39,302 nucleotides of DNA from a virus. The notes below the pieces were generated by a model. The model worked only from the letters and a program-made list of their open reading frames with translations. It did not search any database and was not told the origin of the DNA. The stretch spans positions 1-39,302 of IMG/VR virus record IMGVR_UViG_3300049919_000071; one strand, written 5' to 3'. Position 1 is the first letter of the stretch. Each line of letters opens with the position of its first letter. The position numbers and the translations under genes are program-made. Positions 1-39,302 of the stretch are shown here, in pieces.

Positions 1-222
1 TTAGTGATCGGAGGTATAAAGAACCACCTACGTTGAACGTAGTGTTCTCAGGTATGGCGGTTAGTGATCGGAGGTATAAAGAACCACCTACGTTGAACGT
101 AGTGTTCTCATGTATGGCTGTTAGTGAATCGATGTATAAAGAACCACCTACGTTGAACGTAGTGTTCTCAGGTATGGCGGTTAGTGAATCGAGGTATAAA
201 GAACCACCTATTAATTCACCAT
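1..222. repeat. 60-bp tandem repeat, left end of window
   Basis: Nearly identical 60-base units with small variants (gatcgg versus aatcga). Each holds CTACGTTGAACGTAG, a 7-base inverted repeat around one base. On the minus strand each unit codes in one frame for the 20 residues GGSLYLRSLTAIPENTTFNV, so it is coding repeat DNA, not an iteron array. The same array fills the right end of the window, and the last 20 bases of the window equal the first 20. Confidence 0.95.
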
Positions 223-274
223 TTAATTGAGCATCTGTTAGCCCTGTTTGTTTTTTAAATTCTTCTCTGTTCAT
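1..274 (-). CDS. Leucine-rich-repeat-like protein, N-terminal part (continues at 39302)
   Basis: The ATG at 274 opens MNREEFKKQTGLTDAQLNGE, followed by 20-residue repeats of the form GGSLYLxSLTAIPENTTFNV that run off the window edge in an open frame. The periodic LxLxSLxxIP pattern fits solenoid repeats of the bacterial leucine-rich-repeat kind. The reading continues in the same frame from 39302 to 38618, so this is one gene cut by the arbitrary ends of the window. It starts 6 bases after the stop of the 45-residue gene and shares its promoter at 444-476. The function is unknown. Such solenoids usually bind proteins, so an early host-directed or anti-defence role is only a guess. The minimum is about seven repeats. 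Confidence 0.85.
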   Translation of the reverse strand, partial: MNREEFKKQTGLTDAQLNGELIGGSLYLDSLTAIPENTTFNVGGSLYIDSLTAIHENTTFNVGGSLYLRSLTAIPENTTFNVGGSLYLRSL

Positions 275-280
275 GGTTTG

Positions 281-418
281 TTATTTCAAATGTTGTTTAA
301 GTAATTTCTTCTCTAAGTTACGAACTTTCGTTTTATCTTCTTCATTTGCCACCCTTACATTTATCTGCGTTAGTGGCGTGTTGTACTTTACTTTTCTGCC
401 TCGCTTTTCGACTTTCAT
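281..418 (-). CDS. Small basic protein, possibly ribbon-helix-helix
   Basis: A 45-residue product starting MKVEKRGRKVKYNTPLTQ and ending KKLLKQHLK. The order is a basic N-terminal arm (KRGRK), a short strand-like stretch (TQINVRVA), then a charged helix (NEEDKTKVRNLEKKLL). This layout resembles small ribbon-helix-helix DNA-binding proteins, and two other short genes here (29727-29903 and 36376-36561) have a similar basic arm. It is the first gene after the strong promoter at 444-476, with a leader of about 20 bases, and it precedes the repeat-protein gene by 6 bases. Early regulation is plausible but not shown. It is too short for a firm family call. Confidence 0.65.
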   Translation of the reverse strand: MKVEKRGRKVKYNTPLTQINVRVANEEDKTKVRNLEKKLLKQHLK

Positions 419-443
419 TTTTCGCTTATCGTTTAATCTTTCA

Positions 444-476
444 CAAATATATATATAAGCAATTCAAACTACCAAA
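444..476 (-). promoter_or_regulatory. Strong Bacteroidota-type promoter, module 1
   Basis: On the minus strand TTTG (473-476) is followed after 21 bases by TATATTTG (444-451), matching the known Bacteroidota consensus TTTG-N19-21-TAnnTTTG. It lies just after the late terminator at 539-569 and 25 bases before the ATG at 418, so it restarts transcription for the small basic protein and the repeat protein. Confidence 0.75.
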
Positions 477-538
477 TTTATTTTTAGAAATTCGCTGAAA
501 CCCGCATGGATAGGGCAAAGAAATTTTAATACTAATAT

Positions 539-569
539 AAAAAAACCCCCAATGTAGAAACATCGGGGG
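539..569 (-). terminator. Rho-independent terminator, end of late genes
   Basis: On the minus strand a ten-base stem (CCCCCGATGT against ACATTGGGGG, with one mismatch) closes a 4-base loop and is followed by seven T. It sits 23 bases after the last late gene and separates it from the promoter at 444-476. Confidence 0.9.
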
Positions 570-591
570 CGTATGAACCTACTACTTAACC

Positions 592-795
592 CTAAACTTT
601 TAACGTCAACGCCTCGCCTTTTGTGCCATGACGAAAAAATATTGTAAGCATACCAATACCAAGCGTAATGGCTGCCTTTTGCTCTAAATTTATGAAGGCT
701 GAATCGGCTAACAATACAGCGCAATCAATGATTATTGATAGCATTGAAAGCCAAACTATCTTACTCTTCCAAATTGGTTTTTTACTTCTAGCCAT
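592..795 (-). CDS. Small membrane protein, holin-like
   Basis: A 67-residue product with a basic N-terminus (MARSKKPIWKSK), a hydrophobic segment at about 14-31 (IVWLSMLSIIIDCAVLLA), an amphipathic linker, and a second hydrophobic segment at about 42-54 (ITLGIGMLTIFF) before a short charged tail. Size, two membrane segments and the last position in the late operon fit a small holin or holin accessory protein. It overlaps the stop of the upstream coiled-coil gene by 8 bases. Holins are too diverse to assign by eye, so the role rests on context. Confidence 0.55.
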   Translation of the reverse strand: MARSKKPIWKSKIVWLSMLSIIIDCAVLLADSAFINLEQKAAITLGIGMLTIFFRHGTKGEALTLKV

Positions 796-1186
796 GTTCT
801 TTAATTTTATTCATCGCCTCGAATAACTTGCTTGCAAATGCTTCCTCTGGATGGGAATGCGTTACATACTCCTGAATGATCGCAAAGAAATCTTCATACC
901 GCTGAATGTTATTCTTATATACTGAAAGCTGTGATTTCAATTCGTTGATTTCAATTTGCATGACGTTTATTTTGTCCTCCAAAACTTTGATGTGTGTTTC
1001 CTGTTTTGCAAGTAAATCATTCTCCCGCTTCATGCGTTCATCGGCTTTCTTTTCCTTCGACTTAAACAAGTCACGGATAAAGGATTTCTCCCCAAATAGA
1101 AATTGCGCTAAGATAATTGCGACCGTACAGCCCACCATGAGCCATGTAGTCGGTATGCCTGTCGGTAATGCTTCTAGTATCTTCAT
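788..1186 (-). CDS. Membrane-anchored coiled-coil protein
   Basis: A 132-residue product. One N-terminal membrane segment at about 14-31 (TTWLMVGCTVAIILAQFLF) is followed by a basic patch (KSKEKKADERMKREND) and a long predicted coiled coil at about 50-100 (LEDKINVMQIEINELKSQL). The C-terminal 30 residues look globular (YVTHSHPEEAFASKLFEAM). The architecture is what one expects of an inner-membrane spanin or other lysis accessory, and its neighbours are also membrane proteins. It starts with an ATGA overlap on the upstream gene and ends with TAG, which shows that TAG serves as a normal stop here. Confidence 0.55.
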   Translation of the reverse strand: MKILEALPTGIPTTWLMVGCTVAIILAQFLFGEKSFIRDLFKSKEKKADERMKRENDLLAKQETHIKVLEDKINVMQIEINELKSQLSVYKNNIQRYEDFFAIIQEYVTHSHPEEAFASKLFEAMNKIKEHG

Positions 1187-1416
1187 TTTTTATCTATTAG
1201 TTTCATCATTATTTCTGCGTTATTCTCCATTAGTCTATCATAATTCGCTATCAATTCGGCAAGTGATTTCTCCTGTGATCGCCTCATATCAAGGATTGTA
1301 TTGCGTTGTTGTTGCAGGTACATCTTGTATGCGATGATTCCAAAAACTGCCGATAGTAACAGAATTATGAATAAAGTTACCGCCATTATTAAAAGTAAGG
1401 TCTCATTGTTTTGCAT
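1183..1416 (-). CDS. Short membrane protein with cytoplasmic-style helix
   Basis: A 77-residue product with one strong hydrophobic segment at about 7-30 (LLLIMAVTLFIILLLSAVFGII) and a following helix rich in Gln, Arg and Glu. It overlaps the upstream membrane protein by 14 bases and the downstream gene by ATGA, so the lysis-region genes are translationally coupled. The shape resembles i-spanins or small holin partners. No family is recognised. Confidence 0.55.
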   Translation of the reverse strand: MQNNETLLLIMAVTLFIILLLSAVFGIIAYKMYLQQQRNTILDMRRSQEKSLAELIANYDRLMENNAEIMMKLIDKK

Positions 1417-1885
1417 TCCTGAAAAGCATTTTGGTAAGGACTATAAAAAGAATCAATATCGTAACTCCGCCAGCGACCCAATCTAAAATAATATAGTCCT
1501 CCCCCCATCCTGACAGCTCTTTTAGCAACCCATAACCTGCGTTTGCAATTACTAATATATTTAGCAAATTCAGCATGAAATACCGCTTCCATCTCATGTA
1601 TAGGATGGAGAGTAGCATAATCTCAATGATGATGCTAACAAGGTCCGTCTGTGCCTTGTACGGCGCTATATATATCCATGTTACAATTGTAAAGGCTATG
1701 AAGGATTGTATCAACTTTTCACGTCCATACTCCGCACATAGTAAGCCAATGAGCAAAGCCTGGTACAAGTATTTAAGTTGGTCGAAATGCGATTTATCAG
1801 GCAAAATGTAGGCTGTGACGCAGACGGCAAAAGCGGCAATAAATACCGTTCCTTTTACCCAAATGTTTCTGATCGCTATGTCCAT
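1403..1885 (-). CDS. Polytopic membrane protein
   Basis: A 160-residue product with about five hydrophobic segments: near 11-28, 40-50, 58-74, 84-95 plus 105-115, and 132-154 (VAGGVTILILFIVLTKMLF). Short charged loops separate them. It has no signal peptide or enzyme motif and is not recognised. It lies in the membrane-protein cluster after the fibre genes. A multi-spanning holin is one option, and a superinfection-exclusion protein is another. Confidence 0.5.
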   Translation of the reverse strand: MDIAIRNIWVKGTVFIAAFAVCVTAYILPDKSHFDQLKYLYQALLIGLLCAEYGREKLIQSFIAFTIVTWIYIAPYKAQTDLVSIIIEIMLLSILYMRWKRYFMLNLLNILVIANAGYGLLKELSGWGEDYIILDWVAGGVTILILFIVLTKMLFRNAKQ

Positions 1886-1891
1886 GATTGT

Positions 1892-2155
1892 TTATTTTCT
1901 TACAGGTTTCGCCCCCCAATATTCGGTAGTTCCCTTGTCAATCATCATCCGCATATAGGTTAATGCCCCTCTTTGCGTTTCAAACTGCATGGCCTCGTTA
2001 ATATCAAAGGTCACGTCTGAGTATGGGGCCTCATAAGCCTGTAACATTGCGACAGGACAGGTACAGGGGTATAATACCCACACTGTTACAGGCTGCTGAT
2101 TCTGCGAAGTACCTATGAAGGCAATGCACATGAGGATGATTATTATTTTTTTCAT
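1892..2155 (-). CDS. Exported small protein with EYWGxKPxRK tail
   Basis: Starting at the ATG of 2155 (ATGA overlap with the upstream stop), the 87-residue product begins with a signal peptide (MKKIIIILMCIAFIGTSQ). The mature part contains a Cys pair (CTCP) and a segment resembling a small surface domain. It ends TTEYWGAKPVRK. The preceding gene, unrelated elsewhere, ends GTEYWGSKPPRK, so the two share a C-terminal tag. The function is unknown. Export suggests a periplasmic or envelope role late in infection. Confidence 0.6.
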   Translation of the reverse strand: MKKIIIILMCIAFIGTSQNQQPVTVWVLYPCTCPVAMLQAYEAPYSDVTFDINEAMQFETQRGALTYMRMMIDKGTTEYWGAKPVRK

Positions 2156-2346
2156 TTTCGTGGTGGTTTGCTTCCCCAATATTCAGTTCCGCCTTGTAGT
2201 TTCTTTAATATTTGTTTTGCCTCTTTGTCTGCCATAATCATAGCACCTTCTTCATCGGCTACCAATACGCCAAGATATTTTTCGTTTGTGTAAATTACCT
2301 CTTTCAAATAAAGGGTTTCGATTTCTTTGCTGTAAATGATTTTCAT
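2152..2346 (-). CDS. Small hypothetical protein with EYWGxKPxRK tail
   Basis: A 64-residue cytoplasmic product (MKIIYSKEIETLYLKEVIYT) with an alternating strand pattern and a helical part (MADKEAKQILKKLQGG). It ends GTEYWGSKPPRK, the same tail as the exported neighbour, with which it overlaps by ATGA. No family is recognised. The shared tail suggests a duplication of the 3' end or a common binding peptide. Confidence 0.55.
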   Translation of the reverse strand: MKIIYSKEIETLYLKEVIYTNEKYLGVLVADEEGAMIMADKEAKQILKKLQGGTEYWGSKPPRK

Positions 2347-2364
2347 GATTTATGTTTTATTTAT

Positions 2365-2718
2365 TTATAAACTTGTTGCTTCCGTTTCGTTCCATGCTAC
2401 CACATAAGCGAACCATGTGTTTGAAGATGTTAAGCATACGCCATTGTCTCTTTTTAACCGCCAAGCCTCTACCTTAGTTTGAATCTTTAAGATAGCTTCG
2501 TTACAGTGGACTATTTCCCCTGTCGTTTGGTTGTAGCCTTCAACGGTAGCAATGCCACTGCCGACCTCTGAATGTGTTGCCTCCATCCCTATCTGCCAAT
2601 CAGCATCAAGGTTTTGACCTAATGTGCTGACATAGTGATTCACTGTTCCATCAGGGCGTTTAACGGCTATTCTGATGTAAGTAGTTCCGGCGGGCGTTAG
2701 GACGGTTTGATCTTTCAT
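2365..2718 (-). CDS. Hypothetical late protein, beta-rich
   Basis: A 117-residue product (MKDQTVLTPAGTTYIRIAVK) with alternating hydrophobic residues typical of a beta sandwich, ending WFAYVVAWNETEATSL. It lies between the LamG protein and the small tagged proteins and starts with an ATGA overlap on the 52-residue gene. It may be a virion surface or fibre accessory protein. No motif settles it. Confidence 0.5.
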   Translation of the reverse strand: MKDQTVLTPAGTTYIRIAVKRPDGTVNHYVSTLGQNLDADWQIGMEATHSEVGSGIATVEGYNQTTGEIVHCNEAILKIQTKVEAWRLKRDNGVCLTSSNTWFAYVVAWNETEATSL

Positions 2719-2873
2719 ATTGTTGGTACGTTTAAATTTTTATCCTGACATATTTTAGCTATCTTGTTGTAAGCCACCTTGTCGATGTATTCGGCTGCGA
2801 GTGCCTTTTCTAAGATTTCCGTTATCGCTTTCACGATTGTCTTGTTTGCGATTTTTCTAATGAAGTTGCTCAT
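2715..2873 (-). CDS. 52-residue helical protein
   Basis: A short gene in the gap between the LamG gene and the 117-residue gene. It begins MSNFIRKIANKTIVKAITEI, continues with an amphipathic helix (LEKALAAEYIDKVAYNKIAK) and ends LNVPTI. It starts 2 bases before the upstream stop region and ends in an ATGA overlap, which is the pattern of the real genes around it. Function unknown. Confidence 0.6.
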   Translation of the reverse strand: MSNFIRKIANKTIVKAITEILEKALAAEYIDKVAYNKIAKICQDKNLNVPTI

Positions 2874-2874
2874 G

Positions 2875-3516
2875 TTAGTAAAATGTATTTTTTGATCTTA
2901 AATAAATAGCCTCAACCTCGTTTGTGGTCAAAGCCCTGTTATAAAATAATACGTCTCTGAGCTGTCCGTTTAACGGTAATCCAAATAGTGACGCAATTCC
3001 TATCCTAAGACGTGATACCGTTGCTGGTGAAAATGAATTACTATGCGTTCCACTAATCACAAGTCTGCCATTAACGTACAGTGATTGCAACTTAGTAGTT
3101 CCGTTGTACGTTGCCGTAACATTGTACGTGGTACCTGCTGCGTAAGTACCCGGTGAATCAATCAGGTTATTCGCATCATACGCCCAAAACCTTATTTTAT
3201 TTGTATTCGTTAAACGCAACGAATAACCGTAACCGTAAGAAGCATCATTAGAACAATCGATTATAAACTGATTAGCATTTATTACATTAAATCTCACTGT
3301 TGCCGATAACGAGAATGATGCTAAACTAAATCTTGAATCATCGGGCGGGTCAATGTAATCATTTGACCCATCGAACACGCAATAACCCTGCTTGAAATAC
3401 GCGCCATTGGTTAGTGTTGCATTTAACGACTGTCGTTTATCGAAAGCCGTTAACCCTCCATTCTCATTGAGTGGATAATGCGCTACTAATCCTTGTTGTG
3501 GAACTTTTAACGGCAT
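2875..3516 (-). CDS. LamG / concanavalin A-like virion protein
   Basis: A 213-residue product with the hallmarks of a LamG-type jelly roll: LVAHYPLNENGG near the start, VFDGSNDYIDPPDDSRF at about 47-63, TATYNGTTKLQSLYVNGRLV at about 133-152, and GQLRDVLFYNRALTTNEVEAIY near the end. This pattern (YPL..., FDGxNDYI, LYVNG, Dxx.YNRALTxxE) is established for LamG-like domains. In phages these act as receptor- or glycan-binding parts of fibres. It lies downstream of the tail-fibre genes, which fits adsorption. No signal peptide. Confidence 0.85.
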   Translation of the reverse strand: MPLKVPQQGLVAHYPLNENGGLTAFDKRQSLNATLTNGAYFKQGYCVFDGSNDYIDPPDDSRFSLASFSLSATVRFNVINANQFIIDCSNDASYGYGYSLRLTNTNKIRFWAYDANNLIDSPGTYAAGTTYNVTATYNGTTKLQSLYVNGRLVISGTHSNSFSPATVSRLRIGIASLFGLPLNGQLRDVLFYNRALTTNEVEAIYLRSKNTFY

Positions 3517-3519
3517 TGC

Positions 3520-3903
3520 TTACGGTGTTGGTGTTGGTGTAGGTGGTGTTGGTGGGATATAAGACCATGTGTTTCCGTCATACGTTTTACCGATTAGTTC
3601 ATCGGTAGGGAGCAATGCAAAGGCGGTTAATGCAGTTACATAGTTGTCTCCTATGGTTTCAAGCTGCAACTCCATTTGTGCCTGTGTCGTTCCTGATTCA
3701 AATGTACATACCTTGTTGAAGTAGATATAATCCGCATCAACCTTAGTGATACCATAGGTGGAAGCATAACTTTCAGCTATTTCTTTTTTGTTCGCCAATA
3801 CTTGCAACGGTGCAGGTATGTTTATTCGTATCTCAATCGGTACAGTTAGTGAACCGTCCGTCTCTGATCTTGTTGCGCTGATTATTTTTATCTGTGTTGC
3901 CAT
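3520..3903 (-). CDS. Fibre-region protein with Pro-Thr tail
   Basis: A 127-residue product (MATQIKIISATRSETDGSL) with a beta-rich first half, a helical middle (YASTYGITKVDADYIYFNK), and a C-terminal PPTPPTPTPTP tail that looks like a linker or flexible tether. It sits 3 bases before the LamG gene, so it may be an adaptor or chaperone in the adsorption apparatus. No family is recognised. Confidence 0.55.
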   Translation of the reverse strand: MATQIKIISATRSETDGSLTVPIEIRINIPAPLQVLANKKEIAESYASTYGITKVDADYIYFNKVCTFESGTTQAQMELQLETIGDNYVTALTAFALLPTDELIGKTYDGNTWSYIPPTPPTPTPTP

Positions 3904-3909
3904 TGTTGA

Positions 3910-5388
3910 TTATGTTATTAAAGAGTAATATAATTCGATACCACTTGAATGAGTAGCTGCACCTGTATCATTCAATACAAATATGCTCCATGCTTGTGGC
4001 ATGGTACTCATTACATCGAGAAATTGCAGTGAACCTTGCAATACCATATTTTGAGTTGTGTAATTCGCAATACCCAATAACTTAAAGTCATTAGGCGAAG
4101 CGATAGTGTATGATGCTTGTGAACCTGTGGGTAGGGTAGTTGTACCGCCAGAAGTTGACCTCCATGTACTACCTCCGTCCGTTGTCCACCAACCAATGAT
4201 GTAGAATTGAATTGATTTCGATGATGAAGGTGCTGTACTTGCCATGCTTATCTTGTAGTTAAGCAAAACATTCTTAGCCTTAGTTGCAAGGTTGCTTACC
4301 CTATCTGATTCCCAACCTACTGTTGTCGATGTGGCTTTACTTACAAGTCCTGTAATCGTCATAGAGGTATCTGTACCGTAAGTATTCCCCAAGTCAATCG
4401 GTGTGCCTTGTGAAGATAACAACGATACATAACCTGCTCCATACTTGTTGCCTCGTTGCGCAATGTTATCACCGTCTCCGCTTACTTCACTTGCAGGGGT
4501 ATCTTTACGAATAAGTATCTTAACCGTTCCCACCGGATCACTCGCTGCTGCTGCGTCCTCTGTGTATTGCGTACCGCCCCCGAAAGACGTTATCTGATTA
4601 CCCGAACCGTCAACGATAGCCACCGCCTGAGCGTTATACCCTGCAAGTGGTACGATCTCAGCGTCCGTTGTTCCGTCCGTTGGTCGAACCTTACCGATGT
4701 AATTCGTACCGGCTGCAATCGTAGCTACATCAACATCACCAATATTATTCGTTCCTGCTGGTATTGCCGCCCCTATCGTAATGTTAGGCATAGTAAGCAC
4801 ATCGACTTGCAACTCACCGTTAGAATCGGTCTTTATAGCCTGTGGATTCGTACCGTCTTGACCAAGTATAGCTACTCCCTTCGTTACCGTTCCACTTCCA
4901 TCGGTATACACTGCGTCATCAATCAACTGCAATGCGGTTAACGCTGCACCATCGACTTGCACCGCAAACGTTCCTGCGTTAGTTACCGCACCTGCTACCG
5001 TTACCGTTCCTGAAACGCCAACCGTTCCATCAACTGTGATCGAGTTTCCACCATCTTGAATATTTACAGCACTTGCACCAGATGCGTTGTTGACGCTAAC
5101 AGGTAGCTGTGACGATGAACGTATGAACAATTCACCCCCTGACGATTTCAACGGCTCCAAGTTGCCCGAACCTGAATTTTCGGACCCAAGTAACACCGCC
5201 TTCATCCCTGATACCGCCGTGCCTGATGCCTTGTAAGCGTCCTCGATTAAGTCTAAGAATGTTGCACCATCAAAAGCGCCTGACGCTCCTAAGTCTAACA
5301 ACGCCTCTTGCTCCGTACTAAGTACGACCGGTGCGCTCTCCGATGAATCTAATTGCCCTTTTATTCGTTTTGCTCCTCCTTGTGCCAT
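3910..5388 (-). CDS. Large virion protein, probable tail fibre or receptor-binding protein
   Basis: A 492-residue product. The first 80 residues hold a helical, acidic segment. The middle (about 90-280) is low-complexity beta structure with recurring Val-Thr-Val-Gly and DGSGN motifs (TVDGTVGVSGTVTVAGAVT). The last 200 residues look like a compact beta-sandwich head (for example WWTTDGGSTWRSTSGG, ending IELYYSLIT). This layout of shaft and head is common in phage fibres and baseplate proteins. It follows two small beta-rich genes and precedes the LamG gene. Confidence 0.65.
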   Translation of the reverse strand: MAQGGAKRIKGQLDSSESAPVVLSTEQEALLDLGASGAFDGATFLDLIEDAYKASGTAVSGMKAVLLGSENSGSGNLEPLKSSGGELFIRSSSQLPVSVNNASGASAVNIQDGGNSITVDGTVGVSGTVTVAGAVTNAGTFAVQVDGAALTALQLIDDAVYTDGSGTVTKGVAILGQDGTNPQAIKTDSNGELQVDVLTMPNITIGAAIPAGTNNIGDVDVATIAAGTNYIGKVRPTDGTTDAEIVPLAGYNAQAVAIVDGSGNQITSFGGGTQYTEDAAAASDPVGTVKILIRKDTPASEVSGDGDNIAQRGNKYGAGYVSLLSSQGTPIDLGNTYGTDTSMTITGLVSKATSTTVGWESDRVSNLATKAKNVLLNYKISMASTAPSSSKSIQFYIIGWWTTDGGSTWRSTSGGTTTLPTGSQASYTIASPNDFKLLGIANYTTQNMVLQGSLQFLDVMSTMPQAWSIFVLNDTGAATHSSGIELYYSLIT

Positions 5389-5389
5389 A

Positions 5390-5716
5390 TTATGAATTTT
5401 CTTGTATGAATGCCGTGAACGTTACCGTTGCGTCATTCGTGTAAACAATTAGTAAGTCAGTTGGTATCATCGTTGCACCGCCTGTAAATACGAACGTATC
5501 ATTGCCCTCTAAGGGTAAATCATAGTAAAGATAATGAGAAGTTGCTAAAGCCGCTCCTAATGCCCTGATAGCTATTCTTATTGTCGTTGCCGTTGCACTG
5601 CGATTGCAAGCAACTATCGAAGATATTACCGCCGTTGTTGCCGATGGACACGTATAAAGTGTTGTTGCCGTTGTTGCACTCGGTGCGCTCTGTTTATTTA
5701 TTACTGTTGTTGCCAT
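5390..5716 (-). CDS. Small beta-rich virion protein
   Basis: A 108-residue product (MATTVINKQSAPSATTATTL) rich in Ala, Thr and Ile with alternating strands and no long helix. Proteins of this size and composition occur among phage fibre and decoration proteins. The segment CPSATTAVISSIVACNRSATATTIRIAIR resembles a beta-sandwich core. It lies 1 base from both neighbours, so it is translated with them. Structural role inferred from context. Confidence 0.55.
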   Translation of the reverse strand: MATTVINKQSAPSATTATTLYTCPSATTAVISSIVACNRSATATTIRIAIRALGAALATSHYLYYDLPLEGNDTFVFTGGATMIPTDLLIVYTNDATVTFTAFIQENS

Positions 5717-5717
5717 G

Positions 5718-5921
5718 TTATGCTCCCATTAAAAAGAATGAATTATTATAATCTGAATTTGTTACTGTTCCACCACCACCTTCTTCATTACCCCCTGTCG
5801 TAACTCCATCACCACGCCAAAATGTCTTCGTATCGGTATCATATACGAACTCCCCATCGTCAAGGACAATCGCTGTCCTTTGCGCTGTTGTTATCGGTGG
5901 TGGGAAAAATTGTGCTGACAT
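5718..5921 (-). CDS. Short fibre-hub-like protein
   Basis: A 67-residue product with LDDGEFVYDTDTKTFWRGDG at about 20-39, followed by a Gly-rich linker (GGNEEGGGGT). The pattern of an EFVYDTDT strand followed by FxxGDGVTTGG resembles the short N-terminal beta-hub domain found in phage tropism proteins (Mtd N-terminal type). Here it is a separate small gene, perhaps an attachment module for the fibre encoded next. Confidence 0.55.
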   Translation of the reverse strand: MSAQFFPPPITTAQRTAIVLDDGEFVYDTDTKTFWRGDGVTTGGNEEGGGGTVTNSDYNNSFFLMGA

Positions 5922-5933
5922 ATCTTAATATTT

Positions 5934-6527
5934 TTATACTCTGTTACCTAATCTGATTATCGCTGACGTACCCCCACTTACTCTGTCACCGCAACGGATA
6001 ACGATGTTCCCTGATGAACCGCCTACACTCATATTCACCCACGCCACATCGTAATCACTTGAAGATGACTTACCTAATACCTGCCCAGATGTTCCCCCAT
6101 CGGGAACCACCTGATCTTCCGTTGGTGACAATACCCATGAGTTATACGAACCACTGCCACGTTTGAAGTCGATTTCAACCTCCATGACCGTACCTGTGTA
6201 GCTTGTTATCGCCCCTGACATGAAGTTGTTAGCGTTATATGTAAGCCTCACACGTTGCCCTACTATGTAAGCAAGTCCTGCCTGTGTGTCGAAGGTCTTA
6301 GTGCCACCACCGATTGACATATTGTTTACCGAAGTGCCGTAGTATAGGCTCGTATCACCTGCCACAAGGTATATCTCACTTAACGCTGCGATGAAGTCGG
6401 TGTAACTGATATTGACAGGCTGACCATCGACAGTGTGCATCTCAATACGGCTATCGGCATCGAAAGTACCTGTACCTCTTGTGAGATTCTTCACATAACG
6501 ATCACCTCTATATAATGTTACTGCCAT
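5934..6527 (-). CDS. Tail fibre-like protein
   Basis: A 197-residue product. The early part (MAVTLYRGDRYVKNLTRGTG) is beta-rich. At about 143-165 it carries GGTSGQVLGKSSSSDYDVAW, a motif widely seen in the shaft region of phage fibres (GGTxGQVLxKxSxxDYDxxW). The C-terminus (VIRCGDRVSGGTSAIIRLG) has strand repeats. It starts in a one-base TAATG overlap with the upstream tail gene. Likely part of the adsorption device. Confidence 0.65.
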   Translation of the reverse strand: MAVTLYRGDRYVKNLTRGTGTFDADSRIEMHTVDGQPVNISYTDFIAALSEIYLVAGDTSLYYGTSVNNMSIGGGTKTFDTQAGLAYIVGQRVRLTYNANNFMSGAITSYTGTVMEVEIDFKRGSGSYNSWVLSPTEDQVVPDGGTSGQVLGKSSSSDYDVAWVNMSVGGSSGNIVIRCGDRVSGGTSAIIRLGNRV

Positions 6528-8212
6528 TAGTCGGTAGTTAATGTTGTTATTGCTGCGGCTATCTGTGCTTTCATAGCCGATAGTGCGGGGTCATTCGTTG
6601 GCGGTGCAGGTGGTGTTTGTTGTAAGGCTATCTCACATGAGGCATCCAACCCACCTATGTTCTCGTACAAGTCCATGATTAACTTATTTATCCCAAAGGT
6701 AGGAATATTTAAGCCTGTAAAATCTATTCGTTCAAGTGCAGTTACATACTTAAATATGTTACCTACTGTGTTGAGTTCACACGTAGTCGATGTGATGTCG
6801 TATGTCGTAAGTGTAGGTGGTAAGTCACCACCAATACGCCTATACAAGCAGGTTGAACTACTATCCGTTATCGTTTCACATGAACTATCATCGAAGTATA
6901 TTGTACACTCATGTACTTGGCTGTCGGTGTACACCGCTGATATATTAATAGGTGTTGCCGTTGATGTCTTATTTGTAGTTGCCAACCCACCATTACGAAC
7001 TACTGCATACGTTATGCTACCTACCACCCTCGTTATATCCAACTCTAACGTATCACCTGCACCGTTTTTCTGACACTGCATCTGTAACGAATACTGCAAG
7101 ATATTAGCTGCCAATAGCGTAATCGCTCCACCTGATGTCTGACCTGTATAGTATGTGAATAGCAACTTGTAATCTTCGCGCATCGACCAAAAACCAAACG
7201 TAGTAAGTTGCGAACTATTTAAGTAATCAAGGAAATTCCTTGCACCATTGAACCCTAATCTTATGTTAGTGCTTACTCCATGCAACACCATCAGTTCAAC
7301 CCAAAAGTTACTTGTCGTAGGTATGTCACCTACGATTATTGAAGTGTTTATGCTCAACGAATCAAGGTTATACCGATCACGTAACTTTACTTGATAATCA
7401 GCTATCGCAATACGGTCATTTTTCTTTACTTCCAACTTCGCACCTTCAGCGCGAGTTAGTGCCAACCCATCAACCTTTACGCTATCACATAGCAACAAGC
7501 GGTCAACCTTCTCTGCCATCCATTCAGGCACTCCTGTTAAGGCTAACGTATAGGAACGGTACTGAATACCGCTTACCATTTCCGTATTCAACGGCTGATC
7601 TTCATAAACCTTAAACTTGCTTTCTGTGTTTACATCTGTAATAATACCATGTAACCTTAGTTGCGGTATAACCGTTGCCTCGAAGATATAACTAAAGTCA
7701 TTGTAGCTATTCACGTAAGCGATTTGTACGGTATTCGCGTACACCTGCTTCACATCGAATGGCTCAGATATAACATAGTACCTTGTACTGCCTCCTCCGT
7801 TGTACTCCACTTGCAGGAAATAAACGCCTTCAGGTACGTCATAGAGCGATATAGCTACCCGATAGGCTTTCAACCCATCGTAAGTACCTGATATTTGTGA
7901 TATGCTTACAGTCTTATCTATAAACGTATCTCCATTGGACATCAAAAGTCGTGCTGCAAAATGTCCGGTAGTTGTATATTCCGATAACCATTGAAAGATT
8001 ATTTTATCTGATTGTTGATACGGCTGTATGTAGTTGCGTTTATCTTCATAGAACCTAAGCGAAGTTAAGAAAAAATCTGCATCAAAATTCTTTTGGTTGT
8101 ACGATGGATGAATACCACCATAGTAGCCTGTGGCTGCGTCCTGTGGTATCTTATCAGTCTGCCATATAGCCCTGAGTGGATTTATTTTAGGTATTTCAAA
8201 TATTGTAGGCAT
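6527..8212 (-). CDS. Tail tip or baseplate protein
   Basis: A 561-residue product starting MPTIFEIPKINPLRAIWQTD, beta-rich throughout, with Cys residues clustered in the last third (about 440-490 and 545). It directly follows the 739-residue tail protein with a one-base gap and precedes the fibre genes, the usual place of baseplate and tail-tip proteins in siphoviruses. No enzymatic motif is visible. The name rests on position and fold character. Confidence 0.55.
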   Translation of the reverse strand: MPTIFEIPKINPLRAIWQTDKIPQDAATGYYGGIHPSYNQKNFDADFFLTSLRFYEDKRNYIQPYQQSDKIIFQWLSEYTTTGHFAARLLMSNGDTFIDKTVSISQISGTYDGLKAYRVAISLYDVPEGVYFLQVEYNGGGSTRYYVISEPFDVKQVYANTVQIAYVNSYNDFSYIFEATVIPQLRLHGIITDVNTESKFKVYEDQPLNTEMVSGIQYRSYTLALTGVPEWMAEKVDRLLLCDSVKVDGLALTRAEGAKLEVKKNDRIAIADYQVKLRDRYNLDSLSINTSIIVGDIPTTSNFWVELMVLHGVSTNIRLGFNGARNFLDYLNSSQLTTFGFWSMREDYKLLFTYYTGQTSGGAITLLAANILQYSLQMQCQKNGAGDTLELDITRVVGSITYAVVRNGGLATTNKTSTATPINISAVYTDSQVHECTIYFDDSSCETITDSSSTCLYRRIGGDLPPTLTTYDITSTTCELNTVGNIFKYVTALERIDFTGLNIPTFGINKLIMDLYENIGGLDASCEIALQQTPPAPPTNDPALSAMKAQIAAAITTLTTD

Positions 8213-8213
8213 C

Positions 8214-10433
8214 TTATCGTATTAAATTTGTTAAGTCATCGTCTCTATGTGCAATCAATTCAAATTCGGTTTCCCCTCTCCATGTCGGCTTTGATGTCAC
8301 CCGTATGATATAACCATTATAGGTGTTTCCATTGAAAGCAAACTCTATGTATCTGAATGGATAGGTTCTGATGATGGAGTTTATATTAATGTCCTCTTTA
8401 GTCTTGAACTTGTATCTGACAGGTTGGAAGATAACATCACCTGCGGCACATAACGAACTGATAGTTACATTAGCCCCCTCGTTGTATTCAGTTGGTGTTG
8501 CACCCTCAAAAATAATCATCTTGGTATTATTGGCCGTATTCTTGTACGTTGATTGAAGGCTAAGACTACCTGCATCACTAAACTTTAGTATTGAACGAAA
8601 CCATGTACCATTATTTAACAGGCTTCTGAGTGGACTGAAAATGATGTTATAAACCGATGCAGGACTAAATACATTCTCAATCTCGAAGTAGCTTGCACCG
8701 GGTGTTAAGTTGATAGCTTTTCGGTATAGCGTCCAATAGGTAACGGTAGTTAGTGCGCCTTGTATAATTATATCCTCTGTGCCACTACTTGCGCTGTTAA
8801 TATGCAAAGCGAATACATCATTGTCACTACTTGCATCTGCCAACTCCTTACCTCCTAAGTTCACCCTTACAAGTTCAATACCTGTCATGTCACAGCGTAT
8901 CTTACTCACATAGCTTTCAGTCTTACCGTTCATTCGTGTAAGCGGTGAAAGCCTCTTTGTTAGCGTATTGAACTCGTCCTTACCATTCGTTACCTCGTTT
9001 TCATCCGATGACTTACTATCGTAATCGTGTTCCTCGCTACCTATTTCAAGGTTGGTGAACATCAACTCTGTGAATGGCGTAATGGTGAAGTCATCGGCTT
9101 GAAGCGTTCCTATATCACCGTTCAATAAGTCCTCAAATGCTGCATCCCTTAACCCAATATAAACTGTATCTGTTGATTCATTATAGGTAAGTGAAGCAGA
9201 AAATTTACTATGAAGGAAATTGAATACTTCTTTGAATGTAACTGTTAGTTTACAACCCTCTAAGAACCTCACCCCATTACCTGATGTAAGTACTACTTGG
9301 TCGTTAAGATATACGCTTGTCAGCGTGTCTGTGATGTTTATAGCTGCACCGTTTATATCTTCGAGTAGATAAGCTAATACCGTACCTATTGGAAGTGTAG
9401 GTATGAATGTAGCCTCGAATCGGTTAGTGAAGTAGCCTGTAAGTGTCGATGTATTGATGGTCAGATTATAGTCGGTTGCAAGAATAAAAGTACCTGATGT
9501 CGGATTCCATAACCTAAATGTCATAGTTAAGTACCTATCAGAAGGCACAGTTAATACCAACGTTTCGTCTCCACTATAAGTAACTACCGTACTCGGTGCT
9601 TGATTAGCGCAAGTAACATAATCATGAACGGTTATGAGTGTATTATCTGAAAGCCTTACTTCTCTAATCTGTATTTTTAAATTTGAATTACCTACAACTG
9701 TTCCAAGTATTTGTAATTCAAAATTGTATATAAGTCTAAATGTAACGTCCTGACTTGGTGCGCCTGATGACTTAGCTAAGAAACCATTATCGAATATACT
9801 TGTCGGATTCTTAGATTGCGTCTGTGGCTTGATGTAATAATTACTCCCCTCTGTATCAAGATACAATAAGTCAGGTTGGTAATATGGGTCTAATCCTCCT
9901 GTTAAGAACGACCACTCAATTAATCCCTGCATCTCCCTACCATCATGCTTCACCCATACAACGTCAGCATTGTTGTCAAGGTCATAGACATATTCCGTAT
10001 CTTCTCTGCTCTTTAGCTTCTCGATGAATCCACCTTGCATGATAGGTGCAACGATATAATCAAATTCATCTTGCGCCTTGCTCATATCCACTTCACCATC
10101 AAACATCTCGTCAAAAGTCCAATCCGATGGGTCTTGCTTCTCAACTAACAAATGCAAGCCATTACCTTCAACTCCATACGTGTACATGATGTGGCGTAGT
10201 ATCTCTGCACCATCCTTCATAAACTTCAATGGTGTTGAATAGGCTGTGTACACTCCGTAATACTGCCACCCACGTTCATAACTTATCTCATAATCCTGCC
10301 AACCTTCCGGTGCGCGGTCTATCTCAGTCTTGGTAGTAGTAGTAGTCACCACACCACCCGACACTATATAATACGTTGCCGTTGCACCATCCATATAGTA
10401 CAAGTAATGCTTATATTTATTCGGTTGTGGCAC
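8214..10433 (-). CDS. Large tail protein, distal tail or baseplate hub
   Basis: A 739-residue product. The start is GTG at 10433, overlapping the TAG stop of the tape-measure gene (TAGTG). The sequence is rich in Asn, Thr and Tyr with many strands and has no Cys-His cluster. Its length and its place immediately after the tape measure fit the distal tail or tail-associated structural protein of siphoviruses. No peptidase or lysozyme motif was seen, so any cell-wall activity is unproven. Confidence 0.6.
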   Translation of the reverse strand: MPQPNKYKHYLYYMDGATATYYIVSGGVVTTTTTKTEIDRAPEGWQDYEISYERGWQYYGVYTAYSTPLKFMKDGAEILRHIMYTYGVEGNGLHLLVEKQDPSDWTFDEMFDGEVDMSKAQDEFDYIVAPIMQGGFIEKLKSREDTEYVYDLDNNADVVWVKHDGREMQGLIEWSFLTGGLDPYYQPDLLYLDTEGSNYYIKPQTQSKNPTSIFDNGFLAKSSGAPSQDVTFRLIYNFELQILGTVVGNSNLKIQIREVRLSDNTLITVHDYVTCANQAPSTVVTYSGDETLVLTVPSDRYLTMTFRLWNPTSGTFILATDYNLTINTSTLTGYFTNRFEATFIPTLPIGTVLAYLLEDINGAAINITDTLTSVYLNDQVVLTSGNGVRFLEGCKLTVTFKEVFNFLHSKFSASLTYNESTDTVYIGLRDAAFEDLLNGDIGTLQADDFTITPFTELMFTNLEIGSEEHDYDSKSSDENEVTNGKDEFNTLTKRLSPLTRMNGKTESYVSKIRCDMTGIELVRVNLGGKELADASSDNDVFALHINSASSGTEDIIIQGALTTVTYWTLYRKAINLTPGASYFEIENVFSPASVYNIIFSPLRSLLNNGTWFRSILKFSDAGSLSLQSTYKNTANNTKMIIFEGATPTEYNEGANVTISSLCAAGDVIFQPVRYKFKTKEDININSIIRTYPFRYIEFAFNGNTYNGYIIRVTSKPTWRGETEFELIAHRDDDLTNLIR

Positions 10434-12709
10434 TATCTGAGTTTAGATTTAATGTAGTCGTTATATCCTTGAAGGGTCTTTACTTTCAATGAGTAGTCCT
10501 TCGATGCCATGATATTCTTTAACTCCCTTACCTCTGCTGTGTTATCCTCGAAGGCTGCAAGTAAAGCCGCGCCATACTTATCAGGTGTTATATTATTCAC
10601 GCCTTGTAGTTTCACATAGGCTGCTTGTTTTAGTAGTTCATGGTTTGGTATTACATCTGCCCCTTCTGGTAGGAATGTAACCGTTGGCTTGTTCGGTGTA
10701 ACGTGCAACGAACCATCTGAATGGCGAATCAACTCAGTACCTTTTTCACCGACTAATGCCATCTCAGCCTTACCACCTTTCCGTCCTTTGGCGTATTGTG
10801 GTAGTGGAGTAGCAATAATACGTGCTACTGCTGCTGCTCCTGCGATAGCTGCCGCAATTGCGTCAGGAGTTGTAACCCCTTTCTTAGTAACTGCGAGTAC
10901 GACATTGGCAATCGCTTGTGCAATGTCTAATCCTTTTTGATATAGTGCTGCCTTACGTAAAGCTGTAATCCTGTCTCGTTCAATTTGTTTTTGTTTTGCT
11001 GCCGTCTCAGCATCTAACTTTTGCTTTAATTTAGCCTTCTTATACTCTGCCAATCCTGACTGTTCAATGAATCGCAACTCACTATCATAGTAATCACGTA
11101 GGCTTCTTTCTCTAAAATCTATTGCTTGTAATTCTTGCGATGATACTCCCGACCCGATACTACTTGCTATGTCAAATCCGCCTGCTACAATAGCCTCTTT
11201 TAGCCTTCTATTTGCTTCTTCAATTAGTTTTAATTGCTCAGGAGTTAACTTACCTTTATTCCTGCCTAACAGTAATGAGTTGAGGAGTATAGCTTCTTCT
11301 TCAGGTAGTACATTTTCAATCGTTAACCTTTCAACTTCATCAACAATTCGTGGGTACATATCTTTGTAGGCATCCTCTAATGCTTTCTTCCATCCATCAC
11401 CTTTTCCAACCCCCCAATTCTCAGCTAACGTAAGCCAGATGGGGGAGTTAACTCCTGACGCATCCTTACCACCACCTGCACGACCTCCTGCACGACCTCC
11501 TGATTTACTTGGTGCGCCACCTAACCCTTTTATTTGTAAGTCTATTAATAATGCTGACCTTTTATCAATCAATTGGCTATATAACTTTTCAGTTTCATTG
11601 ATTGCTTTTTGAATATCCTCTTTAGTTTGTGGAACTGCCGAAGAATTTACGTTTTTAATCCGTTGTAAATCTTGATATATCTTCCGACTTTCATTTACTT
11701 TCTTTAACTCAGCATCTATCAAGTCAATTCGTTGCTGTATGCCTAATTTTTCAAGCCTTTCTACCTCTAAATTGTCACCTTTTGCTTTAGCCCTTGCTAT
11801 CAATAGTTTAGTTTCCCTTTCTATATGTGTATTTCCAAACTCAATTTCATCGTTGATTTCTTTTAGGTTAGAAAGCATCCCCTCCAAAGATTCATTAAAC
11901 TTTCTAACTGAATCTGCTGCTGAATCTGTACCTGATATAAAGCTGACTATCTCTTTATAATAGATTGTAAATAATCCGATAGCTATTGTAAAAATATTAC
12001 CAAAGCTAAAAATACTTTTTGCAAATATTCCTAATGCGCCAGAAACACCATTTATTTTTCCTGTTGTTTCATTTACAGCCTTAGCCGTTGCTTGAAAATT
12101 ATCAACCAATATCGGTAGGTTGTTACTTATTGCTAATATACCCTGTTGTGCTGAGTAGGTAAACGCAGGGAGTTCCCTAAATACCTGACTGAGACTAAAT
12201 ACCGCTTGACCATAGTTACCTACGTTCCTACGTGCATTGCCTAAAGTGGCATCCATAGCCTTTAACTGATTGAGTAGATTATTCGCCTCAGTTGATGCCT
12301 TCTTATATTCAGCACTATTCATGCCAATGGTAAGTCCGATCTGTTTTGCTGACCTCTCGGCTTGTTTCTGTCTTACATCTAACTTCTCATAAGCCGATGA
12401 ATTTTCACTAACTAATATAGCCTCCTCTTTCAATGCTGCTGCCGTTCTACTCTTAGCTAACTTTAACTGTGCTGCCCCCAATGTATAATCCTGTTGCTGC
12501 TTAGTAAGTGAACTCAGATTAGTCTGCAACTTATTCACCTGATCTGTCAAATCCTTAATCTTGCTAAAGTCACCCAATGATGCTGCCATGCTAACTGCTG
12601 CTTGTGCAGTCTTAGTGAACCTATCCTCTAATGCAGCCATCTTCGCGTCAAGTTTCTCAACCTGATCGAAAGCCTTTTGCCCTATAATATCATTTATATT
12701 ATCCTGCAT
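10433..12709 (-). CDS. Tail tape measure protein
   Basis: A 758-residue product with long helices and coiled coils from the N-terminus to about 170, a hydrophobic stretch around 236-258 (GNIFTIAIGLFTIYYKEIVS), further helices (Lys/Glu-rich), and a second membrane-like helical region near 595-645. The C-terminus has AEMALVGEKGTELI and VTFLPEGADVIPNHE, a motif commonly found at the end of tape measures. It determines tail length and passes DNA into the cell. At 758 residues it predicts a tail of roughly 110 nm by the usual 1.5 angstrom per residue rule. Confidence 0.9.
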   Translation of the reverse strand: MQDNINDIIGQKAFDQVEKLDAKMAALEDRFTKTAQAAVSMAASLGDFSKIKDLTDQVNKLQTNLSSLTKQQQDYTLGAAQLKLAKSRTAAALKEEAILVSENSSAYEKLDVRQKQAERSAKQIGLTIGMNSAEYKKASTEANNLLNQLKAMDATLGNARRNVGNYGQAVFSLSQVFRELPAFTYSAQQGILAISNNLPILVDNFQATAKAVNETTGKINGVSGALGIFAKSIFSFGNIFTIAIGLFTIYYKEIVSFISGTDSAADSVRKFNESLEGMLSNLKEINDEIEFGNTHIERETKLLIARAKAKGDNLEVERLEKLGIQQRIDLIDAELKKVNESRKIYQDLQRIKNVNSSAVPQTKEDIQKAINETEKLYSQLIDKRSALLIDLQIKGLGGAPSKSGGRAGGRAGGGKDASGVNSPIWLTLAENWGVGKGDGWKKALEDAYKDMYPRIVDEVERLTIENVLPEEEAILLNSLLLGRNKGKLTPEQLKLIEEANRRLKEAIVAGGFDIASSIGSGVSSQELQAIDFRERSLRDYYDSELRFIEQSGLAEYKKAKLKQKLDAETAAKQKQIERDRITALRKAALYQKGLDIAQAIANVVLAVTKKGVTTPDAIAAAIAGAAAVARIIATPLPQYAKGRKGGKAEMALVGEKGTELIRHSDGSLHVTPNKPTVTFLPEGADVIPNHELLKQAAYVKLQGVNNITPDKYGAALLAAFEDNTAEVRELKNIMASKDYSLKVKTLQGYNDYIKSKLR

Positions 12710-12827
12710 CTTTCATTACCTTTTCTTTGTAAGCCTCGTAAGCCATGCTATTCAACCGATGTAATACCACTCGTAGTATCATTAAAGATACCACCCCTGT
12801 AACGAATCCTAATGCGAAGTTTATCAT
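12699..12827 (-). CDS. 42-residue membrane peptide before the tape measure
   Basis: A short ORF starting ATGA on the stop of the upstream gene and overlapping the tape-measure start by 11 bases. It begins MINFALGFVTGVVSLMILRV, a single hydrophobic segment at about 3-22, followed by a charged tail (AYEAYKEKVMKDAG). Tight coupling on both sides argues that it is translated. A membrane peptide at this place is unusual. It might assist tail assembly or membrane events. Confidence 0.6.
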   Translation of the reverse strand: MINFALGFVTGVVSLMILRVVLHRLNSMAYEAYKEKVMKDAG

Positions 12828-13462
12828 GCCGATTGTAAATTTTGTCTGTTCATTGCGTCAACGTAATTTTTATACTTAACTACCCACCTGCAATACGTCC
12901 GTACACTCATGTCATCGGTTAAAGATAACTTGAAAGCCGTACTCATTTCGATTAACATATCCGCAAAATAATCCCTTGAATATCCACCGTCCTGTGTAGG
13001 CTTATCGCTGTGGTTCATCATCACCTGCAAGTCGATAGCGTCCAACTTTACATAAGGTTCAACTTGCTTGATTAACTTCTCGCAGTTATCATCTGTGAAC
13101 TCAGTAACACCGCTGTTATAACCTAATTCACGAAGCAATGAGAAGATAGCCTCCGATGGTCGCAAACGTAACATATTCATACACATTTCAGCTACCATTA
13201 CCTTAGTCTTAGTCTGCAACATCTCAGCGTTATCAGTAAGTTTCATCCTGAGTTCCTTACCACCTATACACTCACAAAATTCACTATACAAGTCATCGAA
13301 GTTCTTAATGCGTGAAGTATCACCATCTACCATTGCGTCTATCCATATAGATAGCGGCATATCAAGAGAATCATAGAGGCGTGAAGTAAGCTGTAACGGT
13401 GTAGCCTTGCGCTCTTGCCGTTTCGTAATCTGTTGCCATATATCGCTTATCTTCTTCATCAA
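12824..13462 (-). CDS. Probable tail assembly chaperone
   Basis: A 212-residue, mostly helical product. A core at about 22-48 (LQLTSRLYDSLDMPLSIWID) is followed by a conserved-looking helical body. It lies between the tail tube and the tape measure, where tail chaperones are encoded, and overlaps the upstream 67-residue gene by 92 bases in another frame. The start could be the first or second Met of the ATGATG at 13462. No slippery heptamer was found in the overlap, so a fused frameshift product is not supported. Confidence 0.6.
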   Translation of the reverse strand: MMKKISDIWQQITKRQERKATPLQLTSRLYDSLDMPLSIWIDAMVDGDTSRIKNFDDLYSEFCECIGGKELRMKLTDNAEMLQTKTKVMVAEMCMNMLRLRPSEAIFSLLRELGYNSGVTEFTDDNCEKLIKQVEPYVKLDAIDLQVMMNHSDKPTQDGGYSRDYFADMLIEMSTAFKLSLTDDMSVRTYCRWVVKYKNYVDAMNRQNLQSA

Positions 13463-13574
13463 AATATACTGCTATTAACTTTCCTGTTTCCTTAGCCCTT
13501 TCCTTAGCCATTTTATTTACCATCGGTAGCCTTGCCTTTTCTCTTTCACATGGTAAACATATTTTCTCAGCCAT
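13371..13574 (-). CDS. Small CxxC protein, tail region
   Basis: A 67-residue product starting MAEKICLPCEREKARLP, with one CxxC pair near the N-terminus, a basic helix (KMAKERAKETGK) and a strand-rich end (IAVYFDEEDKRYMATDYETA). It overlaps the upstream gene by 8 bases and the downstream chaperone candidate by 92 bases. Both overlaps in a compact operon are tolerable. The function is unknown. It could pair with the chaperone, as G and GT proteins do in other phages. Confidence 0.5.
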   Translation of the reverse strand: MAEKICLPCEREKARLPMVNKMAKERAKETGKLIAVYFDEEDKRYMATDYETARAQGYTVTAYFTPL

Positions 13575-14010
13575 TGAATAAATACTGATCTCTTTGCTTG
13601 CGTACCTGTGGCATTACAAAAGTATCTACAAATGTCTGCTGAGTATCTGGCATCAACCTATGTATTCTTTCATCACCATACCACTCAATGAGTAACTTAT
13701 TCTTCCTATCAGAACTATGTACATCAATCTTTGAATTACCAACCAAACGAAGTTTCAAACCTGCATGATACCCACCTTTATTTTCAAGGTTAACGGTATC
13801 AATGTAGCCTCTTGACCTCTTATATCTTTCATACCACAACCATTGATACCTACCTATTAAACTCCCATCCGATGCAAGTCCTTTCAAGTGTTGGTCTTTT
13901 AAGTACTCAACATAAGTTTCACGTTCACGATATATCGCATCGGAAACTATACTGTTGATGTCCTTTTTCAAAGACCTCGCCCTCCTAGCCATGTCTCGTA
14001 TTGTTGCCAT
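13567..14010 (-). CDS. Hypothetical connector or tail completion protein
   Basis: A 147-residue basic product (MATIRDMARRARSLKKDINS) with helices, a YQWLWYERYKRSRGYI motif near 54-69 and a strand-rich centre. It lies between the tail tube gene and the chaperone candidates. No family is recognised. The size fits a tail-completion or tail-terminator protein. Confidence 0.5.
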   Translation of the reverse strand: MATIRDMARRARSLKKDINSIVSDAIYRERETYVEYLKDQHLKGLASDGSLIGRYQWLWYERYKRSRGYIDTVNLENKGGYHAGLKLRLVGNSKIDVHSSDRKNKLLIEWYGDERIHRLMPDTQQTFVDTFVMPQVRKQRDQYLFNG

Positions 14011-14033
14011 CGTTAGGTAACAGGTAGGTACGG

Positions 14034-14240
14034 CTAACTTTCGTCTGCCGTACCCTTAACCTGCTTTTCTTTTTTAGGTTTACCTTCTGCTTGCGCTAAT
14101 TCAAACAACTGCTTAAAGTAGCCTTCAGGGTATGCTTCATCTTTAACTGCGGCTTTAAGCTCATCCGCACTCTTGAATTGTAGTACCCATTCCACCGACC
14201 AATTAGCTGTGATAACGCCTGTATTAAGTTGTATGTGCAT
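14034..14240 (-). CDS. Small hypothetical protein after the tail tube gene
   Basis: A 68-residue product (MHIQLNTGVITANWSVEWVL) with a short strand start, a helix (SADELKAAVKDEAYPEGYFK) and a Lys-rich tail ending VKGTADES. It follows the probable tail tube gene by 7 bases. The function is unknown. The Lys/Glu composition fits an assembly factor. Confidence 0.5.
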   Translation of the reverse strand: MHIQLNTGVITANWSVEWVLQFKSADELKAAVKDEAYPEGYFKQLFELAQAEGKPKKEKQVKGTADES

Positions 14241-14247
14241 GATACTA

Positions 14248-15258
14248 TTATGTTAAAATAAAGCGATGTGAAGAATTACCAAATCCGGGAACACTACCTG
14301 TAACCATCTGAGCAACCGTAGGCGTAGTCATTACCATTTCTGTTCCTGTTACAGGGAGTATGGCTACTGTCATCGTCCATATCCCTGTCGCTGAGTTGTA
14401 AGACATATTAGATACAGCATAGTTAGTACCATCCGATACCTTCTTAACCGTAAACTGTGTCTTCAAAGTAGCGGCTGTGAACTCGGTAGAATACAAAGAA
14501 CCTAAGTCGATTGCACCGCCATCCGTAGTCATACGAACATAAATTGTAGTACCACCACCTACTGCGGCTGTTGCAACTCCTTGCGTAGTCAACTCAATGT
14601 TTCTCATTCCAACGATAGAACTTATGCTCTGACCTGTTGGCAAGGTAACAACAGATATTCGACCCATCAACTCAGTGTAATCTGCAAGAACAAAACCGAT
14701 GTAGTGTTTCGTAGATTCACCGCTTGAAATCTTAGGTAAAGGACAATAAATCTTATCAAGTGAAATACCCTGCAATACATACCCTGATGAATTGTAGTCA
14801 GGCTTAACTCCGATGATAGACCTTGTACTCTTATCGAGGATAAGCATATCATAAGCACCTTCAGCATCTGAGAATGAGTTTAAAGCGATGTCGTAATACA
14901 TACCTCCGTTAGAATACTCGAATACCCAATGGAACTGACCCGGCAACCCTTTCGTTACAGTCTTGTAAGGTGTCTCGCTAAGGGTAACATCTGTACTCTT
15001 ATCTTCAATCCCCACAAACTTACGAATTGGGTAGCACCTTGCGCCCTCTGTTGCCGATGTTGCAGGGTAGAAATATCCTGTACCTTGACAAGCGGCAAGC
15101 AATGTTGTTTGTAATGTTTGAACTTGTGTTTGTGTTATTTTCGTACCCTTCGGTACAAGGACAACTCCCTCAATTAACCCAATCTCGTAGAAGCATTGGG
15201 GAACGCCTGTATTCAGATTCTCTGTGGTACAGAACATTTCATTTGACCATGTTGGCAT
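14248..15258 (-). CDS. Probable major tail tube protein
   Basis: A 336-residue beta-rich product (MPTWSNEMFCTTENLNTGVP). The first two thirds look like a tube domain. The C-terminal part from about 225 (QGVATAAVGGGTTIYVRMTT) looks like an extra Ig-like domain, as is common on tail tube proteins. Position after the connectors and before chaperones and tape measure is canonical. Assignment is by order and fold pattern, not by a motif. Confidence 0.6.
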   Translation of the reverse strand: MPTWSNEMFCTTENLNTGVPQCFYEIGLIEGVVLVPKGTKITQTQVQTLQTTLLAACQGTGYFYPATSATEGARCYPIRKFVGIEDKSTDVTLSETPYKTVTKGLPGQFHWVFEYSNGGMYYDIALNSFSDAEGAYDMLILDKSTRSIIGVKPDYNSSGYVLQGISLDKIYCPLPKISSGESTKHYIGFVLADYTELMGRISVVTLPTGQSISSIVGMRNIELTTQGVATAAVGGGTTIYVRMTTDGGAIDLGSLYSTEFTAATLKTQFTVKKVSDGTNYAVSNMSYNSATGIWTMTVAILPVTGTEMVMTTPTVAQMVTGSVPGFGNSSHRFILT

Positions 15259-15270
15259 AATTTAATTTTT

Positions 15271-16476
15271 TTATAATTGTTTGTAATATGAAATATTTGT
15301 AAAATTCTGTGCGCTTACGCTTACGTCATTCGTAACGTCACGATACCCTGCATTTAACGGCTCCGATACCGTTGTCCTTACGGACGTAGTATCTCGCGTT
15401 AGTGGTGCATAAGACCATTCTGTTATCGCATTCCCGCCATCGAAACCCAAGTTCTGAAAAGATAATAAAGCACCCGGATTGGTCTGATGCCTTGTAGTCA
15501 CATCGAAAGGGTAATTATCGTATTGCTCGCCTGTGATGGTGAAATCACTTAACACAAACTTACTCTGCGATGTTACGTTACGAACTTTCGTAACTGCGTC
15601 ACCTGATAAGTAATACATGAAGTAAAGTTTACTTTCCCTTACCCCATCATCGCAACTGATATAGCCGTAATACTCCCCTGTCATCTCGTTAGTAATATCA
15701 CCGTAGGCAATCGCTTGACCTACTGTAATCGACCTCGAAGCTGCGGTGTGATGCGTGTATATCGTGTACGTAGGCGAAGCACCAAAGCCAACGGCCAACG
15801 TGTCCGTATAACCTGCCGAAACAAGCGTAACAGTGAACGAACCCTGTGTGGTAGTGATATTCAACTCCGACACATTATTGAGGTAAACAACCTCTGTATC
15901 TGGCCCTATAACCGTTGCCGAACAACTCTGTTCTGATACGGTCAACTCCAAGTCCTCAATGATGATACCATCCACACAATCAGGGAGTAAGTACGCCTTG
16001 TTCCCTTGTGCTGAATCTGTACCTAAATGGAACGATTCAATTCGCTTGTGTGTAGGGTACTTCATGTAGTAACCACGAAAATATGAACTATCCTTGATGA
16101 CCTCCATTAACTCAGCATAGATAGGACGTAGTATCGGAACATAGTTATCCGTTTCCCTGTCCTCACTTAGCTTCGTTGGCTCTGATGGCGTTACAATAAC
16201 AAGCGTAAGCGATACGTCCGCAAGGGAGGAATCTGCTCTATACTTTTCATCGTAGTTTCTAATCAGTGCCACTAATGGGTACTTCGTTGCTCTATGTGCC
16301 GTTGAATTGTCCTCCGCCTCTAATCGCTTTATCAACTCAATCCATGTTTCGCACTTAAACGAAACCTGATCTATATTCAACGTAGCCTCTGATGCAAGAT
16401 TATCACTTACAGTACCAACCAACTCAGAAAAAATATCTCTGAGTGATAAAGGTAAGTATGTGTAAGTTGCTGCCAT
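15271..16476 (-). CDS. Head-tail connector fused to a beta-rich surface domain
   Basis: A 401-residue product. The first 170 residues (LRDIFSELVGTVSDNLASEA, then VALIRNYDEKYRADS) resemble a head-tail joining or tail-completion protein. From about 175 to the end the sequence is beta-rich with Thr, Val, Tyr and Ser repeats (TVSEQSCSATVIGPDTEVVY), like a virion surface domain. Connector proteins are usually 100-150 residues, so this one carries a large extra domain. It overlaps its upstream neighbour in TAATG. Confidence 0.55.
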   Translation of the reverse strand: MAATYTYLPLSLRDIFSELVGTVSDNLASEATLNIDQVSFKCETWIELIKRLEAEDNSTAHRATKYPLVALIRNYDEKYRADSSLADVSLTLVIVTPSEPTKLSEDRETDNYVPILRPIYAELMEVIKDSSYFRGYYMKYPTHKRIESFHLGTDSAQGNKAYLLPDCVDGIIIEDLELTVSEQSCSATVIGPDTEVVYLNNVSELNITTTQGSFTVTLVSAGYTDTLAVGFGASPTYTIYTHHTAASRSITVGQAIAYGDITNEMTGEYYGYISCDDGVRESKLYFMYYLSGDAVTKVRNVTSQSKFVLSDFTITGEQYDNYPFDVTTRHQTNPGALLSFQNLGFDGGNAITEWSYAPLTRDTTSVRTTVSEPLNAGYRDVTNDVSVSAQNFTNISYYKQL

Positions 16477-17054
16477 TAGATACCGAATACATTTATCTTG
16501 GTGAATAATTCGTAATTAGGTGGAGGCGATGAATACCACGCAGTATTGAAAGGCGAATAAGTTAGACCATAGTAATCAGGATATGTTGCCCGATTCTCAT
16601 ATAAGAACCTATGCAAGTCAAAGTTCCATTCTACCATCTGATTCCATGCTGCAACCATCTTAGCCTTAGAGGCTGCACGAGTGCCGTTCTCATTGGCACT
16701 CATGCTCTCGCCTCCAACGCCTTGTGTCTGCGACACGTTGTAATCCATTATCCGATAGTAAACATAATTCGCAATCGGGCTTTCTCCAACACCTGCAAGC
16801 CCCTTCCATTCATACGTAAGGTCATCGTCTCCGGTGTATGTACTACCGTCTCTGATGTCCTCGTAATCTTGGTCGAGTGACGCGATACCTGCAACGTACA
16901 ACACATACAAGTCGTACCCTAAGATACGCTTCAAATACTCCTCCTCATACTTCGTTATAAACGTAGTTAGCTGAGTAGCACTCGCACTTGTGCCTGTCAC
17001 GTTGGGTAACATGATGTCACCTACGAAATTTGCCGATGTGATTATGTTTGGCAT
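16476..17054 (-). CDS. Head-tail connector (DUF6712-like position)
   Basis: A 192-residue, mostly helical product (MPNIITSANFVGDIMLPNVT) with ANYVYYRIMDYNVSQTQGVG and WNQMVEWNFDLHRFLYENR. Helical proteins of this size directly after the capsid gene act as the connector adaptor of siphoviruses. From memory, sequences like this are common in Bacteroidota phages. It overlaps both neighbours by one base or a few. Confidence 0.55.
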   Translation of the reverse strand: MPNIITSANFVGDIMLPNVTGTSASATQLTTFITKYEEEYLKRILGYDLYVLYVAGIASLDQDYEDIRDGSTYTGDDDLTYEWKGLAGVGESPIANYVYYRIMDYNVSQTQGVGGESMSANENGTRAASKAKMVAAWNQMVEWNFDLHRFLYENRATYPDYYGLTYSPFNTAWYSSPPPNYELFTKINVFGI

Positions 17055-17224
17055 TACTTCTTAGTTTTTACTACCTTTTCGCTTGGTTCTTCTTGTGTTA
17101 CCTTACCTTCTACATACTCAGCGATACCTGCTTTCACAAGCGTTGCTGCTTTGTATTCTGGTAATTCAACTACTTGTCCAACCTTGTAGCGAAGTGTAAA
17201 TCCTGTGATCTTTACTTTTTTCAT
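17054..17224 (-). CDS. 56-residue protein after the capsid gene
   Basis: A short gene in the gap between the capsid and connector genes, starting MKKVKITGFTLRYKVGQVVE and ending EKVVKTKK. The pattern (a strand, GQVVELPEYKAATLVKAGIAEYV, then a charged tail) resembles small phage head proteins of the type found beside connectors. Its stop overlaps the next start (TAATG). Function unknown, presence well supported by spacing. Confidence 0.65.
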   Translation of the reverse strand: MKKVKITGFTLRYKVGQVVELPEYKAATLVKAGIAEYVEGKVTQEEPSEKVVKTKK

Positions 17225-17237
17225 TACTTATTATTTA

Positions 17238-18488
17238 TTATGTTGCTGCGGTCATGTAAGCTACTGATGTGGACAAGTCACCATATAAGAACGCTGTTTT
17301 ATCGTTGTCCTTAACATAGTAATGGAAACGACCCTCGCCTCTGAAAGTTCGGAGGTTGTTGATGAAGTCGGCTGTCTCCCATCCTGCTTCTACAATCAAA
17401 TCTTTGTATATACTTACATTCAACTTGTTAATGTCACACACAATGTACTTATCATCTGCAACGGCATTGCTTGAATAGATGTTCATTCCGTTGAATGACA
17501 TCATCGTTGGCGTAACAAGTACAGGCTGAGTATATGTAGCATCGGCATTCTTAACCATGTTCATTGTAGCGAAAATAGTAGGTGTTACAAACACTGTATT
17601 CGCCTGATGATTCCCTTGCTCAATAGTTGCCTTTGCTGCTGTCAATACATCCCAAATTGTAGCTTGCTTTGCAAGTGTGAAGTAATCAAGGAAATCGGCA
17701 TCAACTTCTGTGTAATTCCCTGTCATAGTTGATGTGATGTAGGTGTAGATATTACCACTAACGGCAATACGTACACGACTAATCAATTCATCCGCAACAG
17801 CCTGTGCCATGAAGTCAATATCATCCAACATTTCATCCGAAATCTTCGTGTAAGCTGCAACCTTAACGGCTGAGCTGACTGATACCTTGTAGTCAGCGTC
17901 AATTGCTGGCTTACCTGCACCTTCCGCGACCGTAGCTGCTGTACCGTCTGGCGAAACTTGATCTACATACGCGATACGTGCGCTGTTAGATGAACTTACG
18001 AAAGGCACATCAAGGAATGTAGCAGGATTTCTACGTGCAGGATTATAACCGGGTGTCATTACAGGTGTAGGTAACAATTGATAAGTACCTGTAACATTGT
18101 TGCTACCTGTACCAACCAACATCGTACCTGCTGCTTTAATAGCCATTTGAAAAGGTGCTGATTTATTCACGAAGCCTTTGAATTTGTCCTCGTTACTCAA
18201 CATCATGTCCTTAACCTGCTCATAGATGCTCTTGTTAGTGGCATCCGCAGGCTTAACCGCTTTTAATTCCGCGATAATCATACCTTGTGCCTCCAAGATG
18301 GTATTTAACTTGTCCATTTTCTCATGGATATCATCGGCATTCTTCAATTCGCCCTTTAAGGCTTTGAAATCTTCTTTGAGTGACTTCAACTCGTCTTTTA
18401 CTTCTGTGTCAAGTGCGAAACCCTTAGTTATTTCCTTAAACTTGGTTTCGATCTGCAATAACACATCTTCCGTTTTAATCGGTTCCAT
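17238..18488 (-). CDS. HK97-fold major capsid protein 1, with delta domain
   Basis: A 416-residue product. Residues 1-105 are charged and helical (LKSLKEDFKALKGELKNAD), the scaffold-like delta domain that is removed by the prohead protease. The capsid part starts near KAAGTML (118-124) and carries AEGAGKPAIDADYKVS and TKISDEMLDDIDFMAQAVAD, typical of HK97 P- and E-loop regions, ending with VSIYKDLIVEAGWETADFIN. It is a clear paralogue of the 309-residue protein at 19181-20110. The pair flanks the protease. Likely the principal shell protein. Confidence 0.88.
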   Translation of the reverse strand: MEPIKTEDVLLQIETKFKEITKGFALDTEVKDELKSLKEDFKALKGELKNADDIHEKMDKLNTILEAQGMIIAELKAVKPADATNKSIYEQVKDMMLSNEDKFKGFVNKSAPFQMAIKAAGTMLVGTGSNNVTGTYQLLPTPVMTPGYNPARRNPATFLDVPFVSSSNSARIAYVDQVSPDGTAATVAEGAGKPAIDADYKVSVSSAVKVAAYTKISDEMLDDIDFMAQAVADELISRVRIAVSGNIYTYITSTMTGNYTEVDADFLDYFTLAKQATIWDVLTAAKATIEQGNHQANTVFVTPTIFATMNMVKNADATYTQPVLVTPTMMSFNGMNIYSSNAVADDKYIVCDINKLNVSIYKDLIVEAGWETADFINNLRTFRGEGRFHYYVKDNDKTAFLYGDLSTSVAYMTAAT

Positions 18489-18491
18489 GTT

Positions 18492-19181
18492 TTATTTGTT
18501 TAAATTGTTTATAATATAATTCCAATCAATTTCCTTCTTCGGCTCATTGCGAGTGACCTTCTTAATCGGCTCGACTTCCATGAGTGAAATATGTTTGCTT
18601 ATTAATTGCCTAATCTTGTACTGCTCCTCGTATGGTATATGCTTTAACGCAAGTTCTGTCTCCCTACGTAATTGCTCAACCTCTGATTCAATCTGTTCTG
18701 CCTTGAATCCTGTAAACGGTGTATTCTCATTCGCTCCCATCGTTACAACGCTACCCTCGAACAATTCTAATTCCTTGATAAAGTAAGTGTCCTCGTCCTT
18801 GCTGTAATCTATCTTGTCGGCTATGTATCTGAATCCAATAGAGTGTTGATTCAACGTTCCTGACTTGTATTGTACAAGTACATCATTAGCAAGCGGTATG
18901 TTATCCAACTCTGCCTCGAAGTATAACCCTTTCTCATCCTCTACCAACAACTTGAACTGCCCTAAAGGACGGCTCATGTCATGATGATACACGTAGGCAA
19001 TCTTTCGTGCTGTGGAACTCCCTACTCCACGATCTTTCAGGCTCTTAGTGAATGCACCTTTTACTATAACATCACTGTCAGAATCCTTGTTGCCAAATGC
19101 CGCAAGATACCCTGATACCTTTCGGCTGTTCACCTCTATTTGTGATTCCCATGCTTTGTAATATACTGGTCTGTTTCTCAT
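18492..19181 (-). CDS. Prohead protease, HK97 / U35 family
   Basis: A 229-residue product with the family signatures: GYLAAFGNKDSDSDVIVKGAF (24-44), the catalytic histidine in YVYHHD (His66 or His67), and the catalytic serine in NQHSIGF (Ser114), followed by the EGSVVTMGANENT strand. The C-terminal 70 residues are helical and charged. It cleaves the delta domain from capsid subunits during maturation. It starts in a TAATG overlap with the upstream capsid paralogue and lies 3 bases before the second. Confidence 0.9.
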   Translation of the reverse strand: MRNRPVYYKAWESQIEVNSRKVSGYLAAFGNKDSDSDVIVKGAFTKSLKDRGVGSSTARKIAYVYHHDMSRPLGQFKLLVEDEKGLYFEAELDNIPLANDVLVQYKSGTLNQHSIGFRYIADKIDYSKDEDTYFIKELELFEGSVVTMGANENTPFTGFKAEQIESEVEQLRRETELALKHIPYEEQYKIRQLISKHISLMEVEPIKKVTRNEPKKEIDWNYIINNLNK

Positions 19182-20110
19182 TAGAATCGAGTTATTGCGT
19201 TAGATAATGAATCCTTATAGTATGCGTTCAAGCACTCACCTGCCACGTTCCACGCAACTCTTGTTTCAGCTCTTACCGTTACAAGATTGTTGATGAAATC
19301 CGCTGATGCACCACCAATTGATACCTCAATATCCTTGTACACGTACAATGGAAACATAGAACTATCAATGGCATGGATATTACCTGCTGTTACCGCAGCG
19401 CATGGCTCAATGTTGATATTCGGCTTATTAAGAAAAGAAATGTTCTGAGCGAATCCTGTACCTGCCATGCTGTACATCTTCGAGTAGTCAGGGTCATTGA
19501 GTAAAAACAAGTTCATGTTGTACCCTTTTAGTAACTTCATGCCTGAGTAAATCGGAGGCAAACATTCAAGGGCTACCGTTGCATTAGTTCCTGCAGTTAG
19601 TGCGCTACTCAGCACACCTGTTGCAGCTACAATAGCCGCAAGATAATCAGTTGCTATCTTATTCTTAATTCGCCTTGTAAGCGTAGAACGAATTACCGCA
19701 TCCATGTACCCAATGTCATCTAACATCTCCTCAGATACCTTGATATATGCGGCATACTTCGTAAAGGCTTTCTGAGTAACATTCAAGTCGAAATCTACTT
19801 GCTCCTTACCTGCACCTTCCGAAACACTCGCAAACGTACCGTCATCATCATCACTTACCTGATTCACGATTGCCAAAGAATGTGATTGGCATGGAATTAT
19901 CGGAAAGTAATCTAGCAATGACTGTGCATAGCTATTCGCTATCGGTATCATCGGCATCAACTGTGGGTCAACCCTTGTCGATGTCTCCCCTGTAATGTTA
20001 GCAAGTAACATCGTACCTGCTGCCTTGAAAGCTACCTGACCAACTTTATTCTCTTTAATAGCGGTTAACGCATCTTTATGGTCGGCTAAATTTTTAATTA
20101 TTGTTTCCAT
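19181..20110 (-). CDS. HK97-fold major capsid protein 2, without delta domain
   Basis: A 309-residue paralogue of the 416-residue capsid protein. KAAGTML lies at 29-35 instead of 118-124, so about 90 residues of delta domain are missing. Shared blocks include NQVSDDDDGTFASVSEGAGK, IKVSEEMLDDIGYMD and VYKDIEVSIGGASADFINNL (the counterpart of SIYKDLIVEAGWETADFINN). The short N-terminus (METIIKNLADHKDALTAIKE) may be a remnant tag. Both genes lie in the head operon. It could be a minor or vertex capsid protein, or a shell subunit mixed with the first. Confidence 0.85.
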   Translation of the reverse strand: METIIKNLADHKDALTAIKENKVGQVAFKAAGTMLLANITGETSTRVDPQLMPMIPIANSYAQSLLDYFPIIPCQSHSLAIVNQVSDDDDGTFASVSEGAGKEQVDFDLNVTQKAFTKYAAYIKVSEEMLDDIGYMDAVIRSTLTRRIKNKIATDYLAAIVAATGVLSSALTAGTNATVALECLPPIYSGMKLLKGYNMNLFLLNDPDYSKMYSMAGTGFAQNISFLNKPNINIEPCAAVTAGNIHAIDSSMFPLYVYKDIEVSIGGASADFINNLVTVRAETRVAWNVAGECLNAYYKDSLSNAITRF

Positions 20111-20122
20111 CTTCTTTTATTT

Positions 20123-21556
20123 TTATGTATTCGCATTTGTAGCACCTTCAACGCCTGCATTCTCTCCGTTGGTATCTCCCTGATACCCCTGACCATTCGC
20201 AGGATTGGATTGCTTGCCGTTTTCAATGCTTTGTTCAAAAATCTTTCTGTATTCCTCCGGTAACTGATACACATACAAGTCCATACCGTCCTTAGTATCT
20301 TGACCTAACGCCAACTTCATCTCATTCCACGTTATCACACCATTCATAAACTCATAAATCACCGCAAGACCCATTTCCCTTCGTACCTGCGCCCGCAACT
20401 TGGCATCCATTTGTACAATCGGTAACCAATCGTAGTCGTAGCATATCTTCACCCCAAAAGATTCAGTTTTCAACATCTCATTCTCTTGTTCACTAAAATG
20501 CTCAGCTTCAGGAACCGTTGTATTCTGAATAAATCCACGTTCCGCATTCTGTTGGTTACTATATGTCGTACCCTTGCCATTTGCAAGCAATACAGCAGGG
20601 TAACTAAACGCATCAGCTATTGCAGTAACATCACTATCCAACATTTCCAACAACTGCATCTCGGCAATGCTCATACCCATACGCTGATAGGTAACCGATG
20701 CCGTTGTGATGTATAACTTACGCTGACCCTTCAATATTCCGTACTTCATCCATTGGTCGTGTAATTCTTGCTTCTGTGCCTCCGTCATCGAAACGCTCGA
20801 AAGATTGTTAGCCGAATTATCCGACAATATCCCCAACGCTCCGTATTCCTCCGCTATCGTCCCCCTACTTTCGTAATTCTTTATAATATTACCTATCGGG
20901 TATTTCAACGACACCAACTTACTATCAGGTAGCGTCAAATTGGACAAATACATATCCATCGAAGTAAATATATATACCGAACTCTTGTCGATCACAGTCG
21001 TTTCACCGTCATACTTCATTTCAATAGATTCTACCGAATCCATACGGTTCTTAGTCTTTAAATACCTGCTATTTGTTACTATCTTCAGGAAGGGTGGAGG
21101 CAAAATCCACAACTGCCATGCGTCAGGCTGTTGCTCATACCCCACAGGCTTAATCGACATGACAGGGCAAAAACCATAAGCCTCAACATAGCTATATAGC
21201 ATTGATCTATACTGCCTACCTGTTTGTAATGGATTAGGCTTTCTTAATAACTTCTCCCATGCCTTATGCCTACCACGAACATACCTATCCGTATTGAAAT
21301 TCAATACCTCTGGCTTGCCGTTTATAAAAGATTTTGCCTTACGACTTATGATAGTCTGTAACGGTGGACACTGCTGTAATAATGATGAAATATTCTCCTG
21401 ATTCGCCCTCGTCCACATAGTCCGATTGCCAACCTCGAAAAATTCAGCCCCTATGAAGTGGCTCGCTCCGTCTTGAAAAGTCTGATTCTTGGAAACAGTT
21501 TTACCCCCGAAAATCGGAGGCACAAATGACTTTAATAAGTCCTGAATCTTTGCCAA
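20123..21556 (-). CDS. Portal protein, HK97 type
   Basis: A 477-residue product matching the HK97-like portal family: an N-terminal clip-proximal region (FINGKPEVLNFNTDRYVRG), SYVEAYGFCPVMSI, the wing (WQLWILPPPFLKIV), then ESRGTIAEEYGALGI, TASVTYQRMGMSIAEMQLLE and AFSYPAVLLANGKGTTYSN, a highly typical portal segment. The last 40 residues are Gly/Asn-rich and flexible. It forms the ring through which DNA enters. It follows a 120-base leader with a promoter candidate. Confidence 0.9.
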   Translation of the reverse strand: MAKIQDLLKSFVPPIFGGKTVSKNQTFQDGASHFIGAEFFEVGNRTMWTRANQENISSLLQQCPPLQTIISRKAKSFINGKPEVLNFNTDRYVRGRHKAWEKLLRKPNPLQTGRQYRSMLYSYVEAYGFCPVMSIKPVGYEQQPDAWQLWILPPPFLKIVTNSRYLKTKNRMDSVESIEMKYDGETTVIDKSSVYIFTSMDMYLSNLTLPDSKLVSLKYPIGNIIKNYESRGTIAEEYGALGILSDNSANNLSSVSMTEAQKQELHDQWMKYGILKGQRKLYITTASVTYQRMGMSIAEMQLLEMLDSDVTAIADAFSYPAVLLANGKGTTYSNQQNAERGFIQNTTVPEAEHFSEQENEMLKTESFGVKICYDYDWLPIVQMDAKLRAQVRREMGLAVIYEFMNGVITWNEMKLALGQDTKDGMDLYVYQLPEEYRKIFEQSIENGKQSNPANGQGYQGDTNGENAGVEGATNANT

Positions 21557-21644
21557 CCTTCTTATTTTACCCCTAGAGCCTCATGCCTGCTTTACAGCGG
21601 TACTTTGCGGTACTAAGGACGGTTAACGATAATAATATCGCTTA

Positions 21645-21675
21645 CAAAGATATGTTTAAAAAATTATAATTGAAA
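21645..21675 (-). promoter_or_regulatory. Possible promoter before the portal gene
   Basis: On the minus strand TATCTTTG (21645-21652) fits TAnnTTTG, with a T-rich stretch about 20 bases upstream instead of a full TTTG. The leader between it and the portal ATG contains a direct repeat, AGTACCGC twice within about 20 bases (near 21598-21617). It would allow extra transcription of the head genes. Confidence 0.45.
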
Positions 21676-21683
21676 AAAGATAT

Positions 21684-22058
21684 TCACACCTTAGTCTTTA
21701 ATTCCTCCCCTGTCAAGGCGAAGTATAGGTTTTGGAGTTGGTGGACAGATGTAAATACATTTGGATAATATGGAATAGTCCAACCATTTGAACCTTCCCA
21801 CAATTCAACCTTAAGACCTTCACTATCTTTCTTTTCATATACTACCTCTGAACCTGTTGCCCTATAACCATTATTCACGTCTACAAACCCACACTTCACC
21901 AACCATTCTTCGGTGAGAGGGATGGGGGTATAATCTTTGCATCTATTGGATATAGCAACAAAATCTTCCAATGTAATCACGGTTAACTTTCTTGGATTAG
22001 ACCTATCAAAGTTATCTAAAACCAAATTCCCTATCCTTAACTCATTCTGATGTATCAT
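21684..22058 (-). CDS. Conserved Bacteroidota phage protein of unknown function
   Basis: A 124-residue product with the pattern LRIGNLVLDN near the N-terminus, IPLTEEWLVKCGFV at about 46-59 and SVHQLQNLYFALTGEEL at the C-terminus. I recognise this pattern as a frequent hypothetical protein in Bacteroidota phages and prophages; no function is known. It overlaps the start of the next gene upstream by 4 bases and sits between terminase and portal genes. Confidence 0.7.
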   Translation of the reverse strand: MIHQNELRIGNLVLDNFDRSNPRKLTVITLEDFVAISNRCKDYTPIPLTEEWLVKCGFVDVNNGYRATGSEVVYEKKDSEGLKVELWEGSNGWTIPYYPNVFTSVHQLQNLYFALTGEELKTKV

Positions 22059-22273
22059 ATCCTATCCCCATATTTATCAATCCTACCTTCGTCTGTTTTC
22101 ACTTTCACTTCATCAAGTGTGGTAGGGCCATACCCGCCATACTGCGACCGCTTGTTATTCATCGGCACTGCTTTATCTAATTCAATCATCCTATCGCGCA
22201 AGTCTGTGACCGAACCAAACATTTGAATCCAATCCTGCGTTACTGTGTCGGTGGTTACTTCTTCCTGCTGCAT
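22055..22273 (-). CDS. Small hypothetical protein
   Basis: A 72-residue product (MQQEEVTTDTVTQDWIQMFG) with a helix (SVTDLRDRMIELDKAVPM) and a Gly/Tyr-rich linker. It overlaps the upstream lipoprotein gene by 19 bases and the downstream gene by 4. No family recognised. Confidence 0.55.
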   Translation of the reverse strand: MQQEEVTTDTVTQDWIQMFGSVTDLRDRMIELDKAVPMNNKRSQYGGYGPTTLDEVKVKTDEGRIDKYGDRI

Positions 22274-22464
22274 ACCGGATAATATGAAGGGTTACTAATC
22301 CGTACCGTCAACGCCCAATTCGGAACGTCCTCACCACATCTTTCCTCCTGCTCAACTACCCGACCATACTTAACCCATTGACACGTATAACACGGCACTT
22401 CCTCCTTCTTGCAGGAACTCATTAGCCCACTAAGCAGGGCTATCGCTATGATTATTCGTTTCAT
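22255..22464 (-). CDS. Small lipoprotein
   Basis: A 69-residue product with a signal peptide and lipobox (MKRIIIAIALLSGLMSSC, Cys at 18). The mature part is Cys-rich: CYTCQW, EERCGED and PVCSRKK, three to four further cysteines that could form disulphides. A lipidated phage protein between terminase and portal may act in superinfection exclusion or envelope modification. This is an inference from topology. Confidence 0.65.
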   Translation of the reverse strand: MKRIIIAIALLSGLMSSCKKEEVPCYTCQWVKYGRVVEQEERCGEDVPNWALTVRISNPSYYPVCSRKK

Positions 22465-22475
22465 AATTCTGATCT

Positions 22476-22767
22476 TTATTTTAAGATATTTATTATCACA
22501 GTACCAATTGTAAATCCAATTGCAAAGGCAAGTATAAAACTTAAAACTTTACCCGTCAGGTTCATCAATACCTGATTAAGTCTGACTGGATCTTTGTACT
22601 CACAATAACAATAATTCCCTACTTCCATTACATTCTTGCGCGGCTTGCTAACCACCAAGTCAAACTCAGCCAACGCCTTATTAGCAATAGCTTCACCACC
22701 CCGCAAAGTAAGCCTTCACCCAAAGGTACTCCCTTATGTCCATTGTCGGTATAGATTTATCTTCCAT
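22476..22767 (-). pseudogene. Small membrane protein gene with an apparent +1 frameshift
   Basis: From the ATG at 22767 (or 22743) the frame reads MDIREYLWVKAYFAG and then stops at a TGA. One base further, the frame continues GEAIANKALAEFDLVVSKPR and ends with a membrane helix (LSFILAFAIGFTIGTVIINI). Skipping one G in the GGGG run joins both parts into a smooth small phage protein of about 90-97 residues with the common opening WVKAY...AIANKALAEF. So this is either a sequencing indel, a real disruption, or a frameshift. The promoter at 22772-22802 lies 4 bases before the first ATG. Confidence 0.6.
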
Positions 22768-22771
22768 TCAG

Positions 22772-22802
22772 CAAATATATACCTATTTAACTATTTCACA
22801 AA
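22772..22802 (-). promoter_or_regulatory. Promoter TTTG-N19-TATATTTG, near-leaderless
   Basis: TTTG (22799-22802) and TATATTTG (22772-22779) are 19 bases apart on the minus strand, a full consensus match. The ATG at 22767 begins only 4 bases after the -7 box, so the transcript would start close to or at the start codon. It lies at the very end of the terminase gene. Confidence 0.7.
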
Positions 22803-22803
22803 A

Positions 22804-24723
22804 CTATTTCAAAGAAAATTTCCCCCTCTGATTCCTATGACTGAAAATCGCCATCGTCGCAGCGTCAATACAATTATGAACAAGTACACCATTAGCAAAG
22901 TACTCATGCGCGCCTTCTACCATAATGTCATAAACTGGCAATGTTCCTATCCGTTCCACGCCTACCGAATCCACCACACACTTTACTGCAATACCTAGTC
23001 CTATTCGATCTGTCGGTAAGATACTCCTTTTTGCAATGCTCGCAGGTAGCAACTTTCTTATTATCTGTCCTCCGATAGTTGTATTTCCTACTGCACGCAC
23101 CACCACAGAACCCATGTACCGCATTCTTCTTAGTAAATTCAACGCCACACATCCTACATAATGCATTGCCATATTCCCTATTCCCAAATCCTTGCTTGAT
23201 AGCGTGTTGCTTATGCCACTCAATCCCCTCCGCTGACTTGTGCCACTAGAGGTAGTAGGTCTTACCATTAAACTGCTGTGAAGGTAAACCTCCATCCCCG
23301 ATCGTAATTCTTCTATCGCTATCCATCCTTTGTTAGTTTTAATCTTGTGATCTGATGTACACTCCAAAGATACTAATAACCTACCTACCCGAATCGAATA
23401 CTTATTAACTACCTTAACGCCATTGTTAAAATTATTTACCACCCTCCTCCTACCATACGATGTCATAACAAAATCACCTTTCTTAATATCCTCAATACTC
23501 AATTCGCCATCATCCGTCATAACCTTAGTCCACCCTACAAAACAGTGGTCATTACCCTTGTGTATCTTGTTCGTCTCACTACCATCAATCTCCACAAAAC
23601 GATACTTCCCTAACTCATCCTTCAAATGAACACTCCGCCGCGTGTATTTCACCTCGTACTGCTTCACATACAACACCCGATTCAATTCCGCACCTCCACC
23701 CTTCTCCGCAGCTATCGCCCTAATACCCTCCCTTCGCATTCCCAATACCAACTCCTTATCATGGTCACAGTACACAGGCAAATCACCAGAATACCCCGCA
23801 TCACGCATCAACACCGCCAACACCGATGGCGCAATACCGGGATGATAAGCAACCTCATCAACCACGTAACTACCATCCCTCATAACCGCAACCCTTACAC
23901 AAGTAGTCGGGTCAACCGTATAGCCCCAATCACAACCCCATATCACCTCCAACACCCCCTCCACAGGCCAATCATCCACAACTCCCCAATAAAATACCAA
24001 CCCCTGTAACTTACCAGTCAAACCCCTAGCATATACCTTCCACAACTCCTTGTCCCGAATACTCTCAATCCTATCTCGCTGCTCATCAGGTAAATAAGGA
24101 TTGTGAACGTGCCACGACCGTATCATCTTCACACTCTTAAAAATTGTCTTATAGTCAACACCATCTACTAAAGCTTGCATATACTCCGCATTCTCCCTTA
24201 ATAAAATTTCATGTACCCAAAACTTAAACGTAGGGTTGTAATCCATATAAATCCGTACCTTAGTACGCATATACAACTCCCAAAAAATCCAATAATCTAT
24301 CCTCGTAGCCTCATTGATATAAATAATGTCATACTTCGCTCCCTTCGCCTGCTCCCTGTCCTCAAAACTCTTGAACTCCAAAAAACCACCACGTACACTC
24401 GTGTATATCCTGTCCTGTATGTTATATCCCCTTATATACCTCCTAATATGTGGATTCCTTACTATAATCTCCGCCGCTATCCGCATAACATCCTCCTTTA
24501 ACTTCGGAATAGTCGCACCTACTACCATTATCTGAATGTTGCGCTGTGTAACCAATAACACCAATAAAGCCTGCATCAAACTATAACTCTTCGATGAACT
24601 CGTGCCACCCTGATTCACTACAACAGTCTCCTTAGCCAACAAATTCGCATAATACAACGGCGATGGCTCCTGCTCAAATGGATGACGAACCAACTCCTTG
24701 ACCTCCAATTGCTCTGTACTCAT
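22804..24723 (-). CDS. terL: Terminase large subunit with in-frame intein
   Basis: A 639-residue precursor. Extein part: the ATPase has a Walker A-like loop (GGTSSSKSYS, 39-48) and Walker B (YDIIYINEAT, 131-140). The RNase H-like nuclease has WGCDWGYTVDPTT (Asp265) and YCDHDKE (Asp320). The third metal-binding aspartate is in CIDAATMAIF (Asp620). An intein from Cys394 to Asn617 interrupts NDH / CIDAA. After splicing the enzyme is about 415 residues, normal for this family. It cuts and pumps DNA into the prohead. It has its start 300 bases after the small terminase. Confidence 0.93.
   Translation of the reverse strand: MSTEQLEVKELVRHPFEQEPSPLYYANLLAKETVVVNQGGTSSSKSYSLMQALLVLLVTQRNIQIMVVGATIPKLKEDVMRIAAEIIVRNPHIRRYIRGYNIQDRIYTSVRGGFLEFKSFEDREQAKGAKYDIIYINEATRIDYWIFWELYMRTKVRIYMDYNPTFKFWVHEILLRENAEYMQALVDGVDYKTIFKSVKMIRSWHVHNPYLPDEQRDRIESIRDKELWKVYARGLTGKLQGLVFYWGVVDDWPVEGVLEVIWGCDWGYTVDPTTCVRVAVMRDGSYVVDEVAYHPGIAPSVLAVLMRDAGYSGDLPVYCDHDKELVLGMRREGIRAIAAEKGGGAELNRVLYVKQYEVKYTRRSVHLKDELGKYRFVEIDGSETNKIHKGNDHCFVGWTKVMTDDGELSIEDIKKGDFVMTSYGRRRVVNNFNNGVKVVNKYSIRVGRLLVSLECTSDHKIKTNKGWIAIEELRSGMEVYLHSSLMVRPTTSSGTSQRRGLSGISNTLSSKDLGIGNMAMHYVGCVALNLLRRMRYMGSVVVRAVGNTTIGGQIIRKLLPASIAKRSILPTDRIGLGIAVKCVVDSVGVERIGTLPVYDIMVEGAHEYFANGVLVHNCIDAATMAIFSHRNQRGKFSLK
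22873..23544 (-). other. Intein inside the large terminase (224 residues)
   Basis: Residues 394-617 of the precursor. Block A starts CFVGWTKVMTDDGELSIEDI. Block B is CTSDHKIKTNKGWIAIEEL. The C-terminal blocks F and G are PVYDIMVEGAHEYFANG and VLVHN followed by extein Cys. First residue Cys, penultimate His and last Asn, plus a Cys +1 nucleophile, are all present, so protein splicing looks functional. The linker between block B and block F (about residues 485-580) reads as low-quality sequence in this frame and is explained by the out-of-frame endonuclease relic. Confidence 0.9.
22928..23245 (-). pseudogene. Out-of-frame relic of a homing endonuclease inside the intein
   Basis: In another frame than the intein the same DNA reads WHKSAEGIEWHKQHAIKQGF, then two zinc-binding units (CRMCGVEF...CGGAC and CEHCKKEY...CSKVC). 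This is the usual C-terminal half of HNH homing endonucleases (WHxSxEGxxWHxxHA followed by CxxC...CxxxC pairs). The catalytic HNH half (HH, N, H) is absent, and an in-frame TAG lies just upstream at 23246-23248. So the nuclease has decayed while the splicing frame has stayed open. Confidence 0.7.
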
Positions 24724-24724
24724 A

Positions 24725-24817
24725 TTATGATTTTTTATATGTGTTATCTTGGTTAGTAGAGTGGAGGGTATATGGCCCCTTGCGCTTTACTTTTGCTGAC
24801 GTGTCTTTTATATACAT
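24725..24817 (-). CDS. Possible 30-residue peptide before terL
   Basis: A short ORF (MYIKDTSAKVKRKGPYTLHS) whose TAA lies 2 bases before the terminase start. It is basic in its first half. Coupling to terL supports translation, but the length is too short for confidence; it may be only a leader ORF. Confidence 0.3.
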   Translation of the reverse strand: MYIKDTSAKVKRKGPYTLHSTNQDNTYKKS

Positions 24818-25026
24818 ATTATCTTTTATTACATTCAACTTTTCCCACTTGGACCTCAATTTACCCTATATTTCGCTACATTTTTCCCACTTGAAAACGT
24901 ACTTAACATAATAATAATTATAGGAATTCACGTTTTACCACCTGCACCACTATTACTTAATTTATAATATTATATAATAAATCTATATACCCCTTTATTG
25001 TTATTATTATTCTATTCTAGATAATA
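24818..25026. other. AT-rich spacer between small and large terminase genes, with direct repeats
   Basis: No gene of normal length is visible. On the minus strand CAAGTGGGAAAA occurs twice, near 24839-24852 and 24882-24894, about 40 bases apart. The rest is very AT-rich. A repeat-bearing spacer next to the small terminase is a candidate packaging or terminase-binding site, or a regulatory leader. The evidence is position only. Confidence 0.4.
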
Positions 25027-25389
25027 CTACTCTATTACCTCCCCATCGTCAGGCTCTACATTACTCGGAAGATCCGGTACAGTGAATCCTTCCAAAGATA
25101 ACACCAGACCGTGCGCCTCATCATCAAGGCCGCTGTAGTTGCTCACTGATGCGTGCTTAGGCTTAAAGTAATTCAGTAGCTCAAGGTACATACGCATAGC
25201 CACCAGTGGATCATTGCGCCACAATAGCCCTAATTGCTCGTTGAATTGCTCTGTATGGTAACCGACTACGCTATCCCGTAACGCATACCATTCTTTGTTA
25301 CGGTTACTTATTGCCCCTTTTGGCTTACCGTTAGGATTACCGGATTGACCAGGCTTCCAAAGTTGGTGCGTGCTTTTAGTTTCGGCCAT
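25027..25389 (-). CDS. terS: Probable terminase small subunit
   Basis: A 120-residue product with N-terminal QLWKPGQSGNPNGKPKGAIS, a motif (GQSGNPNGxPKGA) typical of a small-terminase-like family (DUF5681-like). A helical middle (YHTEQFNEQLGLLWRNDPLV, MYLELLNYFKPKH) and an acidic tail (NVEPDDGEVIE) follow. It precedes the large terminase and starts the late operon after a terminator, promoter and palindrome. It would recognise the packaging site. Confidence 0.75.
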   Translation of the reverse strand: MAETKSTHQLWKPGQSGNPNGKPKGAISNRNKEWYALRDSVVGYHTEQFNEQLGLLWRNDPLVAMRMYLELLNYFKPKHASVSNYSGLDDEAHGLVLSLEGFTVPDLPSNVEPDDGEVIE

Positions 25390-25398
25390 GTGTATAAA

Positions 25399-25413
25399 TG
25401 TGTATGATACACA
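25399..25413. promoter_or_regulatory. Perfect palindrome on the late promoter (operator candidate)
   Basis: TGTGTATGATACACA: seven-base arms around a single central G. It covers the edge of the -7 box (25412-25419) and the predicted start of late transcription. Symmetry and place are those of a repressor or activator operator. Confidence 0.6.
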
Positions 25414-25442
25414 AAACTACTATATTATTATTTAAACGAAAA
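25412..25442 (-). promoter_or_regulatory. Late promoter candidate for packaging and structural genes
   Basis: On the minus strand TAGTTTTG (25412-25419) fits TAnnTTTG. A T-tract TTTT lies 19 bases upstream (25439-25442) in place of TTTG. It directly follows an early terminator and precedes terS by about 20 bases. Confidence 0.55.
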
Positions 25443-25468
25443 AAACCTCCTTTTTAGGGGTGGTTAAT
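25441..25468 (-). terminator. Terminator at the end of the early region
   Basis: On the minus strand ACCCCT and AGGAGGT pair with one bulged A across an A-rich loop, followed by seven T (the AAAAAAA around 25439-25445 on the plus strand). It separates the early genes from the late promoter. Confidence 0.6.
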
Positions 25469-25538
25469 TTGTTGGGTTTGAGGTAGTTATCGGTTATTAA
25501 TGCGGTCGTGTATTGCTTCTCTATATTGTTTATTAGAA

Positions 25539-25802
25539 TTAAGTTAGTATATCGATGAAGAAATGTGAGACTATATCTACATTTCCTATCATGCGTTGGA
25601 CAGTTCCTATGTACAATAGTGATTTTCTAACGTAGTGAGCTCCTGTATATGTTTCGCATACCCTAAGTGTAACCTGATCTTCATTATCATCTACTTCTGC
25701 CCACATTACAGGGGTATTTCCCTGCATTTGTAATGCTAGGGGTCTAAATCCTTTATGGATTTTTATAGTTGCGTTGTCTAGTGCGTATTTGTATATTGTC
25801 AT
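25539..25802 (-). CDS. DUF7352-like protein
   Basis: The start chosen is the ATG at 25802 (MTIYKYALDNATIKIHKGFR), since the upstream extension is a basic shadow without a start context. The 87-residue product has the pattern of a hypothetical family of small phage proteins (I..Y.L......I.......PL....Q.....MWA.VD, then TGAH...... YIGT, then VSHFF). A second member lies at 37329-37613. No function is known. Last gene of the early region. Confidence 0.65.
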   Translation of the reverse strand: MTIYKYALDNATIKIHKGFRPLALQMQGNTPVMWAEVDDNEDQVTLRVCETYTGAHYVRKSLLYIGTVQRMIGNVDIVSHFFIDILT

Positions 25803-25899
25803 TCTCTTTCGTTTTAAGAGTTTACACCCTCGTTGGTGTTTCCTTGTTTTTACCATTATCTTCGAAATTTACCCCCTTTCTGTTCGAAATAGAGGCATT

Positions 25900-26097
25900 C
25901 TAAGGAGTTATCCGATTACCGTCATCATCAATTGGGATTAGGTGCTTCTGCCTCTCTTGTTCGAGCCACTTATCGAGTGCAGGAATCATACCTTTCGGAA
26001 CGGAGCGGCAAACGGCTACGTGTGAGGTGGTGTAGACAGGTTTAGCCCCACGATTGGTTTTCGGTTTCTCTGTTGTAATTGATTTCTTCTTTCCCAT
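25900..26097 (-). CDS. Small basic protein
   Basis: A 65-residue product starting MGKKKSITTEKPKTNRGAKP, with a basic arm (KPKTNRGAKPVYTT) and a helical end (MIPALDKWLEQERQKH). The start lies 5 bases after a perfect TATATTTG -7 box (26103-26110), so the message would be nearly leaderless. A DNA-binding role is possible but not supported by a motif. Confidence 0.55.
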   Translation of the reverse strand: MGKKKSITTEKPKTNRGAKPVYTTSHVAVCRSVPKGMIPALDKWLEQERQKHLIPIDDDGNRITP

Positions 26098-26102
26098 GTT
26101 TG

Positions 26103-26110
26103 CAAATATA
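26103..26110 (-). promoter_or_regulatory. -7 box TATATTTG, near-leaderless
   Basis: A perfect -7 element on the minus strand, 5 bases before the ATG at 26097. No TTTG stands at the expected upstream distance, so the -33 element is weak or absent. The arrangement repeats that at 22772 and 36762. Confidence 0.45.
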
Positions 26111-26120
26111 GGTATTTAAG

Positions 26121-26633
26121 TTATAAAGATTGAATTATGTGTTGAAATTCCTCGAATGTAGTCCATCGGAGCAGAATGTACGTACCGCCCATTGAGCGTA
26201 CGACTTCCATTCGTTCCTTCTGCGCAGGTTTCTGCCTATCGGTCTTAGTTGCCTTCAATTCGATTGCAAGTATCTTCCCCTCCGGCATGATACAATGCAC
26301 GTCCTCCATGCCTGTATTCAGCCCCGGAAGGTGACCTATACCCGATCTAAACCTGCCCTCAGATGAGAACCTACGTGCTTTCCACTTCTTGTAATGATTC
26401 AGATAGTCAACGATCAGATCAGTTATACGGTTGGTGTCAGGTGCTTCGTACTTCTCGGCAGGTTTGATGGTAACGATATACGGAACTAGGCTATCGGTCA
26501 GCCTTGTTTCATAGACGGCTTTCTTTCGTGTCTTCAACTTGGTTAGCTTGTACGGTTTTGGGCCGTGAACTTTCAACCCTGAGTTGAGGAACATCCATAC
26601 TGCGAATTCTTGGGTCGTGAATATTTTTTCCAT
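26121..26633 (-). CDS. VRR-NUC domain nuclease
   Basis: A 170-residue product. The first 90 residues are a helical N-terminal part. From about 98 the VRR-NUC core is visible: GLNTGMEDVHCIMPEGKI (Asp111), AIELKATKTDRQKPAQKERM with Glu125, Lys127 and Gln138, and GGTYILLRW. This is the PD-(D/E)XK pattern D...ExK...Q of the family, which includes Holliday-junction and flap nucleases of phages. It lies among replication genes, so it probably resolves branched DNA. Confidence 0.8.
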   Translation of the reverse strand: MEKIFTTQEFAVWMFLNSGLKVHGPKPYKLTKLKTRKKAVYETRLTDSLVPYIVTIKPAEKYEAPDTNRITDLIVDYLNHYKKWKARRFSSEGRFRSGIGHLPGLNTGMEDVHCIMPEGKILAIELKATKTDRQKPAQKERMEVVRSMGGTYILLRWTTFEEFQHIIQSL

Positions 26634-26641
26634 CGAAAGAT

Positions 26642-27052
26642 TTAATCTAATTTGTATTTAAGTTCCTGCAACCTGTCGCTGAATGCCTGTCGGTACTTGT
26701 AGTTCATAGTATCATTGTTAGCAAGAACCCATGTTATCCAAGATTCGTCACTGATCTCAGATATAAGCAATCCCTTGTACTTTCCGATGTAGTTTTTCAA
26801 ATGTGCGTTATCGGATTGTGTATTCATTGGCGCATTCGGATTTGCCCCTGTGTGCTTGATGTACGCACCACATTTACAGTAAGCGGTGTAATGAGGTGGA
26901 TTATTCTTGATGTGAACGTCATCAATTGAACCGCATTTTTTACATAATAAAGTTCCCATAATTGTATTGTTTTTTTCTCTGCTTTTGATGAATAAATTTA
27001 CCCTATTTAATAGGTCTTTTTGGTATTGATTAAATTGATATTGTTTGTCCAT
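26642..27052 (-). CDS. Zinc-ribbon protein with DUF3820-like end
   Basis: A 136-residue product. A zinc ribbon is formed by CKKCG (about 37-41) and CKCG (about 59-62). The C-terminal part YIGKYKGLLISEISDESWIT followed by YKYRQAFSDRL matches the DUF3820 pattern (GKYKGxxxxEI..... ..W). Such proteins are common beside phage replication genes and probably bind DNA. It lies downstream of the iteron region. Confidence 0.65.
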   Translation of the reverse strand: MDKQYQFNQYQKDLLNRVNLFIKSREKNNTIMGTLLCKKCGSIDDVHIKNNPPHYTAYCKCGAYIKHTGANPNAPMNTQSDNAHLKNYIGKYKGLLISEISDESWITWVLANNDTMNYKYRQAFSDRLQELKYKLD

Positions 27053-27105
27053 TATTATAAGTTTTGGCTATTGATATTTGTCATATTACGATTTTGAACT
27101 ATACG

Positions 27106-27346
27106 TTCAACCAATTCAACCTCGGTTGAATGGCTCAAACATAGTACTGTATTTACTATTAGAGGAATTTTCAACCTCTAGGTTGAATTTTTCAAAAATA
27201 TTTTTTTTATCATGCTCATTTTATTTTTTTACTTTAGTGAATTTTCAACTTGAATGGTTGAAAATCGGCTGTGTATCTACTCTCGCAAGGGTTTCGCAAT
27301 TCAACCTATGTTGAATAAATGGTTGAATTTTCAACCATTTTCAACC
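27106..27346. repeat. Iteron cluster TTCAACC / GGTTGAA, candidate replication origin or operator array
   Basis: At least ten copies of the heptamer TTCAACC, in both orientations, in 240 bases: 27106, 27115, 27124, 27170, 27181, 27256, 27300, 27321, 27330 and 27340, plus degenerate TTCAACT (27244) and GTTGAA (27310). Four pairs form palindromes, for example 27114-27131 and the perfect 11-base arms at 27317-27340. A -7-like box TATGTTTG (27136-27143) stands between two of the palindromes. The stop of the primase-helicase lies inside the last repeats. Confidence 0.8.
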
Positions 27347-29599
27347 ATTTTCAGACAAATATCGGTAAATCATGGTTAGGCTCACATTCAATAATTCGGC
27401 TGCCTCTTTTTTGTTCAATTCAGGATTTTCCCTAAACATGGTCAAAAACTGCTCTTTCTTGCTCATCGAATTTGTTGCTTTTATCGCACTTTTCATGTCC
27501 TTAACTTCCATCGTATTTACCTTGATTTTCTTAGCCATTGCGATAAAGTATTTTGATAACTTTTCAGCCTTCAAAATGGCATCTTTTGACACCAATAAAT
27601 ACTCCTCATGTTTACACCTGATGTAGCAATCTAAGGCATGAATCAGCATAGCGAAACGAGGAATATAATTCTTCTGTTTCGGTAGCATAGATTTCATGTA
27701 TTCATTCTCCTCGTCGGAGCGTTGAAGGTCGGTCAGGTTATTAAATATCCGCTTCCATTCCACCTTAGCATCAGGCGATAAGTGTGCTATGTAGGGTACT
27801 ATTTCATCTTCTTGGTTGATAACCATGACTTGTTGTCTAAAGTGATCGAACATAGAAATCATGTTATTTTCAAACCAATCATTTGCCTCAAAGCTAACCT
27901 CCTCGTCTGAATAATAGTCCACTTCTAATTCAGGATAGGATAATAACATACGGTCAAGAAATCCGTTATCCTTGTTTTCATCGGTATAGACTGATGTTAG
28001 TACGGAAGGTTGTATGCCACCAAGCACAGGGATTAGAGGCTTATCAATATGGCTTCCTGCCCTTGTGATACGGTTAACTGTAACAGATGACCCTGACCAT
28101 GTGGATAGCCAGAACTCGAGGTCTGAGCCTTCTCTATACTTGTTCATATCCTTGAACCATCCATTGAGTTCATCACGAAATACCCCTATTGCGTTCTTAG
28201 ATTGACTATGAAGGTCAACGAGAGCTTCGAGTGTGATGTCATCGACTATGAACTGAGACTTTGCAGGCTTGCTTACATCCTCAACCTGCTTGCGCTCCTC
28301 TTTGTCCATTTTGTCGTATGCCTGCCACTTCTCATATTGCTTGATGTATTGTTTGATTTCCCTGCCGTTGAGGGTTTTCAATGGTGAAATGATATTCTCA
28401 ATTGAAGGTGTTTTACCTATCCCTGCCTTTCCGACCACTGCCAGCCATACGGTGCAAGGTGATGTAAATTTCCGGTTTGTCCTGATACGGATGGTGTTCC
28501 CTACTATCAGAGATACCGCCCACAGCATTGAGCAACCCATGTAGTCTATTGAACTGTTGATAGTTTTCTTGCATTCCAACATATATGTTTGTACAGGTGC
28601 GGGGAATATATCTATCGGGAATATCAGGTCATCTGTATTGATTACCGTCTGAATCTTGTTCTTTGGTATAGGTTTGACCCTACGTGAACCGTAACCTTTG
28701 GAATATAGGTCACGTGCTGATTCGGTGAAGTTGCCGTGATGGTACTTGTAGGTATATGCTACGAAAGGGCTAATTAGCTTCTCATGTGGGTATATTGTGC
28801 CTGTGGTGAATAGGAACATACACCCACTATCTGTGTACACATATCCAGACTGTGTGGACGTTGCGCCATGCCTGAGAATGATCGTGTGCTTAGCTAATTT
28901 TCGTACTATCTTGAAGTCATCGCTGATTACATCCCATATCGAGTGCCTTTGATTGTAGTCCTGCCATGTTGTAAGGTCTTGGTCTACAAACTCCTTTGAG
29001 ACCTTGCGATCAGGTTGTATGGTTTCGGTCTCGGCTACGTGGTTGTATGTACGGCATATTGTCCAAAGAATATCCCTGTCTCGGTCGCTTATGGTACTTA
29101 TGTTAAGATAGTCCTTTGGGCTTATTTTGTTGTCATAAATGACTACATAACCGCCTTTACCCCTTGATTCGATCACAGCCTGCGTATGACCTTGCAATAC
29201 GGCAATTTTGGTATTTCCTGCGACCTGTTCGCACCTATATAGTATGTGGTAACCTTGATTCTTTGTTTTATAGATAACAAACTTCTTATCGAAGTCGTCA
29301 ATGTTATCCTTCATGTAGCTGTATAGTTCCTTCCAAAAGGCCTCTTGCTCCGGTAGTGTGGGGAATACTTTGAGGTCTATGTCGATTACTTCAAGTTGAT
29401 TGTAACCTGTAAGTATTCCTACTATTTCCGTTTTAGCTGTTGTGTCAATGGAACTATAAGCCTTTGAAAACTCCTGCTTAGTTATGGGTATGGTTTGGTA
29501 AGGCTTCCAAGATTTCATGTTGGGCTTCTTGTTCGCTGATGCGGTTATGAGCGAGAACCCTGAATCAAGTAGTTTATTGCACTTTTCTATGGATATCAT
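27341..29599 (-). CDS. Primase-polymerase / DUF3987 helicase fusion with C-terminal HTH
   Basis: A 752-residue product. The N-terminal prim-pol domain (1-190) shows VIDIDLK (Asp73, Asp75), GYHILYR and ESRGKGGYVV, the known catalytic pattern. The DUF3987-type helicase follows, with Walker A GKAGIGKTPS (390-399), VFRDELNGWFKDM and LEFWLSTWSGSSVTV. The last 35 residues (NPELNKKEAAELLNVSLTMI) form a helix-turn-helix. It primes and unwinds phage DNA. The stop lies inside the TTCAACC repeats, so the HTH is a natural candidate to bind them. Confidence 0.85.
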   Translation of the reverse strand: MISIEKCNKLLDSGFSLITASANKKPNMKSWKPYQTIPITKQEFSKAYSSIDTTAKTEIVGILTGYNQLEVIDIDLKVFPTLPEQEAFWKELYSYMKDNIDDFDKKFVIYKTKNQGYHILYRCEQVAGNTKIAVLQGHTQAVIESRGKGGYVVIYDNKISPKDYLNISTISDRDRDILWTICRTYNHVAETETIQPDRKVSKEFVDQDLTTWQDYNQRHSIWDVISDDFKIVRKLAKHTIILRHGATSTQSGYVYTDSGCMFLFTTGTIYPHEKLISPFVAYTYKYHHGNFTESARDLYSKGYGSRRVKPIPKNKIQTVINTDDLIFPIDIFPAPVQTYMLECKKTINSSIDYMGCSMLWAVSLIVGNTIRIRTNRKFTSPCTVWLAVVGKAGIGKTPSIENIISPLKTLNGREIKQYIKQYEKWQAYDKMDKEERKQVEDVSKPAKSQFIVDDITLEALVDLHSQSKNAIGVFRDELNGWFKDMNKYREGSDLEFWLSTWSGSSVTVNRITRAGSHIDKPLIPVLGGIQPSVLTSVYTDENKDNGFLDRMLLSYPELEVDYYSDEEVSFEANDWFENNMISMFDHFRQQVMVINQEDEIVPYIAHLSPDAKVEWKRIFNNLTDLQRSDEENEYMKSMLPKQKNYIPRFAMLIHALDCYIRCKHEEYLLVSKDAILKAEKLSKYFIAMAKKIKVNTMEVKDMKSAIKATNSMSKKEQFLTMFRENPELNKKEAAELLNVSLTMIYRYLSENG

Positions 29600-29689
29600 A
29601 TTTACACGTTTTATTGCACGTTTATAAAAAATCAGGGAACTACGTGCGAAGTTTTACGAGGCTGCCACCCCAACCTGACGAGACAAATG
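29600..29689. other. Leader region of the primase-helicase gene
   Basis: No gene. It holds a -7-like TACATTTG (29684-29691, minus strand) with no clear -33 element, and the direct repeat ACACGTTTTA / GCACGTTTAT just before the ATG. Promoter status is uncertain. Confidence 0.35.
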
Positions 29690-29735
29690 TAATGGTTATT
29701 TAACAATTGTTGCACATAGCCATTAGTTATAAGCC
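29690..29735 (-). repeat. attC-like site H
   Basis: On the coding strand GGCTTATAAC overlaps the TAA stop of the 58-residue gene. TAATGG and CCATTA pair over the next 36 bases, with the palindrome AACAATTGTT in the loop. The core GGCTTATAAC recurs at 30687-30696 (inverted) and at site G. No full two-box stem. Confidence 0.4.
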
Positions 29736-29903
29736 ATTTTGCGTAGCCTCTAAATCAAGCAGCCTTTGTTCCTCTAACTTTACCATTTTGACAATTTCTG
29801 AATGGAAGCGTACTCTTACTCGAACGCCAATTGCTTTTTTAGGTTCTTGCTTTTTTGCCCCCGCACCTTTGCGTTTGCCCCCTCTTTGTTTTGCTTTTGC
29901 CAT
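29727..29903 (-). CDS. Small basic protein with KRKGAG motif
   Basis: A 58-residue product too short to be listed by length filters. It starts MAKAKQRGGKRKGAGAKKQE, with a strand (GVRVRVRF) and a helix (EIVKMVKLEEQRLLDLE). The basic arm GGKRKGAGxKK plus strand plus helix is the look of phage ribbon-helix-helix proteins. The start overlaps the upstream stop (TAATG), and the TAA stop falls in an attC-like core. DNA binding is likely. Confidence 0.65.
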   Translation of the reverse strand: MAKAKQRGGKRKGAGAKKQEPKKAIGVRVRVRFHSEIVKMVKLEEQRLLDLEATQNGL

Positions 29904-30049
29904 TATGGTAATATTATTTCACCTTTTTCAAGGCATTTTTTTTCAAATTGTTTTAATGCTAAGTATCCATCCCAATCAAAATTAGACATCATAAAAAGCA
30001 TATAGCAATATTGTTTTATTTCTTCTGGGGTTGATTTTAGTGTTGTCAT
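29903..30049 (-). CDS. 48-residue hypothetical protein
   Basis: A short gene starting MTTLKSTPEEIKQYCYMLFM and ending CLEKGEIILP. It overlaps both neighbours by one base (TAATG), which strongly supports translation. It is helical, with several aromatic residues (YCYMLFMMSNFDWDGY). No family is recognised. Confidence 0.6.
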   Translation of the reverse strand: MTTLKSTPEEIKQYCYMLFMMSNFDWDGYLALKQFEKKCLEKGEIILP

Positions 30050-30369
30050 TAACTATTATTTTCAATGTATTTCATTGCACCTTTTACAGTATTAAAACCT
30101 CGTTTTTCAAAGTAAGTTGATAATATCAAATCTTTATTCGCAATATCACCATTACTTGCAGATATACTATAATCACCTAAACTCAAAACATACCCTTCTG
30201 ATACTAATTCAAAAAGGTATCTTTCCTCGTGTTTACTTTTAACTTTATTAAAATGCAAGTTAAACTCATCGCAAAGAATCTTAAATAAATATGCAGTTCT
30301 ATCACTTGGTACATTTCCCATTTTAGCTTTTTTAAAGCAATCTTTTATTATTTCATCAGTAGTTTTCAT
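30049..30369 (-). CDS. Hypothetical early protein
   Basis: A 106-residue product from the ATG at 30369, just after the upstream stop (MKTTDEIIKDCFKKAKMGNV). It is helical at first, then has strands (VSEGYVLSLGDYSISASNGD) and ends AMKYIENNS. The longer upstream start would overlap the previous gene and is less likely. Function unknown. Confidence 0.6.
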   Translation of the reverse strand: MKTTDEIIKDCFKKAKMGNVPSDRTAYLFKILCDEFNLHFNKVKSKHEERYLFELVSEGYVLSLGDYSISASNGDIANKDLILSTYFEKRGFNTVKGAMKYIENNS

Positions 30370-30370
30370 T

Positions 30371-30589
30371 TTATAAAAATTTAGGTAATGAAGGAATGTT
30401 TTTACAACCATTGTTATAGTAACCTGTAACTAATCCATCCTCAATAATTGCGTTGTTATAATTAAGCATTAAAGCATTTGCAAAGTATTCAGGCGTTCTG
30501 CTTTTACCTTCTTTTTGCATATTCTCTTTGTACTGTGCTATAGCTGTTTGTTGTATGCTTTTGATTTCTTTTTGAGTTAAATTTTTCAT
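30371..30589 (-). CDS. Hypothetical early protein, first of its operon
   Basis: A 72-residue product from the ATG at 30589 (MKNLTQKEIKSIQQTAIAQY), preceded by an A-rich leader as is common in Bacteroidota. The first half is one long helix and the end is ...NIPSLPKFL. It follows promoter 30609-30642 and heads the row of small genes down to 29727. Function unknown. Confidence 0.6.
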   Translation of the reverse strand: MKNLTQKEIKSIQQTAIAQYKENMQKEGKSRTPEYFANALMLNYNNAIIEDGLVTGYYNNGCKNIPSLPKFL

Positions 30590-30608
30590 TTTTTTTTCTT
30601 TTGTTACA

Positions 30609-30642
30609 CAAAGATAAATGTTATTTGAATACAAAAATCAAA
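30609..30642 (-). promoter_or_regulatory. Promoter candidate TTTG-N22-TATCTTTG
   Basis: TATCTTTG (30609-30616) on the minus strand with TTTG 22 bases upstream (30639-30642), within the spacing known for flavobacterial promoters. It lies 20 bases before the ATG at 30589 and right after attC-like site I. Confidence 0.55.
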
Positions 30643-30686
30643 ATTCAAAAATAATTTTAAAATATTTTTTATTACACGAAAAAAAC

Positions 30687-30820
30687 GGCTTATAACATAA
30701 GTATTTGCAAGAGTAGGGCTTGACGAATAACGGCTCAACTGATTGCATCTATTTAACTTCAGTAAGTTATTGTGCTGACGGAACGCTATATCCTACCCTC
30801 GCCAATACTCGACCGTTATC
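30687..30820 (-). repeat. attC-like site I (134 bp imperfect palindrome)
   Basis: On the coding strand the site opens with GATAACG (the TAA is the stop of the DnaA-like gene) and closes with GTTATAAGCC. In between, GTATTGGCGAGGGTAGG (30808-30792) pairs with CCTACTCTTGCAAATAC (30717-30701): 17 positions with one mismatch and two G-T pairs. Length, terminal AAC / GTT cores and paired inner boxes follow the attC plan. Confidence 0.6.
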
Positions 30821-31205
30821 TACCTACCGCACTAATAACCATCAATTTAGGCGGGTTGCAATACTCCCCTGAGTACTTCTTCTTGACAGGTGCGTCCGGT
30901 ATAAGTACAGCCCTGATTTCTGGGTACTTGTTGCAGACGGCTTTTAGGTTCTGCATGGTCATTGAATCCTTTACGTCTATGAAGTCTGATATAACCCGAA
31001 TGCTGTGGATTACGGTTGTATGATCTTTGCCGTTAAGCGTCATACCTATTTCAGTCAGTGAAGCGGTGGTGACCTTCTTAGCTATGTAGCAATATAGTTG
31101 CTTCACTGCTACTACTTCATTTTTACCGCGCCTCTTAGCGTTGATTTCGTCTATTGTGTAGCCTGTGGCGTGCGCGACGGCTGATAGGATTTCGGATGGT
31201 GTCAT
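30816..31205 (-). CDS. Stand-alone DnaA domain IV-like protein
   Basis: A 129-residue product with the DnaA C-terminal DNA-binding pattern: VAVKQLYCYIAKKVTTASLT (about 32-51) and EIGMTLNGKDHTTVIHS (52-68), matching the DnaA signature (SLxEIGxxFGGRDHTTVxH). No AAA+ domain precedes it. It probably binds DnaA boxes, either to recruit the host initiator or to compete with it. It starts in an ATGA overlap with the upstream gene. Confidence 0.8.
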   Translation of the reverse strand: MTPSEILSAVAHATGYTIDEINAKRRGKNEVVAVKQLYCYIAKKVTTASLTEIGMTLNGKDHTTVIHSIRVISDFIDVKDSMTMQNLKAVCNKYPEIRAVLIPDAPVKKKYSGEYCNPPKLMVISAVGR

Positions 31206-31348
31206 GTCTTTTTTATTATTAGTTTAGAATCCTTGTACATCGCCTGCACAATCCTTGCAAGCCTGAGCGTGTCTGCATACGGTTCCGTTGCTGTGAACCT
31301 TTCGGCTACCTTGCCAGATGGTAGCATGATGGTGAATGTGTAGGTCAT
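31202..31348 (-). CDS. 48-residue hypothetical protein
   Basis: A short gene starting MTYTFTIMLPSGKVAERFTA and ending KDSKLIIKKT. It has ATGA overlaps at both ends with the DnaA-like gene and the upstream gene, so the three are translated together. A beta hairpin followed by a helix (DTLRLARIVQAMYKDS). Function unknown. Confidence 0.65.
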   Translation of the reverse strand: MTYTFTIMLPSGKVAERFTATEPYADTLRLARIVQAMYKDSKLIIKKT

Positions 31349-31623
31349 TTTAAATGTTTTACTCGTAATCCTAACGTATAGGAATAATAGTTAATCTGTT
31401 GTTGAGATTCGACATTATCCCAATACCATTCAATGATCGATCCTTTCGGTTGTTCTGTGTCAATATCAAGTCGAATATCATCGAAAGATAGGAACATATC
31501 GGCGATGTCTAAGATGCCTCCTATTCGGTTCCCTACCCATGAACCCCTATCCGTGCCTTGTTTGATACTGAATAGTTTGATGTACTTATCTACAATGGTT
31601 TCGTAGTCTGTTTTTAGTTTCAT
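31345..31623 (-). CDS. Hypothetical early protein
   Basis: A 92-residue product (MKLKTDYETIVDKYIKLFSI) with a helical start, a central acidic strand (SFDDIRLDIDTEQPKG) and a basic end (LRVKHLK). From memory, the central part (ILDIADMFLSFDDI... WYWDNV) is common in Bacteroidota phages as a protein of unknown function. It heads the operon of the DnaA-like protein. Confidence 0.6.
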   Translation of the reverse strand: MKLKTDYETIVDKYIKLFSIKQGTDRGSWVGNRIGGILDIADMFLSFDDIRLDIDTEQPKGSIIEWYWDNVESQQQINYYSYTLGLRVKHLK

Positions 31624-31647
31624 TTGATAATCAGCTATTTATTTTTA

Positions 31648-31673
31648 GTTGCGTATATATCTACGTTAGTGCC
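31648..31673 (-). repeat. attC-like half-site J
   Basis: On the coding strand CACTAACGTAGATATATACGC follows the stop at 31680. The wording resembles site B (GCTAACGTATCGCATATACC). No inverted partner is seen. Confidence 0.35.
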
Positions 31674-31679
31674 ATTTAA

Positions 31680-31811
31680 CTAATCAATAATAATTTGAAT
31701 ATCCTCAAATTTTACTAATTCGCCATCTTTATCTTCATTTAATTCTGTCCATACAGAACCACTACCTTCCCATCCTGAACCAGTTGAAGTTTCATATCTT
31801 TTTAATCAAGT
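31680..31811 (-). pseudogene. Small gene with a probable one-base indel at its start
   Basis: The frame reads KRYETSTGSGWEGSGSVWTE and on to VKFEDIQIIID and a TAG, which looks like a genuine small phage protein of about 42 residues. No start codon lies in frame. If one A of the AAAAA run (31799-31803) is removed, a TTG start at about 31811 gives MIKRYET. So a homopolymer error or a real disruption is likely. An attC-like core follows the stop. Confidence 0.5.
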
Positions 31812-31859
31812 TTTGTGGTGGAATACGCCACCTCGTTCAGCTGCAACACGTTATAAGCC
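31811..31859 (-). repeat. attC-like site G
   Basis: GGCTTATAAC on the coding strand holds the stop of the 94-residue gene, identical to site H. It is followed by a hairpin GGTGG / CCACC (31817-31832) with a 6-base loop. Confidence 0.4.
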
Positions 31860-32135
31860 ATTTTCCCAACGACCGACAACCCAATCAGGGACAATCCCAT
31901 CATTTGTTCTATTGGCTAAATCTTCATCCCAACTAAAATTGACTACTATCTTTTCATCTGAACTCCAATCCCTACCAAAATCTTCAATAGTCAATTCAGC
32001 ATCGTATTTAGCCAATAATGTTTTTAACTCTTTTTGGAATTGTTCAACCTTATCTTTACCCGACAAAAAAACGGCAGGTAACAAGGTATTGCCAAAAGTG
32101 GGGGTTTTGTCTTTCAATTTATCTTCTGTACTCAT
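31851..32135 (-). CDS. Hypothetical early protein
   Basis: A 94-residue product (MSTEDKLKDKTPTFGNTLLP) with a helix (KVEQFQKELKTLLAKYDAEL) and an acidic strand region (IEDFGRDWSSDEKIVVNF), ending RWENGL. Its last codons ENGL* overlap an attC-like core and match the end NGL* of the 58-residue gene at 29727. Function unknown. Confidence 0.6.
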   Translation of the reverse strand: MSTEDKLKDKTPTFGNTLLPAVFLSGKDKVEQFQKELKTLLAKYDAELTIEDFGRDWSSDEKIVVNFSWDEDLANRTNDGIVPDWVVGRWENGL

Positions 32136-32152
32136 ATCAAAATTTGTTTTTC

Positions 32153-32176
32153 AATTCAACTTAGGTGGTTAAAAGC
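32153..32176 (-). other. Small hairpin between two early genes
   Basis: AGGTGG and CCACCT (six-base arms) enclose GGCTTTTAA on the coding strand. No T-tract follows, so it is not a clear terminator. It may be another degenerate attC-like stem. Confidence 0.35.
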
Positions 32177-32205
32177 CCCACCTTCGACAATACTTTGTCA
32201 TTGCT

Positions 32206-32451
32206 TCATATCGTAACCAAACATTGCGCATAGTTATTTATATGGAATCTTCCGTTTATTTCCCATGTGTACCCTAGTCGCTTGTGCTTCGTGTTGGGTA
32301 TCGATTGGAGTTTGTTGTACCGGAGAAACGAGTGTATAACCTGAAACTGTATATCGAGTTTGTCAGCCATTGCCCTTATGGTATGTTTGTGCGAGTTTTC
32401 TCGTAGCCATGCTTTATTGGCAGGTGTGAGGGATTCAGATGCGCGGCTCAT
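32206..32451 (-). CDS. Helix-turn-helix-like protein
   Basis: An 81-residue product. Residues 8-45 (LTPANKAWLRENSHKHTIRA, then MADKLDIQFQVIHSFLRYN) have the look of a helix-turn-helix (xxxIRAMADKLDIxxxxVxxFLR). The rest (HKRLGYTWEINGRFHINNY) is strand-like. The start is an ATGA overlap on the upstream gene. A regulator or DNA-binding accessory is likely. Confidence 0.6.
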   Translation of the reverse strand: MSRASESLTPANKAWLRENSHKHTIRAMADKLDIQFQVIHSFLRYNKLQSIPNTKHKRLGYTWEINGRFHINNYAQCLVTI

Positions 32452-33029
32452 GGTTTTGATTGTTTTATCAGTTCGTCGTATGCTTCAAGAGCCTTGTTTG
32501 CCCACTTGGTAGCTGTTTCGGGGTCGCAACAATTGATTGCACTTGCAACAGATACCCATACATCCCGCCAAAACTGTTCCCTTTTATCCGCTATCATCAC
32601 TGTTGGTACGTTGACCGATTCAATATGTTTTCTTATTCTCTCATTGAACTCCTCTACGGTTTCACCTTTAGGCTTTGATCTGCTGCGTAGATACTCTTCA
32701 CCATTTACCCATTCTGGTTTGGTTTGCTCCTGTACTGTTTCACCTTTAGGTGTTCCCTCCACTTGTTTTGTTCTTTGTTTTGATGGCTCTACTATAAGCA
32801 ATTGTACGGCTAATCTACTACTATCAGCATACTTATAAGCATCTTCTGAGGATTCAAAGCATCCAAGAATAGTTTTATTATACACTTCAATTACAACATA
32901 AACTTTTTGGATATGCCGTTCCTCCTCCTCGTCTTTGAGGTATGGTAGGATCTCTTGGTAGATATCTTTAGGTCTTATTAAAACTTCTTCCCATAAAGAT
33001 TCAAACCGTTCTAATGTTAGCAGTTTCAT
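32448..33029 (-). CDS. Hypothetical early protein
   Basis: A 193-residue product (MKLLTLERFESLWEEVLIRP), mostly helical, with a linker rich in Lys, Pro and Glu (KPEWVNGEEYLRSRSKPKGE) that contains the near-repeat PKGETVQEQ / PKGETVEEF. The end is helical again. It lies downstream of the OB-fold candidate. No family is recognised. Confidence 0.55.
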   Translation of the reverse strand: MKLLTLERFESLWEEVLIRPKDIYQEILPYLKDEEEERHIQKVYVVIEVYNKTILGCFESSEDAYKYADSSRLAVQLLIVEPSKQRTKQVEGTPKGETVQEQTKPEWVNGEEYLRSRSKPKGETVEEFNERIRKHIESVNVPTVMIADKREQFWRDVWVSVASAINCCDPETATKWANKALEAYDELIKQSKP

Positions 33030-33038
33030 GGTATTGTT

Positions 33039-33374
33039 TTAAAAATGTGGAAAATCATCAATTGTACCTTGCGCCTGTGGTTCCGCCTTCGTGACCGTTA
33101 GCGGTTCAATGCGCCATGCTTGAATGGTGGCAAAGTACTTATCTTCACCTTGTGGCGAAGTCCATTTGCGCCCTCTTAGATTGACTGATACGCTCACTTC
33201 TTGTCCTAATTTGAAGTTATCAAGTAAGCTACATTTATCCATCTGAAATTCCATTGGAATGAGTTGTGGATATTGCTCTGTTGTTTCGATAACAAATTCA
33301 CGTTTACTAAATTTATCGCTCACTACTTGTGTAGGTTTAAGGACTGCGATGCGGCCTGTGATTGTGTTGCTCAT
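33039..33374 (-). CDS. OB-fold single-strand DNA-binding candidate (DUF3127-like)
   Basis: A 111-residue product. The core (MSNTITGRIAVLKPTQVVSD, then FSKREFVIETTEQYPQLIPM and SVSVNLRGRKW) matches DUF3127-type proteins, an OB-fold family found in Bacteroidota. It ends GTIDDFPHF, an acidic tail like the DDIPF tip of bacterial SSB that binds partner proteins. It lies right behind the strong promoter 33392-33422 and among replication genes. Probably coats phage single-stranded DNA. Confidence 0.75.
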   Translation of the reverse strand: MSNTITGRIAVLKPTQVVSDKFSKREFVIETTEQYPQLIPMEFQMDKCSLLDNFKLGQEVSVSVNLRGRKWTSPQGEDKYFATIQAWRIEPLTVTKAEPQAQGTIDDFPHF

Positions 33375-33391
33375 GTTTATTTATTGAATTA

Positions 33392-33422
33392 CAAATATAG
33401 GTATATAATTTAAACGGTCAAA
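33392..33422 (-). promoter_or_regulatory. Promoter TTTG-N19-TATATTTG
   Basis: TTTG (33419-33422) and TATATTTG (33392-33399) with 19 bases between, a perfect match on the minus strand. It stands between the terminator at 33433-33460 and the OB-fold gene (ATG at 33374). Confidence 0.75.
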
Positions 33423-33432
33423 TTAAATGTGG

Positions 33433-33460
33433 TAAAAAATAGCATACATTCGGGTATGCC
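33433..33460 (-). terminator. Rho-independent terminator
   Basis: On the minus strand GCATAC, a 6-base loop and GTATGC are followed by TATTTTTT. It ends the transcript that carries the lipoprotein gene and the tRNA-like element. A smaller hairpin (GCCTC / GAGGC) lies just before it. Confidence 0.8.
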
Positions 33461-33513
33461 AGCCTATCCTTCAGCGGAATCATGATGCCTCATACGATAG
33501 AGGCCAATTTATG

Positions 33514-33621
33514 TCAGGAGGGAATGAATCGAACATTCTTAATAATCTCTATCTGTTATCTTTACACCTATAAAGGTCAAGACGTGTACACGATTATGCG
33601 TAGCCATTCCGCCACCTCCCG
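33514..33621 (-). tRNA. tRNA-like element (Leu/Ser-type arms), anomalous anticodon region
   Basis: Acceptor arms CGGGAGG (33621-33615) and CCTCCTG (33521-33515) pair with one G-T. U8-G9, a D arm GCG / CGC with a TGG loop, and a T arm GAATG-TTCGATT-CATTC are all present. TAATC and GATTA form a possible anticodon stem, but enclose 44 bases instead of 7. No normal anticodon arm is found. So it is a tRNA with an insertion, a degenerate tRNA, or a tRNA-like RNA. The 3' CCA is absent (ACA). Confidence 0.5.
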
Positions 33622-33718
33622 AGTTGCCGGTCTGCCTCCGGCTACTTGAATAAAATACTATGAAATAAAGAGCTGTTGCCTGAATCGCATCCGCTCAGAC
33701 CAAGCGGTAAAGAACTTT
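33622..33718. other. Structured spacer upstream of the tRNA-like element
   Basis: No protein gene. It contains GGTCTG / CAGACC arms 60 bases apart (33629-33634 and 33696-33701), and a GCCGG / CCGGC hairpin (33626-33642). This could be another, more degraded tRNA-like RNA or a processing leader. No T arm was found. Confidence 0.35.
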
Positions 33719-34174
33719 CTAATTCGCTATACCCCTACTCCCTCTTACTTTCTTTTCGTACTCAATGGCCACCTGTGCCATGCCTCCTGACACGTAAGTA
33801 ACGGACTTGGTAAGGTCGGACGAAGGGTAATACACCGCATCGGCAGTGGTAAGGATGTGATCGTTTACGTCCTCGCACATTTCGGCATTGGTCACGTAGC
33901 CGAGAAAGTTGCCGTTTCCGTCATAGGCCAGGATTTCGCCACTCGTCGTACCTGCCACATATTCGGCTGTGGAACCGATCCACACATCGAATGTCTGTGA
34001 GGCGTATGGTTGGATTGCAATGCCGGTATATGTCCTGTTAGCGATACCTCTGCTGCCTCTGGTTTGCTTGACTACTTTTGCGGTTGGCGTTTCCACGACT
34101 GAGGCTTGTTTTTGACAACTTGCTGCGAGGATTGAACTGACCGCAACTATCAGTAATAAATCGAGAATTTTCAT
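33719..34174 (-). CDS. Secreted or lipidated protein with duplicated RGSRGIAN
   Basis: A 151-residue product with a signal peptide and lipobox (LLLIVAVSSILAASC, Cys at about 20). The body is a beta-rich domain (YTGIAIQPYASQTFDVWIGS). The segment RGSRGIAN appears twice: at about 40-47 and as the last eight residues. The protein would be anchored in the envelope early in infection, so superinfection exclusion is a plausible role. Base composition at its 3' end is more GC-rich than its neighbours. Confidence 0.65.
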   Translation of the reverse strand: MKILDLLLIVAVSSILAASCQKQASVVETPTAKVVKQTRGSRGIANRTYTGIAIQPYASQTFDVWIGSTAEYVAGTTSGEILAYDGNGNFLGYVTNAEMCEDVNDHILTTADAVYYPSSDLTKSVTYVSGGMAQVAIEYEKKVRGSRGIAN

Positions 34175-34205
34175 TGTATTAAATTTTTAATGATTAATAA
34201 AAAAT

Positions 34206-34250
34206 TGACTTCGATTTCGCCCACCCACCGAGTACAGGCGTTTAGTGTTA
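34206..34250 (-). repeat. attC-like site F (weak)
   Basis: After the stop of the exonuclease gene the coding strand reads CACTAAACGCCTGTACTCGG and then GGTGGGCGAAATCGAAGTC, a pattern related to sites C and I (AAC core then GTGG, GCGAA). No partner arm found. Confidence 0.3.
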
Positions 34251-34865
34251 TAATAATTGTTTTAACTGCTCAATGTATTTCAACTTCAACTCAGTACCCA
34301 TCACAATGCGTTCCCTCATTACAGTAATCACTTCTTCATTACGTGGTACTTCTATTGTGAAACTGTACGACACGCCTTGATGTACTGCGTAGTTGTGGTA
34401 ATACCCTTTGTCCCCTCCTAAGCATAGCAATTGCATTTGTATCTGATTAAAGTCCTTTTCAGGTATTTCTTTCTTTAAATACTTCTTACCAAAGTTAGCC
34501 ATTGTAGGGCATTTAATCTCTAAAGAGTCATTGATTCCGACAACCCCATCCGGTGAGGCTCCTGCATGATCTCCGTAAGTTATGAACCCTGATTTTTTTA
34601 CTTCGATGAATTTCTCACCCATTATTTGCCAAAAGTCATCAAAGGCATAAGGTTCGTTTTCTACGCCTCGAAGCATATCAAAACTTTGGTAATCATCTTC
34701 AACCATTCCAAATACCGCCTCAGTTGCCTTCTCCATGCAGTAAGATTCAAAGCCTTCTTGTCCTTGCTTAGTGGTCAACTTACCGAGTAAGCGAGTAATC
34801 TCACTTGCTGTAAATCGCCCTAATCTTAGTTGATACCATTCTACTGACCGTTGTACTTGTTCCAT
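34248..34865 (-). CDS. Lambda-type exonuclease (YqaJ / RecB-like)
   Basis: A 205-residue product with the YqaJ pattern: SVEWYQLRLGRFTASEITRL (7-26), HAGASPDGVVG (Asp106 at 100-110), EIKCP (Glu116, Lys118) and FNQIQMQLLCLGGDKGYY. The D...ExK set plus Gln is the PD-(D/E)XK nuclease core of this family. It resects double-strand ends for recombination. It overlaps its upstream partner gene by 25 bases. An annealing protein is expected nearby. Confidence 0.88.
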   Translation of the reverse strand: MEQVQRSVEWYQLRLGRFTASEITRLLGKLTTKQGQEGFESYCMEKATEAVFGMVEDDYQSFDMLRGVENEPYAFDDFWQIMGEKFIEVKKSGFITYGDHAGASPDGVVGINDSLEIKCPTMANFGKKYLKKEIPEKDFNQIQMQLLCLGGDKGYYHNYAVHQGVSYSFTIEVPRNEEVITVMRERIVMGTELKLKYIEQLKQLL

Positions 34866-35344
34866 GCTGCTGTAATTTCGGGAGTGATTGAATATGATTT
34901 ACTAATACTTTCGAGTGTGGCTTTGGCTGCTTTGGCTTTCTCAAACATTGCCTCTGTGAACTGTGGCTTTACTTTCTCAATTGTTGGCTTAATAGGCTTG
35001 ATCTTGATTCCTCCTACTATTACGCCTTTCATCTTGACAGTTTCATCTATCATTAGTTCAACCGGAATATTTTGCCAATCTTCAACGAAAGGTGAACCAC
35101 CTGCAAATCCTTTGACTATCTTTGAATTTCCTGCATTGAGTACCCAAGGCTTAACGTTTGGTTCAACGAAGTATGCAATGTTGAAGTTGCCTCGATTGCC
35201 TGCTACTAAGGCGTTCATTTCCTGCCTTACTTCTTTGATTGTGAAGATCAGTTTACGACCTTCTTCGATGTAATCTTCTAAGTCTGCCACTCCTAAGTGA
35301 TCGGACTTGAATACTTTTCTGAAATGATGTTTTTGTTGTTCCAT
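34841..35344 (-). CDS. Partner protein of the exonuclease
   Basis: A 167-residue product from the ATG at 35344 (MEQQKHHFRKVFKSDHLGVA). The core FKSDHLGVADLEDYIEEGRK followed by VKMKGVIVGGIKIKPIKPT is found, from memory, next to YqaJ nucleases in Bacteroidota phages. The function is not established. It could be an accessory or single-strand-annealing partner. The longer start at 35395 runs into a non-coding spacer and is rejected. Confidence 0.6.
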   Translation of the reverse strand: MEQQKHHFRKVFKSDHLGVADLEDYIEEGRKLIFTIKEVRQEMNALVAGNRGNFNIAYFVEPNVKPWVLNAGNSKIVKGFAGGSPFVEDWQNIPVELMIDETVKMKGVIVGGIKIKPIKPTIEKVKPQFTEAMFEKAKAAKATLESISKSYSITPEITAAWNKYNGQ

Positions 35345-35410
35345 AATATTTTTAGTTTTAGGTTCAAAAATCTGGCGTGTTAACGTATGCGCCACCCACG
35401 AACCTTGAAG

Positions 35411-35459
35411 CGGTTAACTGTTAGTTTACATCTATTGCCGTTAGCAATGAGTTATGTGC
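35411..35459 (-). repeat. attC-like site E
   Basis: The coding strand reads GCACATAACTCATTGCTAAC after the methyltransferase stop, with two AAC cores, followed by ACTAACAGTTAACCGCTTC. No long stem is seen. Confidence 0.35.
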
Positions 35460-35463
35460 AATG

Positions 35464-36291
35464 CTACCGACCACCATTCAAACGAGCTTTCGTTATTTCA
35501 ATAGCTTTCGGGTTCAAATCACAGCCGATAAAATTTCGGTTTAATTCCTGACAAACTTTGGCGGTTGTGCCACTACCTAAATAGTAATCGGCTACTACAT
35601 CACCTTCATTTGTGGAAGCTAAAACAAAACGGCTTATTAGTTCCTTTGGTTTTTGGGTAGGATAACCTGTCAATTCTTTGTTATCTCTACTAATATATGT
35701 AACATCTTCAAACCAATCTTTCGGCAAACTTCCATCAGCTAATGAGTATTGTGTTCGCTTACCATTTTTCAAAACAGTGTAATAACCAAAAGTGTCAATT
35801 TCTTTCTTAAATCTTCGGTATGTTAAATCAGATATGCTGTCTTTCACAATACCCGAATTGAAAATAAACACATCACTTTTGGAGTAAAATAATATTACAT
35901 CGTGTTTTTTATTCCACTGTTTTGTTGTTTTGCCTTGCGAATTGTAACACCACACAATTTCATTTTGGAAGTTATCGTACCCAAAAACAGCATCCATTAA
36001 AATACGCATCCAATGGTTAATTCGTGTGTCCATTTGTAAATAAATTGAGCCGTTTTGTTTTAGCACTCGTTTCATTTCAATAAGTCTTGGTAGGTAGTGG
36101 CTTTCAATTTCGCTTCGTATTGGCTTTAAATCTTGGTAATCACCAAAGTTTCTACCTGTGCCATAAAGTATATCGCAATAAATCATATTTACGCTTTCAT
36201 TAGGCTGTGATTTTAGGAGTTCCAAATTATCACCGCACTGCACATAACACGGGTTTGCCAAAATGGTGGCAGTAGTACTATCTTTGAACAT
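35464..36291 (-). CDS. DNA methyltransferase (N6-A or N4-C), variant motif IV
   Basis: A 275-residue product. Motif IV, usually DPPY, reads DILY (40-43) in MIYCDILYGTGRNFGDY. Motif I is DYYLGSGTTAKVCQELNRN (235-252), followed by IGCDLNP. The pre-motif YPTQKPKELISRF is standard for this class. The middle (about 115-200) is the target-recognition region. There is no restriction partner, so it probably protects phage DNA. Whether DILY keeps activity is open. An attC-like core follows the stop. Confidence 0.82.
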   Translation of the reverse strand: MFKDSTTATILANPCYVQCGDNLELLKSQPNESVNMIYCDILYGTGRNFGDYQDLKPIRSEIESHYLPRLIEMKRVLKQNGSIYLQMDTRINHWMRILMDAVFGYDNFQNEIVWCYNSQGKTTKQWNKKHDVILFYSKSDVFIFNSGIVKDSISDLTYRRFKKEIDTFGYYTVLKNGKRTQYSLADGSLPKDWFEDVTYISRDNKELTGYPTQKPKELISRFVLASTNEGDVVADYYLGSGTTAKVCQELNRNFIGCDLNPKAIEITKARLNGGR

Positions 36292-36322
36292 TTGTATTTC
36301 TATTTGTCATTAGTAATAAATT

Positions 36323-36373
36323 GGGCATTTGAGCTTCGATTGCCACCACTTCGGCAAGCCCCAAAACGTTAGC
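36323..36373 (-). repeat. attC-like site D
   Basis: The coding strand has CAGCTAACGTTTTGGGGC after the stop of the 61-residue gene, then a hairpin TTGCC / GGCAA (36340-36357) with an 8-base loop and GAGC...GGGC arms. A compact but degenerate form of the structure at site C. Confidence 0.4.
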
Positions 36374-36375
36374 TG

Positions 36376-36561
36376 CTATTTTACTGACCACTCCGAAAGT
36401 TTAGACTTGACAATAATTTTCAGTTCATCAACTTTTGACAATGGACAGCGAAAAGCAACCGTTTTAGTTTGCTCGTTGTATTTAGGTTTAGCACCCGACC
36501 CTTGCCGAGTGCCCCCATGTTTATTTTTTAACTTTTTCAAGGTATATTCTTTTATCTTCAT
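36376..36561 (-). CDS. Small basic protein with GGTRQGSGAKP motif
   Basis: A 61-residue product: basic arm LKKLKNKHGGTRQGSGAKPK, strand (TVAFRCPLSK) and helix (VDELKIIVKSKLSEW). Same layout as the 58-residue gene at 29727: GGxRxGxGAK arm, strand, helix. A ribbon-helix-helix DNA-binding protein is likely. It overlaps the 78-residue gene by 41 bases. Confidence 0.6.
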   Translation of the reverse strand: MKIKEYTLKKLKNKHGGTRQGSGAKPKYNEQTKTVAFRCPLSKVDELKIIVKSKLSEWSVK

Positions 36562-36757
36562 ATTGTTGAAACCCGTGATGCGGTGCTACATATCTTATCG
36601 CTACATATTTACCTTTGCTTCTCCACGCATATTGGTGGTCAATATCTTTAAACAAAAAGAAAGCAATAACCTTACAGTCCTGCTGTTTAAGTTGAGATAT
36701 AGCAGCATCAACTCTATCTCGTAATGTTCCCTTTATTTGTTCTAATTGAATTTTCAT
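36521..36757 (-). CDS. Hypothetical protein expressed from a near-leaderless promoter
   Basis: A 78-residue product from the ATG at 36757 (MKIQLEQIKGTLRDRVDAAI). The middle CKVIAFFLFKDIDHQYAWRS is a strand region with aromatic residues, then YVAIRYVAPHHGFQQYED. The -7 box TATATTTG ends 4 bases before the ATG. It heads a two-gene unit that follows attC-like site C. No family is recognised. Confidence 0.6.
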   Translation of the reverse strand: MKIQLEQIKGTLRDRVDAAISQLKQQDCKVIAFFLFKDIDHQYAWRSKGKYVAIRYVAPHHGFQQYEDKRIYLEKVKK

Positions 36758-36761
36758 ACTA

Positions 36762-36793
36762 CAAATATACAACGCTTATTTTGAACTTGCAAA
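36762..36793 (-). promoter_or_regulatory. Promoter TTTG-N20-TATATTTG, near-leaderless
   Basis: TTTG (36790-36793) and TATATTTG (36762-36769) with 20 bases between, a full match on the minus strand. Four bases separate the -7 box from the ATG, as at 22772. Confidence 0.7.
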
Positions 36794-36857
36794 CTTTTTC
36801 AAAGATATTTTTTATTTATTTCCTAAAGTGCTGAAAATCAAAGAGAAAAAAACAGCA

Positions 36858-36953
36858 GCTAACACGCAATTGGCAAAATAAAAGCCATTAAGTGTAGTGC
36901 AGAACTTCAACAGTAGTGCAAGGCTTTTACTTCGCCAATCTCCACCGTTATGC
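36858..36953 (-). repeat. attC-like site C (96 bp imperfect palindrome)
   Basis: Terminal cores GCTAAC (36858-36863) and GTTATGC (36947-36953). Inside, ATTGGC (36869-36874) pairs with GCCAAT (36934-36939), and after a symmetrical 4-by-4 internal loop TAAAAGCC (36879-36886) pairs with GGCTTTTA (36922-36929). Fourteen paired bases in two boxes, a spacer, and outer AAC / GTT cores with one unpaired base: the plan of an integron attC site. Confidence 0.65.
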
Positions 36954-36959
36954 GTAATT

Positions 36960-37256
36960 TTAAGCACGACACAACCAATATAAGTTCCAAGTTTCACCGT
37001 CAATCATATCAACAACATTATCGTTATCAATTTTATCAAACACCATTGGCTGTGTTGGCAACGGTTTTACAAGCTCGCTTTTGAAATAAACTTTTGCTTT
37101 CCAATTAATTTTGACTAAATCCCCTTTTTTGAATTTACATTTAGGGTTGTACCACACACGCTCCCAATCAACGTAACGGTATAAAAAACTACGCACAACA
37201 GCATATACCCAAAAGAGGGGTTGACGTGCAAAATTGAAGTTAAGTGCTTTTTTCAT
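36960..37256 (-). CDS. Hypothetical cassette-like protein
   Basis: A 98-residue product (MKKALNFNFARQPLFWVYAV) with an aromatic N-terminal helix, then a beta-rich part FKKGDLVKINWKAKVYFKSE that resembles an SH3-like barrel, and an acidic tail with NVVDMIDGETWNLYWL. Its leader TTAGAAATACAGATG resembles that of the methyltransferase gene. Stop lies next to site C. Function unknown. Confidence 0.6.
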   Translation of the reverse strand: MKKALNFNFARQPLFWVYAVVRSFLYRYVDWERVWYNPKCKFKKGDLVKINWKAKVYFKSELVKPLPTQPMVFDKIDNDNVVDMIDGETWNLYWLCRA

Positions 37257-37287
37257 CTGTATTTCTAAATTTAAAGTTTGTACTGTT

Positions 37288-37321
37288 TAATCCCTCCTTC
37301 GGGTATATGCGATACGTTAGC
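37288..37321 (-). repeat. attC-like half-site B
   Basis: The coding strand reads CCGCTAACGTATCGCATATA, then CCCGAAGGAGGGATTAAACA, 12 bases after the stop of the 94-residue gene. The tail GGATTAAACAGTA is shared with site A (GGATTAAATAGTA). No inverted partner. Confidence 0.4.
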
Positions 37322-37328
37322 GGTAATG

Positions 37329-37613
37329 CTACGACACACGTTCAAAAATATGTCTGACAAATTCGCCACGTTGATATTGATAAGTTCCGACAAATTTTCT
37401 TTCAATACCCATATCATTATGAATAGGATGTCCAGTTCCAAAAAGTTCAAAAAACCTTTCTTCTTTTTCGTTTTCAGGATATACCAAAGCCCATATACAA
37501 GGTATCATAGTTTTTTGGTCTTGCTGTACTGAAAGTATTTCAGACTGTGTTGGCATTTGAAGTGAAAATTTATCTTCAAATGGTGTTTCAAATTTCCAAA
37601 TTGCTTGTTTCAT
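37329..37613 (-). CDS. DUF7352-like protein
   Basis: A 94-residue product: KQAIWKFETPFEDKFSLQMP at the start, then ILSVQQDQKTMIPCIWALVY (about 26-45) and FELFGTGHPI. The pattern (WKFE... MP.....LSVQ....PC.WALV.P ... F..FGTGHP) matches the DUF7352 family. A second member with lower similarity is at 25539-25802. No function is known. Attached attC-like cores flank it on both sides. Confidence 0.7.
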   Translation of the reverse strand: MKQAIWKFETPFEDKFSLQMPTQSEILSVQQDQKTMIPCIWALVYPENEKEERFFELFGTGHPIHNDMGIERKFVGTYQYQRGEFVRHIFERVS

Positions 37614-37639
37614 TCTACTAATTTGATAGGTTATTACTA

Positions 37640-37674
37640 TTTAATCCGCTACTGGTCATATACCCACCGTTAGC
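37640..37674 (-). repeat. attC-like half-site A
   Basis: GCTAACGGTGGGTATATGAC on the coding strand overlaps the stop of the 108-residue gene (TGC TAA CGG). No inverted partner, but it shares its tail with site B. Confidence 0.4.
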
Positions 37675-37996
37675 ATTCAAACTCCATGTGTTCGCCTCTG
37701 TGAACATCGTCAGCGGGTAAGCGTTCACGTTCTTCTTCCTTATCCGCTTCCGTAGCCTTGTCGATATTGGCATCGGTGTACATCATGTTGAGGCGGGAGA
37801 AAGCGGAGTTAATTATTGCCATTGTTTGACGGTAAGCCTTGCAAAACTCATCGTGTGTGATTTCCTTGAAACCGTTGTTTACGTAGTAGTCAATTCCCAG
37901 CGGTATGGCTGTATCGATTGAATCATTTAGGTTAACACCAATTTCGTTGTCCCCTAAGATTGCAACATATAAGTTGCGGTTTTTGTAATGTTTCAT
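37670..37996 (-). CDS. Hypothetical early protein
   Basis: A 108-residue product (MKHYKNRNLYVAILGDNEIG) with a strand start, a helix (THDEFCKAYRQTMAIINSAF) and a Glu/Asp-rich tail that ends HMEFEC. The TAA stop lies inside an attC-like core. Function unknown. Confidence 0.55.
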   Translation of the reverse strand: MKHYKNRNLYVAILGDNEIGVNLNDSIDTAIPLGIDYYVNNGFKEITHDEFCKAYRQTMAIINSAFSRLNMMYTDANIDKATEADKEEERERLPADDVHRGEHMEFEC

Positions 37997-37997
37997 G

Positions 37998-38079
37998 GTT
38001 AGTAAATTTTATTGTTATTTCTATTTGCAAGAATCAGTGCAAGTAGCACGATGATTCCGATTATTACTATTGCGTACAT
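37998..38079 (-). CDS. 26-residue membrane peptide
   Basis: A short ORF MYAIVIIGIIVLLALILANR followed by NNNKIY, overlapping the end of the upstream gene by 13 bases and ending just before the ATG of the next. It is one hydrophobic helix. Small single-span peptides are common in early phage regions. Translation is likely from the tight packing, the role is unknown. Confidence 0.5.
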
Positions 38080-38288
38080 TGGTCGGTCGGTTGTGGTTCT
38101 GTGTAATTCATCCATTCAGGCTGTGGGCTTTCTGCTATTGGCATATTTTCAGGCTGCCAAACTTTTACCGCACCATCTTCCGATATTGTCAGGTTAACCC
38201 TTCCTTCAATCTTATGAAGTATCATGTGCTGCATAAGTTCCGTGAGGTCTTTAGTAGTAGTTGCGATTGTCGTGCCTATTAGTGTCAT
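38067..38288 (-). CDS. Hypothetical early protein
   Basis: A 73-residue product (MTLIGTTIATTTKDLTELMQ) with a helix, a strand (GRVNLTISEDGAVKVWQPEN) and a Pro/Glu-rich tail ending DQCTQ. It precedes the membrane peptide. No family is recognised. Confidence 0.5.
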   Translation of the reverse strand: MTLIGTTIATTTKDLTELMQHMILHKIEGRVNLTISEDGAVKVWQPENMPIAESPQPEWMNYTEPQPTDQCTQ

Positions 38289-38293
38289 TGTAT

Positions 38294-38506
38294 TTAATTT
38301 AAAAGTAACGATGCGATTTCTCTGATTTTAGTTTTGATGCCCTGATTCAGTTCTAGTACAATCAGGTAAGCATCTTGTGGCTCAAGTAGCCCCTGCTCAC
38401 ATAGTGCTTCGATGCTCTTCTGATACTCTTCCCATTGCTCCATTCTGCAATGTACGTCTGCCATGTTCTCGCAGGTTGCTATTGAGGTGTAGATGTCGAT
38501 GGTCAT
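38294..38506 (-). CDS. Hypothetical early protein, helical
   Basis: A 70-residue, all-helical product (MTIDIYTSIATCENMADVHC) with a tetratricopeptide-like run of helices (WEEYQKSIEALCEQG). It is the first gene after the module 1 terminator. No promoter of the Bacteroidota form was found just upstream, so it may rely on read-through. Function unknown. Confidence 0.5.
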   Translation of the reverse strand: MTIDIYTSIATCENMADVHCRMEQWEEYQKSIEALCEQGLLEPQDAYLIVLELNQGIKTKIREIASLLLN

Positions 38507-38529
38507 ATTCTTATTTTTTATTTGTTTTT

Positions 38530-38558
38530 TAAAAGGGGGCGGGGTTCTCCTTCCCCGC
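38530..38558 (-). terminator. GC-rich hairpin after the repeat-protein gene
   Basis: On the minus strand GGCGGGG and CCCCGCC (seven perfect pairs) enclose an 8-base loop and are followed by CCCTTTT. A second hairpin GCGGG / CCCGC lies just upstream near 38574-38596. It would reduce transcription from module 1 into the early genes. Confidence 0.7.
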
Positions 38559-38617
38559 CTTATCCCTTATTTGTGCGGGTTAACAACTCCCGCTCCTTTC
38601 ATCCATGAAAACAAAAA

Positions 38618-39302
38618 CTAATTTATAAATGTCTTAAACCTATCTAATCCGTAGGCATTATTTGCCTCTAATATCGGAAGTAAATCGCTTACTTTATACT
38701 TGTCTTTCAACCCATGTGATTCAACGAAGTTTTTACAACCTTCACGACAAGCCCCAGTTAACGCCCTGTAATATGGTATAGTTATTTCTGTGTTCATTGT
38801 GATACCGTCATGTTTTATCTTCTCACTCATTACCTTGAATCGTAAATCTTCTTTAGCCTCTTTGATAGTTTCACCGTGAGCGTGAAATTTGCCATTCGTT
38901 ACAAGGCAGGTAATATCTTTTTTACCGATATGCCTTATGGTATATACATTTCCTTTCTTTTCAACAACCTCTGATAAAATCCTATCTGCTATTATTAACT
39001 TTTCATTGCATTTGATAATCTGTCCTTCGCATTTTCTCCACTTAATATCTATTTTAGCAATAATACTATCGGACGTAATTGAATAGTTCTCAGGTATGGC
39101 GGTTAGTGAATCGAGGTATACAGAACCACCTACGTTGAACGTAGTGTTCTCAGGTATGGCGGTTAGTGATCGGAGGTATAAAGAACCACCTACGTTGAAC
39201 GTAGTGTTCTCAGGTATGGCGGTTAGTGATCGGAGGTATAAATAACCACCTACGTTGAACGTAGTGTTCTCAGGTATGGCGGTTAGTGATCGGAGGTATA
39301 AA
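38618..39302 (-). CDS. Leucine-rich-repeat-like protein, C-terminal part
   Basis: The frame is open from the window edge through about four 20-residue repeats, then passes into a unique C-terminal domain of about 150 residues that ends RFKTFIN. The unique domain runs from near IDIKWRKCEG through a segment with GNVYTIRHIGKK and FHAHGETIKEAKEDL, and then a Cys-rich helix (GACREGCKNF). From memory, the same pairing of repeats with a C-terminal domain of this look is found in other uncharacterised proteins of Bacteroidota phages. Internal methionines (for example near 38830) could suggest a shorter gene, but the open frame upstream and the repeat continuity argue for the fused product. A hairpin terminator follows. 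Confidence 0.85.
   Translation of the reverse strand, partial: LYLRSLTAIPENTTFNVGGYLYLRSLTAIPENTTFNVGGSLYLRSLTAIPENTTFNVGGSVYLDSLTAIPENYSITSDSIIAKIDIKWRKCEGQIIKCNEKLIIADRILSEVVEKKGNVYTIRHIGKKDITCLVTNGKFHAHGETIKEAKEDLRFKVMSEKIKHDGITMNTEITIPYYRALTGACREGCKNFVESHGLKDKYKVSDLLPILEANNAYGLDRFKTFIN
39086..39302. repeat. 60-bp tandem repeat, right end of window
   Basis: Continuation of the left-end 60-base array, with about four units and minor variants (one unit reads GGY instead of GGS, another GGSVYLDS). The frame on the minus strand is kept through all units. The array joins the left end if the molecule is circular. The true number of units cannot be known, since an assembler would collapse or break here. 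Confidence 0.95.

Follow-up and report, generated by a model that had tools for sequence, protein, structure and literature searches.

A probable CALIN-like cassette array in a phage contig, with hairpins homologous to those of recombinase-ended arrays from Bacteroidota and Ignavibacteria

Phages have been reported to carry CALINs, clusters of attC-type sites that lack an integrase. Qi et al. (2023, PMC9892861) described phage integrons along with 17 phage CALINs, one of which lies in a Polaribacter phage carrying methyltransferases, and some of the phage sites were active with IntI1. For bacterial chromosomes, IntegronFinder 2.0 names one complete integron from Bacteroidetes (PMC9024848). Another related system is formed by Xer recombinases, which are devoid of the IntI additional (I2) domain, and the CTXphi hairpin, which has no extrahelical bases (Escudero et al. 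2016, PMC4792948). In the same paper, IntI was proposed to derive from a Xer-like ancestor that gained an I2-like domain, and a viral origin was considered (Escudero et al. 2016, PMC4792948). According to Messier and Roy (2001), as cited in PMC4792948, IntI1 cannot do without its additional domain.

The window analyzed here is an IMG/VR viral contig of 39,302 bases that carries tail tape-measure protein, terminase, and primase/helicase genes, most of its genes being located on the minus strand. The initial annotation had described ten attC-like sites (A to J) at gene ends, two of them with full palindromes, in a phage without an integrase, and had regarded a phage carrying a CALIN as new. The sites are indeed attC-like, lie at gene ends, and bound exchangeable units, and no PF00589 recombinase was found in the contig. 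The novelty of a phage CALIN does not stand, as 17 had already been reported (Qi et al. 2023, PMC9892861), one of them from a methyltransferase-carrying phage of Bacteroidota. As a whole, the segment is best explained as a CALIN-like mobile cassette array served in trans by a recombinase of the IntI clade, a reading that we consider highly probable. The hairpins of this array are homologous to those of one-directional arrays of Bacteroidota and Ignavibacteria that end at an IntI-clade tyrosine recombinase.

Two covariance models were used to score the sites of the window, a first one (R1) and a second one (R2) built from 22 host-chromosome sites and zero phage sequence, a restriction made to avoid circularity. 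R2 recovered five complete attC-like hairpins in the window, all on the minus strand (E 9.7e-24 to 1.7e-8), rather than the two full palindromes reported, hairpin G2 having been overlooked. Over the whole window, the only other R2 matches with E <0.1 were weaker opposite-strand matches of the same five. When the window was simply scanned for YAAC ... GTTR with arms complementary to each other, B (37322–37193), D (36374–36242), C (36953–36857), and I (30821–30690) ranked among its top-scoring places; dinucleotide-shuffled windows yielded a mean of 0.05 places at a score of at least 28 and 0 at 33 or above. Looser core patterns (AAC/GTT variants) were dropped in favor of the covariance model because they picked up numerous chance hairpins, whichever strand was considered. 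A search of the window against Rfam returned zero matches.

The five hairpins share the same organization. Their 5' box is AAC (AACG, degenerate in G2 with TGACA), followed by a short spacer; the 5' arm of the stem carries CGAAG or a near variant, opposite TTTTG (or CTTG) in the 3' arm; and the 3' box is TGTT. Compensatory changes were observed at 15 of 15 consensus pairs over 51 aligned sites. Of 111 viral sites, in which the paired R''-R' boxes and the inner stem are present, 107 have AAC and 110 have GTT. The consensus stem contains no extrahelical bases: the arms of the host consensus pair without bulges, with two G.T positions in place of bulges.

All the features of the array listed below lie on the minus strand. 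Hairpin B (37191–37324) presents an AACG 5' box, a stem, and a 3' box (GTTGTGCGTA), with 22-nt arms that are 86% complementary (R1 94.2 bits, R2 E 5.3e-18). Its cassette ORF (36960–37256, 98 aa in the ORF list) has its ATG within the hairpin loop, and R' of hairpin B pairs at 9 of 11 positions with the core preceding hairpin C (36855–36955; R1 E 2.8e-8, R2 E 1.7e-8). The coding region of cassette C (36376–36772) comprises ORFs at 36521–36772 and 36376–36561; R' of hairpin C pairs at 10 of 11 positions with the core preceding hairpin D (36240–36376; R1 111.9 bits, R2 E 1.1e-19). Cassette D encodes an N6/N4 DNA methyltransferase (35464–36291; PF01555, E 4.8e-43) whose ATG is also in the hairpin loop. 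It ends with the core GCATTGCACATAAC (35451–35464), which is complementary to R' of hairpin D (GTTATGTGCAGTGC) and corresponds to site E, about 10 bases off the CTAACG that had been marked under that name. Hairpin I (30688–30823; R1 72.4 bits, R2 E 1.4e-9) precedes a coding region (29727–30634) made of small ORFs (30371–30634, 30049–30411, and 29727–29903) and a terminal core, GGCTTATAAC (29726–29735, site J), complementary to R' of hairpin I (GTTATAAGCC). Pairing of R' with the next core can thus be read from the sequence for B, C, D, and I, whereas unit G2 is unmatched with its end core. The latter unit starts with a complete hairpin (32074–32205, extended to 32208 in the R2 match; R1 103.8 bits, R2 E 9.7e-24) and contains one ORF (31851–32135), which ends in the core GGCTTATAAC (31850–31859, site G); no hairpin body follows this core, which has no R1 or R2 match. 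Half-sites A (37645–37674) and H (31650–31672) consist only of a core (GCTAACG and CTAACG, respectively) and a 5' arm, without R1 or R2 match, and site F (34242) has neither AAC-G nor a hairpin. Of the ten sites listed initially, four (B, C, D, and I) are complete and six are not: E and J correspond to terminal cores, half-sites are present at A, G, and H, and F is unsupported. Decay or convergence had been envisaged for these sites; decay is retained for A, G, and H, and the five full sites are not a product of convergence.

The matching of cassette ends extends beyond the window. On average, R' of a hairpin matches the core located past the next ORF at 8.3 of 11 positions in viral arrays and 8.45 of 11 in bacterial arrays, compared with 4.4 of 11 for the boxes of its own site and 4.3 of 11 at random. 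The stop codon lies at most 20 bp from the next core in 77 of 97 viral cassettes. Exchange of units was examined among phages that are about 90–96% identical, the contigs being metagenomic. Two loci distinguish these related phages by units starting at a TAAC core; one of them harbors four different units in contigs L002, L003, L006, and L023, L007 being without any. The empty site of L007 reads GCGGATAAC immediately followed by TCATCGC. In L002, the order is GCGGATAAC, the unit, CGCATAAC, and TCATCGC, the unit being inserted exactly after GATAAC, at the site that is uninterrupted in L007. The break falls at the core, and homology there extends no further. Comparison of gene order in related phages, suggested in the initial annotation, thus supports breaks at cores for this empty/filled pair but not for several other indels, which fall away from cores. 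The contig closest to the window (L001, about 98% identical across the replication region) is missing the 1.1 kb unit I, i.e. the I–J segment, with a junction that is not exactly at the cores. A nucleotide search of the phage collection retrieved no close relative of the window, and a scan with the YqaJ exonuclease gave no viral locus.

The same hairpins are widespread in bacterial chromosomes. A 19-mer covering the 3' arm and the core was found in at least 119 bacterial genome stretches, nearly all from Bacteroidota and Ignavibacteria; it also occurs in 60 viral contigs. Of 34 such genomes, 33 had sites detected by the first model, with 3 to 97 per genome, and many of these sites are in one-directional arrays; the chromosome CP058707 harbors at least 97 sites across about 480 kb. 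The best integrase-like matches of array genomes adjoin array ends. Since the first recombinase loci had partly been picked for their adjacency to hairpins, an adjacency-blind set and Xer controls were added: of 10 family recombinases chosen on score alone, 7 had hairpins nearby, as against 0 of 10 Xer loci from the same genomes. Wherever a locus was checked, the strand of the hairpins is directed at the recombinase.

The recombinases of the arrays and of the phages have NF040815 as their best NCBIfam model (168–231 bits, most of them under the 220-bit cut-off). This model is named site-specific tyrosine recombinase/integron integrase, and its name says nothing of cassette arrays. They match TIGR02249 in part, with 150–208 bits for an IntI cut-off of 265. 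In a phylogenetic tree, array, phage, and IntI recombinases form one group (support 97/88) apart from Xer, the branching order within this group not being settled and some branches being long. The spacing between the conserved lysine (K) motif and the HxxRH motif is 65 aa in array and phage recombinases versus 102–108 in IntI, and both the array-linked and the phage enzymes are predicted to be devoid of the I2 domain. The sites are thus attC-like, as initially annotated, but are probably not standard attC sites, given their stems without extrahelical bases and linked recombinases predicted to lack this domain. An IntI-like gene from a Bacteroidota MAG (L260) was set aside, as its contig has no visible link to a hairpin and may be a contaminant.

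Some phages carry both partners. In viral contigs encoding a related recombinase beside an array, 53 of 53 hairpin matches are on the recombinase strand; one of these phages (G061) has tail, lysis, and replication genes, and another (G060) has clamp-loader and chaperonin genes. Because other phages carry a recombinase together with an array, the window phage is considered to harbor phage-type cassettes without the enzyme. The isolated Flavobacteriia phages Freya_10, Leef_1, and Ingeline_1, which encode related integrases, have at most one weak site each. In Polaribacter phage P12002L, the single weak model match (14497–14630) is away from the methyltransferase genes.

Phage and host cassettes differ in their polarity. 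When only intervals whose ORF reaches 100 aa or more are considered, and decided cases alone are counted (42 viral, 72 bacterial), the longest ORF is sense rather than antisense to the hairpin strand at a ratio of 39:3 in viruses and 3:69 in bacteria; a second set repeated this result. As host ORFs are antisense to the hairpin, host arrays follow the classical plan, with ORFs directed away from the recombinase. Phage cassettes are inverted with respect to those of the hosts, the hairpin being upstream of the ORF. The classical arrangement of a hairpin after its ORF, on which the initial reading relied, consequently does not apply to the window phage, where the hairpin goes with the ORF downstream of it. 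Inversion of the whole system relative to integrons was also considered and was rejected, as R'/core matching confines the inversion to phage cassettes.

In the proposed mechanism, a cassette would be composed of an attC-like hairpin, one or more downstream ORFs, and a terminal core. As no PF00589 recombinase was found in the contig, the enzyme of a host array or of a co-infecting phage would act in trans on the window phage. It would bind the folded strand with the TAAC-G 5' box, as IntI does on the attC bottom strand, and cut at this box, after which circular cassettes would be inserted or removed. AAC-G is put forward as the cut box by analogy with the bottom strand recognized by IntI (PMC2727003) and from the natural junctions. 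The phage ORF being flipped with respect to the hairpin, an inserted cassette would read along phage transcription. From these sequence comparisons, we infer that recombination takes place at the hairpins. As IntI1 requires its additional domain, a recombinase without I2 may work differently.

Like the phage CALIN of P12002L, the window has attC-type clusters without an integrase and a methyltransferase cassette, but its hairpins belong to another family, its cassettes are inverted, and related phages have their own recombinase. With sedentary chromosomal integrons (IntI, attI, attC), the system shares a one-directional array that stops at a tyrosine recombinase, cassettes whose ends match, host ORFs directed away from the recombinase, and AAC-G at the recombined box; it differs by a recombinase apparently without I2 and by hairpins with two G.T pairs and no extrahelical bases. 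The absence of extrahelical bases and a recombinase apparently without I2 are shared with Xer and the CTXphi attP hairpin, whereas here a dedicated recombinase clade adjoins large arrays and Xer loci are without hairpins.

The array could instead consist of standard bacterial integron cassettes, with classical attC sites and an IntI carrying the additional domain, that were transduced and are decaying in the phage. Its architecture, its core boxes, and the stop codons at the core resemble those of attC cassettes, half-sites A, G, and H show decay, and phage CALINs have been published (PMC9892861). This origin is nevertheless improbable: the consensus stem is without extrahelical bases, no full IntI above the TIGR02249 cut-off was found in 35 host genomes, a class 1 integron stretch (L348) gave no match with the model, the polarity of phage cassettes is opposite to that of host arrays, and the linked phage recombinases are predicted to lack the additional domain. 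The bulge-free stem and the I2-less recombinase rather recall CTXphi and Xer (PMC4792948), and the array of the window phage has no recombinase of its own. The hairpins being substrates of host Xer recombinases, and not of the array-linked IntI-like enzyme, is however very unlikely in view of their proximity to IntI-clade loci and not to Xer loci, and of the frequent presence of an IntI-clade recombinase alongside the array in phages.

We give still less credence to conserved intergenic hairpins, such as terminators or RNA elements, spread by homologous recombination, the exchange of units then being ordinary phage mosaicism. Hairpins do sit at gene ends, folding is more stable for the coding strand than for its complement in 5 of 5, and some phage indels are away from cores. 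But R' pairs across the ORF with the next core and not with its own, which largely refutes this explanation; in addition, the empty/filled pair breaks at a core without longer homology, the hairpins are tied to one recombinase clade and oriented toward it wherever checked, and those of host arrays are antisense to the ORFs. A mobile cassette array used by an IntI-clade recombinase thus remains the preferred reading.

This system appears to be without two features thought to define integrons, the I2 domain and extrahelical bases, and could show how integrons arose. More tentatively, and against somewhat unfavorable odds, it may correspond to an early-branching integron lineage of Bacteroidota and phages devoid of both features, a living intermediate from Xer to IntI, with phages running their own integrons and cassettes inverted to suit transcription. 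Neither this lineage nor the polarity flip was found described in open-access papers, preprints and subscription papers being outside the scope of the search. A cassette clade without I2 and bulges, present in chromosomes and phages, would make the proposal of Escudero et al. (2016, PMC4792948) testable, and integron surveys requiring the additional domain of IntI would miss such arrays: the one complete Bacteroidetes integron named by IntegronFinder 2.0 (PMC9024848) contrasts with the hairpins seen here in 33 of 34 genomes. For phages, the gain would be the modular swapping of counter-defence genes, e.g. methyltransferases.

Finally, 36 of 97 viral cassettes have their ATG within the hairpin, meaning that the hairpin is partly translated. 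This is exemplified in the window by the ORF of unit G2, whose N terminus, MSTEDKLKDKTPTFGNTLLPAV, is encoded by the 3' arm of the hairpin and gives the peptide PTFGNTLL.

At least 97 sites make up a very large hairpin array in the bacterial chromosome CP058707.1 (L147/L300, about 3.49–3.96 Mb), with the recombinase located about 20 kb past the array. The chromosome of Flavobacterium covae (CP067379.1) carries two near-identical recombinase genes (L305 and L306), each with a separate hairpin array. About 19 attC-like sites, all in one direction, are present at positions 4127–12332 of the viral contig L206 (IMGVR_3300044612_002213), in which no PF00589 recombinase was found. Among the Polaribacter phages Freya_1 to Freya_10 (MT732463–MT732472), the stretch upstream of the integrase gene varies in length between isolates, with differences as large as 5 kb, and a single weak attC-like site was found in Freya_10. 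A protein harboring the IntI additional-domain motif (L260, G035:C85) is encoded in a Flavobacteriaceae MAG, on a contig that is possibly a contaminant.

At 22869–23545 (minus strand) in the window, the large terminase subunit looks to be interrupted by an intein, with a Hint-like segment ending in VLVHNC; about 670 bases are missing at this intein-like position in L001, a contig 98% identical to the window. Short and imperfect direct repeats are found at positions 33–230 (plus strand), and the encoded peptide reads NVVFSGMAVS...YKEPPT.
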